41,828 bases of DNA from a virus: positions 1-41,828 of IMG/VR virus record IMGVR_UViG_3300017971_000453; one strand, given 5' to 3'. Numbering within the stretch: position 1 is the first letter of the stretch; each line of letters starts with the position of its first letter. Position numbers and translations under genes: made by a program. This document shows positions 1 through 41,828 of the stretch, piece after piece. A model generated the notes under the pieces. It searched no databases. It saw only the letters and a program-made list of their open reading frames with translations, and was not told where the DNA came from.

Positions 1-1
1 A

Positions 2-160
2 CTCAAATTCCACTCGAAGGGTGCCGCACTCGATAGGCTTGAGACTATTATGGGGTTCAAGAAGGATCCGGTAGGCGACACGATTATAAACAATCTCACG
101 CAGATCCTGGTATCAATCGATGGGCAAAACAGGGGCAGGCTTCCCCATGAGGTCGGATAA
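2..160 (+). CDS. Small terminase subunit, C-terminal fragment (partial)
   Basis: The reading frame is open from the window edge and gives 52 residues before TAA. The fragment carries KGAALDRLETIMGF, which resembles the 'ALxxLgKhlGff' helix near the end of phage small terminases (Terminase_2 type). Small terminases recognise the packaging site and hand DNA to the large subunit, which is encoded at 4491. The start lies outside the window. The stop overlaps the next start (TAATG). The call rests on one short motif plus the position upstream of the large terminase and portal. Confidence 0.6.
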   Translation, partial: LKFHSKGAALDRLETIMGFKKDPVGDTIINNLTQILVSIDGQNRGRLPHEVG

Positions 161-423
161 TGGATGAGTCGAATATTGAATCAAAGGATGAGTCGATAAA
201 ACGCCACCGCACCGATTCAGGTCTTTCTGTTTATGTGGATACAGATGAGAGCGTTACAATCACAAAACAGGAATATGATGCACTCAAGGCAGATGTCAAA
301 TTCTTATTGATCCTTATGACCTTCGGAGTCGACGGTTGGGAAGGATACGACCAGGCTATGGAAGCGTACAGAACGAGCCAGGACCGTAATACAGCAATGC
401 AGCAAAGGGGGCTCCGTGATTGA
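160..423 (+). CDS. Hypothetical phage protein, 87 aa
   Basis: ATG overlaps the preceding stop, with GAGGT about 8 nt upstream. The product is charged and hydrophilic at its N-terminus, with a central hydrophobic stretch (KFLLILMTFGV, residues about 47-57) and a helical C-terminus. No family is recognised. It is translationally coupled to the small terminase and overlaps the next mini-gene by 8 nt. Confidence 0.6.
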   Translation: MDESNIESKDESIKRHRTDSGLSVYVDTDESVTITKQEYDALKADVKFLLILMTFGVDGWEGYDQAMEAYRTSQDRNTAMQQRGLRD

Positions 424-550
424 GAACGTTCTTTTCGTTATGATTCTCGGGCTCTGCGTGATTGTCGGATCTATTTATTTTGTGCTTAGAGGGGTGTTGG
501 ATGTACTCGTTAAATTAAACAGGAGGATTGACGAAATTGAAAAAATATGA
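416..550 (+). CDS. Mini membrane protein, 44 aa
   Basis: GTG start with AAAGGGGG 4-10 nt upstream, overlapping the end of the previous gene. The product starts MIENVLFVMILGLCVIVGSI: one strong N-terminal transmembrane helix (residues about 4-26) followed by a short basic/amphipathic tail (VKLNRRIDEIEKI). The tight overlaps on both sides and the good ribosome site support a real gene. Function is unknown; small single-pass proteins in phage operons can be holin-like or modify the host membrane, but nothing here decides it. Confidence 0.5.
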   Translation: MIENVLFVMILGLCVIVGSIYFVLRGVLDVLVKLNRRIDEIEKI

Positions 551-650
551 TCCTGACAAAGATGCCGACATTTGGATTGCCCTGGCAGCCGCCGCGCTCG
601 GGCTGTTATATTTATGGTGGTGTATCGAAGTAGAGGGTGCACCATTCTGA
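537..650 (+). CDS. Mini membrane protein, 37 aa
   Basis: TTG start with a perfect AGGAGG ten bases upstream, overlapping the previous gene by 14 nt; an in-frame TTG at 528 sits too close to that site. The product is a charged head (MKKYDPDKDAD) followed by one hydrophobic helix (IWIALAAAALGLLYLWWC, residues 12-29). Two consecutive overlapping single-pass proteins suggest a co-translated membrane pair. No family is recognised. Confidence 0.45.
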   Translation: MKKYDPDKDADIWIALAAAALGLLYLWWCIEVEGAPF

Positions 651-885
651 CATTAATCGTGATATAATGGTGTCATTAATGAATAGAGAGGGAATATTTG
701 CACGGGCTACCCTGGCCGGCCACAAGCTACCAGGCACGTTTATGTTGAAGGTCGAGGTATCAAATGGGTTTGTTTCTTACACAGGCGATATCTTGATAGA
801 AGAAAGCGAGCTTGAGGATATGGCGAATGTCGTCATTCCTGTGCTGGTCGAGCAGGTCGTGCAAGACATCAAAAACCTTTTATAA
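637..885 (+). CDS. Hypothetical phage protein, up to 82 aa
   Basis: The frame opens with GTG at 637 inside the preceding mini-gene. In-frame ATGs at 667 and 679 are alternatives and none has a strong Shine-Dalgarno site, so the start is uncertain. The C-terminal half alternates short strands and a helix (VIPVLVEQVVQDIKNLL). No family is recognised. It sits in the small-gene run between the small terminase and the ASCH-like gene. Confidence 0.55.
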   Translation: MHHSDINRDIMVSLMNREGIFARATLAGHKLPGTFMLKVEVSNGFVSYTGDILIEESELEDMANVVIPVLVEQVVQDIKNLL

Positions 886-900
886 CAGGGGGTTATCATC

Positions 901-1320
901 ATGAGCACAGATCCTTTAATGGATGAGTTCGGGGATGAAGGCTGCAATCCGAAAGGATACCAGGCGCCTTTAGGAGACGCTATCCTTCCGAAAACATTGG
1001 ATTTTAAGCGCCTCGAGTTTAAGAAGGGGCTCAATTTCACCGTCCGCATTGGTGATAAATGGGCCAAACCGATGTTAGTAGGCAAGGTCCTGCCGATGCA
1101 AGATTCGGACGAACAGCAGATCGGCAACGCTGTCATAACGCATGTCATGACCTGCAGCCTGGCAGATATCCCGCCGTTTGTGTTCACAAAGTTGCATGAC
1201 GGCATATGTCGCAATCCTATCGTCCTGATGGACGTCCTGCGCGGTATCTATGGATCTGACGTATCGGGCGCCAGCAGCGCGGTGGTTATCGGATTTGAGC
1301 CTGTTCTCGATGGCTCATAA
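901..1320 (+). CDS. ASCH/PUA-like fold protein (tentative), 139 aa
   Basis: ATG follows AGGGGGTTATCATC, the G-rich leader used by several genes here. Residues about 45-115 read VRIGDKWA, then a 'VGKVLPM' strand, an 'IGNAVITHV' strand, DIPPFVF and HDGICRNPIVLMDVLRGIY. The order (TVR-G-KWA, small polar turn, I-V strand, 'CR', then a helix ending in Y) resembles phage ASCH-like proteins, a PUA-related nucleic-acid-binding fold. This is inference from motif order only; a structure prediction would decide it. Confidence 0.5.
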   Translation: MSTDPLMDEFGDEGCNPKGYQAPLGDAILPKTLDFKRLEFKKGLNFTVRIGDKWAKPMLVGKVLPMQDSDEQQIGNAVITHVMTCSLADIPPFVFTKLHDGICRNPIVLMDVLRGIYGSDVSGASSAVVIGFEPVLDGS

Positions 1321-1330
1321 CATCTGGACA

Positions 1331-1535
1331 GAGGCTGCGCTCTTCCGTATCGGAGAATGCAGCCCGGGGCGGCCAGGGATCCAGACCTGGCTACCCAACC
1401 ATTTTTTGCACAATAACATTACGAATGTTAGAGTGCAAAACGGTAAAACCTGGACTGCAGCAGGTCTGGTAATACCCGGGGGTGAGGCTCCCATGGCTTT
1501 GGCCGGCCATGGTGGTTAAGATCCCCTGGGCTACC
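1331..1535 (+). ncRNA. Gene-free region with nested complementary segments; candidate structured RNA
   Basis: There is no credible ORF between 1321 and 1557, but many segments are complementary. A hairpin pairs GGCTGC 1333-1338 with GCAGCC 1359-1364. A closing helix can form between 1372-1381 and 1520-1531 with two bulges. Inside it, 1382-1389 pairs with 1461-1468 (CAGACCTG/CAGGTCTG). That encloses a long hairpin: TTTTGCAC 1404-1411 with GTGCAAAA 1433-1440, then TAACATT 1414-1420 with AATGTTA 1424-1430, loop ACG. CCATGGC 1491-1497 pairs with GCCATGG 1506-1512. The 3' end CTGGGCTACCA is tRNA-like. The strand is assumed from the neighbours. No known RNA class is recognised. Confidence 0.5.
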
Positions 1536-1557
1536 AGTTCATTTGAAAGGGGGAGCA

Positions 1558-1848
1558 ATGAATAGATATTTGGTGGATCGCCCATTAGATGCAATGGGAA
1601 TCAACACAGAAATGAAGGCTTACGATTGTCTAATGACCGGCAAATGCGACAGCCGGCGAACAGTCAAGGACCAGCATATTAACGATACGAAGATCCTCAG
1701 GCTGTTCCAGGGTCCGTGTTGTGGTGTTCGGGTGGATGTCGAGTCTATTTATGAGGTATCCGTTTTTTCGGTAGATAAGATCGTGAATACACGGTGCCCA
1801 CGGTGCGGTAAACAATATAAAATATCGGTCTTTTGGGAGGACGCTTAA
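1558..1848 (+). CDS. Small protein with C-terminal CPRC zinc-binding motif, 96 aa
   Basis: The ATG at 1558 has AAGGGGGAGC immediately upstream, so it is preferred over the in-frame TTG at 1543. The product contains GPCCGV near residue 54 and RCPRCGKQY near residue 80, together a likely zinc ribbon. Family unknown. It abuts the next gene (TAA then ATG). It is one of several small Cys-pair proteins in this phage. Confidence 0.6.
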   Translation: MNRYLVDRPLDAMGINTEMKAYDCLMTGKCDSRRTVKDQHINDTKILRLFQGPCCGVRVDVESIYEVSVFSVDKIVNTRCPRCGKQYKISVFWEDA

Positions 1849-2166
1849 ATGGGAATAGTACCAGGAGAATACAGATACTTAGACGATGGCGACCGTGTCC
1901 TTTTTATCAAGAAGGAAACGGGAAAATGTATTTTTTTCGTGTCAAAACACCTGCTTAGCATTGCATTTCCTTCTGAGAAGGTAGTCGACGAACACCTTGC
2001 CGGCCGCCTTTTCCATACGAATCCCCTGACGCTCGCGTATTATGTTTTCCACAAGCGGCTTTGCGAAGAGGATGATAGGCCAGAACGGGATCCGGAGGAG
2101 AAGCTCACAATCAGCGTATGGTATGATCATGCAGAAATACCATGGCCGTATAAAGCTGATGATTAA
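1849..2166 (+). CDS. Hypothetical phage protein, 105 aa
   Basis: ATG directly follows the previous stop; GGGAGGACGC supplies a strong ribosome site. The soluble protein starts MGIVPGEYRYLDDGDRVLFI and has an acidic, charged C-terminal half. No domain is recognised. Its stop overlaps the start of the next small gene, so the three genes from 1558 to 2377 are a translationally linked unit. Confidence 0.6.
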   Translation: MGIVPGEYRYLDDGDRVLFIKKETGKCIFFVSKHLLSIAFPSEKVVDEHLAGRLFHTNPLTLAYYVFHKRLCEEDDRPERDPEEKLTISVWYDHAEIPWPYKADD

Positions 2167-2377
2167 AGAGGTGTTCGCCGGGAAACTTTCTAAATGCAAA
2201 CATCCCTATCCGTGGGAGCATCTTAATGGTGAGTATTATCGATGCTTTAAATGCGGGTGCCTTTTTTCGATATGGGAAAGCAAAACAGTTTATCCGGCTC
2301 ATGAGATACCGCAGCCGTCTCCAATGCAAACGGATGATTTTGTAACGCTGTGGATGGCAGCGGACGAAGATCAATAG
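2159..2377 (+). CDS. Small Cys/His-rich protein, 72 aa
   Basis: The start chosen is the ATG at 2159 that overlaps the preceding stop; a longer frame from 2042 would lie almost wholly inside the previous gene. KCKHPYPWEH and YRCFKCGCLFSIW give the ligand pattern C-x-H ... C-x2-C-x-C of a small zinc-binding fold. No strong Shine-Dalgarno site is seen, which fits translational coupling. The stop codon TAG shares two bases with the 5' end of tRNA-Tyr. Confidence 0.5.
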   Translation: MIKEVFAGKLSKCKHPYPWEHLNGEYYRCFKCGCLFSIWESKTVYPAHEIPQPSPMQTDDFVTLWMAADEDQ

Positions 2378-2460
2378 CGTGGCAACCCATAGGCGAGGGT
2401 AGCAGACTGTAAATCTGTGGGCTTAGGCCTGTGTTGGTTCAACTCCAACCCGCGCTACCA
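2376..2460 (+). tRNA. tRNA-Tyr (GUA)
   Basis: A full class-II cloverleaf. The acceptor AGCGTGG pairs with CCGCGCT, followed by A and encoded CCA. The D stem is ACCC/GGGT. The anticodon stem GCAGA/TCTGT encloses loop CTGTAAA (anticodon GTA). An extra arm GGGC-TTAG-GCCT and the T arm GTTGG-TTCAACT-CCAAC follow. The length of 85 nt and the long variable arm are typical of bacterial tRNA-Tyr. It reads UAC/UAU codons. Confidence 0.93.
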
Positions 2461-2470
2461 AATACTTTAT

Positions 2471-2598
2471 GGCCTGGACAAAGCAGAACAGTCAGTCCAT
2501 ACCGGTTGTCGGCTGGCTCAGTATGTTAGTAGTCGCGTGCAAAGACCCTGGTCGCTCCAGGATAGGCGTGCAAGGTTCAACTCCTTGCCAGGCTACCA
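2471..2598 (+). other. tRNA-like element with perfect T arm and CCA but oversize body
   Basis: The 3' end is a clean tRNA half: T arm CAAGG-TTCAACT-CCTTG, acceptor strand CCAGGCT, then ACCA. The only good acceptor partner is GGCCTGG at 2471-2477, giving a 128-nt element, too long for an ordinary tRNA. CCTGG/CCAGG (2546-2560 region) could be an extra arm. No standard anticodon arm with U33 and R37 could be placed. It may be a decayed tRNA, a tRNA with an insertion, or a tRNA-like RNA. Confidence 0.4.
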
Positions 2599-2599
2599 A

Positions 2600-2865
2600 T
2601 TTAAACATTAACCATAGAGGGCATAGGTCGCTTCCTGCTGGAGTCGTAATTGGTTGCAGCCGTTGCGGTTTACAGAGGACTCCCGAGTGCCAAGGGCGGG
2701 TAAATCCGTGGAGGCTTGAAGGATCTGCAAATCCTTGTGATGGCCGGTGAAACCGGACGCCTGCTCGCATCATTTAAACGAGGGTGGACTAACCCTCATC
2801 CTGATCTAACGTATACTGAATGAAATCGGAAGCTTGTAAGTCTACCCTGAAAGGGTAGGTGTATT
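2600..2865 (+). other. Hairpin-rich stretch with degenerate tRNA-like pieces
   Basis: No gene lies here. Fragments resemble tRNA parts: CTCCCGAGTGCCAAGGGCGG then GTAAATCCGTGG recalls a tRNA-Tyr D/anticodon half, and AAGGATCTGCAAATCCTT recalls a Cys-type (GCA) anticodon arm with an abnormal loop. There is no T arm with TTCRA and no CCA. Other hairpins are CCGGT-GAA-ACCGG, GAGGGT-GGACTA-ACCCTC and CTACCCT-GAA-AGGGTAG (2841-2857), the last just before the next gene's ribosome site. It may be tRNA debris or a structured RNA. Confidence 0.35.
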
Positions 2866-3042
2866 ATGCCGAAGCCACAGGATAAATGTGAGGATTGTCG
2901 GTACTATAGAGAGATGTCGATTTACAAGGGGTTTTGTGTCAGATTCCCTCCGGAATGTCAGACAGAAAAGGATGGATCAAGAAGCAGATATCCATGTGTT
3001 AAACGTGATGGCGATCCGTGCGGAGAATTTAAGGCAGCATAA
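2866..3042 (+). CDS. Small Cys-rich (probable zinc-binding) protein, 58 aa
   Basis: ATG is preceded by AAGGGTAGGTG. The product has CEDCRYY (residues 8-14), GFCVRFPPE (22-30), YPCVKRDGDPCGEF (42-55). The pattern CxxCxx...C.R.PP...P.V....CGEF is a recurrent type of tiny phage/prophage protein that probably binds one metal. Function unknown. The gene sits inside the tRNA cluster, six bases before tRNA-Ile, which is common for small cargo between phage tRNAs. Confidence 0.6.
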   Translation: MPKPQDKCEDCRYYREMSIYKGFCVRFPPECQTEKDGSRSRYPCVKRDGDPCGEFKAA

Positions 3043-3047
3043 AATGG

Positions 3048-3123
3048 AGCCGATTAGCTCAGTTGGTAGAGCGCAGCACCGATAATGCTGTGGTCCCTGG
3101 TTCAAGTCCAGGATCGGCTACCA
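3048..3123 (+). tRNA. tRNA-Ile (GAU), with C33
   Basis: A standard 76-nt cloverleaf: acceptor AGCCGAT/ATCGGCT, D stem GCTC/GAGC, anticodon stem CAGCA/TGCTG, T arm CCTGG-TTCAAGT-CCAGG, encoded ACCA. The anticodon loop reads CCGATAA, giving anticodon GAT and cytosine at position 33 in place of the near-universal U33. All stems are perfect, so the gene looks maintained. Confidence 0.9.
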
Positions 3124-3124
3124 G

Positions 3125-3195
3125 GCCAGATTGCCCTGGGGGCTAATGTGTTTTGTAAGCACAGAGGGCGGGTTCAACTCCTGCATCTGGCTCCA
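3125..3195 (+). tRNA. tRNA-Thr (UGU), with a shortened D arm
   Basis: Acceptor GCCAGAT pairs with ATCTGGC, followed by T and CCA. The anticodon stem TGTGT/GCACA encloses TTTGTAA (anticodon TGT). The T arm is GCGGG-TTCAACT-CCTGC. The segment between acceptor and anticodon stem is only 15 nt: GCCC-TGG-GGGC would be a D stem with a three-base loop, far shorter than normal. Length 71 nt. Confidence 0.85.
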
Positions 3196-3203
3196 GTAAT
3201 ATC

Positions 3204-3279
3204 AGAGGGTTAGCTCAATCGGCAGAGCACCGGTCTTTGACGCCGGATGTTAAAGGTTCAACTCCTTTACCCTCTTCCA
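3204..3279 (+). tRNA. tRNA-Gln (UUG)
   Basis: A standard 76-nt cloverleaf. Acceptor AGAGGGT/ACCCTCT, D stem GCTC/GAGC with loop AATCGGCA, anticodon stem CCGGT/GCCGG with loop CTTTGAC (anticodon TTG), T stem AAAGG/CCTTT with loop TTCAACT, TCCA end. It reads CAA codons. Confidence 0.92.
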
Positions 3280-3282
3280 TGT

Positions 3283-3359
3283 CGTGGGGTAGCGCAGCCT
3301 GGTAGCGCGGGTGGTTTGGAACCATCAGGCCGGAGGTTCAAATCCTCCTCCCGCGACCA
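3283..3359 (+). tRNA. tRNA-Pro (UGG)
   Basis: A 77-nt cloverleaf with acceptor CGTGGGG/TCCCGCG, a D arm in the usual tRNA-Pro form (GCGCAGCCTGGTAGCGC), anticodon stem GGTGG/CCATC around TTTGGAA (anticodon TGG), T arm GGAGG-TTCAAAT-CCTCC and an encoded ACCA end. It is the last tRNA of the cluster. Confidence 0.93.
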
Positions 3360-3417
3360 ACATTTATTTTATTTTTTGTATGTTTGTGATCAACGAATTG
3401 TATCAAAGAATAAAGTA

Positions 3418-3451
3418 TTTTGCACCATTAAATACAAATCCATGGTATTAT
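3418..3451 (+). promoter_or_regulatory. Promoter-like element TTTTGCACCATTAA-N14-TATTAT
   Basis: TTTTGCACCATTAA at 3418-3431 is followed after 14 bases by TATTAT (3446-3451), in AT-rich DNA. The same 14-mer, with the same spacing to TACTAT, stands upstream of the minus-strand exonuclease operon (41239-41272). An exact shared 14-mer with a conserved spacing points to a promoter or activator/operator site. Transcription would start near 3458 and read through the structured region into the nuclease and terminase genes. Confidence 0.5.
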
Positions 3452-3465
3452 GGTTTCAACATTTA

Positions 3466-3716
3466 CAGTCACCCGTTAGAGCGGGTTACCGAGTAAGTCT
3501 ACAAACGGTGTGCAAGACTTAGGGGGGCGAGATGGCCACGCCTGCGACCGAAAAACAAATACCACCGTGACAGCGGGGAGAGTCCCGCTAACATTTAGAG
3601 GGTAAACTGCAGTCGGGCGTACATGAGCCGCCTGTATAACTTACAACCAGCGGATATAGGCATAGACAATCTCAGCCTCATGGCTTAATCTGTGAGATCG
3701 AAGAGCTTAATCCGCA
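3466..3716 (+). ncRNA. Candidate structured RNA or long 5' leader, gene-free
   Basis: The 375 bases from 3360 to 3734 hold no gene. After a promoter-like site there is a chain of hairpins: ACCCG/CGGGT (3471-3485 region), TAAGTCT/AGACTTA (3493-3520), GGCG/CGCC (3526-3542 region), AGCGGG/CCCGCT (3572-3589 region), and a closing helix GCGGAT/ATCCGC (3650-3655 with 3709-3714) around ATCTCA/TGAGAT and AGCC-TCAT-GGCT. It could be a free noncoding RNA next to the tRNAs or the leader of the gene at 3735. No known class is recognised; it lacks tmRNA ends and group I core motifs. Confidence 0.5.
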
Positions 3717-3734
3717 ACATTTATGGAGGAAGGT

Positions 3735-4334
3735 ATGAATTGGGAAAGGGTTAAATCACCGAAGAGATTCAAGAGGTTAGAGTGGAATTGGGATATAGAG
3801 GAAGCGGCAATCCAGCAAGCGAATTTAAAGCATTTAGGGGTCAAAGGCGATAGAAGGACTAACCAGTTCGGATATGTCGGCAGCGAGAACGCCGTTCATA
3901 GGCATTTGTTGGGACCGAGGGGGGAGCTCATGTTCAAGTATACATATGGCCTTCCAGCCTCATCCTACCACGATACCAGCGATTATGACTTCATGATCGG
4001 TAATGTCCGGACAGAGATCAAGACCGCCACCGTGCACAGGTACCCTTTAACACATTGGGATTGCCTCGTTAGCTCGTGTTACGATAACAAGCCCCATAAG
4101 CAGAAATGCCAGGTATATGTGTTTCAAAAGGTCCTCCAGCCAGAGGACAAGAGCACGGTGCTCGACGGTTGGGCCGTTGGATGGATTGGCTCACAGGAAT
4201 TCTGGAAGCGTGCGATATACCTTCCGATAGGGACTGTCAGACCATACGGCAAGATAAAGGACGCCAATGCATATATGGTACCGATATCTTATCTTTACGA
4301 TATGAAATATATCAAAAATTGGATGAAGCAATAA
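3735..4334 (+). CDS. PD-(D/E)XK-type nuclease, 199 aa
   Basis: The start chosen is the ATG at 3735, placed after GGAGGAAGGT; the in-frame ATG at 3723 overlaps that ribosome site. Conserved-looking positions are E64 (RGELMFKY), D83/D85 (SDYDFMIGN) and E94-x-K96 (VRTEIKTATV), which fit the E...D...ExK core of restriction-endonuclease-like enzymes. The position next to the terminase suggests a role in genome cleavage, host DNA degradation or packaging-linked processing; which of these is not shown. TAATG overlap with the next gene. Confidence 0.65.
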   Translation: MNWERVKSPKRFKRLEWNWDIEEAAIQQANLKHLGVKGDRRTNQFGYVGSENAVHRHLLGPRGELMFKYTYGLPASSYHDTSDYDFMIGNVRTEIKTATVHRYPLTHWDCLVSSCYDNKPHKQKCQVYVFQKVLQPEDKSTVLDGWAVGWIGSQEFWKRAIYLPIGTVRPYGKIKDANAYMVPISYLYDMKYIKNWMKQ

Positions 4335-4534
4335 TGGATATAAATTTGCCGCCAGTAGACATGCCGCCACCGTGCCCATATTGCTTTAATAATATGGTGC
4401 CGAAAATCTATATAATTCAGGGGGATGGAGTATACTTCGAGTTGCTCCATGTTTGGAAATGTGTCTGTGACGAAACCTTAAGGATTGAAAATGAATGTCG
4501 GGCAAAGTACCTCTCAGGGGATCAGGAGTCCTGA
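4334..4534 (+). CDS. Small zinc-ribbon-like protein, 66 aa
   Basis: ATG overlaps the nuclease stop (TAATG). The short product has PPPCPYCFNNMVPK (CxxC at residues about 14-17) and WKCVCDE (C-x-C at about 45-47), consistent with one bound zinc. A Pro-rich start precedes the first Cys pair. The C-terminus overlaps the terminase start by 44 nt, so translation of the two is probably linked. No family name is justified. Confidence 0.6.
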   Translation: MDINLPPVDMPPPCPYCFNNMVPKIYIIQGDGVYFELLHVWKCVCDETLRIENECRAKYLSGDQES

Positions 4535-6119
4535 GTATTATAAGGAATTAAAACAGCAGCTTAGGACAGCAGGTATGCCGCCGGCGGAGATCGATGCATA
4601 TATCGAGCTCCACAAGCGGTTCTCTTCTCAGCGCTGGCGAATTGATAATCTTTACCAGATTGTCAATAAGGACGGTAACCAGATACCATTTCGAATGAAT
4701 TACGCTCAGAAGCTGCTTTACCTCGGGATGTGGTATTGTAACATCATCCTGAAATCCCGCCAGCATGGTATCACCACCTTCATGTGCCTGTTATATTTGG
4801 ACATCTGCATGTTCAACTCGAACACCCATGCCGCTATTATAGCCCACAATAAGGACGACGCCGAGGACTTTTTCCAGAAAAAGGTGAAGTTTGCTTACGA
4901 TAACCTACCGGAAGAATTAAAAGATCAGTTGGGTGGCAGCCGGATATCGAGTAAGCACCTATCGTTTAAGAATGGATCTTCGATCAGGGTTACAACCTCT
5001 GGCCGGTCTGGAACCTACCAGCTTATCCATATCTCTGAGCTCGGGAAGATCTGCGCCAGGTACCCATTGAAGGCACAGGAGGTTATCACCGGTACCCTTA
5101 ATGCGATCCATGCCGGCAATATCGTGACAATCGAATCGACCGCGGAGGGCCGCGAGGGAAAATATTTCGAAATGGTAAAGCAGGCCAGGGCGTTGAAGGA
5201 AATGCGTGCACAACTTGGCCAGAAGCAATACAAGTTTTTCTTTTTTGGATGGCCGGAGAATGACCTGAACAGGATTGACCCGGGCCAGACTGCTATCCCT
5301 GAGAGGCTGCAAAAGTATTTTGAAGATCTCGAGTTAAAGCAGAGGGTCCACCTTACTCCAGAGCAAAAGGCGTGGTATGTCCAGACAGAGGCTACCCAGG
5401 GCGAATTCATGCTCCAAGAGCACCCGTCGACTCCGGATGAAGCTTTCTTTAAGTCGATGGAGGGCGCATATTACCAGAAGCAGATGAGGTCAGCCAGGAA
5501 GCAGGGACGTATCGGCAAGGTACCTGTGGTCGAGCACCTTCCGATAGATACCTATTGGGACATTGGATACCATGACGAAACAGCCATATGGTTTGTCCAG
5601 GTCGTCGGCCGGCAGGTCCATCTTGTGCATTATTACGAAAACTCTGGAGAAGGCTTCCCGCATTACCGGGATTATGCCATTGAATGGGCCAAGGAGCACA
5701 ATACGAGGATCAGGCTATGGCAGGGACCCCATGACCTGTCTCAGCATGTTTGGGCGCTGAATAAGACGGTATGGGCGCTGTGCAAGGAAGCCGGGGTGCA
5801 ATTCGAGATAGGTCCTAAGGTATCAGAGACGATGCAAATAGAATCCGTCCGATTGATTCTACCGATATGCCATTTCGACGAGGAGGAATGCGAGCGTGGT
5901 ATAGATTGCCTGGACTCGCTTCGAAAGGAATGGAATGATAAGCTCGGATGCTACCGGGAGAAGATCCTGCATGATTGGGCCAGCCATGGATGCTCTGCAT
6001 TTAAGGAGATCGCCCTCAAAGGTGAGATAGCCGGCGCCGTACCTCAGCCGCCGCCACAGGCTCCGCTGCAGGCAATCGAAAAACAAAAACAAATGGCAAG
6101 CCCTAAGGGGTGGACATAA
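4491..6119 (+). CDS. terL: Terminase large subunit (packaging ATPase and nuclease), 542 aa
   Basis: The motor pumps DNA into the procapsid through the portal and cuts the concatemer. N-terminal ATPase: Walker A variant KSRQHGITT (88-96), Walker B with catalytic Glu in LIHISELGKI (E183), coupling motif ESTAEG (215-220). C-terminal RNase H-like nuclease: WDIGYHDET (D357, D362) and GPHDLS (D415) are candidate metal ligands. The length is typical. ATG 4491 is preceded by AAGGA; an upstream TTG at 4485 is less likely. The portal lies 270 nt downstream, with one small gene between. Confidence 0.92.
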   Translation: MNVGQSTSQGIRSPEYYKELKQQLRTAGMPPAEIDAYIELHKRFSSQRWRIDNLYQIVNKDGNQIPFRMNYAQKLLYLGMWYCNIILKSRQHGITTFMCLLYLDICMFNSNTHAAIIAHNKDDAEDFFQKKVKFAYDNLPEELKDQLGGSRISSKHLSFKNGSSIRVTTSGRSGTYQLIHISELGKICARYPLKAQEVITGTLNAIHAGNIVTIESTAEGREGKYFEMVKQARALKEMRAQLGQKQYKFFFFGWPENDLNRIDPGQTAIPERLQKYFEDLELKQRVHLTPEQKAWYVQTEATQGEFMLQEHPSTPDEAFFKSMEGAYYQKQMRSARKQGRIGKVPVVEHLPIDTYWDIGYHDETAIWFVQVVGRQVHLVHYYENSGEGFPHYRDYAIEWAKEHNTRIRLWQGPHDLSQHVWALNKTVWALCKEAGVQFEIGPKVSETMQIESVRLILPICHFDEEECERGIDCLDSLRKEWNDKLGCYREKILHDWASHGCSAFKEIALKGEIAGAVPQPPPQAPLQAIEKQKQMASPKGWT

Positions 6120-6122
6120 ACC

Positions 6123-6140
6123 TTGACATGGAGTATATTC
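6123..6140 (+). promoter_or_regulatory. Recurrent intergenic motif TTGACATGGAGTATATTC
   Basis: The 24-base gap between the large terminase and the next gene holds TTGACATGGAGTATATTC. Closely similar elements occur at 13009 (TTGACACGGTATATG) and 22884 (TTGACATGGTGTATAAAA), all on the plus strand in gaps. The AT-rich block follows TTGACA by only about 5 bases, so this is not an ordinary sigma-70 spacing. It may be a phage-specific promoter or a regulator site. Confidence 0.4.
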
Positions 6141-6143
6141 TGA

Positions 6144-6362
6144 ATGATTAAAAAAGGTTGGAATCAATACGAGGCAGATAATGGTAAAGAAATAACGTGT
6201 CGAATTTGTGGCGATAAACTGTCACCAAACCAATTGACTGTCGATGCTGTCGACATATTTGGTGGCAGAGCGTGGGACCCATGCGGTTGTGGCAATTCCG
6301 GAGTGATGGTAAAGAGGGATGAGCCATGCCTATATTTGTTTAAAGAAATCGGAGGGTTATGA
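6144..6362 (+). CDS. Small zinc-binding protein, 72 aa
   Basis: A short gene between terminase and portal. ITCRICGDKL (CxxC, residues about 19-22) pairs with WDPCGCGNSG (CGC, about 46-48) for a probable four-Cys metal site; a further Cys lies near residue 61 (EPCLYLF). The ribosome site is weak (GGAG). Related in style to the products at 1558, 4334 and 22486, but with no clear sequence kinship. Function unknown. Confidence 0.6.
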   Translation: MIKKGWNQYEADNGKEITCRICGDKLSPNQLTVDAVDIFGGRAWDPCGCGNSGVMVKRDEPCLYLFKEIGGL

Positions 6363-6392
6363 CGATAGCCCTCTAATACGAGGGAAAATTAT

Positions 6393-8474
6393 ATGCCAGC
6401 ACCAGCGGTACCGCAATCCACCTATGGGGCTATTCCGGAACGGAGTGGCCTCTTGCGTGTTTTAAACAATGATCAGCTTAACAAAATGGAATCGGATCAG
6501 AAGGCAGCCGAGTCCATGCAGAATAAGCCAGAGATCATTGGACTCGCAAATCACATAAAAAAGCATTGGGAATCTGCAAAAAATACCAAATGGTTCGTCG
6601 AGGAGCGCCTATTAAAATGCATTAGGCAGCGCAAGGGAAAATATGATCCCGACGACCTGGCCCATATCCGCAAGTTTGGTGGATCCCAAATCTTCATGAT
6701 GCTGACAAACGTTAAATGCAGGACGATCGAAGCCTGGATTAAGGACGTTATGTTGCCGGCCGGCGAAAAGCCATGGGGTGTATCGCCATCACCCGTCCCT
6801 GACCTCCCCGTCGAGCAAGAGATACGGCTCACCAAAAGGGTTCAATCCGAAGTAGCCATGATCCTGCAGTCCGTTCCAGATGCTGAAATTACTCCAGATA
6901 TGATTGATCAGCGCATGATGGATCTGCGTAATGAATTACAGCGCGAGGACCGTGCCCTGGCATCCCAGGAAGCTGAGAGAATAACAGACATTATCGAGGA
7001 TGGATTCAACCAGGGAGACTTTTACGGTGAGATTGCCAAGTTTATCAAGGACTTCGCAACATACCCAACAGCCTTTTTAAAGGGACCTTTTATCCGAAGA
7101 AAGAAGGATCTTAAATGGGTTGATGGCCCTGGTGGAAAACGTATACCTCAGGTCGATTGGGTCTATTACCGAGCGTGGAAATGTATCAGTCCGTTCGATA
7201 TGTACTTTGCAGCCGGCGCTAAAAATATAAACGATGGATATTGCCTGGAAAGACAGAGGCTTAGAGAGACAGACCTTGTAAAAATGAAGGGAGTCCCTGG
7301 CTTCGATACCAAGGCAATCGATAATGTCTTGATGGAATATCGTGGTGGAATGCTCCAGGATTGGCTTTGGACAGACCAGGAAAGAGCCAATATTGAATTC
7401 AGGCCAAACGAGCAAGAGGATCCACAGGCAGTTATCGAAACCCTCGAATATCATGGAGAAATCCCTGGGCAGTTGCTTATCGATTGGGGAATGGATAAGA
7501 ACGAGATAGAGAATCCAGCCGAGCCGGTACCATGTGTTTGCCTTATGGTGGGCCGCCATGTGATAATGGCCAGACTGAACGAGAACCCTCTTGGCACCAA
7601 ACCATATTATGGAGCCAGCTTCGATCAATCGAATGATTCGATATGGGGAGTTGCTCCACCTGAGCACATGGAAGATTGCCAGCGGGTATGCAACGCTACT
7701 GCCAGGGCTATGATTAATAACCTTGCAATCGCCTCCGGACCCCAGGTAGAAATGCACAAGGATAGAATAGATCCCGGGGATAACCTGGAAGAGCTCTATC
7801 CGTGGAAGATCTGGAAAACAAAGTCGGATCCGATGGGCAAGAATAATAAGGCGATTCATTTCTATCAGCCGAATGCGCTGACGGATATGTTGATGCAGGT
7901 TTACCAATACTTCTTTAACCAGGCCGGGGAGCAACTTGGCGTCCCTGCATATGAATCAGGAGTGGGTAGCGCTGCATCCGGCGCCGGCCAGACCGCACAT
8001 GGTTTATCGATGTTGATGTCGGCGGCCTCAAAGATAATGAAGGATGCCATAGTCGCGATAGACCAGAACGTGATTAAGCCTATTGTCAAATCGATGTGGA
8101 CCCATATCCTACTGTTCGATGATATCGATGCCAGGGGGGATATAGAGGTTGTGGCCAGGGCCAGCGAATACTTAATCCAGGCAGAGCAGCTACAGGCTCG
8201 CAGGGCTGAATTCCTTGCCTTAACCAATAACGATGTCGACATGGCGATTATCGGTTACGGTGGAAGGGCGAAGATCCTCAGGGAGAATGTTAAGGCCCTG
8301 AAAATGCAGGAGGAAATCATTCCAGAGGACGCTGACCTCGAAATGAATATCCAGCAAAACATGATGCAATCACAGATGGGTTTGCCTATGGGTGGTGGTG
8401 GTGGCTCCATGCCAGGCAGGGACCCGGGAGAAAATCCATTAATACCGCCACTCGAGCAGATGGCAAGAATATAA
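6393..8474 (+). CDS. Portal (head-tail connector) protein, 693 aa
   Basis: Forms the dodecameric ring at one capsid vertex through which DNA enters and leaves. The size and the mostly helical, Gln-rich composition fit podovirus portals. Residues about 430-500 (WGVAPPEHMEDCQRVCNATA ...) and 505-590 (GVGSAASGAGQTAHGLSMLM, then KIMKDAIVAIDQNVIKPIV) match the wing/stem helix pattern of this family. The C-terminus ends in a Gly/Met-rich tail. AGGGA precedes the ATG. It follows terL, as expected. Confidence 0.85.
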   Translation: MPAPAVPQSTYGAIPERSGLLRVLNNDQLNKMESDQKAAESMQNKPEIIGLANHIKKHWESAKNTKWFVEERLLKCIRQRKGKYDPDDLAHIRKFGGSQIFMMLTNVKCRTIEAWIKDVMLPAGEKPWGVSPSPVPDLPVEQEIRLTKRVQSEVAMILQSVPDAEITPDMIDQRMMDLRNELQREDRALASQEAERITDIIEDGFNQGDFYGEIAKFIKDFATYPTAFLKGPFIRRKKDLKWVDGPGGKRIPQVDWVYYRAWKCISPFDMYFAAGAKNINDGYCLERQRLRETDLVKMKGVPGFDTKAIDNVLMEYRGGMLQDWLWTDQERANIEFRPNEQEDPQAVIETLEYHGEIPGQLLIDWGMDKNEIENPAEPVPCVCLMVGRHVIMARLNENPLGTKPYYGASFDQSNDSIWGVAPPEHMEDCQRVCNATARAMINNLAIASGPQVEMHKDRIDPGDNLEELYPWKIWKTKSDPMGKNNKAIHFYQPNALTDMLMQVYQYFFNQAGEQLGVPAYESGVGSAASGAGQTAHGLSMLMSAASKIMKDAIVAIDQNVIKPIVKSMWTHILLFDDIDARGDIEVVARASEYLIQAEQLQARRAEFLALTNNDVDMAIIGYGGRAKILRENVKALKMQEEIIPEDADLEMNIQQNMMQSQMGLPMGGGGGSMPGRDPGENPLIPPLEQMARI

Positions 8475-8486
8475 AGGAGGTCCCGA

Positions 8487-8708
8487 ATGGACACAAGTAA
8501 AGGAAGTTATGCCGTTGATGGTCAAAAGTCGACTGAGACTCCAGCCCCGCCGATGGGTGGCGACGTAAAGTCGAGGGTAAAGAGGGCGAACGCTGAAACG
8601 ATGCGCCAGGCCGGCCAGACAGATGAGCGCAAAAAAGGTGTCGGCTATATCAGTCGGAAGGCAAAGAAAGACTATATGAAAAAGCTCGATGAAGCGAGCG
8701 AAATGTAA
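8487..8708 (+). CDS. Small basic hypothetical protein, 73 aa
   Basis: A near-perfect AAAGGAGGT precedes ATG. The product is lysine/arginine-rich and predicted largely disordered to helical, with no Cys or membrane segment. It lies directly after the portal; in podoviruses small proteins here are often structural or assembly factors, but no homology is recognised. Confidence 0.65.
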   Translation: MDTSKGSYAVDGQKSTETPAPPMGGDVKSRVKRANAETMRQAGQTDERKKGVGYISRKAKKDYMKKLDEASEM

Positions 8709-8735
8709 TAAATTCGGGGGGTTCGGGGGGCTGTT

Positions 8736-9014
8736 ATGGTAATACCAGGAGTCAATTCAAAAGAGGGCCGTGAGATAGGATACGGTGCTCGTATGGGTGA
8801 GACGGGGATAGTCGGGTTCAGCCGGTATGTCGATCGTGCATATGAGCAATTAAAAGAGATGCTTGTCTCTGATGGCAATGAGTTTGCCCGGGGGATAACA
8901 TTCGCTTTTAAACATATGAAGGGTATACTTGACGAATCTCCGAGCACATACACAAAGATAGATGAAATGGAAGTCCTCAGGCAAAAAGCTGAGGGCCGGT
9001 CTTTAGTTGATTAA
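8736..9014 (+). CDS. Hypothetical phage protein, 92 aa
   Basis: The gene follows a G-rich leader (GGGGGGTTCGGGGGG, 8716-8730). The product is soluble, opening with Gly/Arg-rich loops (GREIGYGARMGETGIVGF) and continuing as helices (AYEQLKEML ... ITFAFKHMKGIL). No domain is recognised. Its location between portal and fibre-like genes suggests a virion or assembly role. Confidence 0.6.
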   Translation: MVIPGVNSKEGREIGYGARMGETGIVGFSRYVDRAYEQLKEMLVSDGNEFARGITFAFKHMKGILDESPSTYTKIDEMEVLRQKAEGRSLVD

Positions 9015-9044
9015 CCAATATTTCCAGGGGGTTGGGAGGTAATA

Positions 9045-9659
9045 ATGAGTTTTAGAGAAGATGTTAAATTAGGTATCACAAGGATCAGCAGGCTTTTCCT
9101 GGGTGATGATAACGGCCAACTCGGCGAAGAGGTCACAGACAAATTGACTGACCTCGGGACGAATTTGGTAAGCACGGCCGCAGAGATTGACGCTGCTGTT
9201 ATCAATCCACCTGTTGGGTGGCCGGGATATTTTATTCATGATGGAATGGAGGGTGGCGCGCCAGGGGATGGTTTGGCCCTTGCAATCATTAACCTTAATG
9301 TCGCCCCTACGCTCAGCGGTACTCCATCCGCTCCTGATTGTAACTGGATTGCTACAATATCCGCAGCCGATGTTTTAAGGGCGGTATGGTGCGATCCGGA
9401 TAATCAGGATGCTCTCGAATATTATATTGCTCCGGCAGGGGCAGGCGCGCCTGGTCCTCCAGGAGTTCCCGGGTGGGAGTCTGACCCTCTGGATACCACA
9501 ATCACATTCGATGATGTGAATTCCGGAATACAGAATATTGAGGTATGGATAAACGACGGTGTCAATATGGCATTCGCGGTCACATATGTCAATATCCTTG
9601 ATCCTGGTGTCGATGGTGGTGAGGTTGGCGTTGATGCATCCGGTTGCGGTGGTCCGTGA
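9045..9659 (+). CDS. Fibre-like structural protein A with shared N-terminal module, 204 aa
   Basis: GGGAGGTAATA precedes ATG. Residues 1-52 form a module shared with the next two genes: FLGDDNGQLGEEVTDKLTDL followed by a small linker and AAEIDAA. The rest is Gly/Pro-rich and beta-prone, with a short collagen-like GAPGPPGVPG near residue 145. The pattern is that of a short virion fibre or decoration protein: one common attachment end, a variable outer end. Ends near a hairpin (9681-9706). Confidence 0.6.
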   Translation: MSFREDVKLGITRISRLFLGDDNGQLGEEVTDKLTDLGTNLVSTAAEIDAAVINPPVGWPGYFIHDGMEGGAPGDGLALAIINLNVAPTLSGTPSAPDCNWIATISAADVLRAVWCDPDNQDALEYYIAPAGAGAPGPPGVPGWESDPLDTTITFDDVNSGIQNIEVWINDGVNMAFAVTYVNILDPGVDGGEVGVDASGCGGP

Positions 9660-9680
9660 TAAATAGTATAAACTAACGAT

Positions 9681-9706
9681 GGGCCGATGGAGAAATCCGG
9701 AGGCCC
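9681..9706 (+). terminator. Hairpin, possible weak terminator
   Basis: GGGCC (9681-9685) pairs with GGCCC (9702-9706); inside, GGA-GAAA-TCC forms a second stem with a GNRA-type tetraloop. A mixed AT tract (TTTAAATAATTATTT) follows rather than a clean T run, so termination would be partial. It lies in the 85-base gap between fibre genes A and B. Confidence 0.4.
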
Positions 9707-9744
9707 TTTAAATAATTATTTCAGATGGTTAAAGGAGTAATACC

Positions 9745-10554
9745 ATGAGTGTCGGTGGCGAAGATGTTGGATATAAAATAGTAAGGGCTGAAAGGTTTTT
9801 CCTTGGCCCTGGAAATGGCCAGTTAGGAGAAGAGGTAACAGATGTGTTGCTCGACCTTGGGACAGGCTTAACCGTATCTGCCGCAGAAATAAATGCAGCC
9901 CTGGCAACACCTGAGGCCACCATACTGAAGGGAACCGGTGTAGCAGACGATGATACAGAGGTTCTTAACACAGGGCTGGATGGCACAGATGCAACGTTCA
10001 GGGGATCGTTGTTTTATGGGCAAACTGGTGACCCTTTTATCGATCAAGATGGTGTTATCTATGATGGGTTGGGCCTTCCATTCATAAATCCAGCAGCAGG
10101 TCAAATGTATGCTGAAGATGGTGGCCCGATATTTGTAAGGGGTGCTTCTCCGCAGGAAACATTATGGGCCTCAAATTTCGGTGGTCCTCAATTCCTGGAA
10201 ACTGGAAATGCGGCCAGCCCTGGAATCCTTTCAGGTCCAGTTATTCCGATGGATGTAGGAAATTCAAATAATATCCTTGACGGATCCGGTGTACCAATGA
10301 GTGCCCTAATAGATGAGTCCCTCGTGTTAGCACAGGGACCATCCCCTTTTTGGAGATACCGGTTTTATGCCGCGAATGTCGATAACCCTGTGACAATCGA
10401 CCTGGCAAGTTTGACCTGGGATAACGGTGGCGTGAATAACAGGGCGACCTTTACTGCCGTCGGTGACGTTTTGATGATAATGATGGATCTCCTGAATAAC
10501 CTCATATTCATCGAATATGTGACTGCCGGCGTCACGTTCTCGTCCGTACCATAA
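9745..10554 (+). CDS. Fibre-like structural protein B with shared N-terminal module, 269 aa
   Basis: AAAGGAG precedes ATG. The N-terminal module FLGPGNGQLGEEVTDVLLDL (residues about 18-37) and SAAEINAALA match protein A closely. A NTGLDGTDATFRG turn (about 75-87) recurs as DNGTDGTDAF in protein C. The remainder is beta-rich and Gly/Asn/Asp-rich without a catalytic motif, ending ITVDLASLTWDNGG-like strands. Likely a fibre or decoration subunit. Confidence 0.6.
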   Translation: MSVGGEDVGYKIVRAERFFLGPGNGQLGEEVTDVLLDLGTGLTVSAAEINAALATPEATILKGTGVADDDTEVLNTGLDGTDATFRGSLFYGQTGDPFIDQDGVIYDGLGLPFINPAAGQMYAEDGGPIFVRGASPQETLWASNFGGPQFLETGNAASPGILSGPVIPMDVGNSNNILDGSGVPMSALIDESLVLAQGPSPFWRYRFYAANVDNPVTIDLASLTWDNGGVNNRATFTAVGDVLMIMMDLLNNLIFIEYVTAGVTFSSVP

Positions 10555-10568
10555 AGAGAGGTAATTAA

Positions 10569-12170
10569 ATGAGTTGGCGCGAAGATGCATTCTTTAAAGA
10601 TACCCATGCAATTCGTCTATTCCTCGGTGAGGGTGTAGGCGATCTCGGCGTTCTGGTTGTCGCTTCTGCAGATGATTTGAATATCCTGGCAGACGCTGCA
10701 GTAGACGGATATATCGAAATTGATATCAAGGGCGATATAGTTTCAGAGGACGGTACCGTTGTGTTCGAGCACGGCACGGACGGGACAGATGCCCTTGCAA
10801 TAGCAGACCTAAGGGGTGATGTTTTATCTGCGAACGGACTAACGGTTTTAGACAATGGCACGGACGGGACAGATGCCTTTTTGACAGCCGATGTATTGGC
10901 CGAGGATGGCTCGCCGGTTGTTTTATCTGGACCAGACCAGGAAACGAGCGAAATAGCAGCGGGTATCATCCAGATAATGGGAGCAGGATACTTTGTCGGG
11001 AATATACTCGGGAGTGTTCTGGCCGCGGACGAAAATCCCGTCGTCACAATAGGGGCAGACATAGCGAACAGTTCTGTCGAGGCCGGGACCATAACGGCCG
11101 GCGTTGGTGGATTCAACGGCGACCTTTCAGGCAACGTGACCGGGGATGTATCGGGTGATGTTACAGGCGATATAACAGGTAATGTTCTCGCTGGTGACGC
11201 CGCGGCGATTGTCTCGAGCGGTGCCGATATTGAGAATAGCTCGGTCGAGGCCGGGACAATAACCGCTGGAACCGGCGGGTTCAATGGAAATCTCGCTGGT
11301 ATCCATAATGGTGATGTTATCGCCGACGATGCCGCGGCCATCATAACAGCAGGCGCCGATATAGCGAATAGCTCGGTAAACGCTGGCACAATTACGGCGG
11401 GAGCAGGCGGCTTTAATGGTGATTTGACAGGGGATGTCGACGGGGATGTTTCTGGAGATTTGACCGGGGATGTTCTCGCTGATGATGCCTCAGCTATCGT
11501 GTCATCCGGTGCCACCCAGGCGGCGAGCGGAGTCAACGTCGGAAAGGTGACGACTCCAGAGATTGAAACCGCTGGCGACCTTACTATCGATTGTGGCGCT
11601 AACCAGACAGCCGTTTTAGAAGAGAGCGTTTGGGATGATCTTAGGATAGTCCCTGGCGCATTCGACTTTGCTGGCTCATCTGATCCAACCCTTACTGGCT
11701 GGCAGCCTGGTGGTGCTGGCGCTACATTCCAGGTTTATGAGTTTAATATTGACGATGAGGTTTTCGCTTCTTGTCAAATGCCCCATTCATATAGAGAGGG
11801 AACGGACCTGAACTTCCATATACATTGGACCCCGAAGGACAGGGGTGTTACAGAAAGCGGAAAATCTGTAGGGTGGAAGGTTGATTATTCGATTGCAAAC
11901 CCAAATGGTGTTTTCGGTGCATCCGCGACTGTAGACCTACAGGACGTTTGCTCTGGCGTTAATCATCAGCATGAGCTTACTTCAAGCGTTGTCGTCGACG
12001 GGACAGGTCTGACTATTTCACATATTATCATGCTCAGGATTTACAGAAGCGATACAGGCGCTGACGATACCTGGGCCAATAATGGAGCCGGTGAAAGACC
12101 AGTTCTTCTTGAATTTGATATACATTACGAGTCAGATACTATTGGCTCTCGGCAGGAAGTTGTAAAATAA
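10569..12170 (+). CDS. Tail/head fibre protein C with Gly-Asp beta repeats, 533 aa
   Basis: GAGAGGTAATTAA precedes ATG. The N-terminus has a diverged copy of the shared module (FLGEGVGDLGVLVVASADDL). Residues about 150-330 hold imperfect repeats of the type GGFNGDLSGNVTGDVSGDVT, a signature of elongated phage fibre shafts. The C-terminal 190 residues form a separate beta-rich head (WQPGGAGATFQVYEFNIDDE, FHIHWTP, HEL..SVVVDGTGL) that may bind a receptor. Unusually for a podovirus, it is encoded upstream of the capsid gene. Confidence 0.7.
   Translation: MSWREDAFFKDTHAIRLFLGEGVGDLGVLVVASADDLNILADAAVDGYIEIDIKGDIVSEDGTVVFEHGTDGTDALAIADLRGDVLSANGLTVLDNGTDGTDAFLTADVLAEDGSPVVLSGPDQETSEIAAGIIQIMGAGYFVGNILGSVLAADENPVVTIGADIANSSVEAGTITAGVGGFNGDLSGNVTGDVSGDVTGDITGNVLAGDAAAIVSSGADIENSSVEAGTITAGTGGFNGNLAGIHNGDVIADDAAAIITAGADIANSSVNAGTITAGAGGFNGDLTGDVDGDVSGDLTGDVLADDASAIVSSGATQAASGVNVGKVTTPEIETAGDLTIDCGANQTAVLEESVWDDLRIVPGAFDFAGSSDPTLTGWQPGGAGATFQVYEFNIDDEVFASCQMPHSYREGTDLNFHIHWTPKDRGVTESGKSVGWKVDYSIANPNGVFGASATVDLQDVCSGVNHQHELTSSVVVDGTGLTISHIIMLRIYRSDTGADDTWANNGAGERPVLLEFDIHYESDTIGSRQEVVK
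11016..11550 (+). repeat. Imperfect coding repeat in fibre protein C (four units)
   Basis: Four units begin at about 11016, 11184, 11316 and 11472, each starting with V(L/I)A-D-A or a close variant, followed by S/T-GAD-ANSSV-AGTITAG and, in the first three, GGFNG-L plus a variable number of GD(V/L)(S/T) steps. Unit lengths are about 56, 44 and 52 codons, differing mainly in the count of G-D steps. This suggests length change by slippage or recombination in the fibre shaft. Confidence 0.7.
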
Positions 12171-12197
12171 AATCTAAATAAATAGGGGGGTTACAAA

Positions 12198-12455
12198 ATG
12201 TCAGATGAATCAAAAGTACCAGAAGCAACACAGGAAATGGTTAAAGAGCTTCACGCGAGAAGGTGCCTCGAGGAGATCCAGGCAGTATTAAAAAAGCATT
12301 CGTGCGTTCTTATCCCATCCATAACCTTTGTCGGGACAGAGCAAAAGCCCGGGCTTGTATGCCGCTACATTACCAAGGAAAAATCCTCGCAGATAAAAGG
12401 GAATAATAATTCCCAAAAGGATATTTCAGTTCCTAAAGATGGGGAGGCCGAATAA
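12198..12455 (+). CDS. Hypothetical phage protein, 85 aa
   Basis: The GGGGGGTTACAAA leader precedes ATG. The product has an N-terminal helix (MVKELHARRCLEEIQAVLKK), a central strand pair (CVLIPSITFVG, GLVCRYIT) and a polar, Asn/Ser/Lys-rich tail. No family is recognised. The stop overlaps the next start (TAATG), so both are co-translated. Confidence 0.65.
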   Translation: MSDESKVPEATQEMVKELHARRCLEEIQAVLKKHSCVLIPSITFVGTEQKPGLVCRYITKEKSSQIKGNNNSQKDISVPKDGEAE

Positions 12456-12850
12456 TGGGTGACAGGCTGGAAGATCTAAAGTCGAGGGATGTCGACAACT
12501 TCATGAGCCTGGAATTAGAGCGGATTATGGATAAATCCAGAGCCGTTCTCGTTGGTGTCCAGGGGCAAATGCTCAGGATCGCCCTGCGGAAATGCACAGC
12601 GATCGATATCGAGGAGACGATGGACAGCTTCCGGAAGAGGATGCTAACCGCTGAGCAGGCCGGCGCCGAATGGGACGAGATCCTTAAAAGGCACAATGTC
12701 GTTGTCGAGACAAAAGCAAATGCTGAGGATGATTCCAGGAATGGGACATACCTCTATAAAAACGGCGAGATAGTCCTATTCATGGGAAAGATCTCCGTGA
12801 ATGATATCGCCAGAAGATACGAGTTTTACACAAATGGATCTTTATATTAA
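12455..12850 (+). CDS. Hypothetical phage protein, 131 aa
   Basis: Coupled to the preceding gene by TAATG. The N-terminal 75 residues are helical (LELERIMDKSRAVLVGVQGQ; DSFRKRMLTAEQAGAEWDEI); the C-terminal part is beta-like (GTYLYKNGEIVLFMGKISVN). No catalytic motif is recognised. It may be a chaperone or regulator of head assembly given its place before the scaffold, but that is position only. Confidence 0.65.
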   Translation: MGDRLEDLKSRDVDNFMSLELERIMDKSRAVLVGVQGQMLRIALRKCTAIDIEETMDSFRKRMLTAEQAGAEWDEILKRHNVVVETKANAEDDSRNGTYLYKNGEIVLFMGKISVNDIARRYEFYTNGSLY

Positions 12851-12995
12851 TCCAGAGCAGGATAAATGCCCAGGAGCCGTTGGTGTCCCTGGGCTTTTAT
12901 TCGATCCATATATGGGGTGGGGATACTACTTTCTTTCCGATAGGAATCCTCGGTTTGAAGAAAGCGACGAGGACATGTCTAAACAGTCGGAATAA
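12834..12995 (+). CDS. Small hypothetical protein, 53 aa
   Basis: The start at ATG 12834 overlaps the preceding gene by 17 nt; an upstream in-frame start at 12801 would overlap more. The product (MDLYINPEQDKCPGAVGVPG ...) is rich in Gly/Pro/Tyr and ends in an acidic tail. There is no strong Shine-Dalgarno site, so it depends on coupling. Coding status is moderately supported by the overlap and the following gene gap. Confidence 0.45.
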   Translation: MDLYINPEQDKCPGAVGVPGLLFDPYMGWGYYFLSDRNPRFEESDEDMSKQSE

Positions 12996-13008
12996 AAGGA
13001 AATATTGC

Positions 13009-13034
13009 TTGACACGGTATATGTAATGTATAAG
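13009..13034 (+). promoter_or_regulatory. Recurrent intergenic motif TTGACACGGTATATG near a TATAAG box
   Basis: TTGACACGGTATATG (13009-13023) resembles the elements at 6123 and 22884. TATAAG at 13029-13034 is 14 bases after TTGACA, too close for an ordinary sigma-70 promoter. The site lies at the start of the 210-base gap that precedes the scaffold and capsid genes, where strong late transcription would be expected. Confidence 0.45.
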
Positions 13035-13051
13035 GTAGTTGCAAGGGGGGT

Positions 13052-13134
13052 CAACCAAAGACCGCATAGCGGATCTCTTTAAGTTCAAGTAGTTGAATTT
13101 ATTGTATTTTTTGGTTGGGCTATCTCCCTCAACC
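13052..13134 (+). promoter_or_regulatory. Leader with two mutually exclusive stems upstream of scaffold gene
   Basis: CAACCAAA (13052-13059) is complementary to TTTGGTTG (13110-13117). The second partner also lies in GGTTGGG (13113-13119), which can instead pair with CCCTCAACC (13126-13134). The two pairings exclude each other, as in attenuators. No run of T follows the second stem, so any switch would more likely act on RNA stability or translation. The region has no ORF. Confidence 0.3.
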
Positions 13135-13205
13135 TTGATCGGAATACCAATTGGCTCCGGTCATAGACTTTGAATACCGCTTCGGCGGCTCAAAAGGAGG
13201 CAAAA

Positions 13206-14342
13206 ATGCCCAAAAAAAAGATTCATGAACCCGAAATTCCCTCTGCAGTATCCGCACAGGAAGCTGCAGCAAACGCTTTAATCGCAAAGGCTGCTGGAAA
13301 GGACCTCGAGCCTGGTCCAAATGACCAGCAGATAGAGCCGGATAAAGTTTTAAAGCCGACTCATCCAGATCCGGCCGACGATCCCGAAGAGGATCCGGTT
13401 GCCCAGGACAAGGAGATCGATTTAAGCGTTACGAGTCAGGAGGTTGGAGCGGAAGCAATTCCTACTCCAGACATTCCGGCCACCGGGGGAGATTGGGAGC
13501 AGAAGTACAGGGTCCTGCAGGGTAAGTATAATCGTGAAATAAGCGAAATGCGCTCAGCGCAAATCGATATGCAGGGTCAACTTAACAACTCGCAGAAAGT
13601 TATCGAGCGTCTTGAGAAGATCCTTGATGAGCAGACCAGAGCACCACGGGCTGCAGCGCCGGCAAGCGACCTTGTCGCAAAGGCTACATCAAAGATCGAT
13701 CTCGATGAAATGGACGGATACGGTGACGAGGTTATTCGCCTGGCGCAGGGATTCAACAGCCAGGCAGATTTGATCGCTCAGCTTTACGCGAAGCTCGAGG
13801 GATCCGGTCAGCCAGCACAGTCGGCAGGCCATGATGATGAGTTTCTCCAAAGATTCGAGACTGTTGAGAAATTGACAGTCAAGTCCGCAACGGACAAATA
13901 CTTTGATGAGCTTACGTCGGCGCTACCTGAATGGCAGACCATTAACCATGATCCGAAGTTTTTGGCATGGTGCGACCAGCCGGATCCAATGACCGGCTAT
14001 CCTCGAAAGCAGATATTGCTACAGAGTGCCCATTCGTTAAATTCTCAAAGGGTGCTCGCCGTGTTCAATAGATATCTGCAAGAGAGCGGGGTTACACCGG
14101 CTCAGAATATTTCGAATAAGGCTCCCGCGAGGGATAAAAAAGCGCACCTTCTGGTGCCAGACGCCACAGGCGCGATAGGTGACGAAACCGGTAATGCAGC
14201 CCTGGATAAAACCAAGTATGCAACCCGGGATGAGTTTAACAGAGCAAAGAAGCTCTTCACGACTCAAAAAATTACCGAGGCCGAATTCGATAAGGTAAGC
14301 AATCGTTTTCAAGCGGCAATCGGTGCAGGATTAGTCTCATAA
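13206..14342 (+). CDS. Putative scaffolding protein, 378 aa
   Basis: ATG 13206 follows AAAGGAGGCAAAA; a TTG 36 bases upstream is less likely. The product is acidic and Ala/Gln/Pro-rich, with a central coiled coil (QKYRVLQGKYNREISEMRSA, residues about 110-160) and a helical C-terminus. 'YKVLQGKYN..'-type helices are typical of phage proteins encoded just before the capsid. It would direct capsid shell assembly and leave the head. The function follows from composition and position. Confidence 0.7.
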   Translation: MPKKKIHEPEIPSAVSAQEAAANALIAKAAGKDLEPGPNDQQIEPDKVLKPTHPDPADDPEEDPVAQDKEIDLSVTSQEVGAEAIPTPDIPATGGDWEQKYRVLQGKYNREISEMRSAQIDMQGQLNNSQKVIERLEKILDEQTRAPRAAAPASDLVAKATSKIDLDEMDGYGDEVIRLAQGFNSQADLIAQLYAKLEGSGQPAQSAGHDDEFLQRFETVEKLTVKSATDKYFDELTSALPEWQTINHDPKFLAWCDQPDPMTGYPRKQILLQSAHSLNSQRVLAVFNRYLQESGVTPAQNISNKAPARDKKAHLLVPDATGAIGDETGNAALDKTKYATRDEFNRAKKLFTTQKITEAEFDKVSNRFQAAIGAGLVS

Positions 14343-14412
14343 GGCTTGACCGGCCTTTCTGATCCTCCCGCTACCGCAAATAATAATTCTCTAAATTTTG
14401 GGAGGAAATACA

Positions 14413-15330
14413 ATGATTCCAGCCGCCCCTGGTACCCCGCAATACTCCGGTACTTTTATTCCGGAGATTTGGTCGGGCAAATTGCTCGTTAAGTTTTACG
14501 CCGCGACCGTGATCGCTGCAATTTCGAATACGGATTATGAAGGTGAGATCAAGGATAAAGGCGACAAAGTCATTATCCGGACTGTGCCTGACATCATCAT
14601 CCGTGATTATAACAAAGGCCAGAGCCTGCAGATCCAACGGCCCGAAGCTCCGAATAAAGAGCTCCTGATCGATAAAGCCAAGTATTTCAATATGATCTGC
14701 GATGATATCGACAAGCATCAAACCGATATCGCCCTGATGGACTCCTGGTCCAGAGACGCCGGTCAGCAAATGAAGATCGTCGTCGATCGTGAATTCCTGG
14801 GAGACGTTTACGCCGATGCGGACGCAGCCAACCAAGGCGCCACCGCGGGTGCGGACTCCGCTTCCTTCGACCTTGGCGTGACCGGTGCCCCGGTTGCAAT
14901 TACCAAGGCCAACATTCTGGACTTCATCGTGGACGTCGGTACTGTCCTCGACGAACAGAATATTCCTGAGGACTCCAGATGGATGGTACTGCCTCCGTGG
15001 ATGTGCGGTATGATTCTGAAGTCCGACCTTAAGGATGCTTCCCTGGCCGGCGACGGCACCAGCATCCTGCGAAATGGACGGATCGGCATGATCGATCGGT
15101 TCACCATCTATGCCAGCAACTTGCTGACAAGCGTGGCCGATGGTGCATTCCGCGCCTATCATCCGATTGCCGGTCATAAGAGCGCGATTTCTTTCGCCGC
15201 CCAAATGACCAAAATGGAAAGCCTGCGAGCCGAAAGTACCTTTGGTACCCTGGTGCGCGGTCTGAACGTGTACGGTTACGAGGTTCTGAAACCGGAATCC
15301 CTGGTCGACATGTACGTTCGGAAGGGTTAA
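14413..15330 (+). CDS. Major capsid protein (HK97-fold type), 305 aa
   Basis: GGGAGGAAATACA precedes ATG 14413. Pattern features: an N-terminal FIPEIWSGKLLVKFYAATVI, an internal 'E-loop/spine' region (VIIRTVPDIIIRDYNKGQSL), a KITKANILDFIVDVGTVLDE-like spine helix, the SRWMVLPPWMCGMI strand and a C-terminal RGLNVYGYEVLKPESLV. These fit podovirus/siphovirus HK97-fold coat proteins. Codons look more biased (CTG, GAC, ATC) than in neighbours, as expected for the most abundant virion protein. It follows the scaffold. Confidence 0.88.
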   Translation: MIPAAPGTPQYSGTFIPEIWSGKLLVKFYAATVIAAISNTDYEGEIKDKGDKVIIRTVPDIIIRDYNKGQSLQIQRPEAPNKELLIDKAKYFNMICDDIDKHQTDIALMDSWSRDAGQQMKIVVDREFLGDVYADADAANQGATAGADSASFDLGVTGAPVAITKANILDFIVDVGTVLDEQNIPEDSRWMVLPPWMCGMILKSDLKDASLAGDGTSILRNGRIGMIDRFTIYASNLLTSVADGAFRAYHPIAGHKSAISFAAQMTKMESLRAESTFGTLVRGLNVYGYEVLKPESLVDMYVRKG

Positions 15331-15336
15331 TCCAAG

Positions 15337-15354
15337 TTAATCCCGAGGGATTAA
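15337..15354 (+). other. Perfect hairpin after the capsid gene
   Basis: TTAATCCC and GGGATTAA pair perfectly around GA, six bases after the capsid stop. No T run follows, so it is not a classical terminator. It could protect or process the 3' end of the capsid mRNA, or attenuate transcription into the next gene. A second inverted repeat (GGAGCC/GGCTCC, 15372-15408 region) lies downstream. Confidence 0.45.
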
Positions 15355-15452
15355 ACATCCCCCCCGTGGCCGGAGCCAGAACGCAGGCTTAAAAGCGGTT
15401 AGTATGGCTCCGTCCCAAATTAAAATCTTTACCCTTTTCAGGAGGTTACAAT

Positions 15453-16070
15453 ATGAGCACCTATGCTTTTAAAGGCAGCGGAGTAAATCATGCCTATGAT
15501 GCCTTTGGATTCCATGTCGAGCGTGTTACCCTTGACTTCGCCAAGGTCCTTTCCGGAGAAACCAAGTTGGTAAATCCGGCCACCGGACTTGATGCAGTAC
15601 CCGCCGAGATCGTCGCTGAGGATGTATACGAGATCTTCAACGTGAAGCGTGGCTTCATGATCATGAATGCCGGTTTTGTTATCGACGACGATTATGCAGG
15701 GACAGAGGAAGGAAATATTCTCGCCCTCGGAGATAACACGGATGATCTGATCATCAAAGACGTTGCCGGTGACGTTACCGCTAACCCACAGTTTCTTGTC
15801 GACACCGGAGATCTGTATTTGGGTGGCGTTTATTACGCCGGCTTTATTTCTCCGTCTCCCGCTTCTCCCGCCGTATCTGCGATTCCTGGGTATCTTGCAA
15901 TCGGCGATACGTCGATTGACCTGACGATCCTTACCCTGGCAGAGACGGATTATCCTTTAATGGATACCCTGAAGCTGCAGCTTTTTATGTTCGGCTTCCA
16001 GGTTATGGACAACGAGGTATACGGGTTTTCGAATAACCTTGTTCCATACGGCGGTGAGCTTATTAACTAA
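15453..16070 (+). CDS. Putative capsid-associated structural protein, 205 aa
   Basis: CAGGAGGTTACAAT precedes ATG. The product is mostly beta-prone and Gly/Asp-rich, no Cys, no membrane segment. It lies between the capsid gene and a strong terminator (16095-16134), in the capsid transcription unit, so a decoration or minor head protein is likely. No family motif is seen. The codon bias resembles the capsid gene. Confidence 0.6.
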   Translation: MSTYAFKGSGVNHAYDAFGFHVERVTLDFAKVLSGETKLVNPATGLDAVPAEIVAEDVYEIFNVKRGFMIMNAGFVIDDDYAGTEEGNILALGDNTDDLIIKDVAGDVTANPQFLVDTGDLYLGGVYYAGFISPSPASPAVSAIPGYLAIGDTSIDLTILTLAETDYPLMDTLKLQLFMFGFQVMDNEVYGFSNNLVPYGGELIN

Positions 16071-16094
16071 GCCGTTAATTTATATTTTCATCCT

Positions 16095-16134
16095 ATAAAG
16101 GGGTGGTGGCCATGCTGCCTCCCCTTTATTTTTT
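16095..16134 (+). terminator. Rho-independent terminator after the capsid unit
   Basis: ATAAAGGGG (16095-16103) pairs with CCCCTTTAT (16121-16129) and is followed by TTTTTT. The loop region can add short inner pairs. This separates the capsid transcription unit from the connector/tail genes that follow. Confidence 0.85.
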
Positions 16135-16177
16135 CAGTTCTCGAATAACGAATACATAATAAATAAGGGGGGTTATC

Positions 16178-16846
16178 ATGAAAGAAAAGCAAATTGTCAG
16201 GGCTAAATATCTTTTGCAGAGATTGCCTAATGGGAGTGAGCGGGTACATATCTGGACTGTCGGGCTTGCTCAGCGAGCAGACTGCTTTCCGATGTCTCCG
16301 GCGCAGTATGAAAAATGGCTTGAGGGAGATCTCGAAAAGAAAATTGCCGCTCGCGGTGGGAAAATTCGCCTGCGTGTAGACGAGGAAAAAGAGATCGAGG
16401 AGCTCGCGGCAGCAGAGGCCGCGGAGCCAGATCTTGAGATAAAGGTGGCTCAAACCGGATTGATAAAGGACGACGGTGAGAGCGAAACCCTTCCACCTGG
16501 CGAAGAGAATCCGGAAGTAGCCTTAACGCAGGAAGATGTCGCCGGTGAGATTGGTATCGACGATGATGGATATCTCGAGGAAAATGATATCCTATCGGTT
16601 GTTGCCCCGGCCGATGAAGGCACAAAAATTTCGGACGCCATGAAAACACAGGCCATGATGGCAGAGGATGAGATAAAGCGCCTTCATAAATTCAGAAAGC
16701 CGAATACCCTGGAAGCCTACATGCTGGAGAAATACAAGGTCAACCTGATACCGATGGATGATCTTCAGGAGCTCCGCGAGCAGGCGATCCTAATGATTGA
16801 AGAGCTCTCGAAGCACGGAAAGCTATTCATCAGAAGCGAGGATTAA
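16178..16846 (+). CDS. Hypothetical acidic structural protein, 222 aa
   Basis: AAGGGGGGTTATC precedes ATG. A basic N-terminal part (residues 1-60) is followed by a long acidic Glu/Asp/Ala-rich stretch (about 65-160) and a helical C-terminus (DLQELREQAILMIEELSKHG). It lies just before the gp11-like adaptor gene, so a connector or head-completion role is plausible. No homology is recognised. Confidence 0.6.
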   Translation: MKEKQIVRAKYLLQRLPNGSERVHIWTVGLAQRADCFPMSPAQYEKWLEGDLEKKIAARGGKIRLRVDEEKEIEELAAAEAAEPDLEIKVAQTGLIKDDGESETLPPGEENPEVALTQEDVAGEIGIDDDGYLEENDILSVVAPADEGTKISDAMKTQAMMAEDEIKRLHKFRKPNTLEAYMLEKYKVNLIPMDDLQELREQAILMIEELSKHGKLFIRSED

Positions 16847-16847
16847 T

Positions 16848-17591
16848 ATGGCAAATATAGGATTCCTTGCCGGATGGCAAGACGAGGTCGCTAAATATTG
16901 CAAGGGGATAGATAACGCGAATTACCAGACCCTATTGCTGGACGAGATCCGCGACCTCATGAGGGACTTTTGTAAGCGGACTGCCTTGTGGTGGTACGAT
17001 GTATCGTTCGATGTTATCGCCGGGACGAATTATTATAAACTGAGCGCATTAATTCCTCAGGAGCCGGACGACGACGCTGCAGATATAGTCCTTGTCGAGA
17101 GTGTAAAGTACAAGTCAGATGGCGAGGATTCTGATTCATACCGCGACCTTCCTCCTCTCAGGGCGTGGGTTGAGAACGTACCTGGAAAGAATTCCGGAGG
17201 ATGGCAATACTTCACAGGAAGCGAGCCAACAAATTTTTATTACGATGAGCTCGAAGAGACTTTATTACTTTATCCGACTCCAGAATTGGATTCCGCTCCA
17301 GATGGGATTGAGGCGAGATTGATATTGATGCCTGGTCATGAAGCTATCGAATTTCCGGACTTTTTTTACAAGCAGTATAAAACTGAGCTCGGGATCGGGA
17401 TAGCCGCTAACCTAATGCAACTCACAAATAAACCGTGGTCCAATGAAGAGCTCGGGAAGATTAAAGGGGCTGAATATGATTCGTGGGTTACCGAGGCGAA
17501 GAGCAAAAAGCAATCGGGCTATACCCGTCGGACTACTCAGGTTCAATTCCCGCATTTCGGAGGATCCCGCGGAAGCTCCTGGGTATTCTAA
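16848..17591 (+). CDS. Head-tail adaptor (T7 gp11-like), 247 aa
   Basis: Start at ATG 16848 with GCGAGGA upstream. An N-terminal helix ends RDFCKRTALWWYDVSFDVIA (residues about 40-59), then 'TNYYKLSALIP', a P-rich turn, a 'LLLYPTPELDS' strand, a small 'ARLILMPGHEAIEFPDFF' segment, a KQYKTELGIGIAANLMQLTN helix and 'KPWSN'. This order of 'LW..d..v..G...Y.l' , 'L.LyP.P' , 'P..ip.fl...y...i..g....L......PW' is typical of podovirus tail-tube A/adaptor proteins that dock on the portal. Confidence 0.75.
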   Translation: MANIGFLAGWQDEVAKYCKGIDNANYQTLLLDEIRDLMRDFCKRTALWWYDVSFDVIAGTNYYKLSALIPQEPDDDAADIVLVESVKYKSDGEDSDSYRDLPPLRAWVENVPGKNSGGWQYFTGSEPTNFYYDELEETLLLYPTPELDSAPDGIEARLILMPGHEAIEFPDFFYKQYKTELGIGIAANLMQLTNKPWSNEELGKIKGAEYDSWVTEAKSKKQSGYTRRTTQVQFPHFGGSRGSSWVF

Positions 17592-20500
17592 ATGGATAAA
17601 TTCATAAAAGATCGTTTTCAAGTCGGTGGTTACAATAAATTTCATGCTCGGACAGTAACCCGCCGGCCGGCTGCTCAGTTGAGCCTTGGTGAATTAAGCG
17701 TTTGTAATAACTTCAGAAATTACTATCCTGGGATCAGGAAGCGCGGAGGGATGGAATCCCTACACCTCGAGGCCTTTGATTCATTCGAAGAATCGCAATG
17801 CGGTACGGATGTCCCGGCGAATGGCTCCCCGGCGCATTTCTCGGATGTTGTTTGGACAGCATCTGCGAATTCATGGGCTGAGGCCAGAAATGGTGGAGCC
17901 TCGAGGATCCTTGCTGGAGATCCTACAATTGAAGATTCTCCAATATATACGGTAGATTATGGCTTCGCCGCTCAGAATTCAAGGGCGATCCTGATGTTCG
18001 ATATATCCAATTTTGTCGGAAAGACAATAACGGGTGCACAGCTAAGAATAGAGACTGCAGTCGATATCGTCACGCTACTTGGCGGTCCACCAAATTTTAA
18101 TTATGGTGATATCTGCATGGTAGACGTTACGGCACAGGTACCATTGGCATCTGATATCCCTGACGTATTCTATGACTTCACAAATTACCTGCTGATATCT
18201 GACGATATTTATGTCCCATCCGGAGTCCCGGGGGTTGAATATATTTTCGAATTCAATACCGATGGAATCCAGTATATAAACAACGTCCTCGCTGGAGTTT
18301 ATGGACCTGGCACGGTAATGGGCATTATGTTCATGAATTACTCTTTTGACTACCTGAATGACCCGCCGACTCCGACAAACACCCTTTACGCATATGCCCC
18401 TCGGCTCGGCGCTGCCGACAGCCCACCTGTTTGCCACCCTGATATTCCATTGTGGACGGGGTACGCATCTATCGATCGGTTCCCTATTTCGAATTGGCAA
18501 TTCACAAAAGCCTGGGAAGAGGATCCGGATACCGCTGATTATGAGCGACATACTTTTGTCCAGCTATCTGACGGTATTGTGTTGAAGGCGACAAACACGC
18601 CACCGGCATACACGGCTGGTCCGTTTGGCCCTCTATTTTTTGATTCTGGTGAAACCATACTGTATCCGGCAAGTTATGCGGATATAGATGGAATAATGCT
18701 ATTCTCTGATTCTGTATCTCAGCACCAGTTGTGGGCTGGAAACAGGCAAAAGATAAAAGGTGCAAATTGGGACGACGGAACATATGGAACAAATTTTAAT
18801 GTGTTATCAGAGGGTTACGATATTTGGGAGCAGGTAGTCGGAAATGACAGCCTAAGCGCCCTGGTAGGAAGTTTGGCGTCGACAGACGTCGGCCTCATGA
18901 TATGCTGCCAGACCCCTGCGGATATATTGAATTTCCAGATAGATACCGGACAGACCGTTGCATCACCGACAAGGGTGTCGTATTGGAGGGGATATTCGAG
19001 TGGCTGGAGTGCCGCAACTATCTTATCTGATACAACCCTTGACGGATCAGACGGGCTCGGCCAAAGCGGTACTATAAAATTCACAAAAGCGCTAACGGAG
19101 GTCCCGGCCACCTTCGCCGGTATCACCGGTTACTGGTACAGAATTACACCCAACGGAGCGGCGTGGAGTACTGTTAGGATTTCGAGTATCACATACGGTA
19201 ACATGGGTTTCGTGTCTTTGACCGACAATCTGTGGGACGGTATTATGCGATTGCCGGCAGAGGTGCAAGTATACGATGCCTCTGAGGGAAAGACATTCCT
19301 TTATGCTGCAGGATCCGTTGTGCTTAATGAGCTTGTCAGCGCCGACAGAATTTATATCGGTACCCCTGAGAAGGTTCAGTTCTTCGAGATTGACCCGGGT
19401 GAGAATCCTAATGGAAATGCAGCAACGATAACAGATATTGATGCATGGACAGGAGCCGCATTCGCCCCGTTGTCATTCAATGACGGTAGCTCAGCGTTCA
19501 CAGAGAAGGGCCAGATAACCCTTTATACATCCGAGAAGCTTGTCGAGAAGCACAGGTTCAATGATGCAAATTTCGCTTTATACTGGTATCGCATAGAGCT
19601 ATCGATAGCGACAACCCTCTCTGAACAGGTAAGCATATCAATATCTTATGCGCCGATAATGTCGAATGTTTCAGAGGACTTCGGTGCGATAGGCATATCG
19701 AATGCTGCGTTCAAGGACCGCGGTGCATATTCCTTTAACCGGTTCCCGCATTACCTTTATGTCTCCTCGAGCATAGGTCCGAATGTCTTGTCAGGAACAG
19801 ATTTCGCTATCCTGCGAGCCGGCGACGGCCGCCCAAATAAGATAACATCCATGAAAAAGTTTCATAACGAGCTCCTTGTCCACCAGGAAGAGCGAGGCAT
19901 GGACGGTGGATGCACAACAATATTCGAGGGTTACAGTCCATCTACATTCGGACGACTCGTTCTGTCAACGAGGGTTGGAGCCCTAAACGAGGATGCCGTT
20001 ACTGTTATCGATGGTCCAGAGGGTGCGGTAATAAGGACTGATGAAACGGCTCAGACTCGAGCATATTGGATAAGCAGGTATGGCATATACCAGACAGACG
20101 GCCGGATAGTAAAGAGGATCTCGCAGGATATCCAGAATTACTTTGACCCGAGGTTCCCCGAGTGCATAACCAGGGGAAAAGAGGGGCTCGCCTGGGCGGC
20201 CTATGATAGCTCATGCGAGGTTGTCAGGTTTGGAATTTGCTCCGGAGAAGATGCTGAATTACCAAACATATTCCCGGTATACGACCTAACGACAGGCGAT
20301 TGGCTTTTCGATACATTCGAGGATGATGCAAACGCCCCGACAACCGTCGGCGAGGTTGAGGCCGGAAGCGGTCCATTGCCAGTAATTCAAATGAATTACA
20401 GCAAATCATGGGCCAGCAGATTTAATTACGGGCTTAATGATAATGGCGACGAGATAGTCGCTGAGGCATATCTCGAATTGAATGCAGCGGCTGCCCTTTT

Positions 20501-20771
20501 GGACTTAAGAGAAGTATGGATCCGGATGCTTGCGATAGACGATGCCTTATTAACCTTTGATATCCTTGAGGATACTCGCGTAAATTCTGACCACGGTGCT
20601 GAGCTTGACATGGGAGCCGAAGAGGCAGGCGACGACGTCAGGCGCCACAGATTGGTCGTGAACGCTACTCAGGTCACTCATATGACAATCGTTCTTAAAA
20701 ACGATGAGGTCGATACCGACACATGGTTATATGATTATTCGATCGATCTTGGTGCGCTCGGGAAAAGATAA
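17592..20771 (+). CDS. Tail nozzle / tubular protein B-like, 1059 aa, with inserted beta domain
   Basis: ATG abuts the adaptor stop. The N-terminus (GGYNKFHARTVTRRPAAQLS, then LGELSVCNNFRNYYPGIRKR) and the long beta-rich body (WYRITPNGAAWSTVRI, SMKKFHNELLVHQEERGMDG, ISRYGIYQTDGRIVKRISQD) match the nozzle/stabilisation proteins of short-tailed phages. Residues about 70-290 look like an insertion: a SRAILMFDISNFVGKTITGA segment recalls DNRLRE/CBM-type jelly-roll domains. At 1059 residues it is larger than T7 gp12 (about 790). Stop overlaps the next start. Confidence 0.7.
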   Translation: MDKFIKDRFQVGGYNKFHARTVTRRPAAQLSLGELSVCNNFRNYYPGIRKRGGMESLHLEAFDSFEESQCGTDVPANGSPAHFSDVVWTASANSWAEARNGGASRILAGDPTIEDSPIYTVDYGFAAQNSRAILMFDISNFVGKTITGAQLRIETAVDIVTLLGGPPNFNYGDICMVDVTAQVPLASDIPDVFYDFTNYLLISDDIYVPSGVPGVEYIFEFNTDGIQYINNVLAGVYGPGTVMGIMFMNYSFDYLNDPPTPTNTLYAYAPRLGAADSPPVCHPDIPLWTGYASIDRFPISNWQFTKAWEEDPDTADYERHTFVQLSDGIVLKATNTPPAYTAGPFGPLFFDSGETILYPASYADIDGIMLFSDSVSQHQLWAGNRQKIKGANWDDGTYGTNFNVLSEGYDIWEQVVGNDSLSALVGSLASTDVGLMICCQTPADILNFQIDTGQTVASPTRVSYWRGYSSGWSAATILSDTTLDGSDGLGQSGTIKFTKALTEVPATFAGITGYWYRITPNGAAWSTVRISSITYGNMGFVSLTDNLWDGIMRLPAEVQVYDASEGKTFLYAAGSVVLNELVSADRIYIGTPEKVQFFEIDPGENPNGNAATITDIDAWTGAAFAPLSFNDGSSAFTEKGQITLYTSEKLVEKHRFNDANFALYWYRIELSIATTLSEQVSISISYAPIMSNVSEDFGAIGISNAAFKDRGAYSFNRFPHYLYVSSSIGPNVLSGTDFAILRAGDGRPNKITSMKKFHNELLVHQEERGMDGGCTTIFEGYSPSTFGRLVLSTRVGALNEDAVTVIDGPEGAVIRTDETAQTRAYWISRYGIYQTDGRIVKRISQDIQNYFDPRFPECITRGKEGLAWAAYDSSCEVVRFGICSGEDAELPNIFPVYDLTTGDWLFDTFEDDANAPTTVGEVEAGSGPLPVIQMNYSKSWASRFNYGLNDNGDEIVAEAYLELNAAAALLDLREVWIRMLAIDDALLTFDILEDTRVNSDHGAELDMGAEEAGDDVRRHRLVVNATQVTHMTIVLKNDEVDTDTWLYDYSIDLGALGKR

Positions 20772-22489
20772 TGGCCCAAAAAGATTGGGAAAAACGCATG
20801 TATGTGCCGGCACAGGTGTTCCCTGACCAGGCGCGACAGCCATCTGCAAAAGAGAAATGGTCGGCCGTAACAACGGTCTTGCCAGAGCAGGCAGAGTTCA
20901 CTCCCGAGATTCCCACCGCTGAAAGCAATTCTTTGAGCTCCGATCTATTGAAGCAATCTGAGCACAAAAAGCCTTATAAGTCAAAGGGTTACGAGCAAAT
21001 GGAATATGAGCTCGAGCCGCCTCCTGGGTTTTCTTCTGTGCCTCCTGGATGGGTACCGCCTCCAGGAGTTCCATGGCCGACCCCTGGTGGTGGGCCTATC
21101 GGTGGTGGGCTTCCATTCATATTTGTTTTCGATATCGATCCGGTTGTCGTTACAATATCTTCTGACCCACAATGGTCTGCTGTTCAGGATGTTTGCCCAG
21201 GGACATGGACTCTTATTGACCTCCAGCCGACACATGAAGTTGTAAATGTTGAGCTCGTTTCGCCGCCGACAGGTACGAGATTCAGGTACCCTGGAGCGTC
21301 GAAAAGATATATAGAGGTCCTGATCCCGGGCAACATTGCATGGGATAACCTATTGAGAATACGGGCTTATATGGAGGCAGACAACCCAGGCGGGATTATA
21401 AATCCTGTGCCTGGAGACTCTGTCGCTAATATAGATATAGCATCCTTCCAGGATGAAAAATGCCCGAGCCATTATCTTGACATAAAGGTTGCGGTCAACA
21501 CAGGCGTTGGGACTTACACGAGATCGTTTGTTTGGGATATGTGGCGAGAAGAGATACCGCTTGATATTCCTGATGGTATCGGCGGCACATTAACTCTTCC
21601 CGTGCTCGATGCCTCGCTCGCATACTGGCGTGGTCTTGTACCTTCGATCGGAGCAAAGGATGTTACGATCGGAAGGAGTTGTGCGTTTACACAGGACGTC
21701 CTACCTGCGTGTGATACCGGACTAAATGGTATCGGAGACGACTATACAGACGTCGTCTATTGGCGCTGTGGTGGATCTCAGTTTTATGATAGCGCTGGAT
21801 CATGCGAGGTGATTTGCTCATTTTGTAATGATGCACCGCCGCCGGTCGTTATAGGGAATTGCTATACGACGATTACGAGGAGCGAGCCGCTGCTTACCGT
21901 TCCATCAGATATCGGATCTGGAAAGTTTGCTTATGGGTATAGCGTTACAGAATATATTTATGAGCAGGTTTTCATGATGGAAACAGTCGATTTGTGGTTT
22001 GAGGCAAACGTTGAATCTGGTGGTGCATGCGTTGACACAGGTACAATTGTTCGGTTGCAGTCAGACGTTTCATGGTATATCGACGTCCAGGGGGATACAT
22101 TTGGTTCTGGCGCTGAAACTCCAGACAGATATATATCCCTTTTGTCTGGAAATAACGTTACCATATCGAGCGACTTTTATAATAACCTTCTCGACGCTCC
22201 GGAGAATCCGGACTCCCTCATTCACATTGTAGCCTTTGATCATAAGGTGGAAGATATCGGCGGCGGCAATCCGACATTCTATGAAGAATGCTATGCCGAT
22301 CTTTATTATGATCATACTGGATTTATTCATAATAATCAATTAAATCGTGCGTTTGAAGATGTCAGAAAGGCAGCATTCGAGGCAATGATCCAAACGATAA
22401 TTGATGATGCAAAGACTGCGTTTCCTACATACACAAGGATAGGGCTCACATTCACCACTCAATTTCACCAGGGGGTATATAAAGTATGA
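20771..22489 (+). CDS. Hypothetical virion protein with proline-rich linker, 572 aa
   Basis: TAATG overlap with the nozzle gene. Residues 1-75 are polar, with an extended Pro/Gly-rich stretch at about 77-115 (LEPPPGFSSVPPGWVPPPGV), then an all-beta body with scattered Cys (CSFCNDAPPPVVIGNC). The last 100 residues alternate helix and strand. The flexible linker and beta body suggest a tail appendage protein. No catalytic motif or family is recognised. ATGA overlap with the following gene. Confidence 0.6.
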   Translation: MAQKDWEKRMYVPAQVFPDQARQPSAKEKWSAVTTVLPEQAEFTPEIPTAESNSLSSDLLKQSEHKKPYKSKGYEQMEYELEPPPGFSSVPPGWVPPPGVPWPTPGGGPIGGGLPFIFVFDIDPVVVTISSDPQWSAVQDVCPGTWTLIDLQPTHEVVNVELVSPPTGTRFRYPGASKRYIEVLIPGNIAWDNLLRIRAYMEADNPGGIINPVPGDSVANIDIASFQDEKCPSHYLDIKVAVNTGVGTYTRSFVWDMWREEIPLDIPDGIGGTLTLPVLDASLAYWRGLVPSIGAKDVTIGRSCAFTQDVLPACDTGLNGIGDDYTDVVYWRCGGSQFYDSAGSCEVICSFCNDAPPPVVIGNCYTTITRSEPLLTVPSDIGSGKFAYGYSVTEYIYEQVFMMETVDLWFEANVESGGACVDTGTIVRLQSDVSWYIDVQGDTFGSGAETPDRYISLLSGNNVTISSDFYNNLLDAPENPDSLIHIVAFDHKVEDIGGGNPTFYEECYADLYYDHTGFIHNNQLNRAFEDVRKAAFEAMIQTIIDDAKTAFPTYTRIGLTFTTQFHQGVYKV

Positions 22490-22881
22490 GATGCATAGCG
22501 AGATTAAAGAGTTCACATAAATTTTGCAAGGAATCTATGTTAAGATTACTTACTGATTTTATTGAAGATATCGAAGAGCACGGATATCATATTGTCGAGG
22601 ACGCAATAAAGGGATTAAGAATGACAGACGTCATGCCTGTGAAGAGCTCGGTATGGGCGACGACAGATGGAACGTGTCCTGAATGCGGATCTGGAGTAGC
22701 AGTCTTTGAATTAAACAAGAATCCGAGGTTCATGGTGGAGGGTATGAACACAATGATTGATTGCAATAATACAAATTGTGGATGGGGATATTTCACAAAA
22801 GTTAGTATTAGGTCAATCATGACGGACATAAAAAGAGCCGAGGTTTCTGGAAAAGCCTTTGATTTTACACAGTATCAATGA
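22486..22881 (+). CDS. Zinc-ribbon-containing hypothetical protein, 131 aa
   Basis: ATGA overlap with the preceding gene gives coupling. The N-terminal half is helical (MLRLLTDFIEDIEEHGYHIV). Residues about 64-105 hold GTCPECGSG and IDCNNTNCGWGYF, together a CxxC...C-x4-C metal site. Such a potential regulator or nucleic-acid-binding protein is unusual inside a tail gene run. Family unknown. Confidence 0.6.
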   Translation: MRCIARLKSSHKFCKESMLRLLTDFIEDIEEHGYHIVEDAIKGLRMTDVMPVKSSVWATTDGTCPECGSGVAVFELNKNPRFMVEGMNTMIDCNNTNCGWGYFTKVSIRSIMTDIKRAEVSGKAFDFTQYQ

Positions 22882-22883
22882 TA

Positions 22884-22901
22884 TTGACATGGTGTATAAA
22901 A
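22884..22901 (+). promoter_or_regulatory. Recurrent intergenic motif TTGACATGGTGTATAAAA
   Basis: TTGACATGGTGTATAAAA lies in the 51-base gap before the internal virion protein genes. It is nearly identical to the element at 6123 over its first nine bases and shares a G-TATA block. Same strand and same intergenic position as the other two copies. Confidence 0.4.
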
Positions 22902-22932
22902 TAGGCTATTTCTAACCAAAATGTGAGGTATC

Positions 22933-23814
22933 ATGGATAATGAAGAAAGATATGGCGCCATCCCGGGACCTACCGGTGGTGGTGGTTCCGGATTAGTAAG
23001 TCGTGCCGGTGGTGGTGGAAGCGACGCCGATATCAATAGATCCTTGAATGAAATGTCGGACAGGTATCGCAAAACCGCTGCAGGCCTTGCTATTATGGAA
23101 AGCTCCCCGCAGACTTCCGGTGGTGGGTCGAATGTGACCCAGGTTATAGCTCAGCCGAGCAGGCAAGCTCAAGCGGATCCATATGCATTCTTACGGCAAC
23201 CGTCGAGGCAATCCTCATCGAGTAGATCGTATAGCGTTGGAAGCGCCGGAGGTCCAGGTGTAATTCTTGACAGGCCTCTTGAGAAGCCGACGTTCCAGGC
23301 GACTCCGTATCCGGACGTCCCAAAATATGTTGCTCCGGAATACAAGCCGCCGGAGGAGGACAAGGGGTATGAGCGTGCGAAAAGGCAAGAGCTCGTTGGC
23401 AACCAGGCGGCACAGCTTAGGCAGGCGACCTCTGAGCAAATGCTACAGAATAGATCTATTGACAATCCAGCCCTTCGCCGGCAATTGGCCGGAGAATCTG
23501 TAAAGGGTTACGGGCAGGCCCTCGGTAGTATTTATGATACTTCAGCGAGAACCGCTATGGCTGCAGGCCAGCAAAAGCGCAGAGACGACATGGCAATCTA
23601 TAACGCCAAACATTCGGTGTTATCTGGTGAGGCCATGATAAATTATAAGAATGAAGTCAATAGCTTAGTCCAAAACTGGATGCAGGAAGCACAGGCAGCC
23701 AGAGATGAATACGCAATCGATCTTGCAAATTATCAGGCACAACCGCTCGCGCAAAGGGTTGGCCAGGATACGCCACAAAATAGTAGGATCGCGTATGGAC
23801 TAAGATTAGCTTAA
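22933..23814 (+). CDS. Putative internal virion protein, 293 aa
   Basis: GTGAGG precedes ATG. The N-terminal half is Gly/Ser-rich and probably disordered (GPTGGGGSGLVSRAGGGGSD); residues about 150-280 are helical with Gln-rich coiled-coil character (NQAAQLRQATSEQMLQNRSI; ARTAMAAGQQKRRDDMAIYN). Position before two further Gln/Ala-rich proteins, of which the last is giant, recalls T7 gp14-gp15-gp16, the ejection proteins. No direct homology is seen, so the call rests on layout and composition. Confidence 0.55.
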   Translation: MDNEERYGAIPGPTGGGGSGLVSRAGGGGSDADINRSLNEMSDRYRKTAAGLAIMESSPQTSGGGSNVTQVIAQPSRQAQADPYAFLRQPSRQSSSSRSYSVGSAGGPGVILDRPLEKPTFQATPYPDVPKYVAPEYKPPEEDKGYERAKRQELVGNQAAQLRQATSEQMLQNRSIDNPALRRQLAGESVKGYGQALGSIYDTSARTAMAAGQQKRRDDMAIYNAKHSVLSGEAMINYKNEVNSLVQNWMQEAQAARDEYAIDLANYQAQPLAQRVGQDTPQNSRIAYGLRLA

Positions 23815-23831
23815 TAATTCCGGAGGGTTAC

Positions 23832-24995
23832 ATGGCTCGTTTAATACCATCACATGGAGAAGAGTATGATGTGGCACAGTTTTACCCGCCAATATCTACT
23901 TTAGGTTACGATGCATCCAGGGCGCCGGCAATACCGCCGCCAACAGATTTGGTTGCAACACATGAACCAGTTGCGATGCCAGATCCAAGATTGACGATGC
24001 CTTCGCCGAAGGGGGATATCTCGCCCATTCCTCAGCAGCCGGATGCCGGTGGTGGTGTTGTCCCTGGTCCAGAAGTATTCGAGAAACCAAAGTCAATCAA
24101 GGAGTACCTCGAGCTTGCTCGACAGGCAGGACAGACCCCTACATTCACAGACGATCCTACCAGGCAAATGGCCGGGATGCAAGGTGGTCAATACCAGCAC
24201 GGTGCATTCCAGATAGATGATCGGACGCCGAGGTTGACACGAGACAATCTTGCCGGTGGTCCAGGACAGCCAGCAGCTTCTCCAACACCAGCCTCGCAAA
24301 AGTTTAATCTAAACAATCCATTGGCAGACCCCCTGGTTGTTGCAAAGGAGGCCCTCGCTGGACAGTTGGACGATATTTGGGAAATGGTTGCACCCGGGAA
24401 GCCTAAGCATTCCGCGACAGATAAGGAGCTACAGCAATTCCAAAAGCTTGTCAAGGAGCGCCACGAGGCCCTTGTGAAAGCGGCAGACGATCGGTTTGAT
24501 AGGTTTGATAAGTTGACAAAAAACTTTTCAAAAGAATCCGTATCTGAGGCGTTAAAGTCCGGAGACGTTACAAAACTGGAGAGAATCAAGAAGGCTGCAG
24601 GAGAGGTAGACAAAAATAAAATTTGGGACGACATGGTCAAAGAGGTAATGACCGATGCAAAGGAAGATGGTATCGATCTTGCACCGGCCGAGTTAATGCA
24701 GCGTGCTGCAGAATATTACAAAGAATATATGGACGGACTTGATGCCGCCATAAATGAAACAAAGGCGAGGGTTCCGGCCCAGGGTTCTCAAATTACAAAC
24801 GGCCAGGAAGCGCCTCCAGGAGCCGCCATTCCAGAGCCAGGCTATTCGACAGCCGGCGGGATGGCAATGGCACAACAGGCGAAACCAACGCCAGCGCAAA
24901 TGCTCGAGTATGCGAGGTCATTAAAGCGTGCTAACCCAAAGATTTCTGATGCAGAAATAGCACAGGGGCTTAGGACCAGATTCCCTGGTTATTAA
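23832..24995 (+). CDS. Putative internal virion/ejection protein, 387 aa
   Basis: GGAGGGTTAC precedes ATG. The first 160 residues are Pro/Gly/Gln-rich and disordered, then long helices (residues about 185-310; LQQFQKLVKERHEALVKAAD). The C-terminus has a small helix-turn pattern, MLEYARSLKRANPKISDAEI then AQGLRTRFPGY, of the type found at the ends of virion proteins that contact the ejection machinery. Lies between the 293-aa protein and the giant polyvalent protein. Confidence 0.55.
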   Translation: MARLIPSHGEEYDVAQFYPPISTLGYDASRAPAIPPPTDLVATHEPVAMPDPRLTMPSPKGDISPIPQQPDAGGGVVPGPEVFEKPKSIKEYLELARQAGQTPTFTDDPTRQMAGMQGGQYQHGAFQIDDRTPRLTRDNLAGGPGQPAASPTPASQKFNLNNPLADPLVVAKEALAGQLDDIWEMVAPGKPKHSATDKELQQFQKLVKERHEALVKAADDRFDRFDKLTKNFSKESVSEALKSGDVTKLERIKKAAGEVDKNKIWDDMVKEVMTDAKEDGIDLAPAELMQRAAEYYKEYMDGLDAAINETKARVPAQGSQITNGQEAPPGAAIPEPGYSTAGGMAMAQQAKPTPAQMLEYARSLKRANPKISDAEIAQGLRTRFPGY

Positions 24996-25016
24996 GCTAA
25001 TCTGAGAGGTACTTAA

Positions 25017-28000
25017 ATGTCTGATTTCTATGATAAATTCGTAGCAGATAATCTGCGCGAAGATCCCACCCCTACACCAGAGTTGCCTACCATGCCTCCA
25101 GAGGGGGCGATCCCTACACCAGAATCAAATGCGCCAGTTGCCCCACCTGGTCCAGATGCATACGACCAGTTTGTCGCCAATGTCAGGGACGATATCGAAG
25201 TCCCTTGGATACAGACAAAGCCAAAATTGGAAATCGGTATAAGCGCTGCAATGCAAAACTTGCCAATCCTCGCAAGGGCACCAATTGAAGCAATTTCAGG
25301 GGTGCGACCGCTATCTGAGATAACCGGTGGACAGGATCTTAGAAGCAAGGCCATCAAGGCTATTCTGCCAGAATATCTCGAGGACGTTGAGTTAGAGCGT
25401 CCCATGATTGAAACATCAAAGAATATTGCTCGTTCTGCGCCATGGCTCGGAAAAGGATTTATGGATGTAGCCGGATTCGATAGGGATAAGCCTTCCGTAA
25501 TACCGAGTAAATCAGATGGGTTATGGGATAAATTAACGTCGGCGACAACAGGTACGGTGGGCGCATTGGGCGATATGGCCTATGACGCCATTGGTGCGGC
25601 GTCAGAGTCAAAGAATTTAAAAAGGGATTTAAGATACATCCTTGACCTCGAAGAAAAAGACTCGTTCAAGCAATGGATTGAGAACACCGTTGGGATGGCG
25701 CCACAAATAGGAATGCAGATTCTCGCGCATAGGGCCGGCGGGAAGTTCCTCTCAGGCGCCGTGATGTTTGTAAATATTGCTGGTAATGCATACGAGGAAA
25801 ATATTTCGAATGGAGCCTCTCCAAAAGAGGCTATGGTTTCAGCGCTTATCAACGCCGGTATACAGGCGCCAATGGAGGCGTTATCATTCGGTTGGATGAT
25901 GCGTGCGCCTGGACTTGGTGCAGGTATAAAAAGGTTTATCGCTTCGAGATTGGTTAGCTCATTAACAGAGGGCGTTACTGAAACTCTGCAGGGTGTCCCT
26001 GATGAATTGACCGGACATTTTGCAATTGGTGAAAATAGAAAGAAATTTCTAAATGCCAATATAGAAGATCAAGCCGGAATGGTTTGGGACCTTTCCTTGA
26101 AGGGTATAAAGGAAGCTCTCCCCGAGGGTGCGGCCGCCGCCCCGTATGGTCTATTACTTGGTGGTGCTGACGCTAAACCGGTAGATGCTAAGGGCACAAA
26201 GGAAGCCGGCAAATTCAGGAAGGCATTCGATATGCTCACCGGGAAGCGTGACGAATCTGGTGAGCTCACCACGGTTAAGTCCTCGAGGGATGCGGCTGAA
26301 ATTCTCGATAAGGGAATAAAGGAGGCCCAGGCAGCGCAGGCAGCGCAAACACCTGGAGCGATACCTGAGCCAGCGGTTGAAGGCGCCGGGGTTATTCCTG
26401 GGCAGGAAATTACTCCAGAGGATATCGCCGCTATCGAGGAGCCAGTTGCCCCCGGGACAGGTCTGTTCGCCGAGAATAGGCCAGACGTACCGCCACCAAT
26501 ACCACCACAAGGTCCATTGCGGACCCCCGCTGAGAGGCAGCAATATATCCAGGGCCAGGAAACACCAGCACAGGCCAGGCAACGCCAGATTGACCAGACG
26601 ATGGGGGAAGAGGCTGTCGTCACAGAGCCTGCTCCAGAGCCAGCGGCTGAGCCCATCACGGCGCCGGCAGAAGCGCCAGCCATAGAGGCAGCACCGGTTA
26701 CGCCGGCCCAAATGGCCCAGGCAGTTATCGACACAACTCCCGCTGACGTTGAACAGGAAGCACCTGACCTGGTAAAGCGTGCGGCAGTAAAGCGGCAAAA
26801 GATGATCGAGGGTGAGGCCGCCGAAGAGCCAGCGGCGAAAAAGCCGGAGCGAATATCTCCTCCAGGGAAAAGGAATTTCTTCGAATTTCCAGACGGTACC
26901 AGAATAAGCGGTGCGACGTCCGGTGAGATTTACAATAAAGCCACCCCTGAACAGCGTGAAATGATGGAGTCTGGCGAGGCCCGGGAGGGCTTTGTGGATA
27001 AATTCGGGAAAAGAATTTATCGTGAAACACCGAGCGCTGGACCCGCGGTTCAAAAGGGTCCACAAAAAGTCACCACGGCAAAGCAGCTTAATGAAGCAGC
27101 CAGTATAACAGATCCTAATCCTACATACCAGGCAATAAAGGATGGCACCTACAGGAAGGGTGAAGCCGAGATCCATGGCATGCCTATTGTAATTGAGAAC
27201 GCGAAGGGATCGACCAGAAAAGAAAATGTGCCTCCAGGTAAAAAACCCTCATGGCGTGTTCGGATGAAAGCGGTTTATGGATACTTCAAAAAAGGTAGAA
27301 AATCAAAGGACGGAGACAATATCGATGTATTCGTCGGAGAAGATGTAACCTCCCCGAATGTTTACATTATCGATCAGTTGAATGAGGATGGTACATTCGA
27401 TGAACCAAAGGTAATGCTCGGGTATAAAACGAGGAAGCAGGCTCAGATGGCATACAGAGCCCATTATCCAAAGGGCTTTGATTTTAACAATATGCGTGTT
27501 ACCAAAAAGTCTGTTGACGAATTTAAAAAATGGCTCAAAGAGGGAGATCCTAAAAAGCCTCAGCCTGTCCAGGAAGTTATCGAAGCTCCAGTAAAAAAGA
27601 CTCCGGAGAACATCAAAGAGCATTACATCAAAATGTCTCAAAGATGGCCAGAGGAAATGCAATTAACCGAGGACGATTTTGATATTGTCGCGCCTAAGGA
27701 TGCAAGAAACGGAGAAGCGATTGTCGAATTCATGAAGGTTGTTTTTGGATTCGATAATGTTGTGTTCTTTAAAACAGACCATAAATTCCTGAATAACACG
27801 AATGGGAATACAATAACGATTAAGGATATCGATCGGGATAATGGATTCATATTTATAAATGTCCGGAACGAAACCCCTGGGCTGCAGGTTGCCGGCCATG
27901 AAATGGGCCACAGGATAGAAAAGACAATGCCAAAGAAATACGGGCTGTTAAAATCTATCCTATGGAAGATGAAGGATAAAAACGATTGGAGCGGATTTCT

Positions 28001-31000
28001 TAATAAAAAGAGAAACTTCTACGCGAAGCAGCTTTCAAGAAAAACTGGTACCCCGGTTGATCAATTAAAACAGAAGGATATCGAAGCCGCGGTATTCGAT
28101 GAATTCGTTCAAGAATTCCTGGGATCCTCCCTGTTCGATGAGAAATTCCTTGGCGAGGTAATGAAAGAGGACAAAACCCTTTTTGAGAGAATCGTCGAAA
28201 TGGTGTCAGACGTTATCAAGAAAATGGGGGATGCCCTTCTGGCTCAGCCAAAAAAATTCCAAAGGGTATATTTCGATGAGATCGAGACTGCCCAAAAGCT
28301 TATGGCCAAAATGGTTCGCCAGTATAATCAATATCGTGCCGGCGAATATACATCCGGCATGGGCGAATTCGATGTCTATGCTAAAGAAGTCCTGGATAAA
28401 ATAGAAGCCCCAAAACCAAAGGCAGATCTGATGGATTCGGATCTTGCTCAGAATATTGGTGCGCCCGGGCTTCCTGTTGGAGCCGCTGGTAACCCTGAGA
28501 TTTTATTTGATATTAAGGAAAGAGGGTGGGAAGTTGACTTCGAGAATGAAGAGTTTGGTGTAGTCAACAACCGGCTCAGCAAAGAGCTTGAAGCGTTCGA
28601 GACGCTGTTTGGCCCAACCATGAAGTCTGTGCAAGTCCCTGGAAAGTATGTGAAAAATAAGAGGGAGCTCACAAGATCTATTACCACCTATGATTTATTG
28701 GATGAAATTTATCGGGTGATTAAGGACGGGCAGGTCGCTAATCTATTGGATAAAACAAAAACGATCGAACAGATTGCAGACTCTAAAGGCCTCAGCGGAA
28801 AGGAGCGGACAAAATTCCTTGACCATCTGCATGGACTCCGGAATGGCAAGATGTATGATACCGAATCAAAGACGCAAACCCTTGGAAATAATGGTAAAGC
28901 TGGAATGTCGGCCGACTTCCTACTCGCGACATGCCATCCGACAACTCCATGCAAGGAGTGCTATGCGGCTGCCTCGATGATTAGAATGAGCGCCGTTAAA
29001 AAAGCGCTGAGATCCACCATACATATTTTGACAGATCCTAAGGGATGGGCAAAGATCGTTGCATCAGAGGTTATGGCAAAGGATAAGACCGAGCTCCCAT
29101 TTGTCAGGATGCTCGGATCCGGCGACCTTGTTACTGACGAACAGGTTGAGGGAATGAATGAATTGGCCAAATTGCTTGACCGGCCTATTCATATTTTTAG
29201 CCGGCACCATGATATGCTGAAAAAATTAAAGTCGCAACCAAACGCCCCGTTTATCAAAATGGGATCGATAGATGCAGATCTTTACAAATTTTATGGGCCG
29301 AAAAAACTCGCCGAGAACATGAAAAAGCACGGTATCGCGAATGCCTGGTTAATGACAGACAAGAGCGAGATAAAGGCAATGCAGGAATTGATGGATAAGG
29401 ACGCCCTGCAGCTTGTCCTCGCCGCCAGCAATGAGCTACACGATGCCCTTCCAGAGAATATGCGTAAGACCGGATGCCCATGCGACGCAGGAGAGCGCAC
29501 ATATTTCTTTAGCTGCAAACAATGTGCCCTGTCTGAGTCAGGATGCTTTATGGCATTCAGCGAATACGGTATCGATAAAAACGGGAAGCCATGGAAAATT
29601 ATGGATCCGAAGGCACCGAAAGATCTAACATCCATGACCGTATTCGTTACCGGGAAAGGTGCTAAGGCGAAAAGCCTCGGTGAGGTTTATATCGGAAGGC
29701 TGCAGAAATCTATTGAGCTTGTTAGGGGCAATATCAAAAAATTCATTCGCGGTGATTCTAAAAAGATCGCGATTAAAAATCTGCATTATCCAGACGATAT
29801 AACGTATGTCGATAATGTCGACGCTGCAAATGCCTGGGTAACGAACATGCTCGGGATGATTGAGGATGCTCGGAAATTTCAATCCTTCCTACTTCCTGGT
29901 GGTGAGATCCAGAATACAATAAAGTACGAAGAGGGGAAGCAGGTCGCAGCAGATCCTGAGTTTGACGTTATCGAAGATCCGAAGCTAATACCAAAAAAGA
30001 CCGTTAAGGCTTATAAGCTATTCACAGAAAAGGATGGAAAGCTATATCCCCTGTTTGTCAGGGCAAATGAAACCGTACCTGTTGGGAAATGGCTTGCGGC
30101 TGACGTCGGACCGATGGTTGGTGGAAAGGTAAAGTCGAAGATAGGGCAACTTGCATACCGCCCCGGGTGGCATTCCGGAGATATGCCTGTTGCTTCCCAT
30201 ATCGGAGGAAAGACAGACGCCAATTTGACAAAGCCGAATTACCGGCCAGACAACCAGGTATGGGCTGAGGTCGAGATATCGAACGATGTCGATTGGCAGT
30301 CAGAGGCAAACAAACGTGCCTCTGTAAGCAAGGCAGGGAAGATCATACCAAGGACCGCGCATATAACAGACCAGGTTCCAAAGGGCGGCCATTATCGTTA
30401 CAAGACAAACCAGACAATGGTCGGAGAGTGGTTGATCAGCGGTGAGATGAAGGTCAACAGAATCCTTACCGATGAAGAGGTGAAGGAAATAAACGATAAA
30501 TTTGGTGTTGCTGATCTTCCGAGAAAAGACGAGGTTTCTCCAAGCAACGTCGAAGAATTAATTACAAAACCTGTGAGAGACTTCGCTGCCGATATCCGCG
30601 CCCGGGTAGCAGACGGCGTCGCTGAAATGCGGGAAAAAGTTGCCGCCTATGATGGGTGGAGATTTGAGCCTGGCCAAAAGGTAAAGTCGAAACAAACCGG
30701 TAGGATGTTCAGGATAACAGCCAAGTCCTGGGATAATAGAAAAGATGAGCCGAGATATTTTTATGAAAGCCTCGATGGTACAGAGAAGGGCGCATTCATA
30801 GGTGATCGTGCTCACGAGAATATGATCGTCGTCGCCGGACCAATTGGTGTCGCTCCAATGGTCGAATTCGACTTTTATCCTGAGGATGCCACAGAGCTCG
30901 AGCGGGAGAACATAGCTCAAGAGCTTTATTTCCCGATAAAAACCGCGATCGATAATAAATTCGGATTCACAGATAAGGCGCCTGAGACATGGGAGTCCGC

Positions 31001-33983
31001 GAAGGAAGCCCTTGATAATTTTGTGAAAACTGGTGAAACAAATTCAGAGCTACTCGATGATATCGTCGATGATGCTATCGAGGGGTATGGATCATTCGAG
31101 GAGTTCGTCGACTCGAGGCTTGACGATATCGCGCCGGCTACCTGGGATGCAACCAGAGAGGACCGGACTCAAATTGCGGATTCCGCTGAACAGCTTATTA
31201 TAAAAACGATAAACAGGGAGATCTTGAATCCTGATCAAAGGGACGGCGCATACGAGGCCGCCATGGATGAGTTGAACGATTTTATCTATGACGACAATAC
31301 AGACCTGTCGACCCTTGATGGAATAATGAAGGATTCCGGATACGATAGCTTTAAGGACTTCGTCGATCAAACCTGGTACGATATGAATACGGTTGACGAT
31401 GTCCCGATAATCCCTGGCTTCGATACAGTTGAAATTATTGAAAAAGATGCGAAGGCTGTCATAGACGCGAAGATCGGAAGAGACGATGTCCCGATGCGGG
31501 AAAAGGTTGCTAAGTCCTGGAAATCATTCTGGAAAAATAGAGCAACCCTGATTGCAGACAGATTCGCACCAATAAAGGCACGCTTCGGGGAAGGTATTAT
31601 TTACATGCTACACCGCGGTATACCTGGTGCTCCGACGTCGGTCCTCGGCCAGCTTTTGCATGGGAAATTAAAATGGAATGCGGACGGGAATGTGCTTACT
31701 GTCGATACGAAAAACGAGGGATTTATTCCATGGGTTAAAAGCCTCGGTAAAGATGGCGAGAAATTTTTCTATTGGCTGGTTGTCAAAAGGGCAGAGGCCC
31801 TGGACGCAGAAGGCCGCGAGAAGCTTCTGGATAAAACTGACAGAGATATATTGATGAAATGGATAGGCGACCCAAAGGGTAAAAAATCATGGAATGAGAT
31901 TAATAAAGAATTCCAGGGATTTAACGATGCCATTCTTGATATAGCTCAGCAAGCCGGTTTAATAGATCCGGCTTCCAGGAAGCTATTCCAGCAAGAATTC
32001 TATATCCCGTTCTATCGCGTTTTCGAGGATGAGGAATCATCTAATGAATTCATAAAAGGCCCATTGCAGGGGTCAAAGTTTTTGTCCTCACAGATAAAAC
32101 GGCTCAAAGGTTCTGAAAAGAAAATCGGAGATCCCTTTGAAAATATTATGAAAAACTGGAATCATCTTATCGTCGAGAGTGTCAAGAACAAAGCTCGAGG
32201 TGATGCGTTCCGGAATGCTGTCGACCTTGGCCTTCCGAGTGGATACATGGCACTCGATGATGATGGTAATGAAATTGAAAAGCCCCTTATCGAAGAGGTC
32301 AAATGGTCAGATACCGTTAGATTCAAGGGTGTTGGAAAGGCTACCTTTATCGAGCAGAAAACAGGTGAGCCGGTGCTCGGGTTCAAGGATAAGGGAAAGA
32401 CCAGGTTTTTCAGGGTAAATGATCCGGAGCTATTTTCAGCAATGAGTTTGATGAGATCAATCAGGGCAGACAATATGCTCGTGAACGCCCTGAGATATCC
32501 AAAAAGATGGCTTACAATGGGAGCCACCTTTGGCCCTGCGTTCAAGGCTGCAAACTTCCTGAGGGACACGCTGCATACCGGGATGATATCAAACGACTTT
32601 ATACCATTCCTTGACTCAATAAAGGGTGTCGCGAAGATCGTATTTAAGGATAAGGACTACATAGAATATCTTGCTTCCGGACATGCGTTCGCTGGCTCTT
32701 ATGTAAGGGCAGATGATCCTAAGGCTGTTTCTAAATACCTCAAAGGTGTCTCTGAAAAGAAGATGCGCGGAAAGGTATGGAATGTTCTCGCCGCGCCATG
32801 GAGGCTTTGGGCTGAAATAGGAGAGGCCTCAGAGAACGCTGCAAGGGTACAGCTATACAGCAACCTTCGCAAAAAAGGAAAGACACAGCTTGAAGCCGCA
32901 TTCGGCGCCCGGGATATAATGGACTTCCAGATGTCTGGAACATCTGACAACCTTGCATTCTTTACAGCAGTCGTTCCATTCCTTAATGCAAGGATCCAGG
33001 GCCTGTATAAAATGGGCCGAGCGGCAAAAGAGAATCCGAAGGTTTTCGCCGGCAAAACCCTTGCGCTGGCCGCCCTGTCTTTGGCTGCCTGGGCAGCGTT
33101 CGCAGACGACGAAAGATATAAAGAGCTTGAGGATTGGGAGAAATGGCAATACTATAATTTTTGGATAGGAGATTGGCATATCCGTATACCGAAGCCTTTT
33201 GAGACTGGTGTCATAGGATCAACCCTATGGACCGCTGCAGCAGACTCCGCTGTCGGCAATGAGTCGTGGACGTACATATTAAAAACGATGGGCCACGCAG
33301 TAATGGATACGTTCGCTTTCAATCCGGTCCCACAGGCGGCCATACCGATTGCAGAACAGATCTTTAACAAGAGCATGTTCACCGGCCGACAAATCGAGGG
33401 AGAGCGGATTGGCAAATTATCTCCAGGGCTTAGGGCAGAGCCATGGACCTCTGAAACATTCAAGGCCCTTGGTGAGATAGCCGGGATACCGCCAAAAAGA
33501 GCGGAGGAGTTCGTAAAGGGGTATTTCGCGACATATGTCAACCTTGCTCTCTTCTTTACGGATCCGGCCGCCAGGTGGTTGATGGATTACCCTGAGCGAC
33601 CGACAAAGAGGGTAGACGACTACCCAATGATCGGTAGGTTCTTGCGCCAGGCCGACAATCCCCGTTACACCAAATATATTAGTAGGTTATATGAAATAAC
33701 AAAAGAGGCAGACCAGCTTTTCGCAGACGTCAAACATCTTAATATGATAGGCGATTATGAGGCTGCCAAGGCGATCAAGGAAAAGCACCGGAAAAAGCTT
33801 TCAATGCGGAAGAGATTCCATAAGGAAAGAAGCCGGCTCACAGATCTAAACAAAAAAATACGCAAAGCCTGGCTTAGCGATACTATGGACGGTGACGAAA
33901 AGAAGGAAAAAATTGACAGGTGGACCGGACAGAAGAACGAGATTGTCCGGAACGTCATGAAGTTATATGAAGATAAGAAATAA
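25017..33983 (+). CDS. Giant polyvalent virion protein: InPase-like, metallopeptidase, gp88-like and LPD38-like regions, 2988 aa
   Basis: GAGAGGTACTTAA precedes ATG. Layout: residues 1-60 Pro-rich with two FVA(D)N-type repeats; 60-400 helical with a hydrophobic stretch; 400-690 Ala/Pro/Glu-rich linker; about 702-848 an InPase (phage pyrophosphatase-like) domain with KGRKSKDGDNIDVFVGEDV and DGTFDEPKVMLGYKTRKQA; about 870-1130 a zincin-like peptidase with HEMGH (961-965); about 1242-1620 a Cys-rich gp88-like domain; about 1664-1827 an unnamed domain seen in other polyvalent proteins; about 1878-1950 a beta region; 2480-2860 LPD38-like with PFLNARIQGL and a membrane helix near 2680; C-terminal coiled coil. 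Polyvalent proteins are known to be injected with phage DNA. The size and position fit a T7 gp16 counterpart. Confidence 0.8.
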   Translation: MSDFYDKFVADNLREDPTPTPELPTMPPEGAIPTPESNAPVAPPGPDAYDQFVANVRDDIEVPWIQTKPKLEIGISAAMQNLPILARAPIEAISGVRPLSEITGGQDLRSKAIKAILPEYLEDVELERPMIETSKNIARSAPWLGKGFMDVAGFDRDKPSVIPSKSDGLWDKLTSATTGTVGALGDMAYDAIGAASESKNLKRDLRYILDLEEKDSFKQWIENTVGMAPQIGMQILAHRAGGKFLSGAVMFVNIAGNAYEENISNGASPKEAMVSALINAGIQAPMEALSFGWMMRAPGLGAGIKRFIASRLVSSLTEGVTETLQGVPDELTGHFAIGENRKKFLNANIEDQAGMVWDLSLKGIKEALPEGAAAAPYGLLLGGADAKPVDAKGTKEAGKFRKAFDMLTGKRDESGELTTVKSSRDAAEILDKGIKEAQAAQAAQTPGAIPEPAVEGAGVIPGQEITPEDIAAIEEPVAPGTGLFAENRPDVPPPIPPQGPLRTPAERQQYIQGQETPAQARQRQIDQTMGEEAVVTEPAPEPAAEPITAPAEAPAIEAAPVTPAQMAQAVIDTTPADVEQEAPDLVKRAAVKRQKMIEGEAAEEPAAKKPERISPPGKRNFFEFPDGTRISGATSGEIYNKATPEQREMMESGEAREGFVDKFGKRIYRETPSAGPAVQKGPQKVTTAKQLNEAASITDPNPTYQAIKDGTYRKGEAEIHGMPIVIENAKGSTRKENVPPGKKPSWRVRMKAVYGYFKKGRKSKDGDNIDVFVGEDVTSPNVYIIDQLNEDGTFDEPKVMLGYKTRKQAQMAYRAHYPKGFDFNNMRVTKKSVDEFKKWLKEGDPKKPQPVQEVIEAPVKKTPENIKEHYIKMSQRWPEEMQLTEDDFDIVAPKDARNGEAIVEFMKVVFGFDNVVFFKTDHKFLNNTNGNTITIKDIDRDNGFIFINVRNETPGLQVAGHEMGHRIEKTMPKKYGLLKSILWKMKDKNDWSGFLNKKRNFYAKQLSRKTGTPVDQLKQKDIEAAVFDEFVQEFLGSSLFDEKFLGEVMKEDKTLFERIVEMVSDVIKKMGDALLAQPKKFQRVYFDEIETAQKLMAKMVRQYNQYRAGEYTSGMGEFDVYAKEVLDKIEAPKPKADLMDSDLAQNIGAPGLPVGAAGNPEILFDIKERGWEVDFENEEFGVVNNRLSKELEAFETLFGPTMKSVQVPGKYVKNKRELTRSITTYDLLDEIYRVIKDGQVANLLDKTKTIEQIADSKGLSGKERTKFLDHLHGLRNGKMYDTESKTQTLGNNGKAGMSADFLLATCHPTTPCKECYAAASMIRMSAVKKALRSTIHILTDPKGWAKIVASEVMAKDKTELPFVRMLGSGDLVTDEQVEGMNELAKLLDRPIHIFSRHHDMLKKLKSQPNAPFIKMGSIDADLYKFYGPKKLAENMKKHGIANAWLMTDKSEIKAMQELMDKDALQLVLAASNELHDALPENMRKTGCPCDAGERTYFFSCKQCALSESGCFMAFSEYGIDKNGKPWKIMDPKAPKDLTSMTVFVTGKGAKAKSLGEVYIGRLQKSIELVRGNIKKFIRGDSKKIAIKNLHYPDDITYVDNVDAANAWVTNMLGMIEDARKFQSFLLPGGEIQNTIKYEEGKQVAADPEFDVIEDPKLIPKKTVKAYKLFTEKDGKLYPLFVRANETVPVGKWLAADVGPMVGGKVKSKIGQLAYRPGWHSGDMPVASHIGGKTDANLTKPNYRPDNQVWAEVEISNDVDWQSEANKRASVSKAGKIIPRTAHITDQVPKGGHYRYKTNQTMVGEWLISGEMKVNRILTDEEVKEINDKFGVADLPRKDEVSPSNVEELITKPVRDFAADIRARVADGVAEMREKVAAYDGWRFEPGQKVKSKQTGRMFRITAKSWDNRKDEPRYFYESLDGTEKGAFIGDRAHENMIVVAGPIGVAPMVEFDFYPEDATELERENIAQELYFPIKTAIDNKFGFTDKAPETWESAKEALDNFVKTGETNSELLDDIVDDAIEGYGSFEEFVDSRLDDIAPATWDATREDRTQIADSAEQLIIKTINREILNPDQRDGAYEAAMDELNDFIYDDNTDLSTLDGIMKDSGYDSFKDFVDQTWYDMNTVDDVPIIPGFDTVEIIEKDAKAVIDAKIGRDDVPMREKVAKSWKSFWKNRATLIADRFAPIKARFGEGIIYMLHRGIPGAPTSVLGQLLHGKLKWNADGNVLTVDTKNEGFIPWVKSLGKDGEKFFYWLVVKRAEALDAEGREKLLDKTDRDILMKWIGDPKGKKSWNEINKEFQGFNDAILDIAQQAGLIDPASRKLFQQEFYIPFYRVFEDEESSNEFIKGPLQGSKFLSSQIKRLKGSEKKIGDPFENIMKNWNHLIVESVKNKARGDAFRNAVDLGLPSGYMALDDDGNEIEKPLIEEVKWSDTVRFKGVGKATFIEQKTGEPVLGFKDKGKTRFFRVNDPELFSAMSLMRSIRADNMLVNALRYPKRWLTMGATFGPAFKAANFLRDTLHTGMISNDFIPFLDSIKGVAKIVFKDKDYIEYLASGHAFAGSYVRADDPKAVSKYLKGVSEKKMRGKVWNVLAAPWRLWAEIGEASENAARVQLYSNLRKKGKTQLEAAFGARDIMDFQMSGTSDNLAFFTAVVPFLNARIQGLYKMGRAAKENPKVFAGKTLALAALSLAAWAAFADDERYKELEDWEKWQYYNFWIGDWHIRIPKPFETGVIGSTLWTAAADSAVGNESWTYILKTMGHAVMDTFAFNPVPQAAIPIAEQIFNKSMFTGRQIEGERIGKLSPGLRAEPWTSETFKALGEIAGIPPKRAEEFVKGYFATYVNLALFFTDPAARWLMDYPERPTKRVDDYPMIGRFLRQADNPRYTKYISRLYEITKEADQLFADVKHLNMIGDYEAAKAIKEKHRKKLSMRKRFHKERSRLTDLNKKIRKAWLSDTMDGDEKKEKIDRWTGQKNEIVRNVMKLYEDKK

Positions 33984-33998
33984 AATCAGGAGGTTACA

Positions 33999-34370
33999 AT
34001 GAGTACACCCACATCAGCAATACAAATATTCGGCGATAAGGCACTCCCCGCATTAGGGACAGTCGAATATATAATAGATTTTGAGCGGTTCAATCTCGAG
34101 GGTATTTTCTCTCTGCAGGTCGCAATTACAGGGGCTGATGCAGAGGTAGACATATCCTATGAATTGACCAATATGGACCAGAATCCCGTTTGGATAGACC
34201 AGGAAGCCGCCGGCGTTATTGCGGAAGCATTCACAGAAGCGAGTGGTCCAGGTACAGACGGGAATGCTCTGTTCGATATCAACCCTAAGCTATCCAGAAA
34301 GATTAAATTTATATTCACAGAAACGGCAGAGGCACCGGCCGTTATAAATGCATGGGTGGCAATGCAATAA
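33999..34370 (+). CDS. Small beta-rich structural protein, 123 aa
   Basis: CAGGAGGTTACA precedes ATG. The product is a compact beta protein without Cys or membrane segment (EYIIDFERFNLEGIFSLQVA; DINPKLSRKIKFIFTETAEA). It starts the fibre gene group after the giant protein, so a fibre-base or adaptor role is plausible. No family is recognised. Confidence 0.6.
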   Translation: MSTPTSAIQIFGDKALPALGTVEYIIDFERFNLEGIFSLQVAITGADAEVDISYELTNMDQNPVWIDQEAAGVIAEAFTEASGPGTDGNALFDINPKLSRKIKFIFTETAEAPAVINAWVAMQ

Positions 34371-34385
34371 TCCGGAGGTAATACC

Positions 34386-35417
34386 ATGGGTGGTTGGAGA
34401 ATAGGAAGGTGGAATACAGAGGAGCTTTTGCAGCAAATAGTAGACGACGCCATTGCTGCGCTTGACCTCTCTAAAATAGAAGCCGATGATTCGAGCGTAG
34501 AGGTTGTCGATACCGGTGCCGGCGGGGTTGTTGATATAACGTTAAACGGTAATGGATGCTTCCGGTTTGCAGAGTATGCACCAGTAGGCGATATCCCAAT
34601 AATGATTGGGACAAAGGATGATAACGGTTTCTATTTTGGAGCAGAATACACTCCAGATACAATCGGACTTGTTTCATATTTTTATTCGGACGGTACCGCC
34701 TCAAATATTGGTGTAATAGACCCTGGATCTGGTGAGACAAGGGCAGATCTGATCGCAGAGGCAGACGGCGGCAGCTTAGTAGTATATGACGATGTGCCAT
34801 CTGGCGTTGGCATGGTGACTGGAAGATTACCTGACAAGCTTGTTATAAGGGCATTGCAAGATGATGACCATATCGAGCTAACAGCAGTCCAGAGTGGATT
34901 TGGTACCGTAACGGTCGCAGACTTCGATCCGAGCGGAGGTTCTGCTCTTTATTGGGCCGGCTACCCAAGGCTCGCGACTACTATTGACGGCGTCCTTTTA
35001 ACTGGTGGTGGTTGCTTCGAAGTAGACCCGACGCCGAACACAGACGAAACCGGATCCGGCGACATGATCCGTGTAACCGTTGACGCGAACACAATCGGGA
35101 TAGGCGGCCTTCTCCATCTTGAGTCTGACGGGAATTTCGGGGATGCAGATGCTGATGCAGAGGCCACATGTTCAAGCATGCTTGTAATGGCCATGGAATC
35201 AGGCACCGGCGTAAAGAAGGTTTTGACAAGAGGATTCATGAGGCAAGATTCCTGGAATTGGACGGTAGGCGCCCCGTTGTATGCGGATACCGATGCCGGG
35301 GATATAACAGAGACCGCTCCATCAGGGTCCGGCGAAATAGTAAGGGTTATCGGGTATGCGATGTCTGCAGATATCATATTTTTTGATCCAGACAAAACGT
35401 TTATAGAGGTTGCCTAA
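34386..35417 (+). CDS. Tail fibre-like protein with conserved C-terminal module, 343 aa
   Basis: CCGGAGGTAATACC precedes ATG. A helical N-terminus (TEELLQQIVDDAIAALDLSK) is followed by Gly-rich beta strands. Residues about 285-343 (DSWNWTVGAPLYADTDAGDI, TAPSGSGEIVRVIGYAM, FFDPDKTFIEV) match a module common at the ends of phage fibre and tail proteins: 'W.W..G..lY.s...G..T..aPsg....r.iG.a....i.F.Ps'. Likely an adhesin. The stop overlaps the next start. Confidence 0.65.
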   Translation: MGGWRIGRWNTEELLQQIVDDAIAALDLSKIEADDSSVEVVDTGAGGVVDITLNGNGCFRFAEYAPVGDIPIMIGTKDDNGFYFGAEYTPDTIGLVSYFYSDGTASNIGVIDPGSGETRADLIAEADGGSLVVYDDVPSGVGMVTGRLPDKLVIRALQDDDHIELTAVQSGFGTVTVADFDPSGGSALYWAGYPRLATTIDGVLLTGGGCFEVDPTPNTDETGSGDMIRVTVDANTIGIGGLLHLESDGNFGDADADAEATCSSMLVMAMESGTGVKKVLTRGFMRQDSWNWTVGAPLYADTDAGDITETAPSGSGEIVRVIGYAMSADIIFFDPDKTFIEVA

Positions 35418-36133
35418 TGTCTATTTCAGAAATAAATACAGCAGCTTATGGGTCTGTCTCTGATATAAATAAAAAGGCAGTCGGAAATATTTCGAAGATA
35501 TCCGGCGAAGAGGCTGGCGCACCATTCGTTCCATCAGGTACGCCATATGGATGGTACGATGCAAGCCAGCTTTCCCTTAATAATAACGACAGCGTAAATT
35601 CATGGACAGACTTGTCGGGTAACGGGTATCACCTTACTGGATCGTCTCCTGTTTTTAAAACGAATATCCAAGGATCGTTGCCGGCCGTTTATTTTGACAA
35701 TAACTATCTAAGATATGATTGGCCAGACGTTATACAGCCTGCTACATATTTCATGGTTTTTAAGTTTGCGAATCTGACAGACGGAGCTATGTTTTCTGGA
35801 ATGGGGTCAGGCTCGTGGAGGCAATACGCATATCTTGAGGGCAACGAAATAAAACTGTACGCAGGTGCAATATATGATCAAAACGTACTTATGGATACAA
35901 ATATACATGTCATGTCTGTGAAATTCAACACAACTTTTTCCTTCATAAATATTGATGGTTCTAATTATTCTCAGGCGAATGTTGGAACGCAGATAATGGG
36001 TGGGCTTACCCTTGCAGCAAATTGGGATACAAACAATAGGAAAACAATGTATATAATGGAATTTATTGCATATAATTACAATGAGCCAATAACAAATAAT
36101 ATAAATGGATTAAAGGCGAAATGGGGAATTTGA
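35417..36133 (+). CDS. LamG/concanavalin-like lectin fibre tip, 238 aa
   Basis: TAATG overlap with the fibre gene. Residues 1-35 (MSISEINTAAYGSVSDINKK) form a short repeat-rich lead. From residue about 42 the chain reads WYDASQLSLNNNDSVNSWTD, LSGNGYHLT, PAVYFDNNYL, ... IQPATYFMVFKF, FINIDGSNYS, MYIMEFIAYNY: the strand order of LamG/laminin-G-like jelly-roll domains. It probably binds surface glycans, as a receptor-binding tip associated with the preceding fibre. Confidence 0.7.
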   Translation: MSISEINTAAYGSVSDINKKAVGNISKISGEEAGAPFVPSGTPYGWYDASQLSLNNNDSVNSWTDLSGNGYHLTGSSPVFKTNIQGSLPAVYFDNNYLRYDWPDVIQPATYFMVFKFANLTDGAMFSGMGSGSWRQYAYLEGNEIKLYAGAIYDQNVLMDTNIHVMSVKFNTTFSFINIDGSNYSQANVGTQIMGGLTLAANWDTNNRKTMYIMEFIAYNYNEPITNNINGLKAKWGI

Positions 36134-36136
36134 ATA

Positions 36137-36442
36137 ATGGTCGATAAAGTTAGAGGTACTTTTGAGCGAAATAGCTGGTGGATATCCCTTGTCCTAATGT
36201 GCTTTGTCGGAATCCTCAGCTTCCTTGGAGCCTGGCAATTCGAGCGGGTTGCTAATTTTCCGGAGACATACCAGACAAAGATAGAGTCCAAGGAAAGGAT
36301 GGACGCCCACGAGAGACATATCGCTGAGGATATAAAAGAGGTCAACACAAGACAGATACAGCTTGAAAATAAGATCGATCGAGTTGGAGACAAGGTCAGC
36401 GAGGTAAAGACCCTGTTGATACAAATGAAAAATAAAGAATAA
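36137..36442 (+). CDS. Single-pass membrane protein with coiled coil (lysis cassette), 101 aa
   Basis: One transmembrane helix at residues about 14-35 (WWISLVLMCFVGILSFLGAW), then a helical, charged, heptad-like periplasmic or cytoplasmic part (residues 50-100). This resembles inner-membrane spanins and other lysis accessories. It sits directly before endolysin and holin. No outer-membrane partner (lipobox) was found. Role inferred from topology and neighbours. Confidence 0.6.
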   Translation: MVDKVRGTFERNSWWISLVLMCFVGILSFLGAWQFERVANFPETYQTKIESKERMDAHERHIAEDIKEVNTRQIQLENKIDRVGDKVSEVKTLLIQMKNKE

Positions 36443-36460
36443 TAATATTGGGGGGTTACA

Positions 36461-36883
36461 ATGAATTGGAAAAAAGTTAAACAGGATATAATGCGCCACG
36501 AGGGATACCGCGATAGTATTTACATCGATACCGTCGGGGTGCCTACTGGTGGTTATGGTCATGCCTTTCATGAGGGTTCGAAGCTTCCGGATCATATTTG
36601 GGAGTCTATTCTTTCTTATGACCTTTCCATCGTCCTCGAAGATCATGAAAAGTTTATATCTGTAAACGGATTATATCATCTTAATGAAAAGCGCCAGGAG
36701 GTTCTATTCAATATGATGTTTAATCTCGGATATACAAAATTGAGCAAATTCAAAAAGTTTATCGCCGCCATGCAGGGTGAGGATTTTCACATTGCTGCCA
36801 TTGAAATGCTTGACTCAAAATGGGCCGAGCAGGTTGGTGTAAGGGCGATAGAGCTTTCTGATATTATGCGGAGGGGGGTATAA
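36461..36883 (+). CDS. Endolysin, T4-type lysozyme (GH24), 140 aa
   Basis: The GGGGGGTTACA leader precedes ATG. RHEGYRDSIYIDTVGVPTGG carries the catalytic triad E14, D23, T29 with the exact spacing of T4 lysozyme (E11, D20, T26). The enzyme cleaves the MurNAc-GlcNAc bond of peptidoglycan. There is no signal peptide, so release needs the holin downstream. Length 140 residues is slightly short for the family (T4: 164). TAATG overlap with the holin. Confidence 0.9.
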   Translation: MNWKKVKQDIMRHEGYRDSIYIDTVGVPTGGYGHAFHEGSKLPDHIWESILSYDLSIVLEDHEKFISVNGLYHLNEKRQEVLFNMMFNLGYTKLSKFKKFIAAMQGEDFHIAAIEMLDSKWAEQVGVRAIELSDIMRRGV

Positions 36884-37320
36884 TGGCATTCCCAATTTTA
36901 GCCGCGCTTCCAGTTGTCGGCAAGATCCTTGATAAGGTGATAGGGGTTATCGACAAGGCAGTTCCAGATAAGGACCTCGCCGAGAAGTTGAAGCAGGAAA
37001 TATCCTTGACAGTAATGGGGATGAACCACCAGGAATTGATGGCCACGATTGCCGCACAGCGCGATATCATAATGGCTGAGGCGAATTCAGAGTCGTGGCT
37101 TACGAGGTCCTGGCGCCCGATAACCATGCTCGGATTTCTATTCCTTTTATTCCTGACATGGTTTGGGATAAAGCCAGAATACATAACGGAGTCTGTTCTT
37201 GTTGAAGTATTCACGCTTTTGAAGTATGGCCTTGGTGGGTACATTGTCGGCCGGTCGATTGAAAAGACCGCTCAGCCGGCGATAGATATTGTAAAGAGCT
37301 TGAAGAAAAAGCCAGAATAA
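36883..37320 (+). CDS. Holin of the 3TM type, 145 aa
   Basis: Start overlaps the endolysin stop. The core NSESWLTRSWRPITMLGFLF (residues 69-88) and the preceding acidic/Gln helix (IAAQRDIIMAEA) match the phage 3-TM holin family, whose typical text is 'AEa.S.s.l.r.WRP'. Hydrophobic segments lie at about 82-96 and 108-125. A charged C-terminal tail ends in Lys residues. It forms the membrane holes that release the endolysin. Followed by a terminator. Confidence 0.85.
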   Translation: MAFPILAALPVVGKILDKVIGVIDKAVPDKDLAEKLKQEISLTVMGMNHQELMATIAAQRDIIMAEANSESWLTRSWRPITMLGFLFLLFLTWFGIKPEYITESVLVEVFTLLKYGLGGYIVGRSIEKTAQPAIDIVKSLKKKPE

Positions 37321-37326
37321 ATGTTT

Positions 37327-37358
37327 GGGGGAGCCGCCCACGCTCCCCCGTTCTTTTT
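37327..37358 (+). terminator. Rho-independent terminator between convergent units
   Basis: GGGGGAGC (37327-37334) pairs with GCTCCCCC (37342-37349), loop CGCCCAC, followed by GTTCTTTTT. It ends the plus-strand late transcripts just before the convergent minus-strand gene (37369). Confidence 0.9.
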
Positions 37359-37368
37359 CCGGCATGGG

Positions 37369-38031
37369 CTATTTGAATAGAAGGTTCACCACCCGCTTGT
37401 CCTGCAGGTCCAGTATTGAATACACGGCTATAATCCTGCCACCATCCTTAAGCCAAGGACCACCCTGGTATTCTATTTTTGGGTCGAGTTTATTAAGCTC
37501 GACGACCGGTACTGTGCACTCTGATATCGGCCAATTATAGTCACGCATTGGCATAAAAACTGTGAACCCGAGCTCGGCCATTTCGACTGCCGTCTTGCGG
37601 CGATCTTCATAAAAAATAATTGAATCGCCCATAAACAACGGCTTGTCAGACGTATTTAAAACAAAGGAAATTGTGAACGGGACCCCTGGGAATAGCCTCT
37701 CAAAAACCTGGTGAGTGTACCCTGCTACCTGGTATGGCCTATGGGTTATCACCTGTACCGGACGGTTTGTAAATTCGTAAAACCATGTCAGAAACGATCT
37801 GGCTCCAGGCATTGGGTGAAATTCTTCGACATGCTCCATGGACGCATAAACAAAATAAGAGGCATCTTCATAGCTTAATTTTTGCCCTTTTTCATTGTAT
37901 AGATCCCAATAAAACCCACCGGTATCTCTGACAGTAAATCCCATATTGTTCATTAATGCCCTGAAATATGAGGACCAATCAATAAGGCATCCGTCCAAAT
38001 CGAATTTAATGTTTGGTATTTTCATCTGCAT
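37369..38031 (-). CDS. HAD-superfamily phosphatase / 5'-nucleotidase-like, 220 aa
   Basis: KFDLDGCLIDW supplies motif I with nucleophile D11 and D13; VITHRPY (about 95-101) is motif II; FMGDSIIFYEDRRKTAVEMA holds the downstream acidic residues (motif IV) with the following helix. Many phages carry such NT5C-like enzymes, which may hydrolyse nucleotides to alter the pools. It is the last gene of the minus operon and overlaps the upstream gene by 26 nt. The substrate cannot be read from the sequence. Confidence 0.7.
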   Translation of the reverse strand: MQMKIPNIKFDLDGCLIDWSSYFRALMNNMGFTVRDTGGFYWDLYNEKGQKLSYEDASYFVYASMEHVEEFHPMPGARSFLTWFYEFTNRPVQVITHRPYQVAGYTHQVFERLFPGVPFTISFVLNTSDKPLFMGDSIIFYEDRRKTAVEMAELGFTVFMPMRDYNWPISECTVPVVELNKLDPKIEYQGGPWLKDGGRIIAVYSILDLQDKRVVNLLFK

Positions 38032-38293
38032 TTTTCGCTTTCCTTTCTGCCTTTCTTAGCAAAGCATCATATCTGTTTTTGTCTGCCTGAGACATGGATA
38101 GGCCATTCTTTCCGCGCTGGTAAGTCTTTGTTTTTATAACTACTTTCTCGTCACCTGTTTCGGGGTCCTTCTCAAGGGACAGGTATGTTGACTCGAACAC
38201 CCTTCTACCCTTTAGCCTTGCTTTTGTTTCCTCATTCGCGAGCTTCCTGCGCTTCTTATAATCCTCGAAGGATTCATCCGGTAGGCGTTTCAT
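38006..38293 (-). CDS. Small basic phage protein, 95 aa
   Basis: Start overlaps the stop of the RecT-like gene (TGATG). The product is a highly charged helix-rich chain beginning [20 protein letters not shown], a style seen in many phages next to recombination genes. It contains a short strand region (VVIKTKTYQRGKNGLS) and a basic C-terminal helix (NRYDALLRKAERKAKN). Function unknown. Confidence 0.65.
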   Translation of the reverse strand: MKRLPDESFEDYKKRRKLANEETKARLKGRRVFESTYLSLEKDPETGDEKVVIKTKTYQRGKNGLSMSQADKNRYDALLRKAERKAKNADENTKH

Positions 38294-39942
38294 CAGTTCA
38301 ATTCCTTTCCCTCAGATTTTTTCTTCGATAGCAGGTCGAGCACATCATCAACCCATATTCTTGCTGCGTCGTCGCTGCTAACCATCTGGCCGAATCCGTG
38401 TTTCTCCCTGATCTCTTCACAGGTATTCGGATATGTTTTACGCAAATAAACGAGCCTGGTCCTGATCTTTTCTTTCTTCCTGTCCTCGATCTCATTAAGG
38501 TCCGGACCATTATCGTTTACTTCCCTGTCCGGCTCTGCCTTTTTAGGCTCTTCCTGGCTCCCAGGGAAAGGCTTCTTTACCAGGCGATTCCATTTGTCAA
38601 CCAGCTTTTGGCGGGATTCATCTGAAAACACCTTGACAGTATCGAGGTTTTCGTTTACCCATACTTCAAGATCTGCCGCGGACATATGGTTGAACATCCT
38701 GACCTCGGCGGCCGGCGACATTGGCGCCTTCTCCTGGTCTGGTTCTTCTTTTGCGACGTCGGTATCCTCGGCGACCTCTTCGCCGGCTACGGATGCATCA
38801 CGGCGATTTTCTTCGATATATTCGCCGAATGTTTTCTCTGCCCTGTCCATGTGTTTTTCGATATACACGACGACATCACCAGGCCCAAGATTTTGGCGAT
38901 CGCAAATAATTTCTATCCAATCGACGACATTTTTAAGCGACGCTTTAAATTTACATGCAAGATTGATAAGATCGACGTTTTCCGCTGCCCACCCGGGGGC
39001 TATCCACCCGTCAGCTATAACCTCTTCCTGTTCGGGTTCAACCACCTCTGGTTCAACCACCTCTGGTTCAACCACCTCGGGTTCAACGGCCTCGGGTTCA
39101 ACGGCCTCTGGCTCAGAAGTTTCCGGTTCTTCCGGTGGTTGGAAATCAGCGTCGACAACGTTCGCGTTATACCCCGCGAGTAATTCTGCGCCATGGTTCT
39201 CGATATAATCGAGGAAATCTTTTGCTGTCGCATCATTCGCGTGCATTGTGTCTATTAAATACCGGATAAAATCAACAGGGGTATCAGTATCATATCTTGC
39301 TTTTATGGCCTCGGCGAGATCATCATCTGTCATTTCGGTGGATTCCGGAATGAATGTTCCGTCGGATGCTTTCACAAGGTCGACGTCATAATCCATTGCT
39401 TCCTCGGCGACTTTCAAACCTTTAAGGGCTCCAGGTAAGGCGTCGCGGATAGCCCAGGACCTGGCCCTCATTTGAAGCATTCTTTTCGGATATTTTTTCC
39501 AGATATCTTTCCCCCACAAGTCGGCCAATATCGCCTCGCCGATAGAGAATTCCCTAACAACATCTTCGCGGTTCTTCAGCTTTATGCGGCATATAGCCTT
39601 GAAATTCTTATTGATCTTATCGCCAGCCCACATTTCTCCGGCGAAGGTTTCGATGCAGTCCTCAAACTCATCACAATTCTGAACGAGCCCGAGGGCAGCG
39701 TCACCCCAAACGGATGGCATGCCGTTTATAACCGCGATATTCTGAAGGGCTGCAGTCCGGTTTAGTCCGAGGGAAAGGCCCATGTCCCAGGCGACGATAA
39801 CCTTTTCCGGAGAATTTATATATGCCTTTGGCACCATTCCGGAGTTTGAAAATCTATTTGCAAGCCACCAAAGACCCTCTATGTCATTAGGGGCTATCTC
39901 GCCTTTTTCGACCGGGATTGCCGGTAAATTTTTTTCTGACAT
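38293..39942 (-). CDS. RecT-like single-strand annealing protein with acidic C-terminal extension, 549 aa
   Basis: AAGGAGCTAAAA precedes ATG. Residues about 15-200 match phage RecT-type annealing proteins: [59 protein letters not shown]. These anneal complementary strands together with the exonuclease encoded upstream (40660-41232). The C-terminal 280 residues are extra: an acidic VEPE repeat (encoded by 39035-39109) and two further helical regions ([20 protein letters not shown]). The core family is about 180-330 residues, so this is an extended form. Confidence 0.8.
39035..39109 (-). repeat. Tandem 15-bp coding repeat, five copies
   Basis: GGTTCAACCACCTCT and variants (…CGGCCTCG) repeat five times head-to-tail on the plus strand, coding (minus strand) for Glu-Pro-Glu-Val/Ala-Val. 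The array makes an acidic, extended linker. In-frame length keeps the protein intact when copies are gained or lost. Confidence 0.9.
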
Positions 39943-39944
39943 TT

Positions 39945-40670
39945 TTAGCTCCTTTTATTTGCGAAACTGGTTACAGGGATCTCGTTAATCATAATCCCTT
40001 TGATATCTTTCCCGCGCATACCATTTCGGTAGGCGTCTGCCAATGCACGTTCATTCAACTGCAGGTACGCAGGATCGACGTCAGACAGAGAATCCACAAC
40101 AATAAACTCTGGCTTGTATTTCAATCCAGCGGACCCAGTCTCTGCCTGGACCCTTTGCGGAATTGCGTAGGCCGGCTGAGAGGCCACAGGCGGGGCGATC
40201 TTTTGTTTCGTGATTCTTGCAACCTCCCTGGCTGCTTCCTGCTCAGCAGCCCTGGCTGCCGCTTCCTCCTGGCGTTTTTTCTCTGCCTCTTTATGAAGGA
40301 CCTTCGATAATTTGGAGCCCATGGTTTTTTCGATATCCTTGAGCGCCTTAACGATAGGCATTAAAACCGAATCGATCTCTTTGCCATGTCTAAGATATGG
40401 CTCTTTATACGCCTGTCGTTTTTTGTCGAATAGGGTTGCAAGCTTTTTTGCCTGTGCACCTCTCTCTGTGGCATCGTCTTTGTTTGCAGAGGTAGCCCGA
40501 AATGAATTGGCCTCTTCCTGCATGGCTTCAATCTTGAGCATGATTTTTTTCCCGAAAACAGCCAAATTCTTGATCGAGAAATCAGCGTCATCCACGACAA
40601 TATCGGCCATTTTCAGGACAACAAGATCGTGTCTTTCTGGTTTTTTTGTCACGCTTAAATCAATATCCAT
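39945..40670 (-). CDS. Coiled-coil recombination-module protein, 241 aa
   Basis: The ATG at 40670 follows GGAGGTAAAT; a TTG four codons upstream overlaps that site. Residues about 40-140 form long charged helices ([40 protein letters not shown]); the C-terminus ([20 protein letters not shown] then ...GIMINEIP) resembles phage proteins next to RecT/exonuclease genes. Its place between the annealing protein and the exonuclease suggests a partner or regulator, a Gam-like role being possible but unproven. Confidence 0.55.
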
Positions 40671-41232
40671 ATTTACCTCCAAAAAAGTTATGGTTTATCA
40701 GAGCGTTACAGAATACCTGCCAATGGAATTCTGTCTGCTCCGGCTGAAAAATATCAATAAGCGGTGGAAGGTGCGGATTATTATTTGGTCCGCGAAGCCT
40801 GGCCGTCGCGCATCGATCAATAGGTAGCCCCGTATTTGTCTCGACCAGGTGTTTATAGCTGGCCGTTTGAGGACCCCAATACTTATAACGTGCCTGGGAT
40901 GTTTTCCAATCCCAAAGAATAGTCCAATTGTTATATGTTTCGTCCATCCTGGCGATAAGATCCGGCTGACCACAGAATCCAAGATCTTCATCAACATATC
41001 TGATCTCAACGACGTATACCTCCAATATATGAGGCCTAAGCTTTAGGAATGATTCATAATATGTAGGCCATCGATGCTGAGGCAATACCGGTAGATTTAA
41101 TAGGTTCGCAGCACATTGTCCATGGACAGACATTCCTCGCTCAGAATGGATAGGCTTGAAATAATCCTTGTCTATCCACGGAGACAGAATTTCTGTGCTC
41201 GATGGGTATCCTGTGTCGTTTTTATAAGGCAT
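40660..41232 (-). CDS. PD-(D/E)XK exonuclease (RecB/lambda-exo-like), 190 aa
   Basis: GFCGQPDLIARMD (D91) and ILWDWKTSQ (D108-x-K110) form the PD-(D/E)XK core; Q122-x3-Y126 (GPQTASY) matches the QxxxY motif of RecB-family nucleases. It probably chews 5' ends to make single strands for the RecT-like protein. The stop overlaps the next gene by 11 nt. ATG 41232 has no Shine-Dalgarno and lies 7 bases from a -10-like TACTAT, so it may be a leaderless message, or a later start such as that of MSVHGQ may be used. Confidence 0.75.
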   Translation of the reverse strand: MPYKNDTGYPSSTEILSPWIDKDYFKPIHSERGMSVHGQCAANLLNLPVLPQHRWPTYYESFLKLRPHILEVYVVEIRYVDEDLGFCGQPDLIARMDETYNNWTILWDWKTSQARYKYWGPQTASYKHLVETNTGLPIDRCATARLRGPNNNPHLPPLIDIFQPEQTEFHWQVFCNALINHNFFGGKYGY

Positions 41233-41238
41233 GTGAAC

Positions 41239-41272
41239 ATAGTATCACAAAAACTTTCTTAATGGTGCAAAA
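41239..41272 (-). promoter_or_regulatory. Promoter-like element TTTTGCACCATTAA-N14-TACTAT
   Basis: On the minus strand TTTTGCACCATTAA (41272-41259) is followed after 14 bases by TACTAT (41244-41239), with a TG two bases before it (extended -10 form TG-A-TACTAT). The 14-mer is identical to 3418-3431 and the spacing is the same. It would start the recombination operon at about the exonuclease ATG. Confidence 0.5.
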
Positions 41273-41278
41273 AAAAGC

Positions 41279-41308
41279 TTGACAAAAAAATAAAAAAAAA
41301 GCTAAAGT
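41279..41308 (+). promoter_or_regulatory. Sigma-70-like promoter, plus strand
   Basis: TTGACA (41279-41284) lies 18 bases before TAAAGT (41303-41308), within a long A tract that acts like an UP/curved element. It stands upstream of the plus gene at 41363 and faces away from the recombination operon, so the 41233-41362 gap is a divergent control region. Confidence 0.6.
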
Positions 41309-41362
41309 ATATTTTCAGATGGCCGATACTAAGTTTAACACAACAAAAAAACGGAGGATAAA

Positions 41363-41599
41363 ATGAAAAAAACAAGAATCTTCGCATTTAAAAAAAGCAT
41401 TAAATCAGAACAACTTGGGTGTTGGGCAGACTCATTTATAGACGTTGAATTCCAGGAAAATTTTCTCGTTAAAATAACAGTCCAGCATGTTGCAAAGGGT
41501 ATGATCGGCAGGACACATACTTTTGAGCCGGCATTTTTACCCGAGGACCTATGGGCCATTACAGAGCCGATGCTTGTTGAATCATGCATAGAATACTAA
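41363..41599 (+). CDS. Hypothetical early phage protein, 78 aa
   Basis: ACGGAGGATAAA precedes ATG, and a sigma-70-like promoter lies 55-85 bases upstream. Short basic start (MKKTRIFAFKKSIKSEQLGC) then beta-like strands (VEFQENFLVKITVQHVAKGM). One of the first genes after the divergent promoter, so likely expressed early. No family is recognised. Confidence 0.65.
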   Translation: MKKTRIFAFKKSIKSEQLGCWADSFIDVEFQENFLVKITVQHVAKGMIGRTHTFEPAFLPEDLWAITEPMLVESCIEY

Positions 41600-41618
41600 A
41601 CATTAAGGGGGGTTACAA

Positions 41619-41828
41619 ATGAAATACATGAGCAACGTTGGGACGGGAAATTCAAAAGTTAAGGTTATCGAGTCGTATGCCCAAAGGCTGAACAACACCA
41701 TAATTGAAAAAAAGCCGATGCTTGAGTTCATGCGGCAGTACCAGAATGCATATCAACTAAAGGGTGCTACAGTTGAATTGTCAAACAGGAAATGTTCGAG
41801 GCGCCTGGGTACTGCCTGGCCGAGACAG
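41619..41828 (+). CDS. Unidentified protein, N-terminal part (partial, runs off window)
   Basis: The AAGGGGGGTTACAA leader precedes ATG; 70 codons are visible before the window ends. The start is basic (MKYMSNVGTGNSKVKVIESY) and the last residues (VELSNRKCSRRLGTAWPRQ) faintly recall the start of SprT-like metalloprotease domains. The decisive HExxH, if present, would be outside the window. Confidence 0.5.
   Translation, partial: MKYMSNVGTGNSKVKVIESYAQRLNNTIIEKKPMLEFMRQYQNAYQLKGATVELSNRKCSRRLGTAWPRQ

Follow-up and report, generated by a model that had tools for sequence, protein, structure and literature searches.

Polyvalent proteins of phages, among whose domains are InPase, MPTase and LPD38, were proposed in 2017 to be packaged and injected (Iyer et al.; PMC5512222). 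The giant protein described here is encoded on the window, by which we mean the whole stretch of DNA that was analysed, an uncultivated virus record of 41,828 bp, and it shares both this domain vocabulary and the late-gene context. Our reading differs from the available text of Iyer et al. in that LPD38 is not treated there as part of an ejection conduit, and the larger conserved C-terminal unit that we call the chassis is not described.

Giants of a similar kind are annotated as 'DarB-like antirestriction' proteins in Bcep22-like phages. JC1 gp69, a 'DarB-like' protein of 4515 aa, has an LT-like region at residues 80-192, LPD3, and LPD38 near its C-terminus (4195-4401). The accessible part of the report finds 51 unique peptides of it in podovirus virions purified on CsCl, and a score second to that of the capsid protein (PMC9144972). 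BcepIL02 gp70 (4667 aa), whose gene closes the virion block ahead of lysis, ends in the same chassis as the window protein (residues 3804-4664, E 8e-46) and carries a transglycosylase-like stretch at 62-166. Unlike the window protein, these giants combine an N-terminal transglycosylase with a methylase/helicase-type payload, and BcepIL02 gp70 has no match to our InPase, MPTase and nt2 profiles.

Electron microscopy shows PTXU04 to be a podovirus, and the available portion of its description reports that peptide mass fingerprinting assigned gp7, 10, 11 and 12, and not gp25 (PMC6563267). The chassis is homologous in PTXU04 gp25 (29% identity over 778 aa, model TM 0.82), which differs from the window protein in its length of 2197 aa and in having LPD38 as its sole Pfam domain. 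According to the accessible text of a second study gp25 is a Fit gene and is essential, with a large loss of EOP upon knock-down, and gp20, 22, 23, 24, 25, 28 or 40, when expressed, either proved toxic or disturbed infection (PMC11879866). The PTXU04 relative HelliStehle is described in the part of the source at hand as very sensitive to restriction-modification.

Podovirus gp16 is described, in the available text, as the product of a larger ORF that follows gp14- and gp15-like genes within a single cluster, with putative transmembrane helices (PMC8954989). T7 gp16 resembles the chassis proteins in its gene slot (in HTVC034P), in being the largest and last ejection gene and in being mostly helical, and BcepIL02 gp70 resembles its layout of a transglycosylase and a C-domain. 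It differs from the chassis in that there is no sequence or PDB fold match and, as far as its available description goes, in having two predicted hydrophobic helices instead of one. The late block of SU10 closes with the ejection proteins gp20-24, identified by mass spectrometry and with the largest last, according to the accessible part of the report. The window shares the type of portal and adaptor with SU10, as well as small genes and then the largest (gp24, 1473 aa, in SU10) at the close of the late block, but gp20-24 have no sequence match to the chassis. The N4 virion RNA polymerase is another giant with several domains that a podovirus ejects, and it has an MPTase domain according to the available text of Iyer et al.; it is a different enzyme. 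Finally, the Pa193 portal gp19 (PDB 9b41) is a virion protein with an InPase-like domain (residues 638-761), in this case fused to the portal and falling in a region (residues 529-765) described as without density in the accessible text.

Packaged polyvalent giants and the virion presence of one homologue are already known. Within a literature search of limited reach, covering some sources in part, we found neither the chassis/payload reading nor LPD38 described as an ejection-conduit chassis. We suggest that the giant of the window is probably the large last DNA-ejection protein of an SU10-like short-tailed phage, similar to T7 gp16 and carrying a payload.

The giant gene and its late block

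The giant gene takes up 8967 of the 41,828 bases (21%), in agreement with the initial annotation, and is an unbroken frame of 2988 codons preceded by a plausible ribosome-binding site (Table 1). The plus-strand late block runs from terminase, SU10-type portal, head protein and SU10-type adaptor through hypothetical genes of 1059 and 572 aa to genes of 131, 293 and 387 aa, and then to the giant, further genes, lysozyme and holin. The giant stands beside virion genes, with portal, adaptor and head protein upstream and lysozyme and holin downstream.

The small proteins in front of the giant had been called virion-like, a description that was not confirmed: the 131-, 293- and 387-aa proteins have no match in PHROG or Pfam. 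Homologues of the 131- and 293-aa genes are found at the matching place in two other loci, L004 and L020; in L020 the match is strong for the 293-aa gene and weak for the 131-aa gene. For the 387-aa gene, iteration gave homologues in two loci. We also compared the neighbours in the window with the SU10 proteins by sequence search and found no match. By eye, the cysteine pairs of the 131-aa protein (CPEC and CNNTNC) look zinc-ribbon-like.

Table 1. Positions of the giant gene, its parts and the late genes upstream of it in the window
Feature	Position	Strand	Evidence
SU10-type portal	6393..8474	+	PF23899, 50.7 bits
Major head protein	14398..15330	+	phrog_267, E 7.7e-62
SU10-type adaptor	16797..17591	+	PF24175, 29.9 bits (cut-off 27)
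131-aa gene, late block	22486..22881	+	no PHROG or Pfam family; homologue in L004, weak in L020
293-aa gene	22933..23814	+	candidate small ejection protein by position; homologues in L004, L020
387-aa gene, directly before the giant	23832..24995	+	ejection candidate by position; two loci with homologues after iteration
Giant protein gene, 2988 aa	25017..33983	+	unbroken ORF; GAGAGG ~9 nt 5' of ATG
Gly/Ala-rich N-terminal segment, residues 235-322	25719..25982	+	profile nt2; common to 31 of 92 chassis giants
InPase domain, residues 707-841	27135..27539	+	Pfam 134 bits (cut-off 26.8), E 4.1e-39
MPTase-like domain, residues 906-1102	27732..28322	+	HEMGH at 961-965, Glu 1029
GP88-like region, residues 1300-1411	28914..29249	+	22.4 bits, below cut-off 24.4
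phrog_30118 domain, residues 1663-1843	30003..30545	+	E 4.5e-64
C-terminal chassis, residues 2141-2987	31437..33977	+	profile of A2; AlphaFold2 pLDDT 83.7, pTM 0.84
Hydrophobic helix, residues 2676-2694	33042..33098	+	hydropathy
LPD38, residues 2698-2871, within chassis	33108..33629	+	Pfam 101.5 bits (cut-off 27), E 8.2e-29

A constant C-terminal chassis and exchanged payloads

The LPD38-like C-terminus that had been recognised before is present well above the Pfam cut-off, but the match of ~174 residues lies within a larger conserved unit of ~850 aa, as seen from the alignments A1 (13 sequences) and A2 (44 sequences). With the last 812 residues of the giant and a limit of E<=1e-5, tblastn matched 51 phage records, and coverage was at least 80% in 45 of them. 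The membrane helix previously placed in this part was found again as one hydrophobic helix, called from hydropathy alone. It is the sole 19-mer of the giant with a mean hydropathy of at least 1.4, and in the aligned C-terminal family it is the most hydrophobic stretch (mean 1.48, next 0.71). The final five residues of the chassis family have a mean net charge of +0.2 over 83 proteins and are not notably basic.

Structure prediction in pieces, which had been proposed as a check, worked well for the chassis and poorly for residues 1230-1855, which span GP88 and phrog_30118 (pLDDT 54, pTM 0.37). The composite alignments A5 and A7, both with misplaced domain fragments, were kept out of folding. 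In BFVD the chassis model has 62 matches at E<=0.001, including PTXU04 gp25 (TM 0.82) and others that bear the names LT_GEWL, RelA/SpoT and type I restriction methylase. Foldseek gave no PDB match of this model at E<=0.001, a result that is compatible with fold homology to gp16, and the profile of the chassis alignment found nothing convincing in the PDB. In VIA the best Z was 7.6 across 60 residues, and the rows include a chain of the cyanophage A4 pre-ejectosome (Z 7.0, 59 residues); these matches are confined to the last ~100 residues and we took them as generic helices. We also asked whether the chassis is homologous to T7 gp14-16 or SU10 gp20-24 and rejected this, with no match by hmmsearch or hhalign.

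Our survey set comprises 92 giants, the window protein and 91 from other loci. In total 78 of them come from an IMG/VR scan with the chassis as query, being the best 80 of at least 574 without the duplicates L018 and L019, and L002, L003 and L005 were excluded because they duplicate the window or L004. Since the chassis was the scan query, its presence is by design for most giants, but its C-terminal position is not. The chassis ends at most 23 aa from the C-terminus in all 83 complete ORFs, a count that excludes nine ORFs running off the end of a contig. Of the 92 giants, 31 have the N-terminal segment, 38 an InPase and 9 an MPTase. A check of whether domain order is kept in relatives had been proposed earlier: the order of segment, enzyme and chassis is never broken among the 14 giants that have both an N-terminal segment and an enzyme. 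A non-redundant set of 50, which omits proteins that are more than 80% identical, shorter than 900 aa or below 80 bits to the window protein, shows the chassis at the C-terminus in 42 of 42 complete proteins, behind payloads of 361-3215 aa, with the segment in 18, InPase in 12 and MPTase in 8.

The domains in front of the chassis are exchanged between giants. In 23 payloads including that of the window, Pfam finds InPase (6), ART-PolyVal (5), LPD5, LPD1, RadC and MTS (4 each), LPD3 and N6_Mtase (3 each), MuF_C (2), and ddrB-ParB and SLT (1 each). A phmmer search of the 92 giants found no transglycosylase, yet Pfam has SLT in one of these 23 payloads. Of 38 chassis records, 23 have an SU10-type portal (21 above the cut-off), a count made on chassis records alone. 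The absence of the PF10145 tape-measure family (0 of 37 chassis records) was considered as a sign of a short tail, but it is uninformative because the family is also found in 0 of 14 other records, three of them with LPD38 (the window, G038 and G042).

Two of the collected loci look irregular. The record IMGVR_UViG_3300028840_004913 (103,145 bp) holds together an identical copy of the right part of the window (L002) and a 71% relative (L004), and it is probably a chimaeric or concatenated assembly. In L042 the chassis gene is apparently split into ORFs of 1853, 103, 271 and 992 aa, either as a broken gene or as an assembly error.

The payload of the window protein

The giant had been described as a polyvalent protein, and it does contain at least two domains of disparate activity, with InPase and LPD38 above their cut-offs, an MPTase-type motif, and GP88 near the cut-off. 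The InPase assignment (PF18823) is clear from the Pfam score. D65, D70, D86, D95 and E96 of alignment A11 are invariant in 15 sequences, and by family score and acidic residues the domain of the giant is a type I InPase of polyvalent proteins. There is a precedent for an InPase carried by a virion protein, since such a domain is also attached to the Pa193 portal.

The HEMGH metallopeptidase has a conserved motif, and no named peptidase family is matched convincingly. HExxH and a later Glu (E1029 in the window) are kept in 24 of 24 rows of alignment A8, a zincin-like arrangement. The pattern used to retrieve 15 of these rows already contains GHE..H, so that for them the Glu alone counts as independent; the other nine (the window, L004, L007, L020, L023, L027, L045, L063 and L079) were chosen without the motif. 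In a shuffled giant HExxH is expected 0.03 times by chance. Pfam matches no peptidase family in the HEMGH region of the window protein; M48 is matched in 6 of the 24 MPTase members (best E 0.013), the window not being among them, and the MPTase profile finds only weak matches in the PDB (M3B, E 0.17; neutral protease, E 0.91).

The gp88-like cluster stays below the cut-off in the window (PF17338, 22.4-22.7 bits against 24.4), but the record of the orthologue (G001/L005), which is 71% identical to the giant in the best segment, reaches 30 bits. The domain that the initial annotation had left unnamed is phrog_30118. It is fused in larger frames in 11 of 16 occurrences, while the other 5 are short frames of 219-272 codons, and it is also present on two plasmid records, NC_017073.1 and NC_014389.1 (Selenomonas, Butyrivibrio). 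GP88 occurs in 4 of the 10 records with phrog_30118 (3 above the GP88 cut-off) and in 0 of 40 without it, for which Fisher's p is 0.0009 on records that were not randomly chosen. The two are found together in L130, L137, L148 and the window (28914-30545). GP88 and phrog_30118 may be a functional pair.

The poor model of residues 1230-1855 gave 0 PDB matches at E<=0.001, and the phrog_30118 alignment profile found nothing convincing in the PDB. Residues 61-400 and 851-1241 gave 0 tblastn matches to phage records at E<=0.01. Among the loci examined, the complete payload of InPase, MPTase, GP88 and phrog_30118 is found only in the window and its close relative L004/L005. No domain of the giant has a demonstrated anti-defence role or target, and the sensitivity of HelliStehle to restriction-modification likewise gives no support to the defence-countering role first suggested.

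DNA ejection, passenger or assembly

The giant had been placed in the position of T7 gp14-gp16. Relatives agree with this placement, but the window's own small neighbours match no family. In the Pelagibacter phage HTVC034P the order is tail tubular A, tail tubular B, acetyltransferase, an internal-virion-protein-B-like gene (phrog_418, E 1.6e-5), a 580-aa gene, the chassis gene and tail fibre. This is close to the order 11, 12, 13, 14, 15, 16, 17 of the T7 record, with the chassis gene in the gene 16 slot. The second gene upstream of the chassis gene in FGH is phrog_598 'DNA ejection' (E 1.5e-46), and the gene directly upstream in Pascal, an 'internal virion protein with endolysin domain' in PHROGs, has a transglycosylase related to T7 gp16 and SU10 gp20. 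In a PHROG search with the HTVC034P chassis protein and nine genes from upstream positions, each of these three phages gave one ejection or internal-virion match. None of the three small upstream genes of PTXU04 matches a PHROG, and ten upstream genes from eight IMG/VR loci were unmatched (6), 'virion structural protein' (3) or terminase (1), with no ejection family matched. Of 91 loci, 32 have a member of the BcepIL02 gp66 family, annotated as virion-associated, at a median of 2.0 kb upstream of the giant, and none has one downstream.

The ejection role first suggested for the giant gains from the SU10-type late block and from the virion homologue in JC1, but not from sequence homology to T7 gp14-16 or SU10 gp20-24. 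The giant is probably both a part for DNA entry and an enzyme vehicle, because its conserved end matches virion proteins and the enzymes at its front are exchangeable. We propose that the chassis of ~850 residues with its hydrophobic helix would be packaged in the head, exit with or ahead of the DNA and probably engage the inner membrane. It would carry in the N-terminal payload, consisting of the Gly/Ala-rich segment and the domains InPase, metallopeptidase, GP88 and phrog_30118. Cleavage by the peptidase may release the payload, as Iyer et al. suggest for domains of this kind, and the targets of the remaining enzymes would be nucleotides or early processes in the host.

The main alternative is that the giant is a DarB-like effector, packaged and injected, that rides with the DNA; the conduit would then be built from the small upstream proteins, with the chassis serving only as a tag for packaging and ejection. 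The Dar-type precedent in P1, the proposal in the available text of Iyer et al., the highly varied enzyme payloads and the JC1 protein, both DarB-like by annotation and present in virions in the accessible report, are all in keeping with this. We nevertheless consider it rather unlikely, as the HTVC034P chassis gene occupies the gp16 slot, BcepIL02 gp70 has an N-terminal transglycosylase, the chassis is much bigger than a tag requires, and PTXU04 gp25 is essential in the available account yet has no Pfam enzyme. Pfam finds no enzyme in the chassis protein of HTVC034P (gp44) either, and a defence-only role fits poorly with the essentiality and with such enzyme-free chassis proteins.

Essentiality cannot separate ejection from assembly, because the knock-down of PTXU04 gp25 cuts synthesis in the producing cell. 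The same phenotype would be expected if the chassis organised head, portal or tail and the enzymes acted in the producing cell with no ejection at all, and the late-gene position suits this explanation too. MPTase-, ART-, methylase- and InPase-type payloads have no evident assembly role, so that the variety of enzymes fits poorly with a purely structural protein, and together with the ejection-gene slot and neighbours in relatives this makes it improbable. That the giant belongs to a late intracellular enzyme complex which is never packaged would suit the lack of virion data for the window phage and the missing assignment of gp25 in the available PTXU04 fingerprinting, but is highly improbable given the peptides of its homologue in the virions of JC1.

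A gp16-like ejection protein with cargo is the simplest joint reading. In a wider form, which we regard as an even call, the LPD38 giants are one cargo-carrying ejection family, in which a chassis like the C-terminal part of gp16 belongs to the DNA conduit and the N-terminus is an exchange site for enzymes, namely pyrophosphatase, ADP-ribosyltransferase, methylase/helicase, ParB-like nuclease, RadC, transglycosylase and GP88/phrog_30118. The conduit would deliver these effectors, and in some members the peptidase would release them. If this is true, hundreds of giants annotated as 'antirestriction' or 'hypothetical' (at least 574 IMG/VR stretches) would be ejection proteins with exchangeable cargo, and the essentiality of a supposed defence-countering gene in PTXU04 would be accounted for. 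The chassis would be a sequence marker for proteins delivered at the first moments of infection, and conduit and cargo roles would become experimentally separable.

Outside the late block we observed five tRNA genes (Tyr, Ile, Thr, Gln and Pro) at 2376-3359 of the window and, on the minus strand at 38293-41232, a RecT-like annealing gene together with a weak PDDEXK nuclease match below the cut-off.
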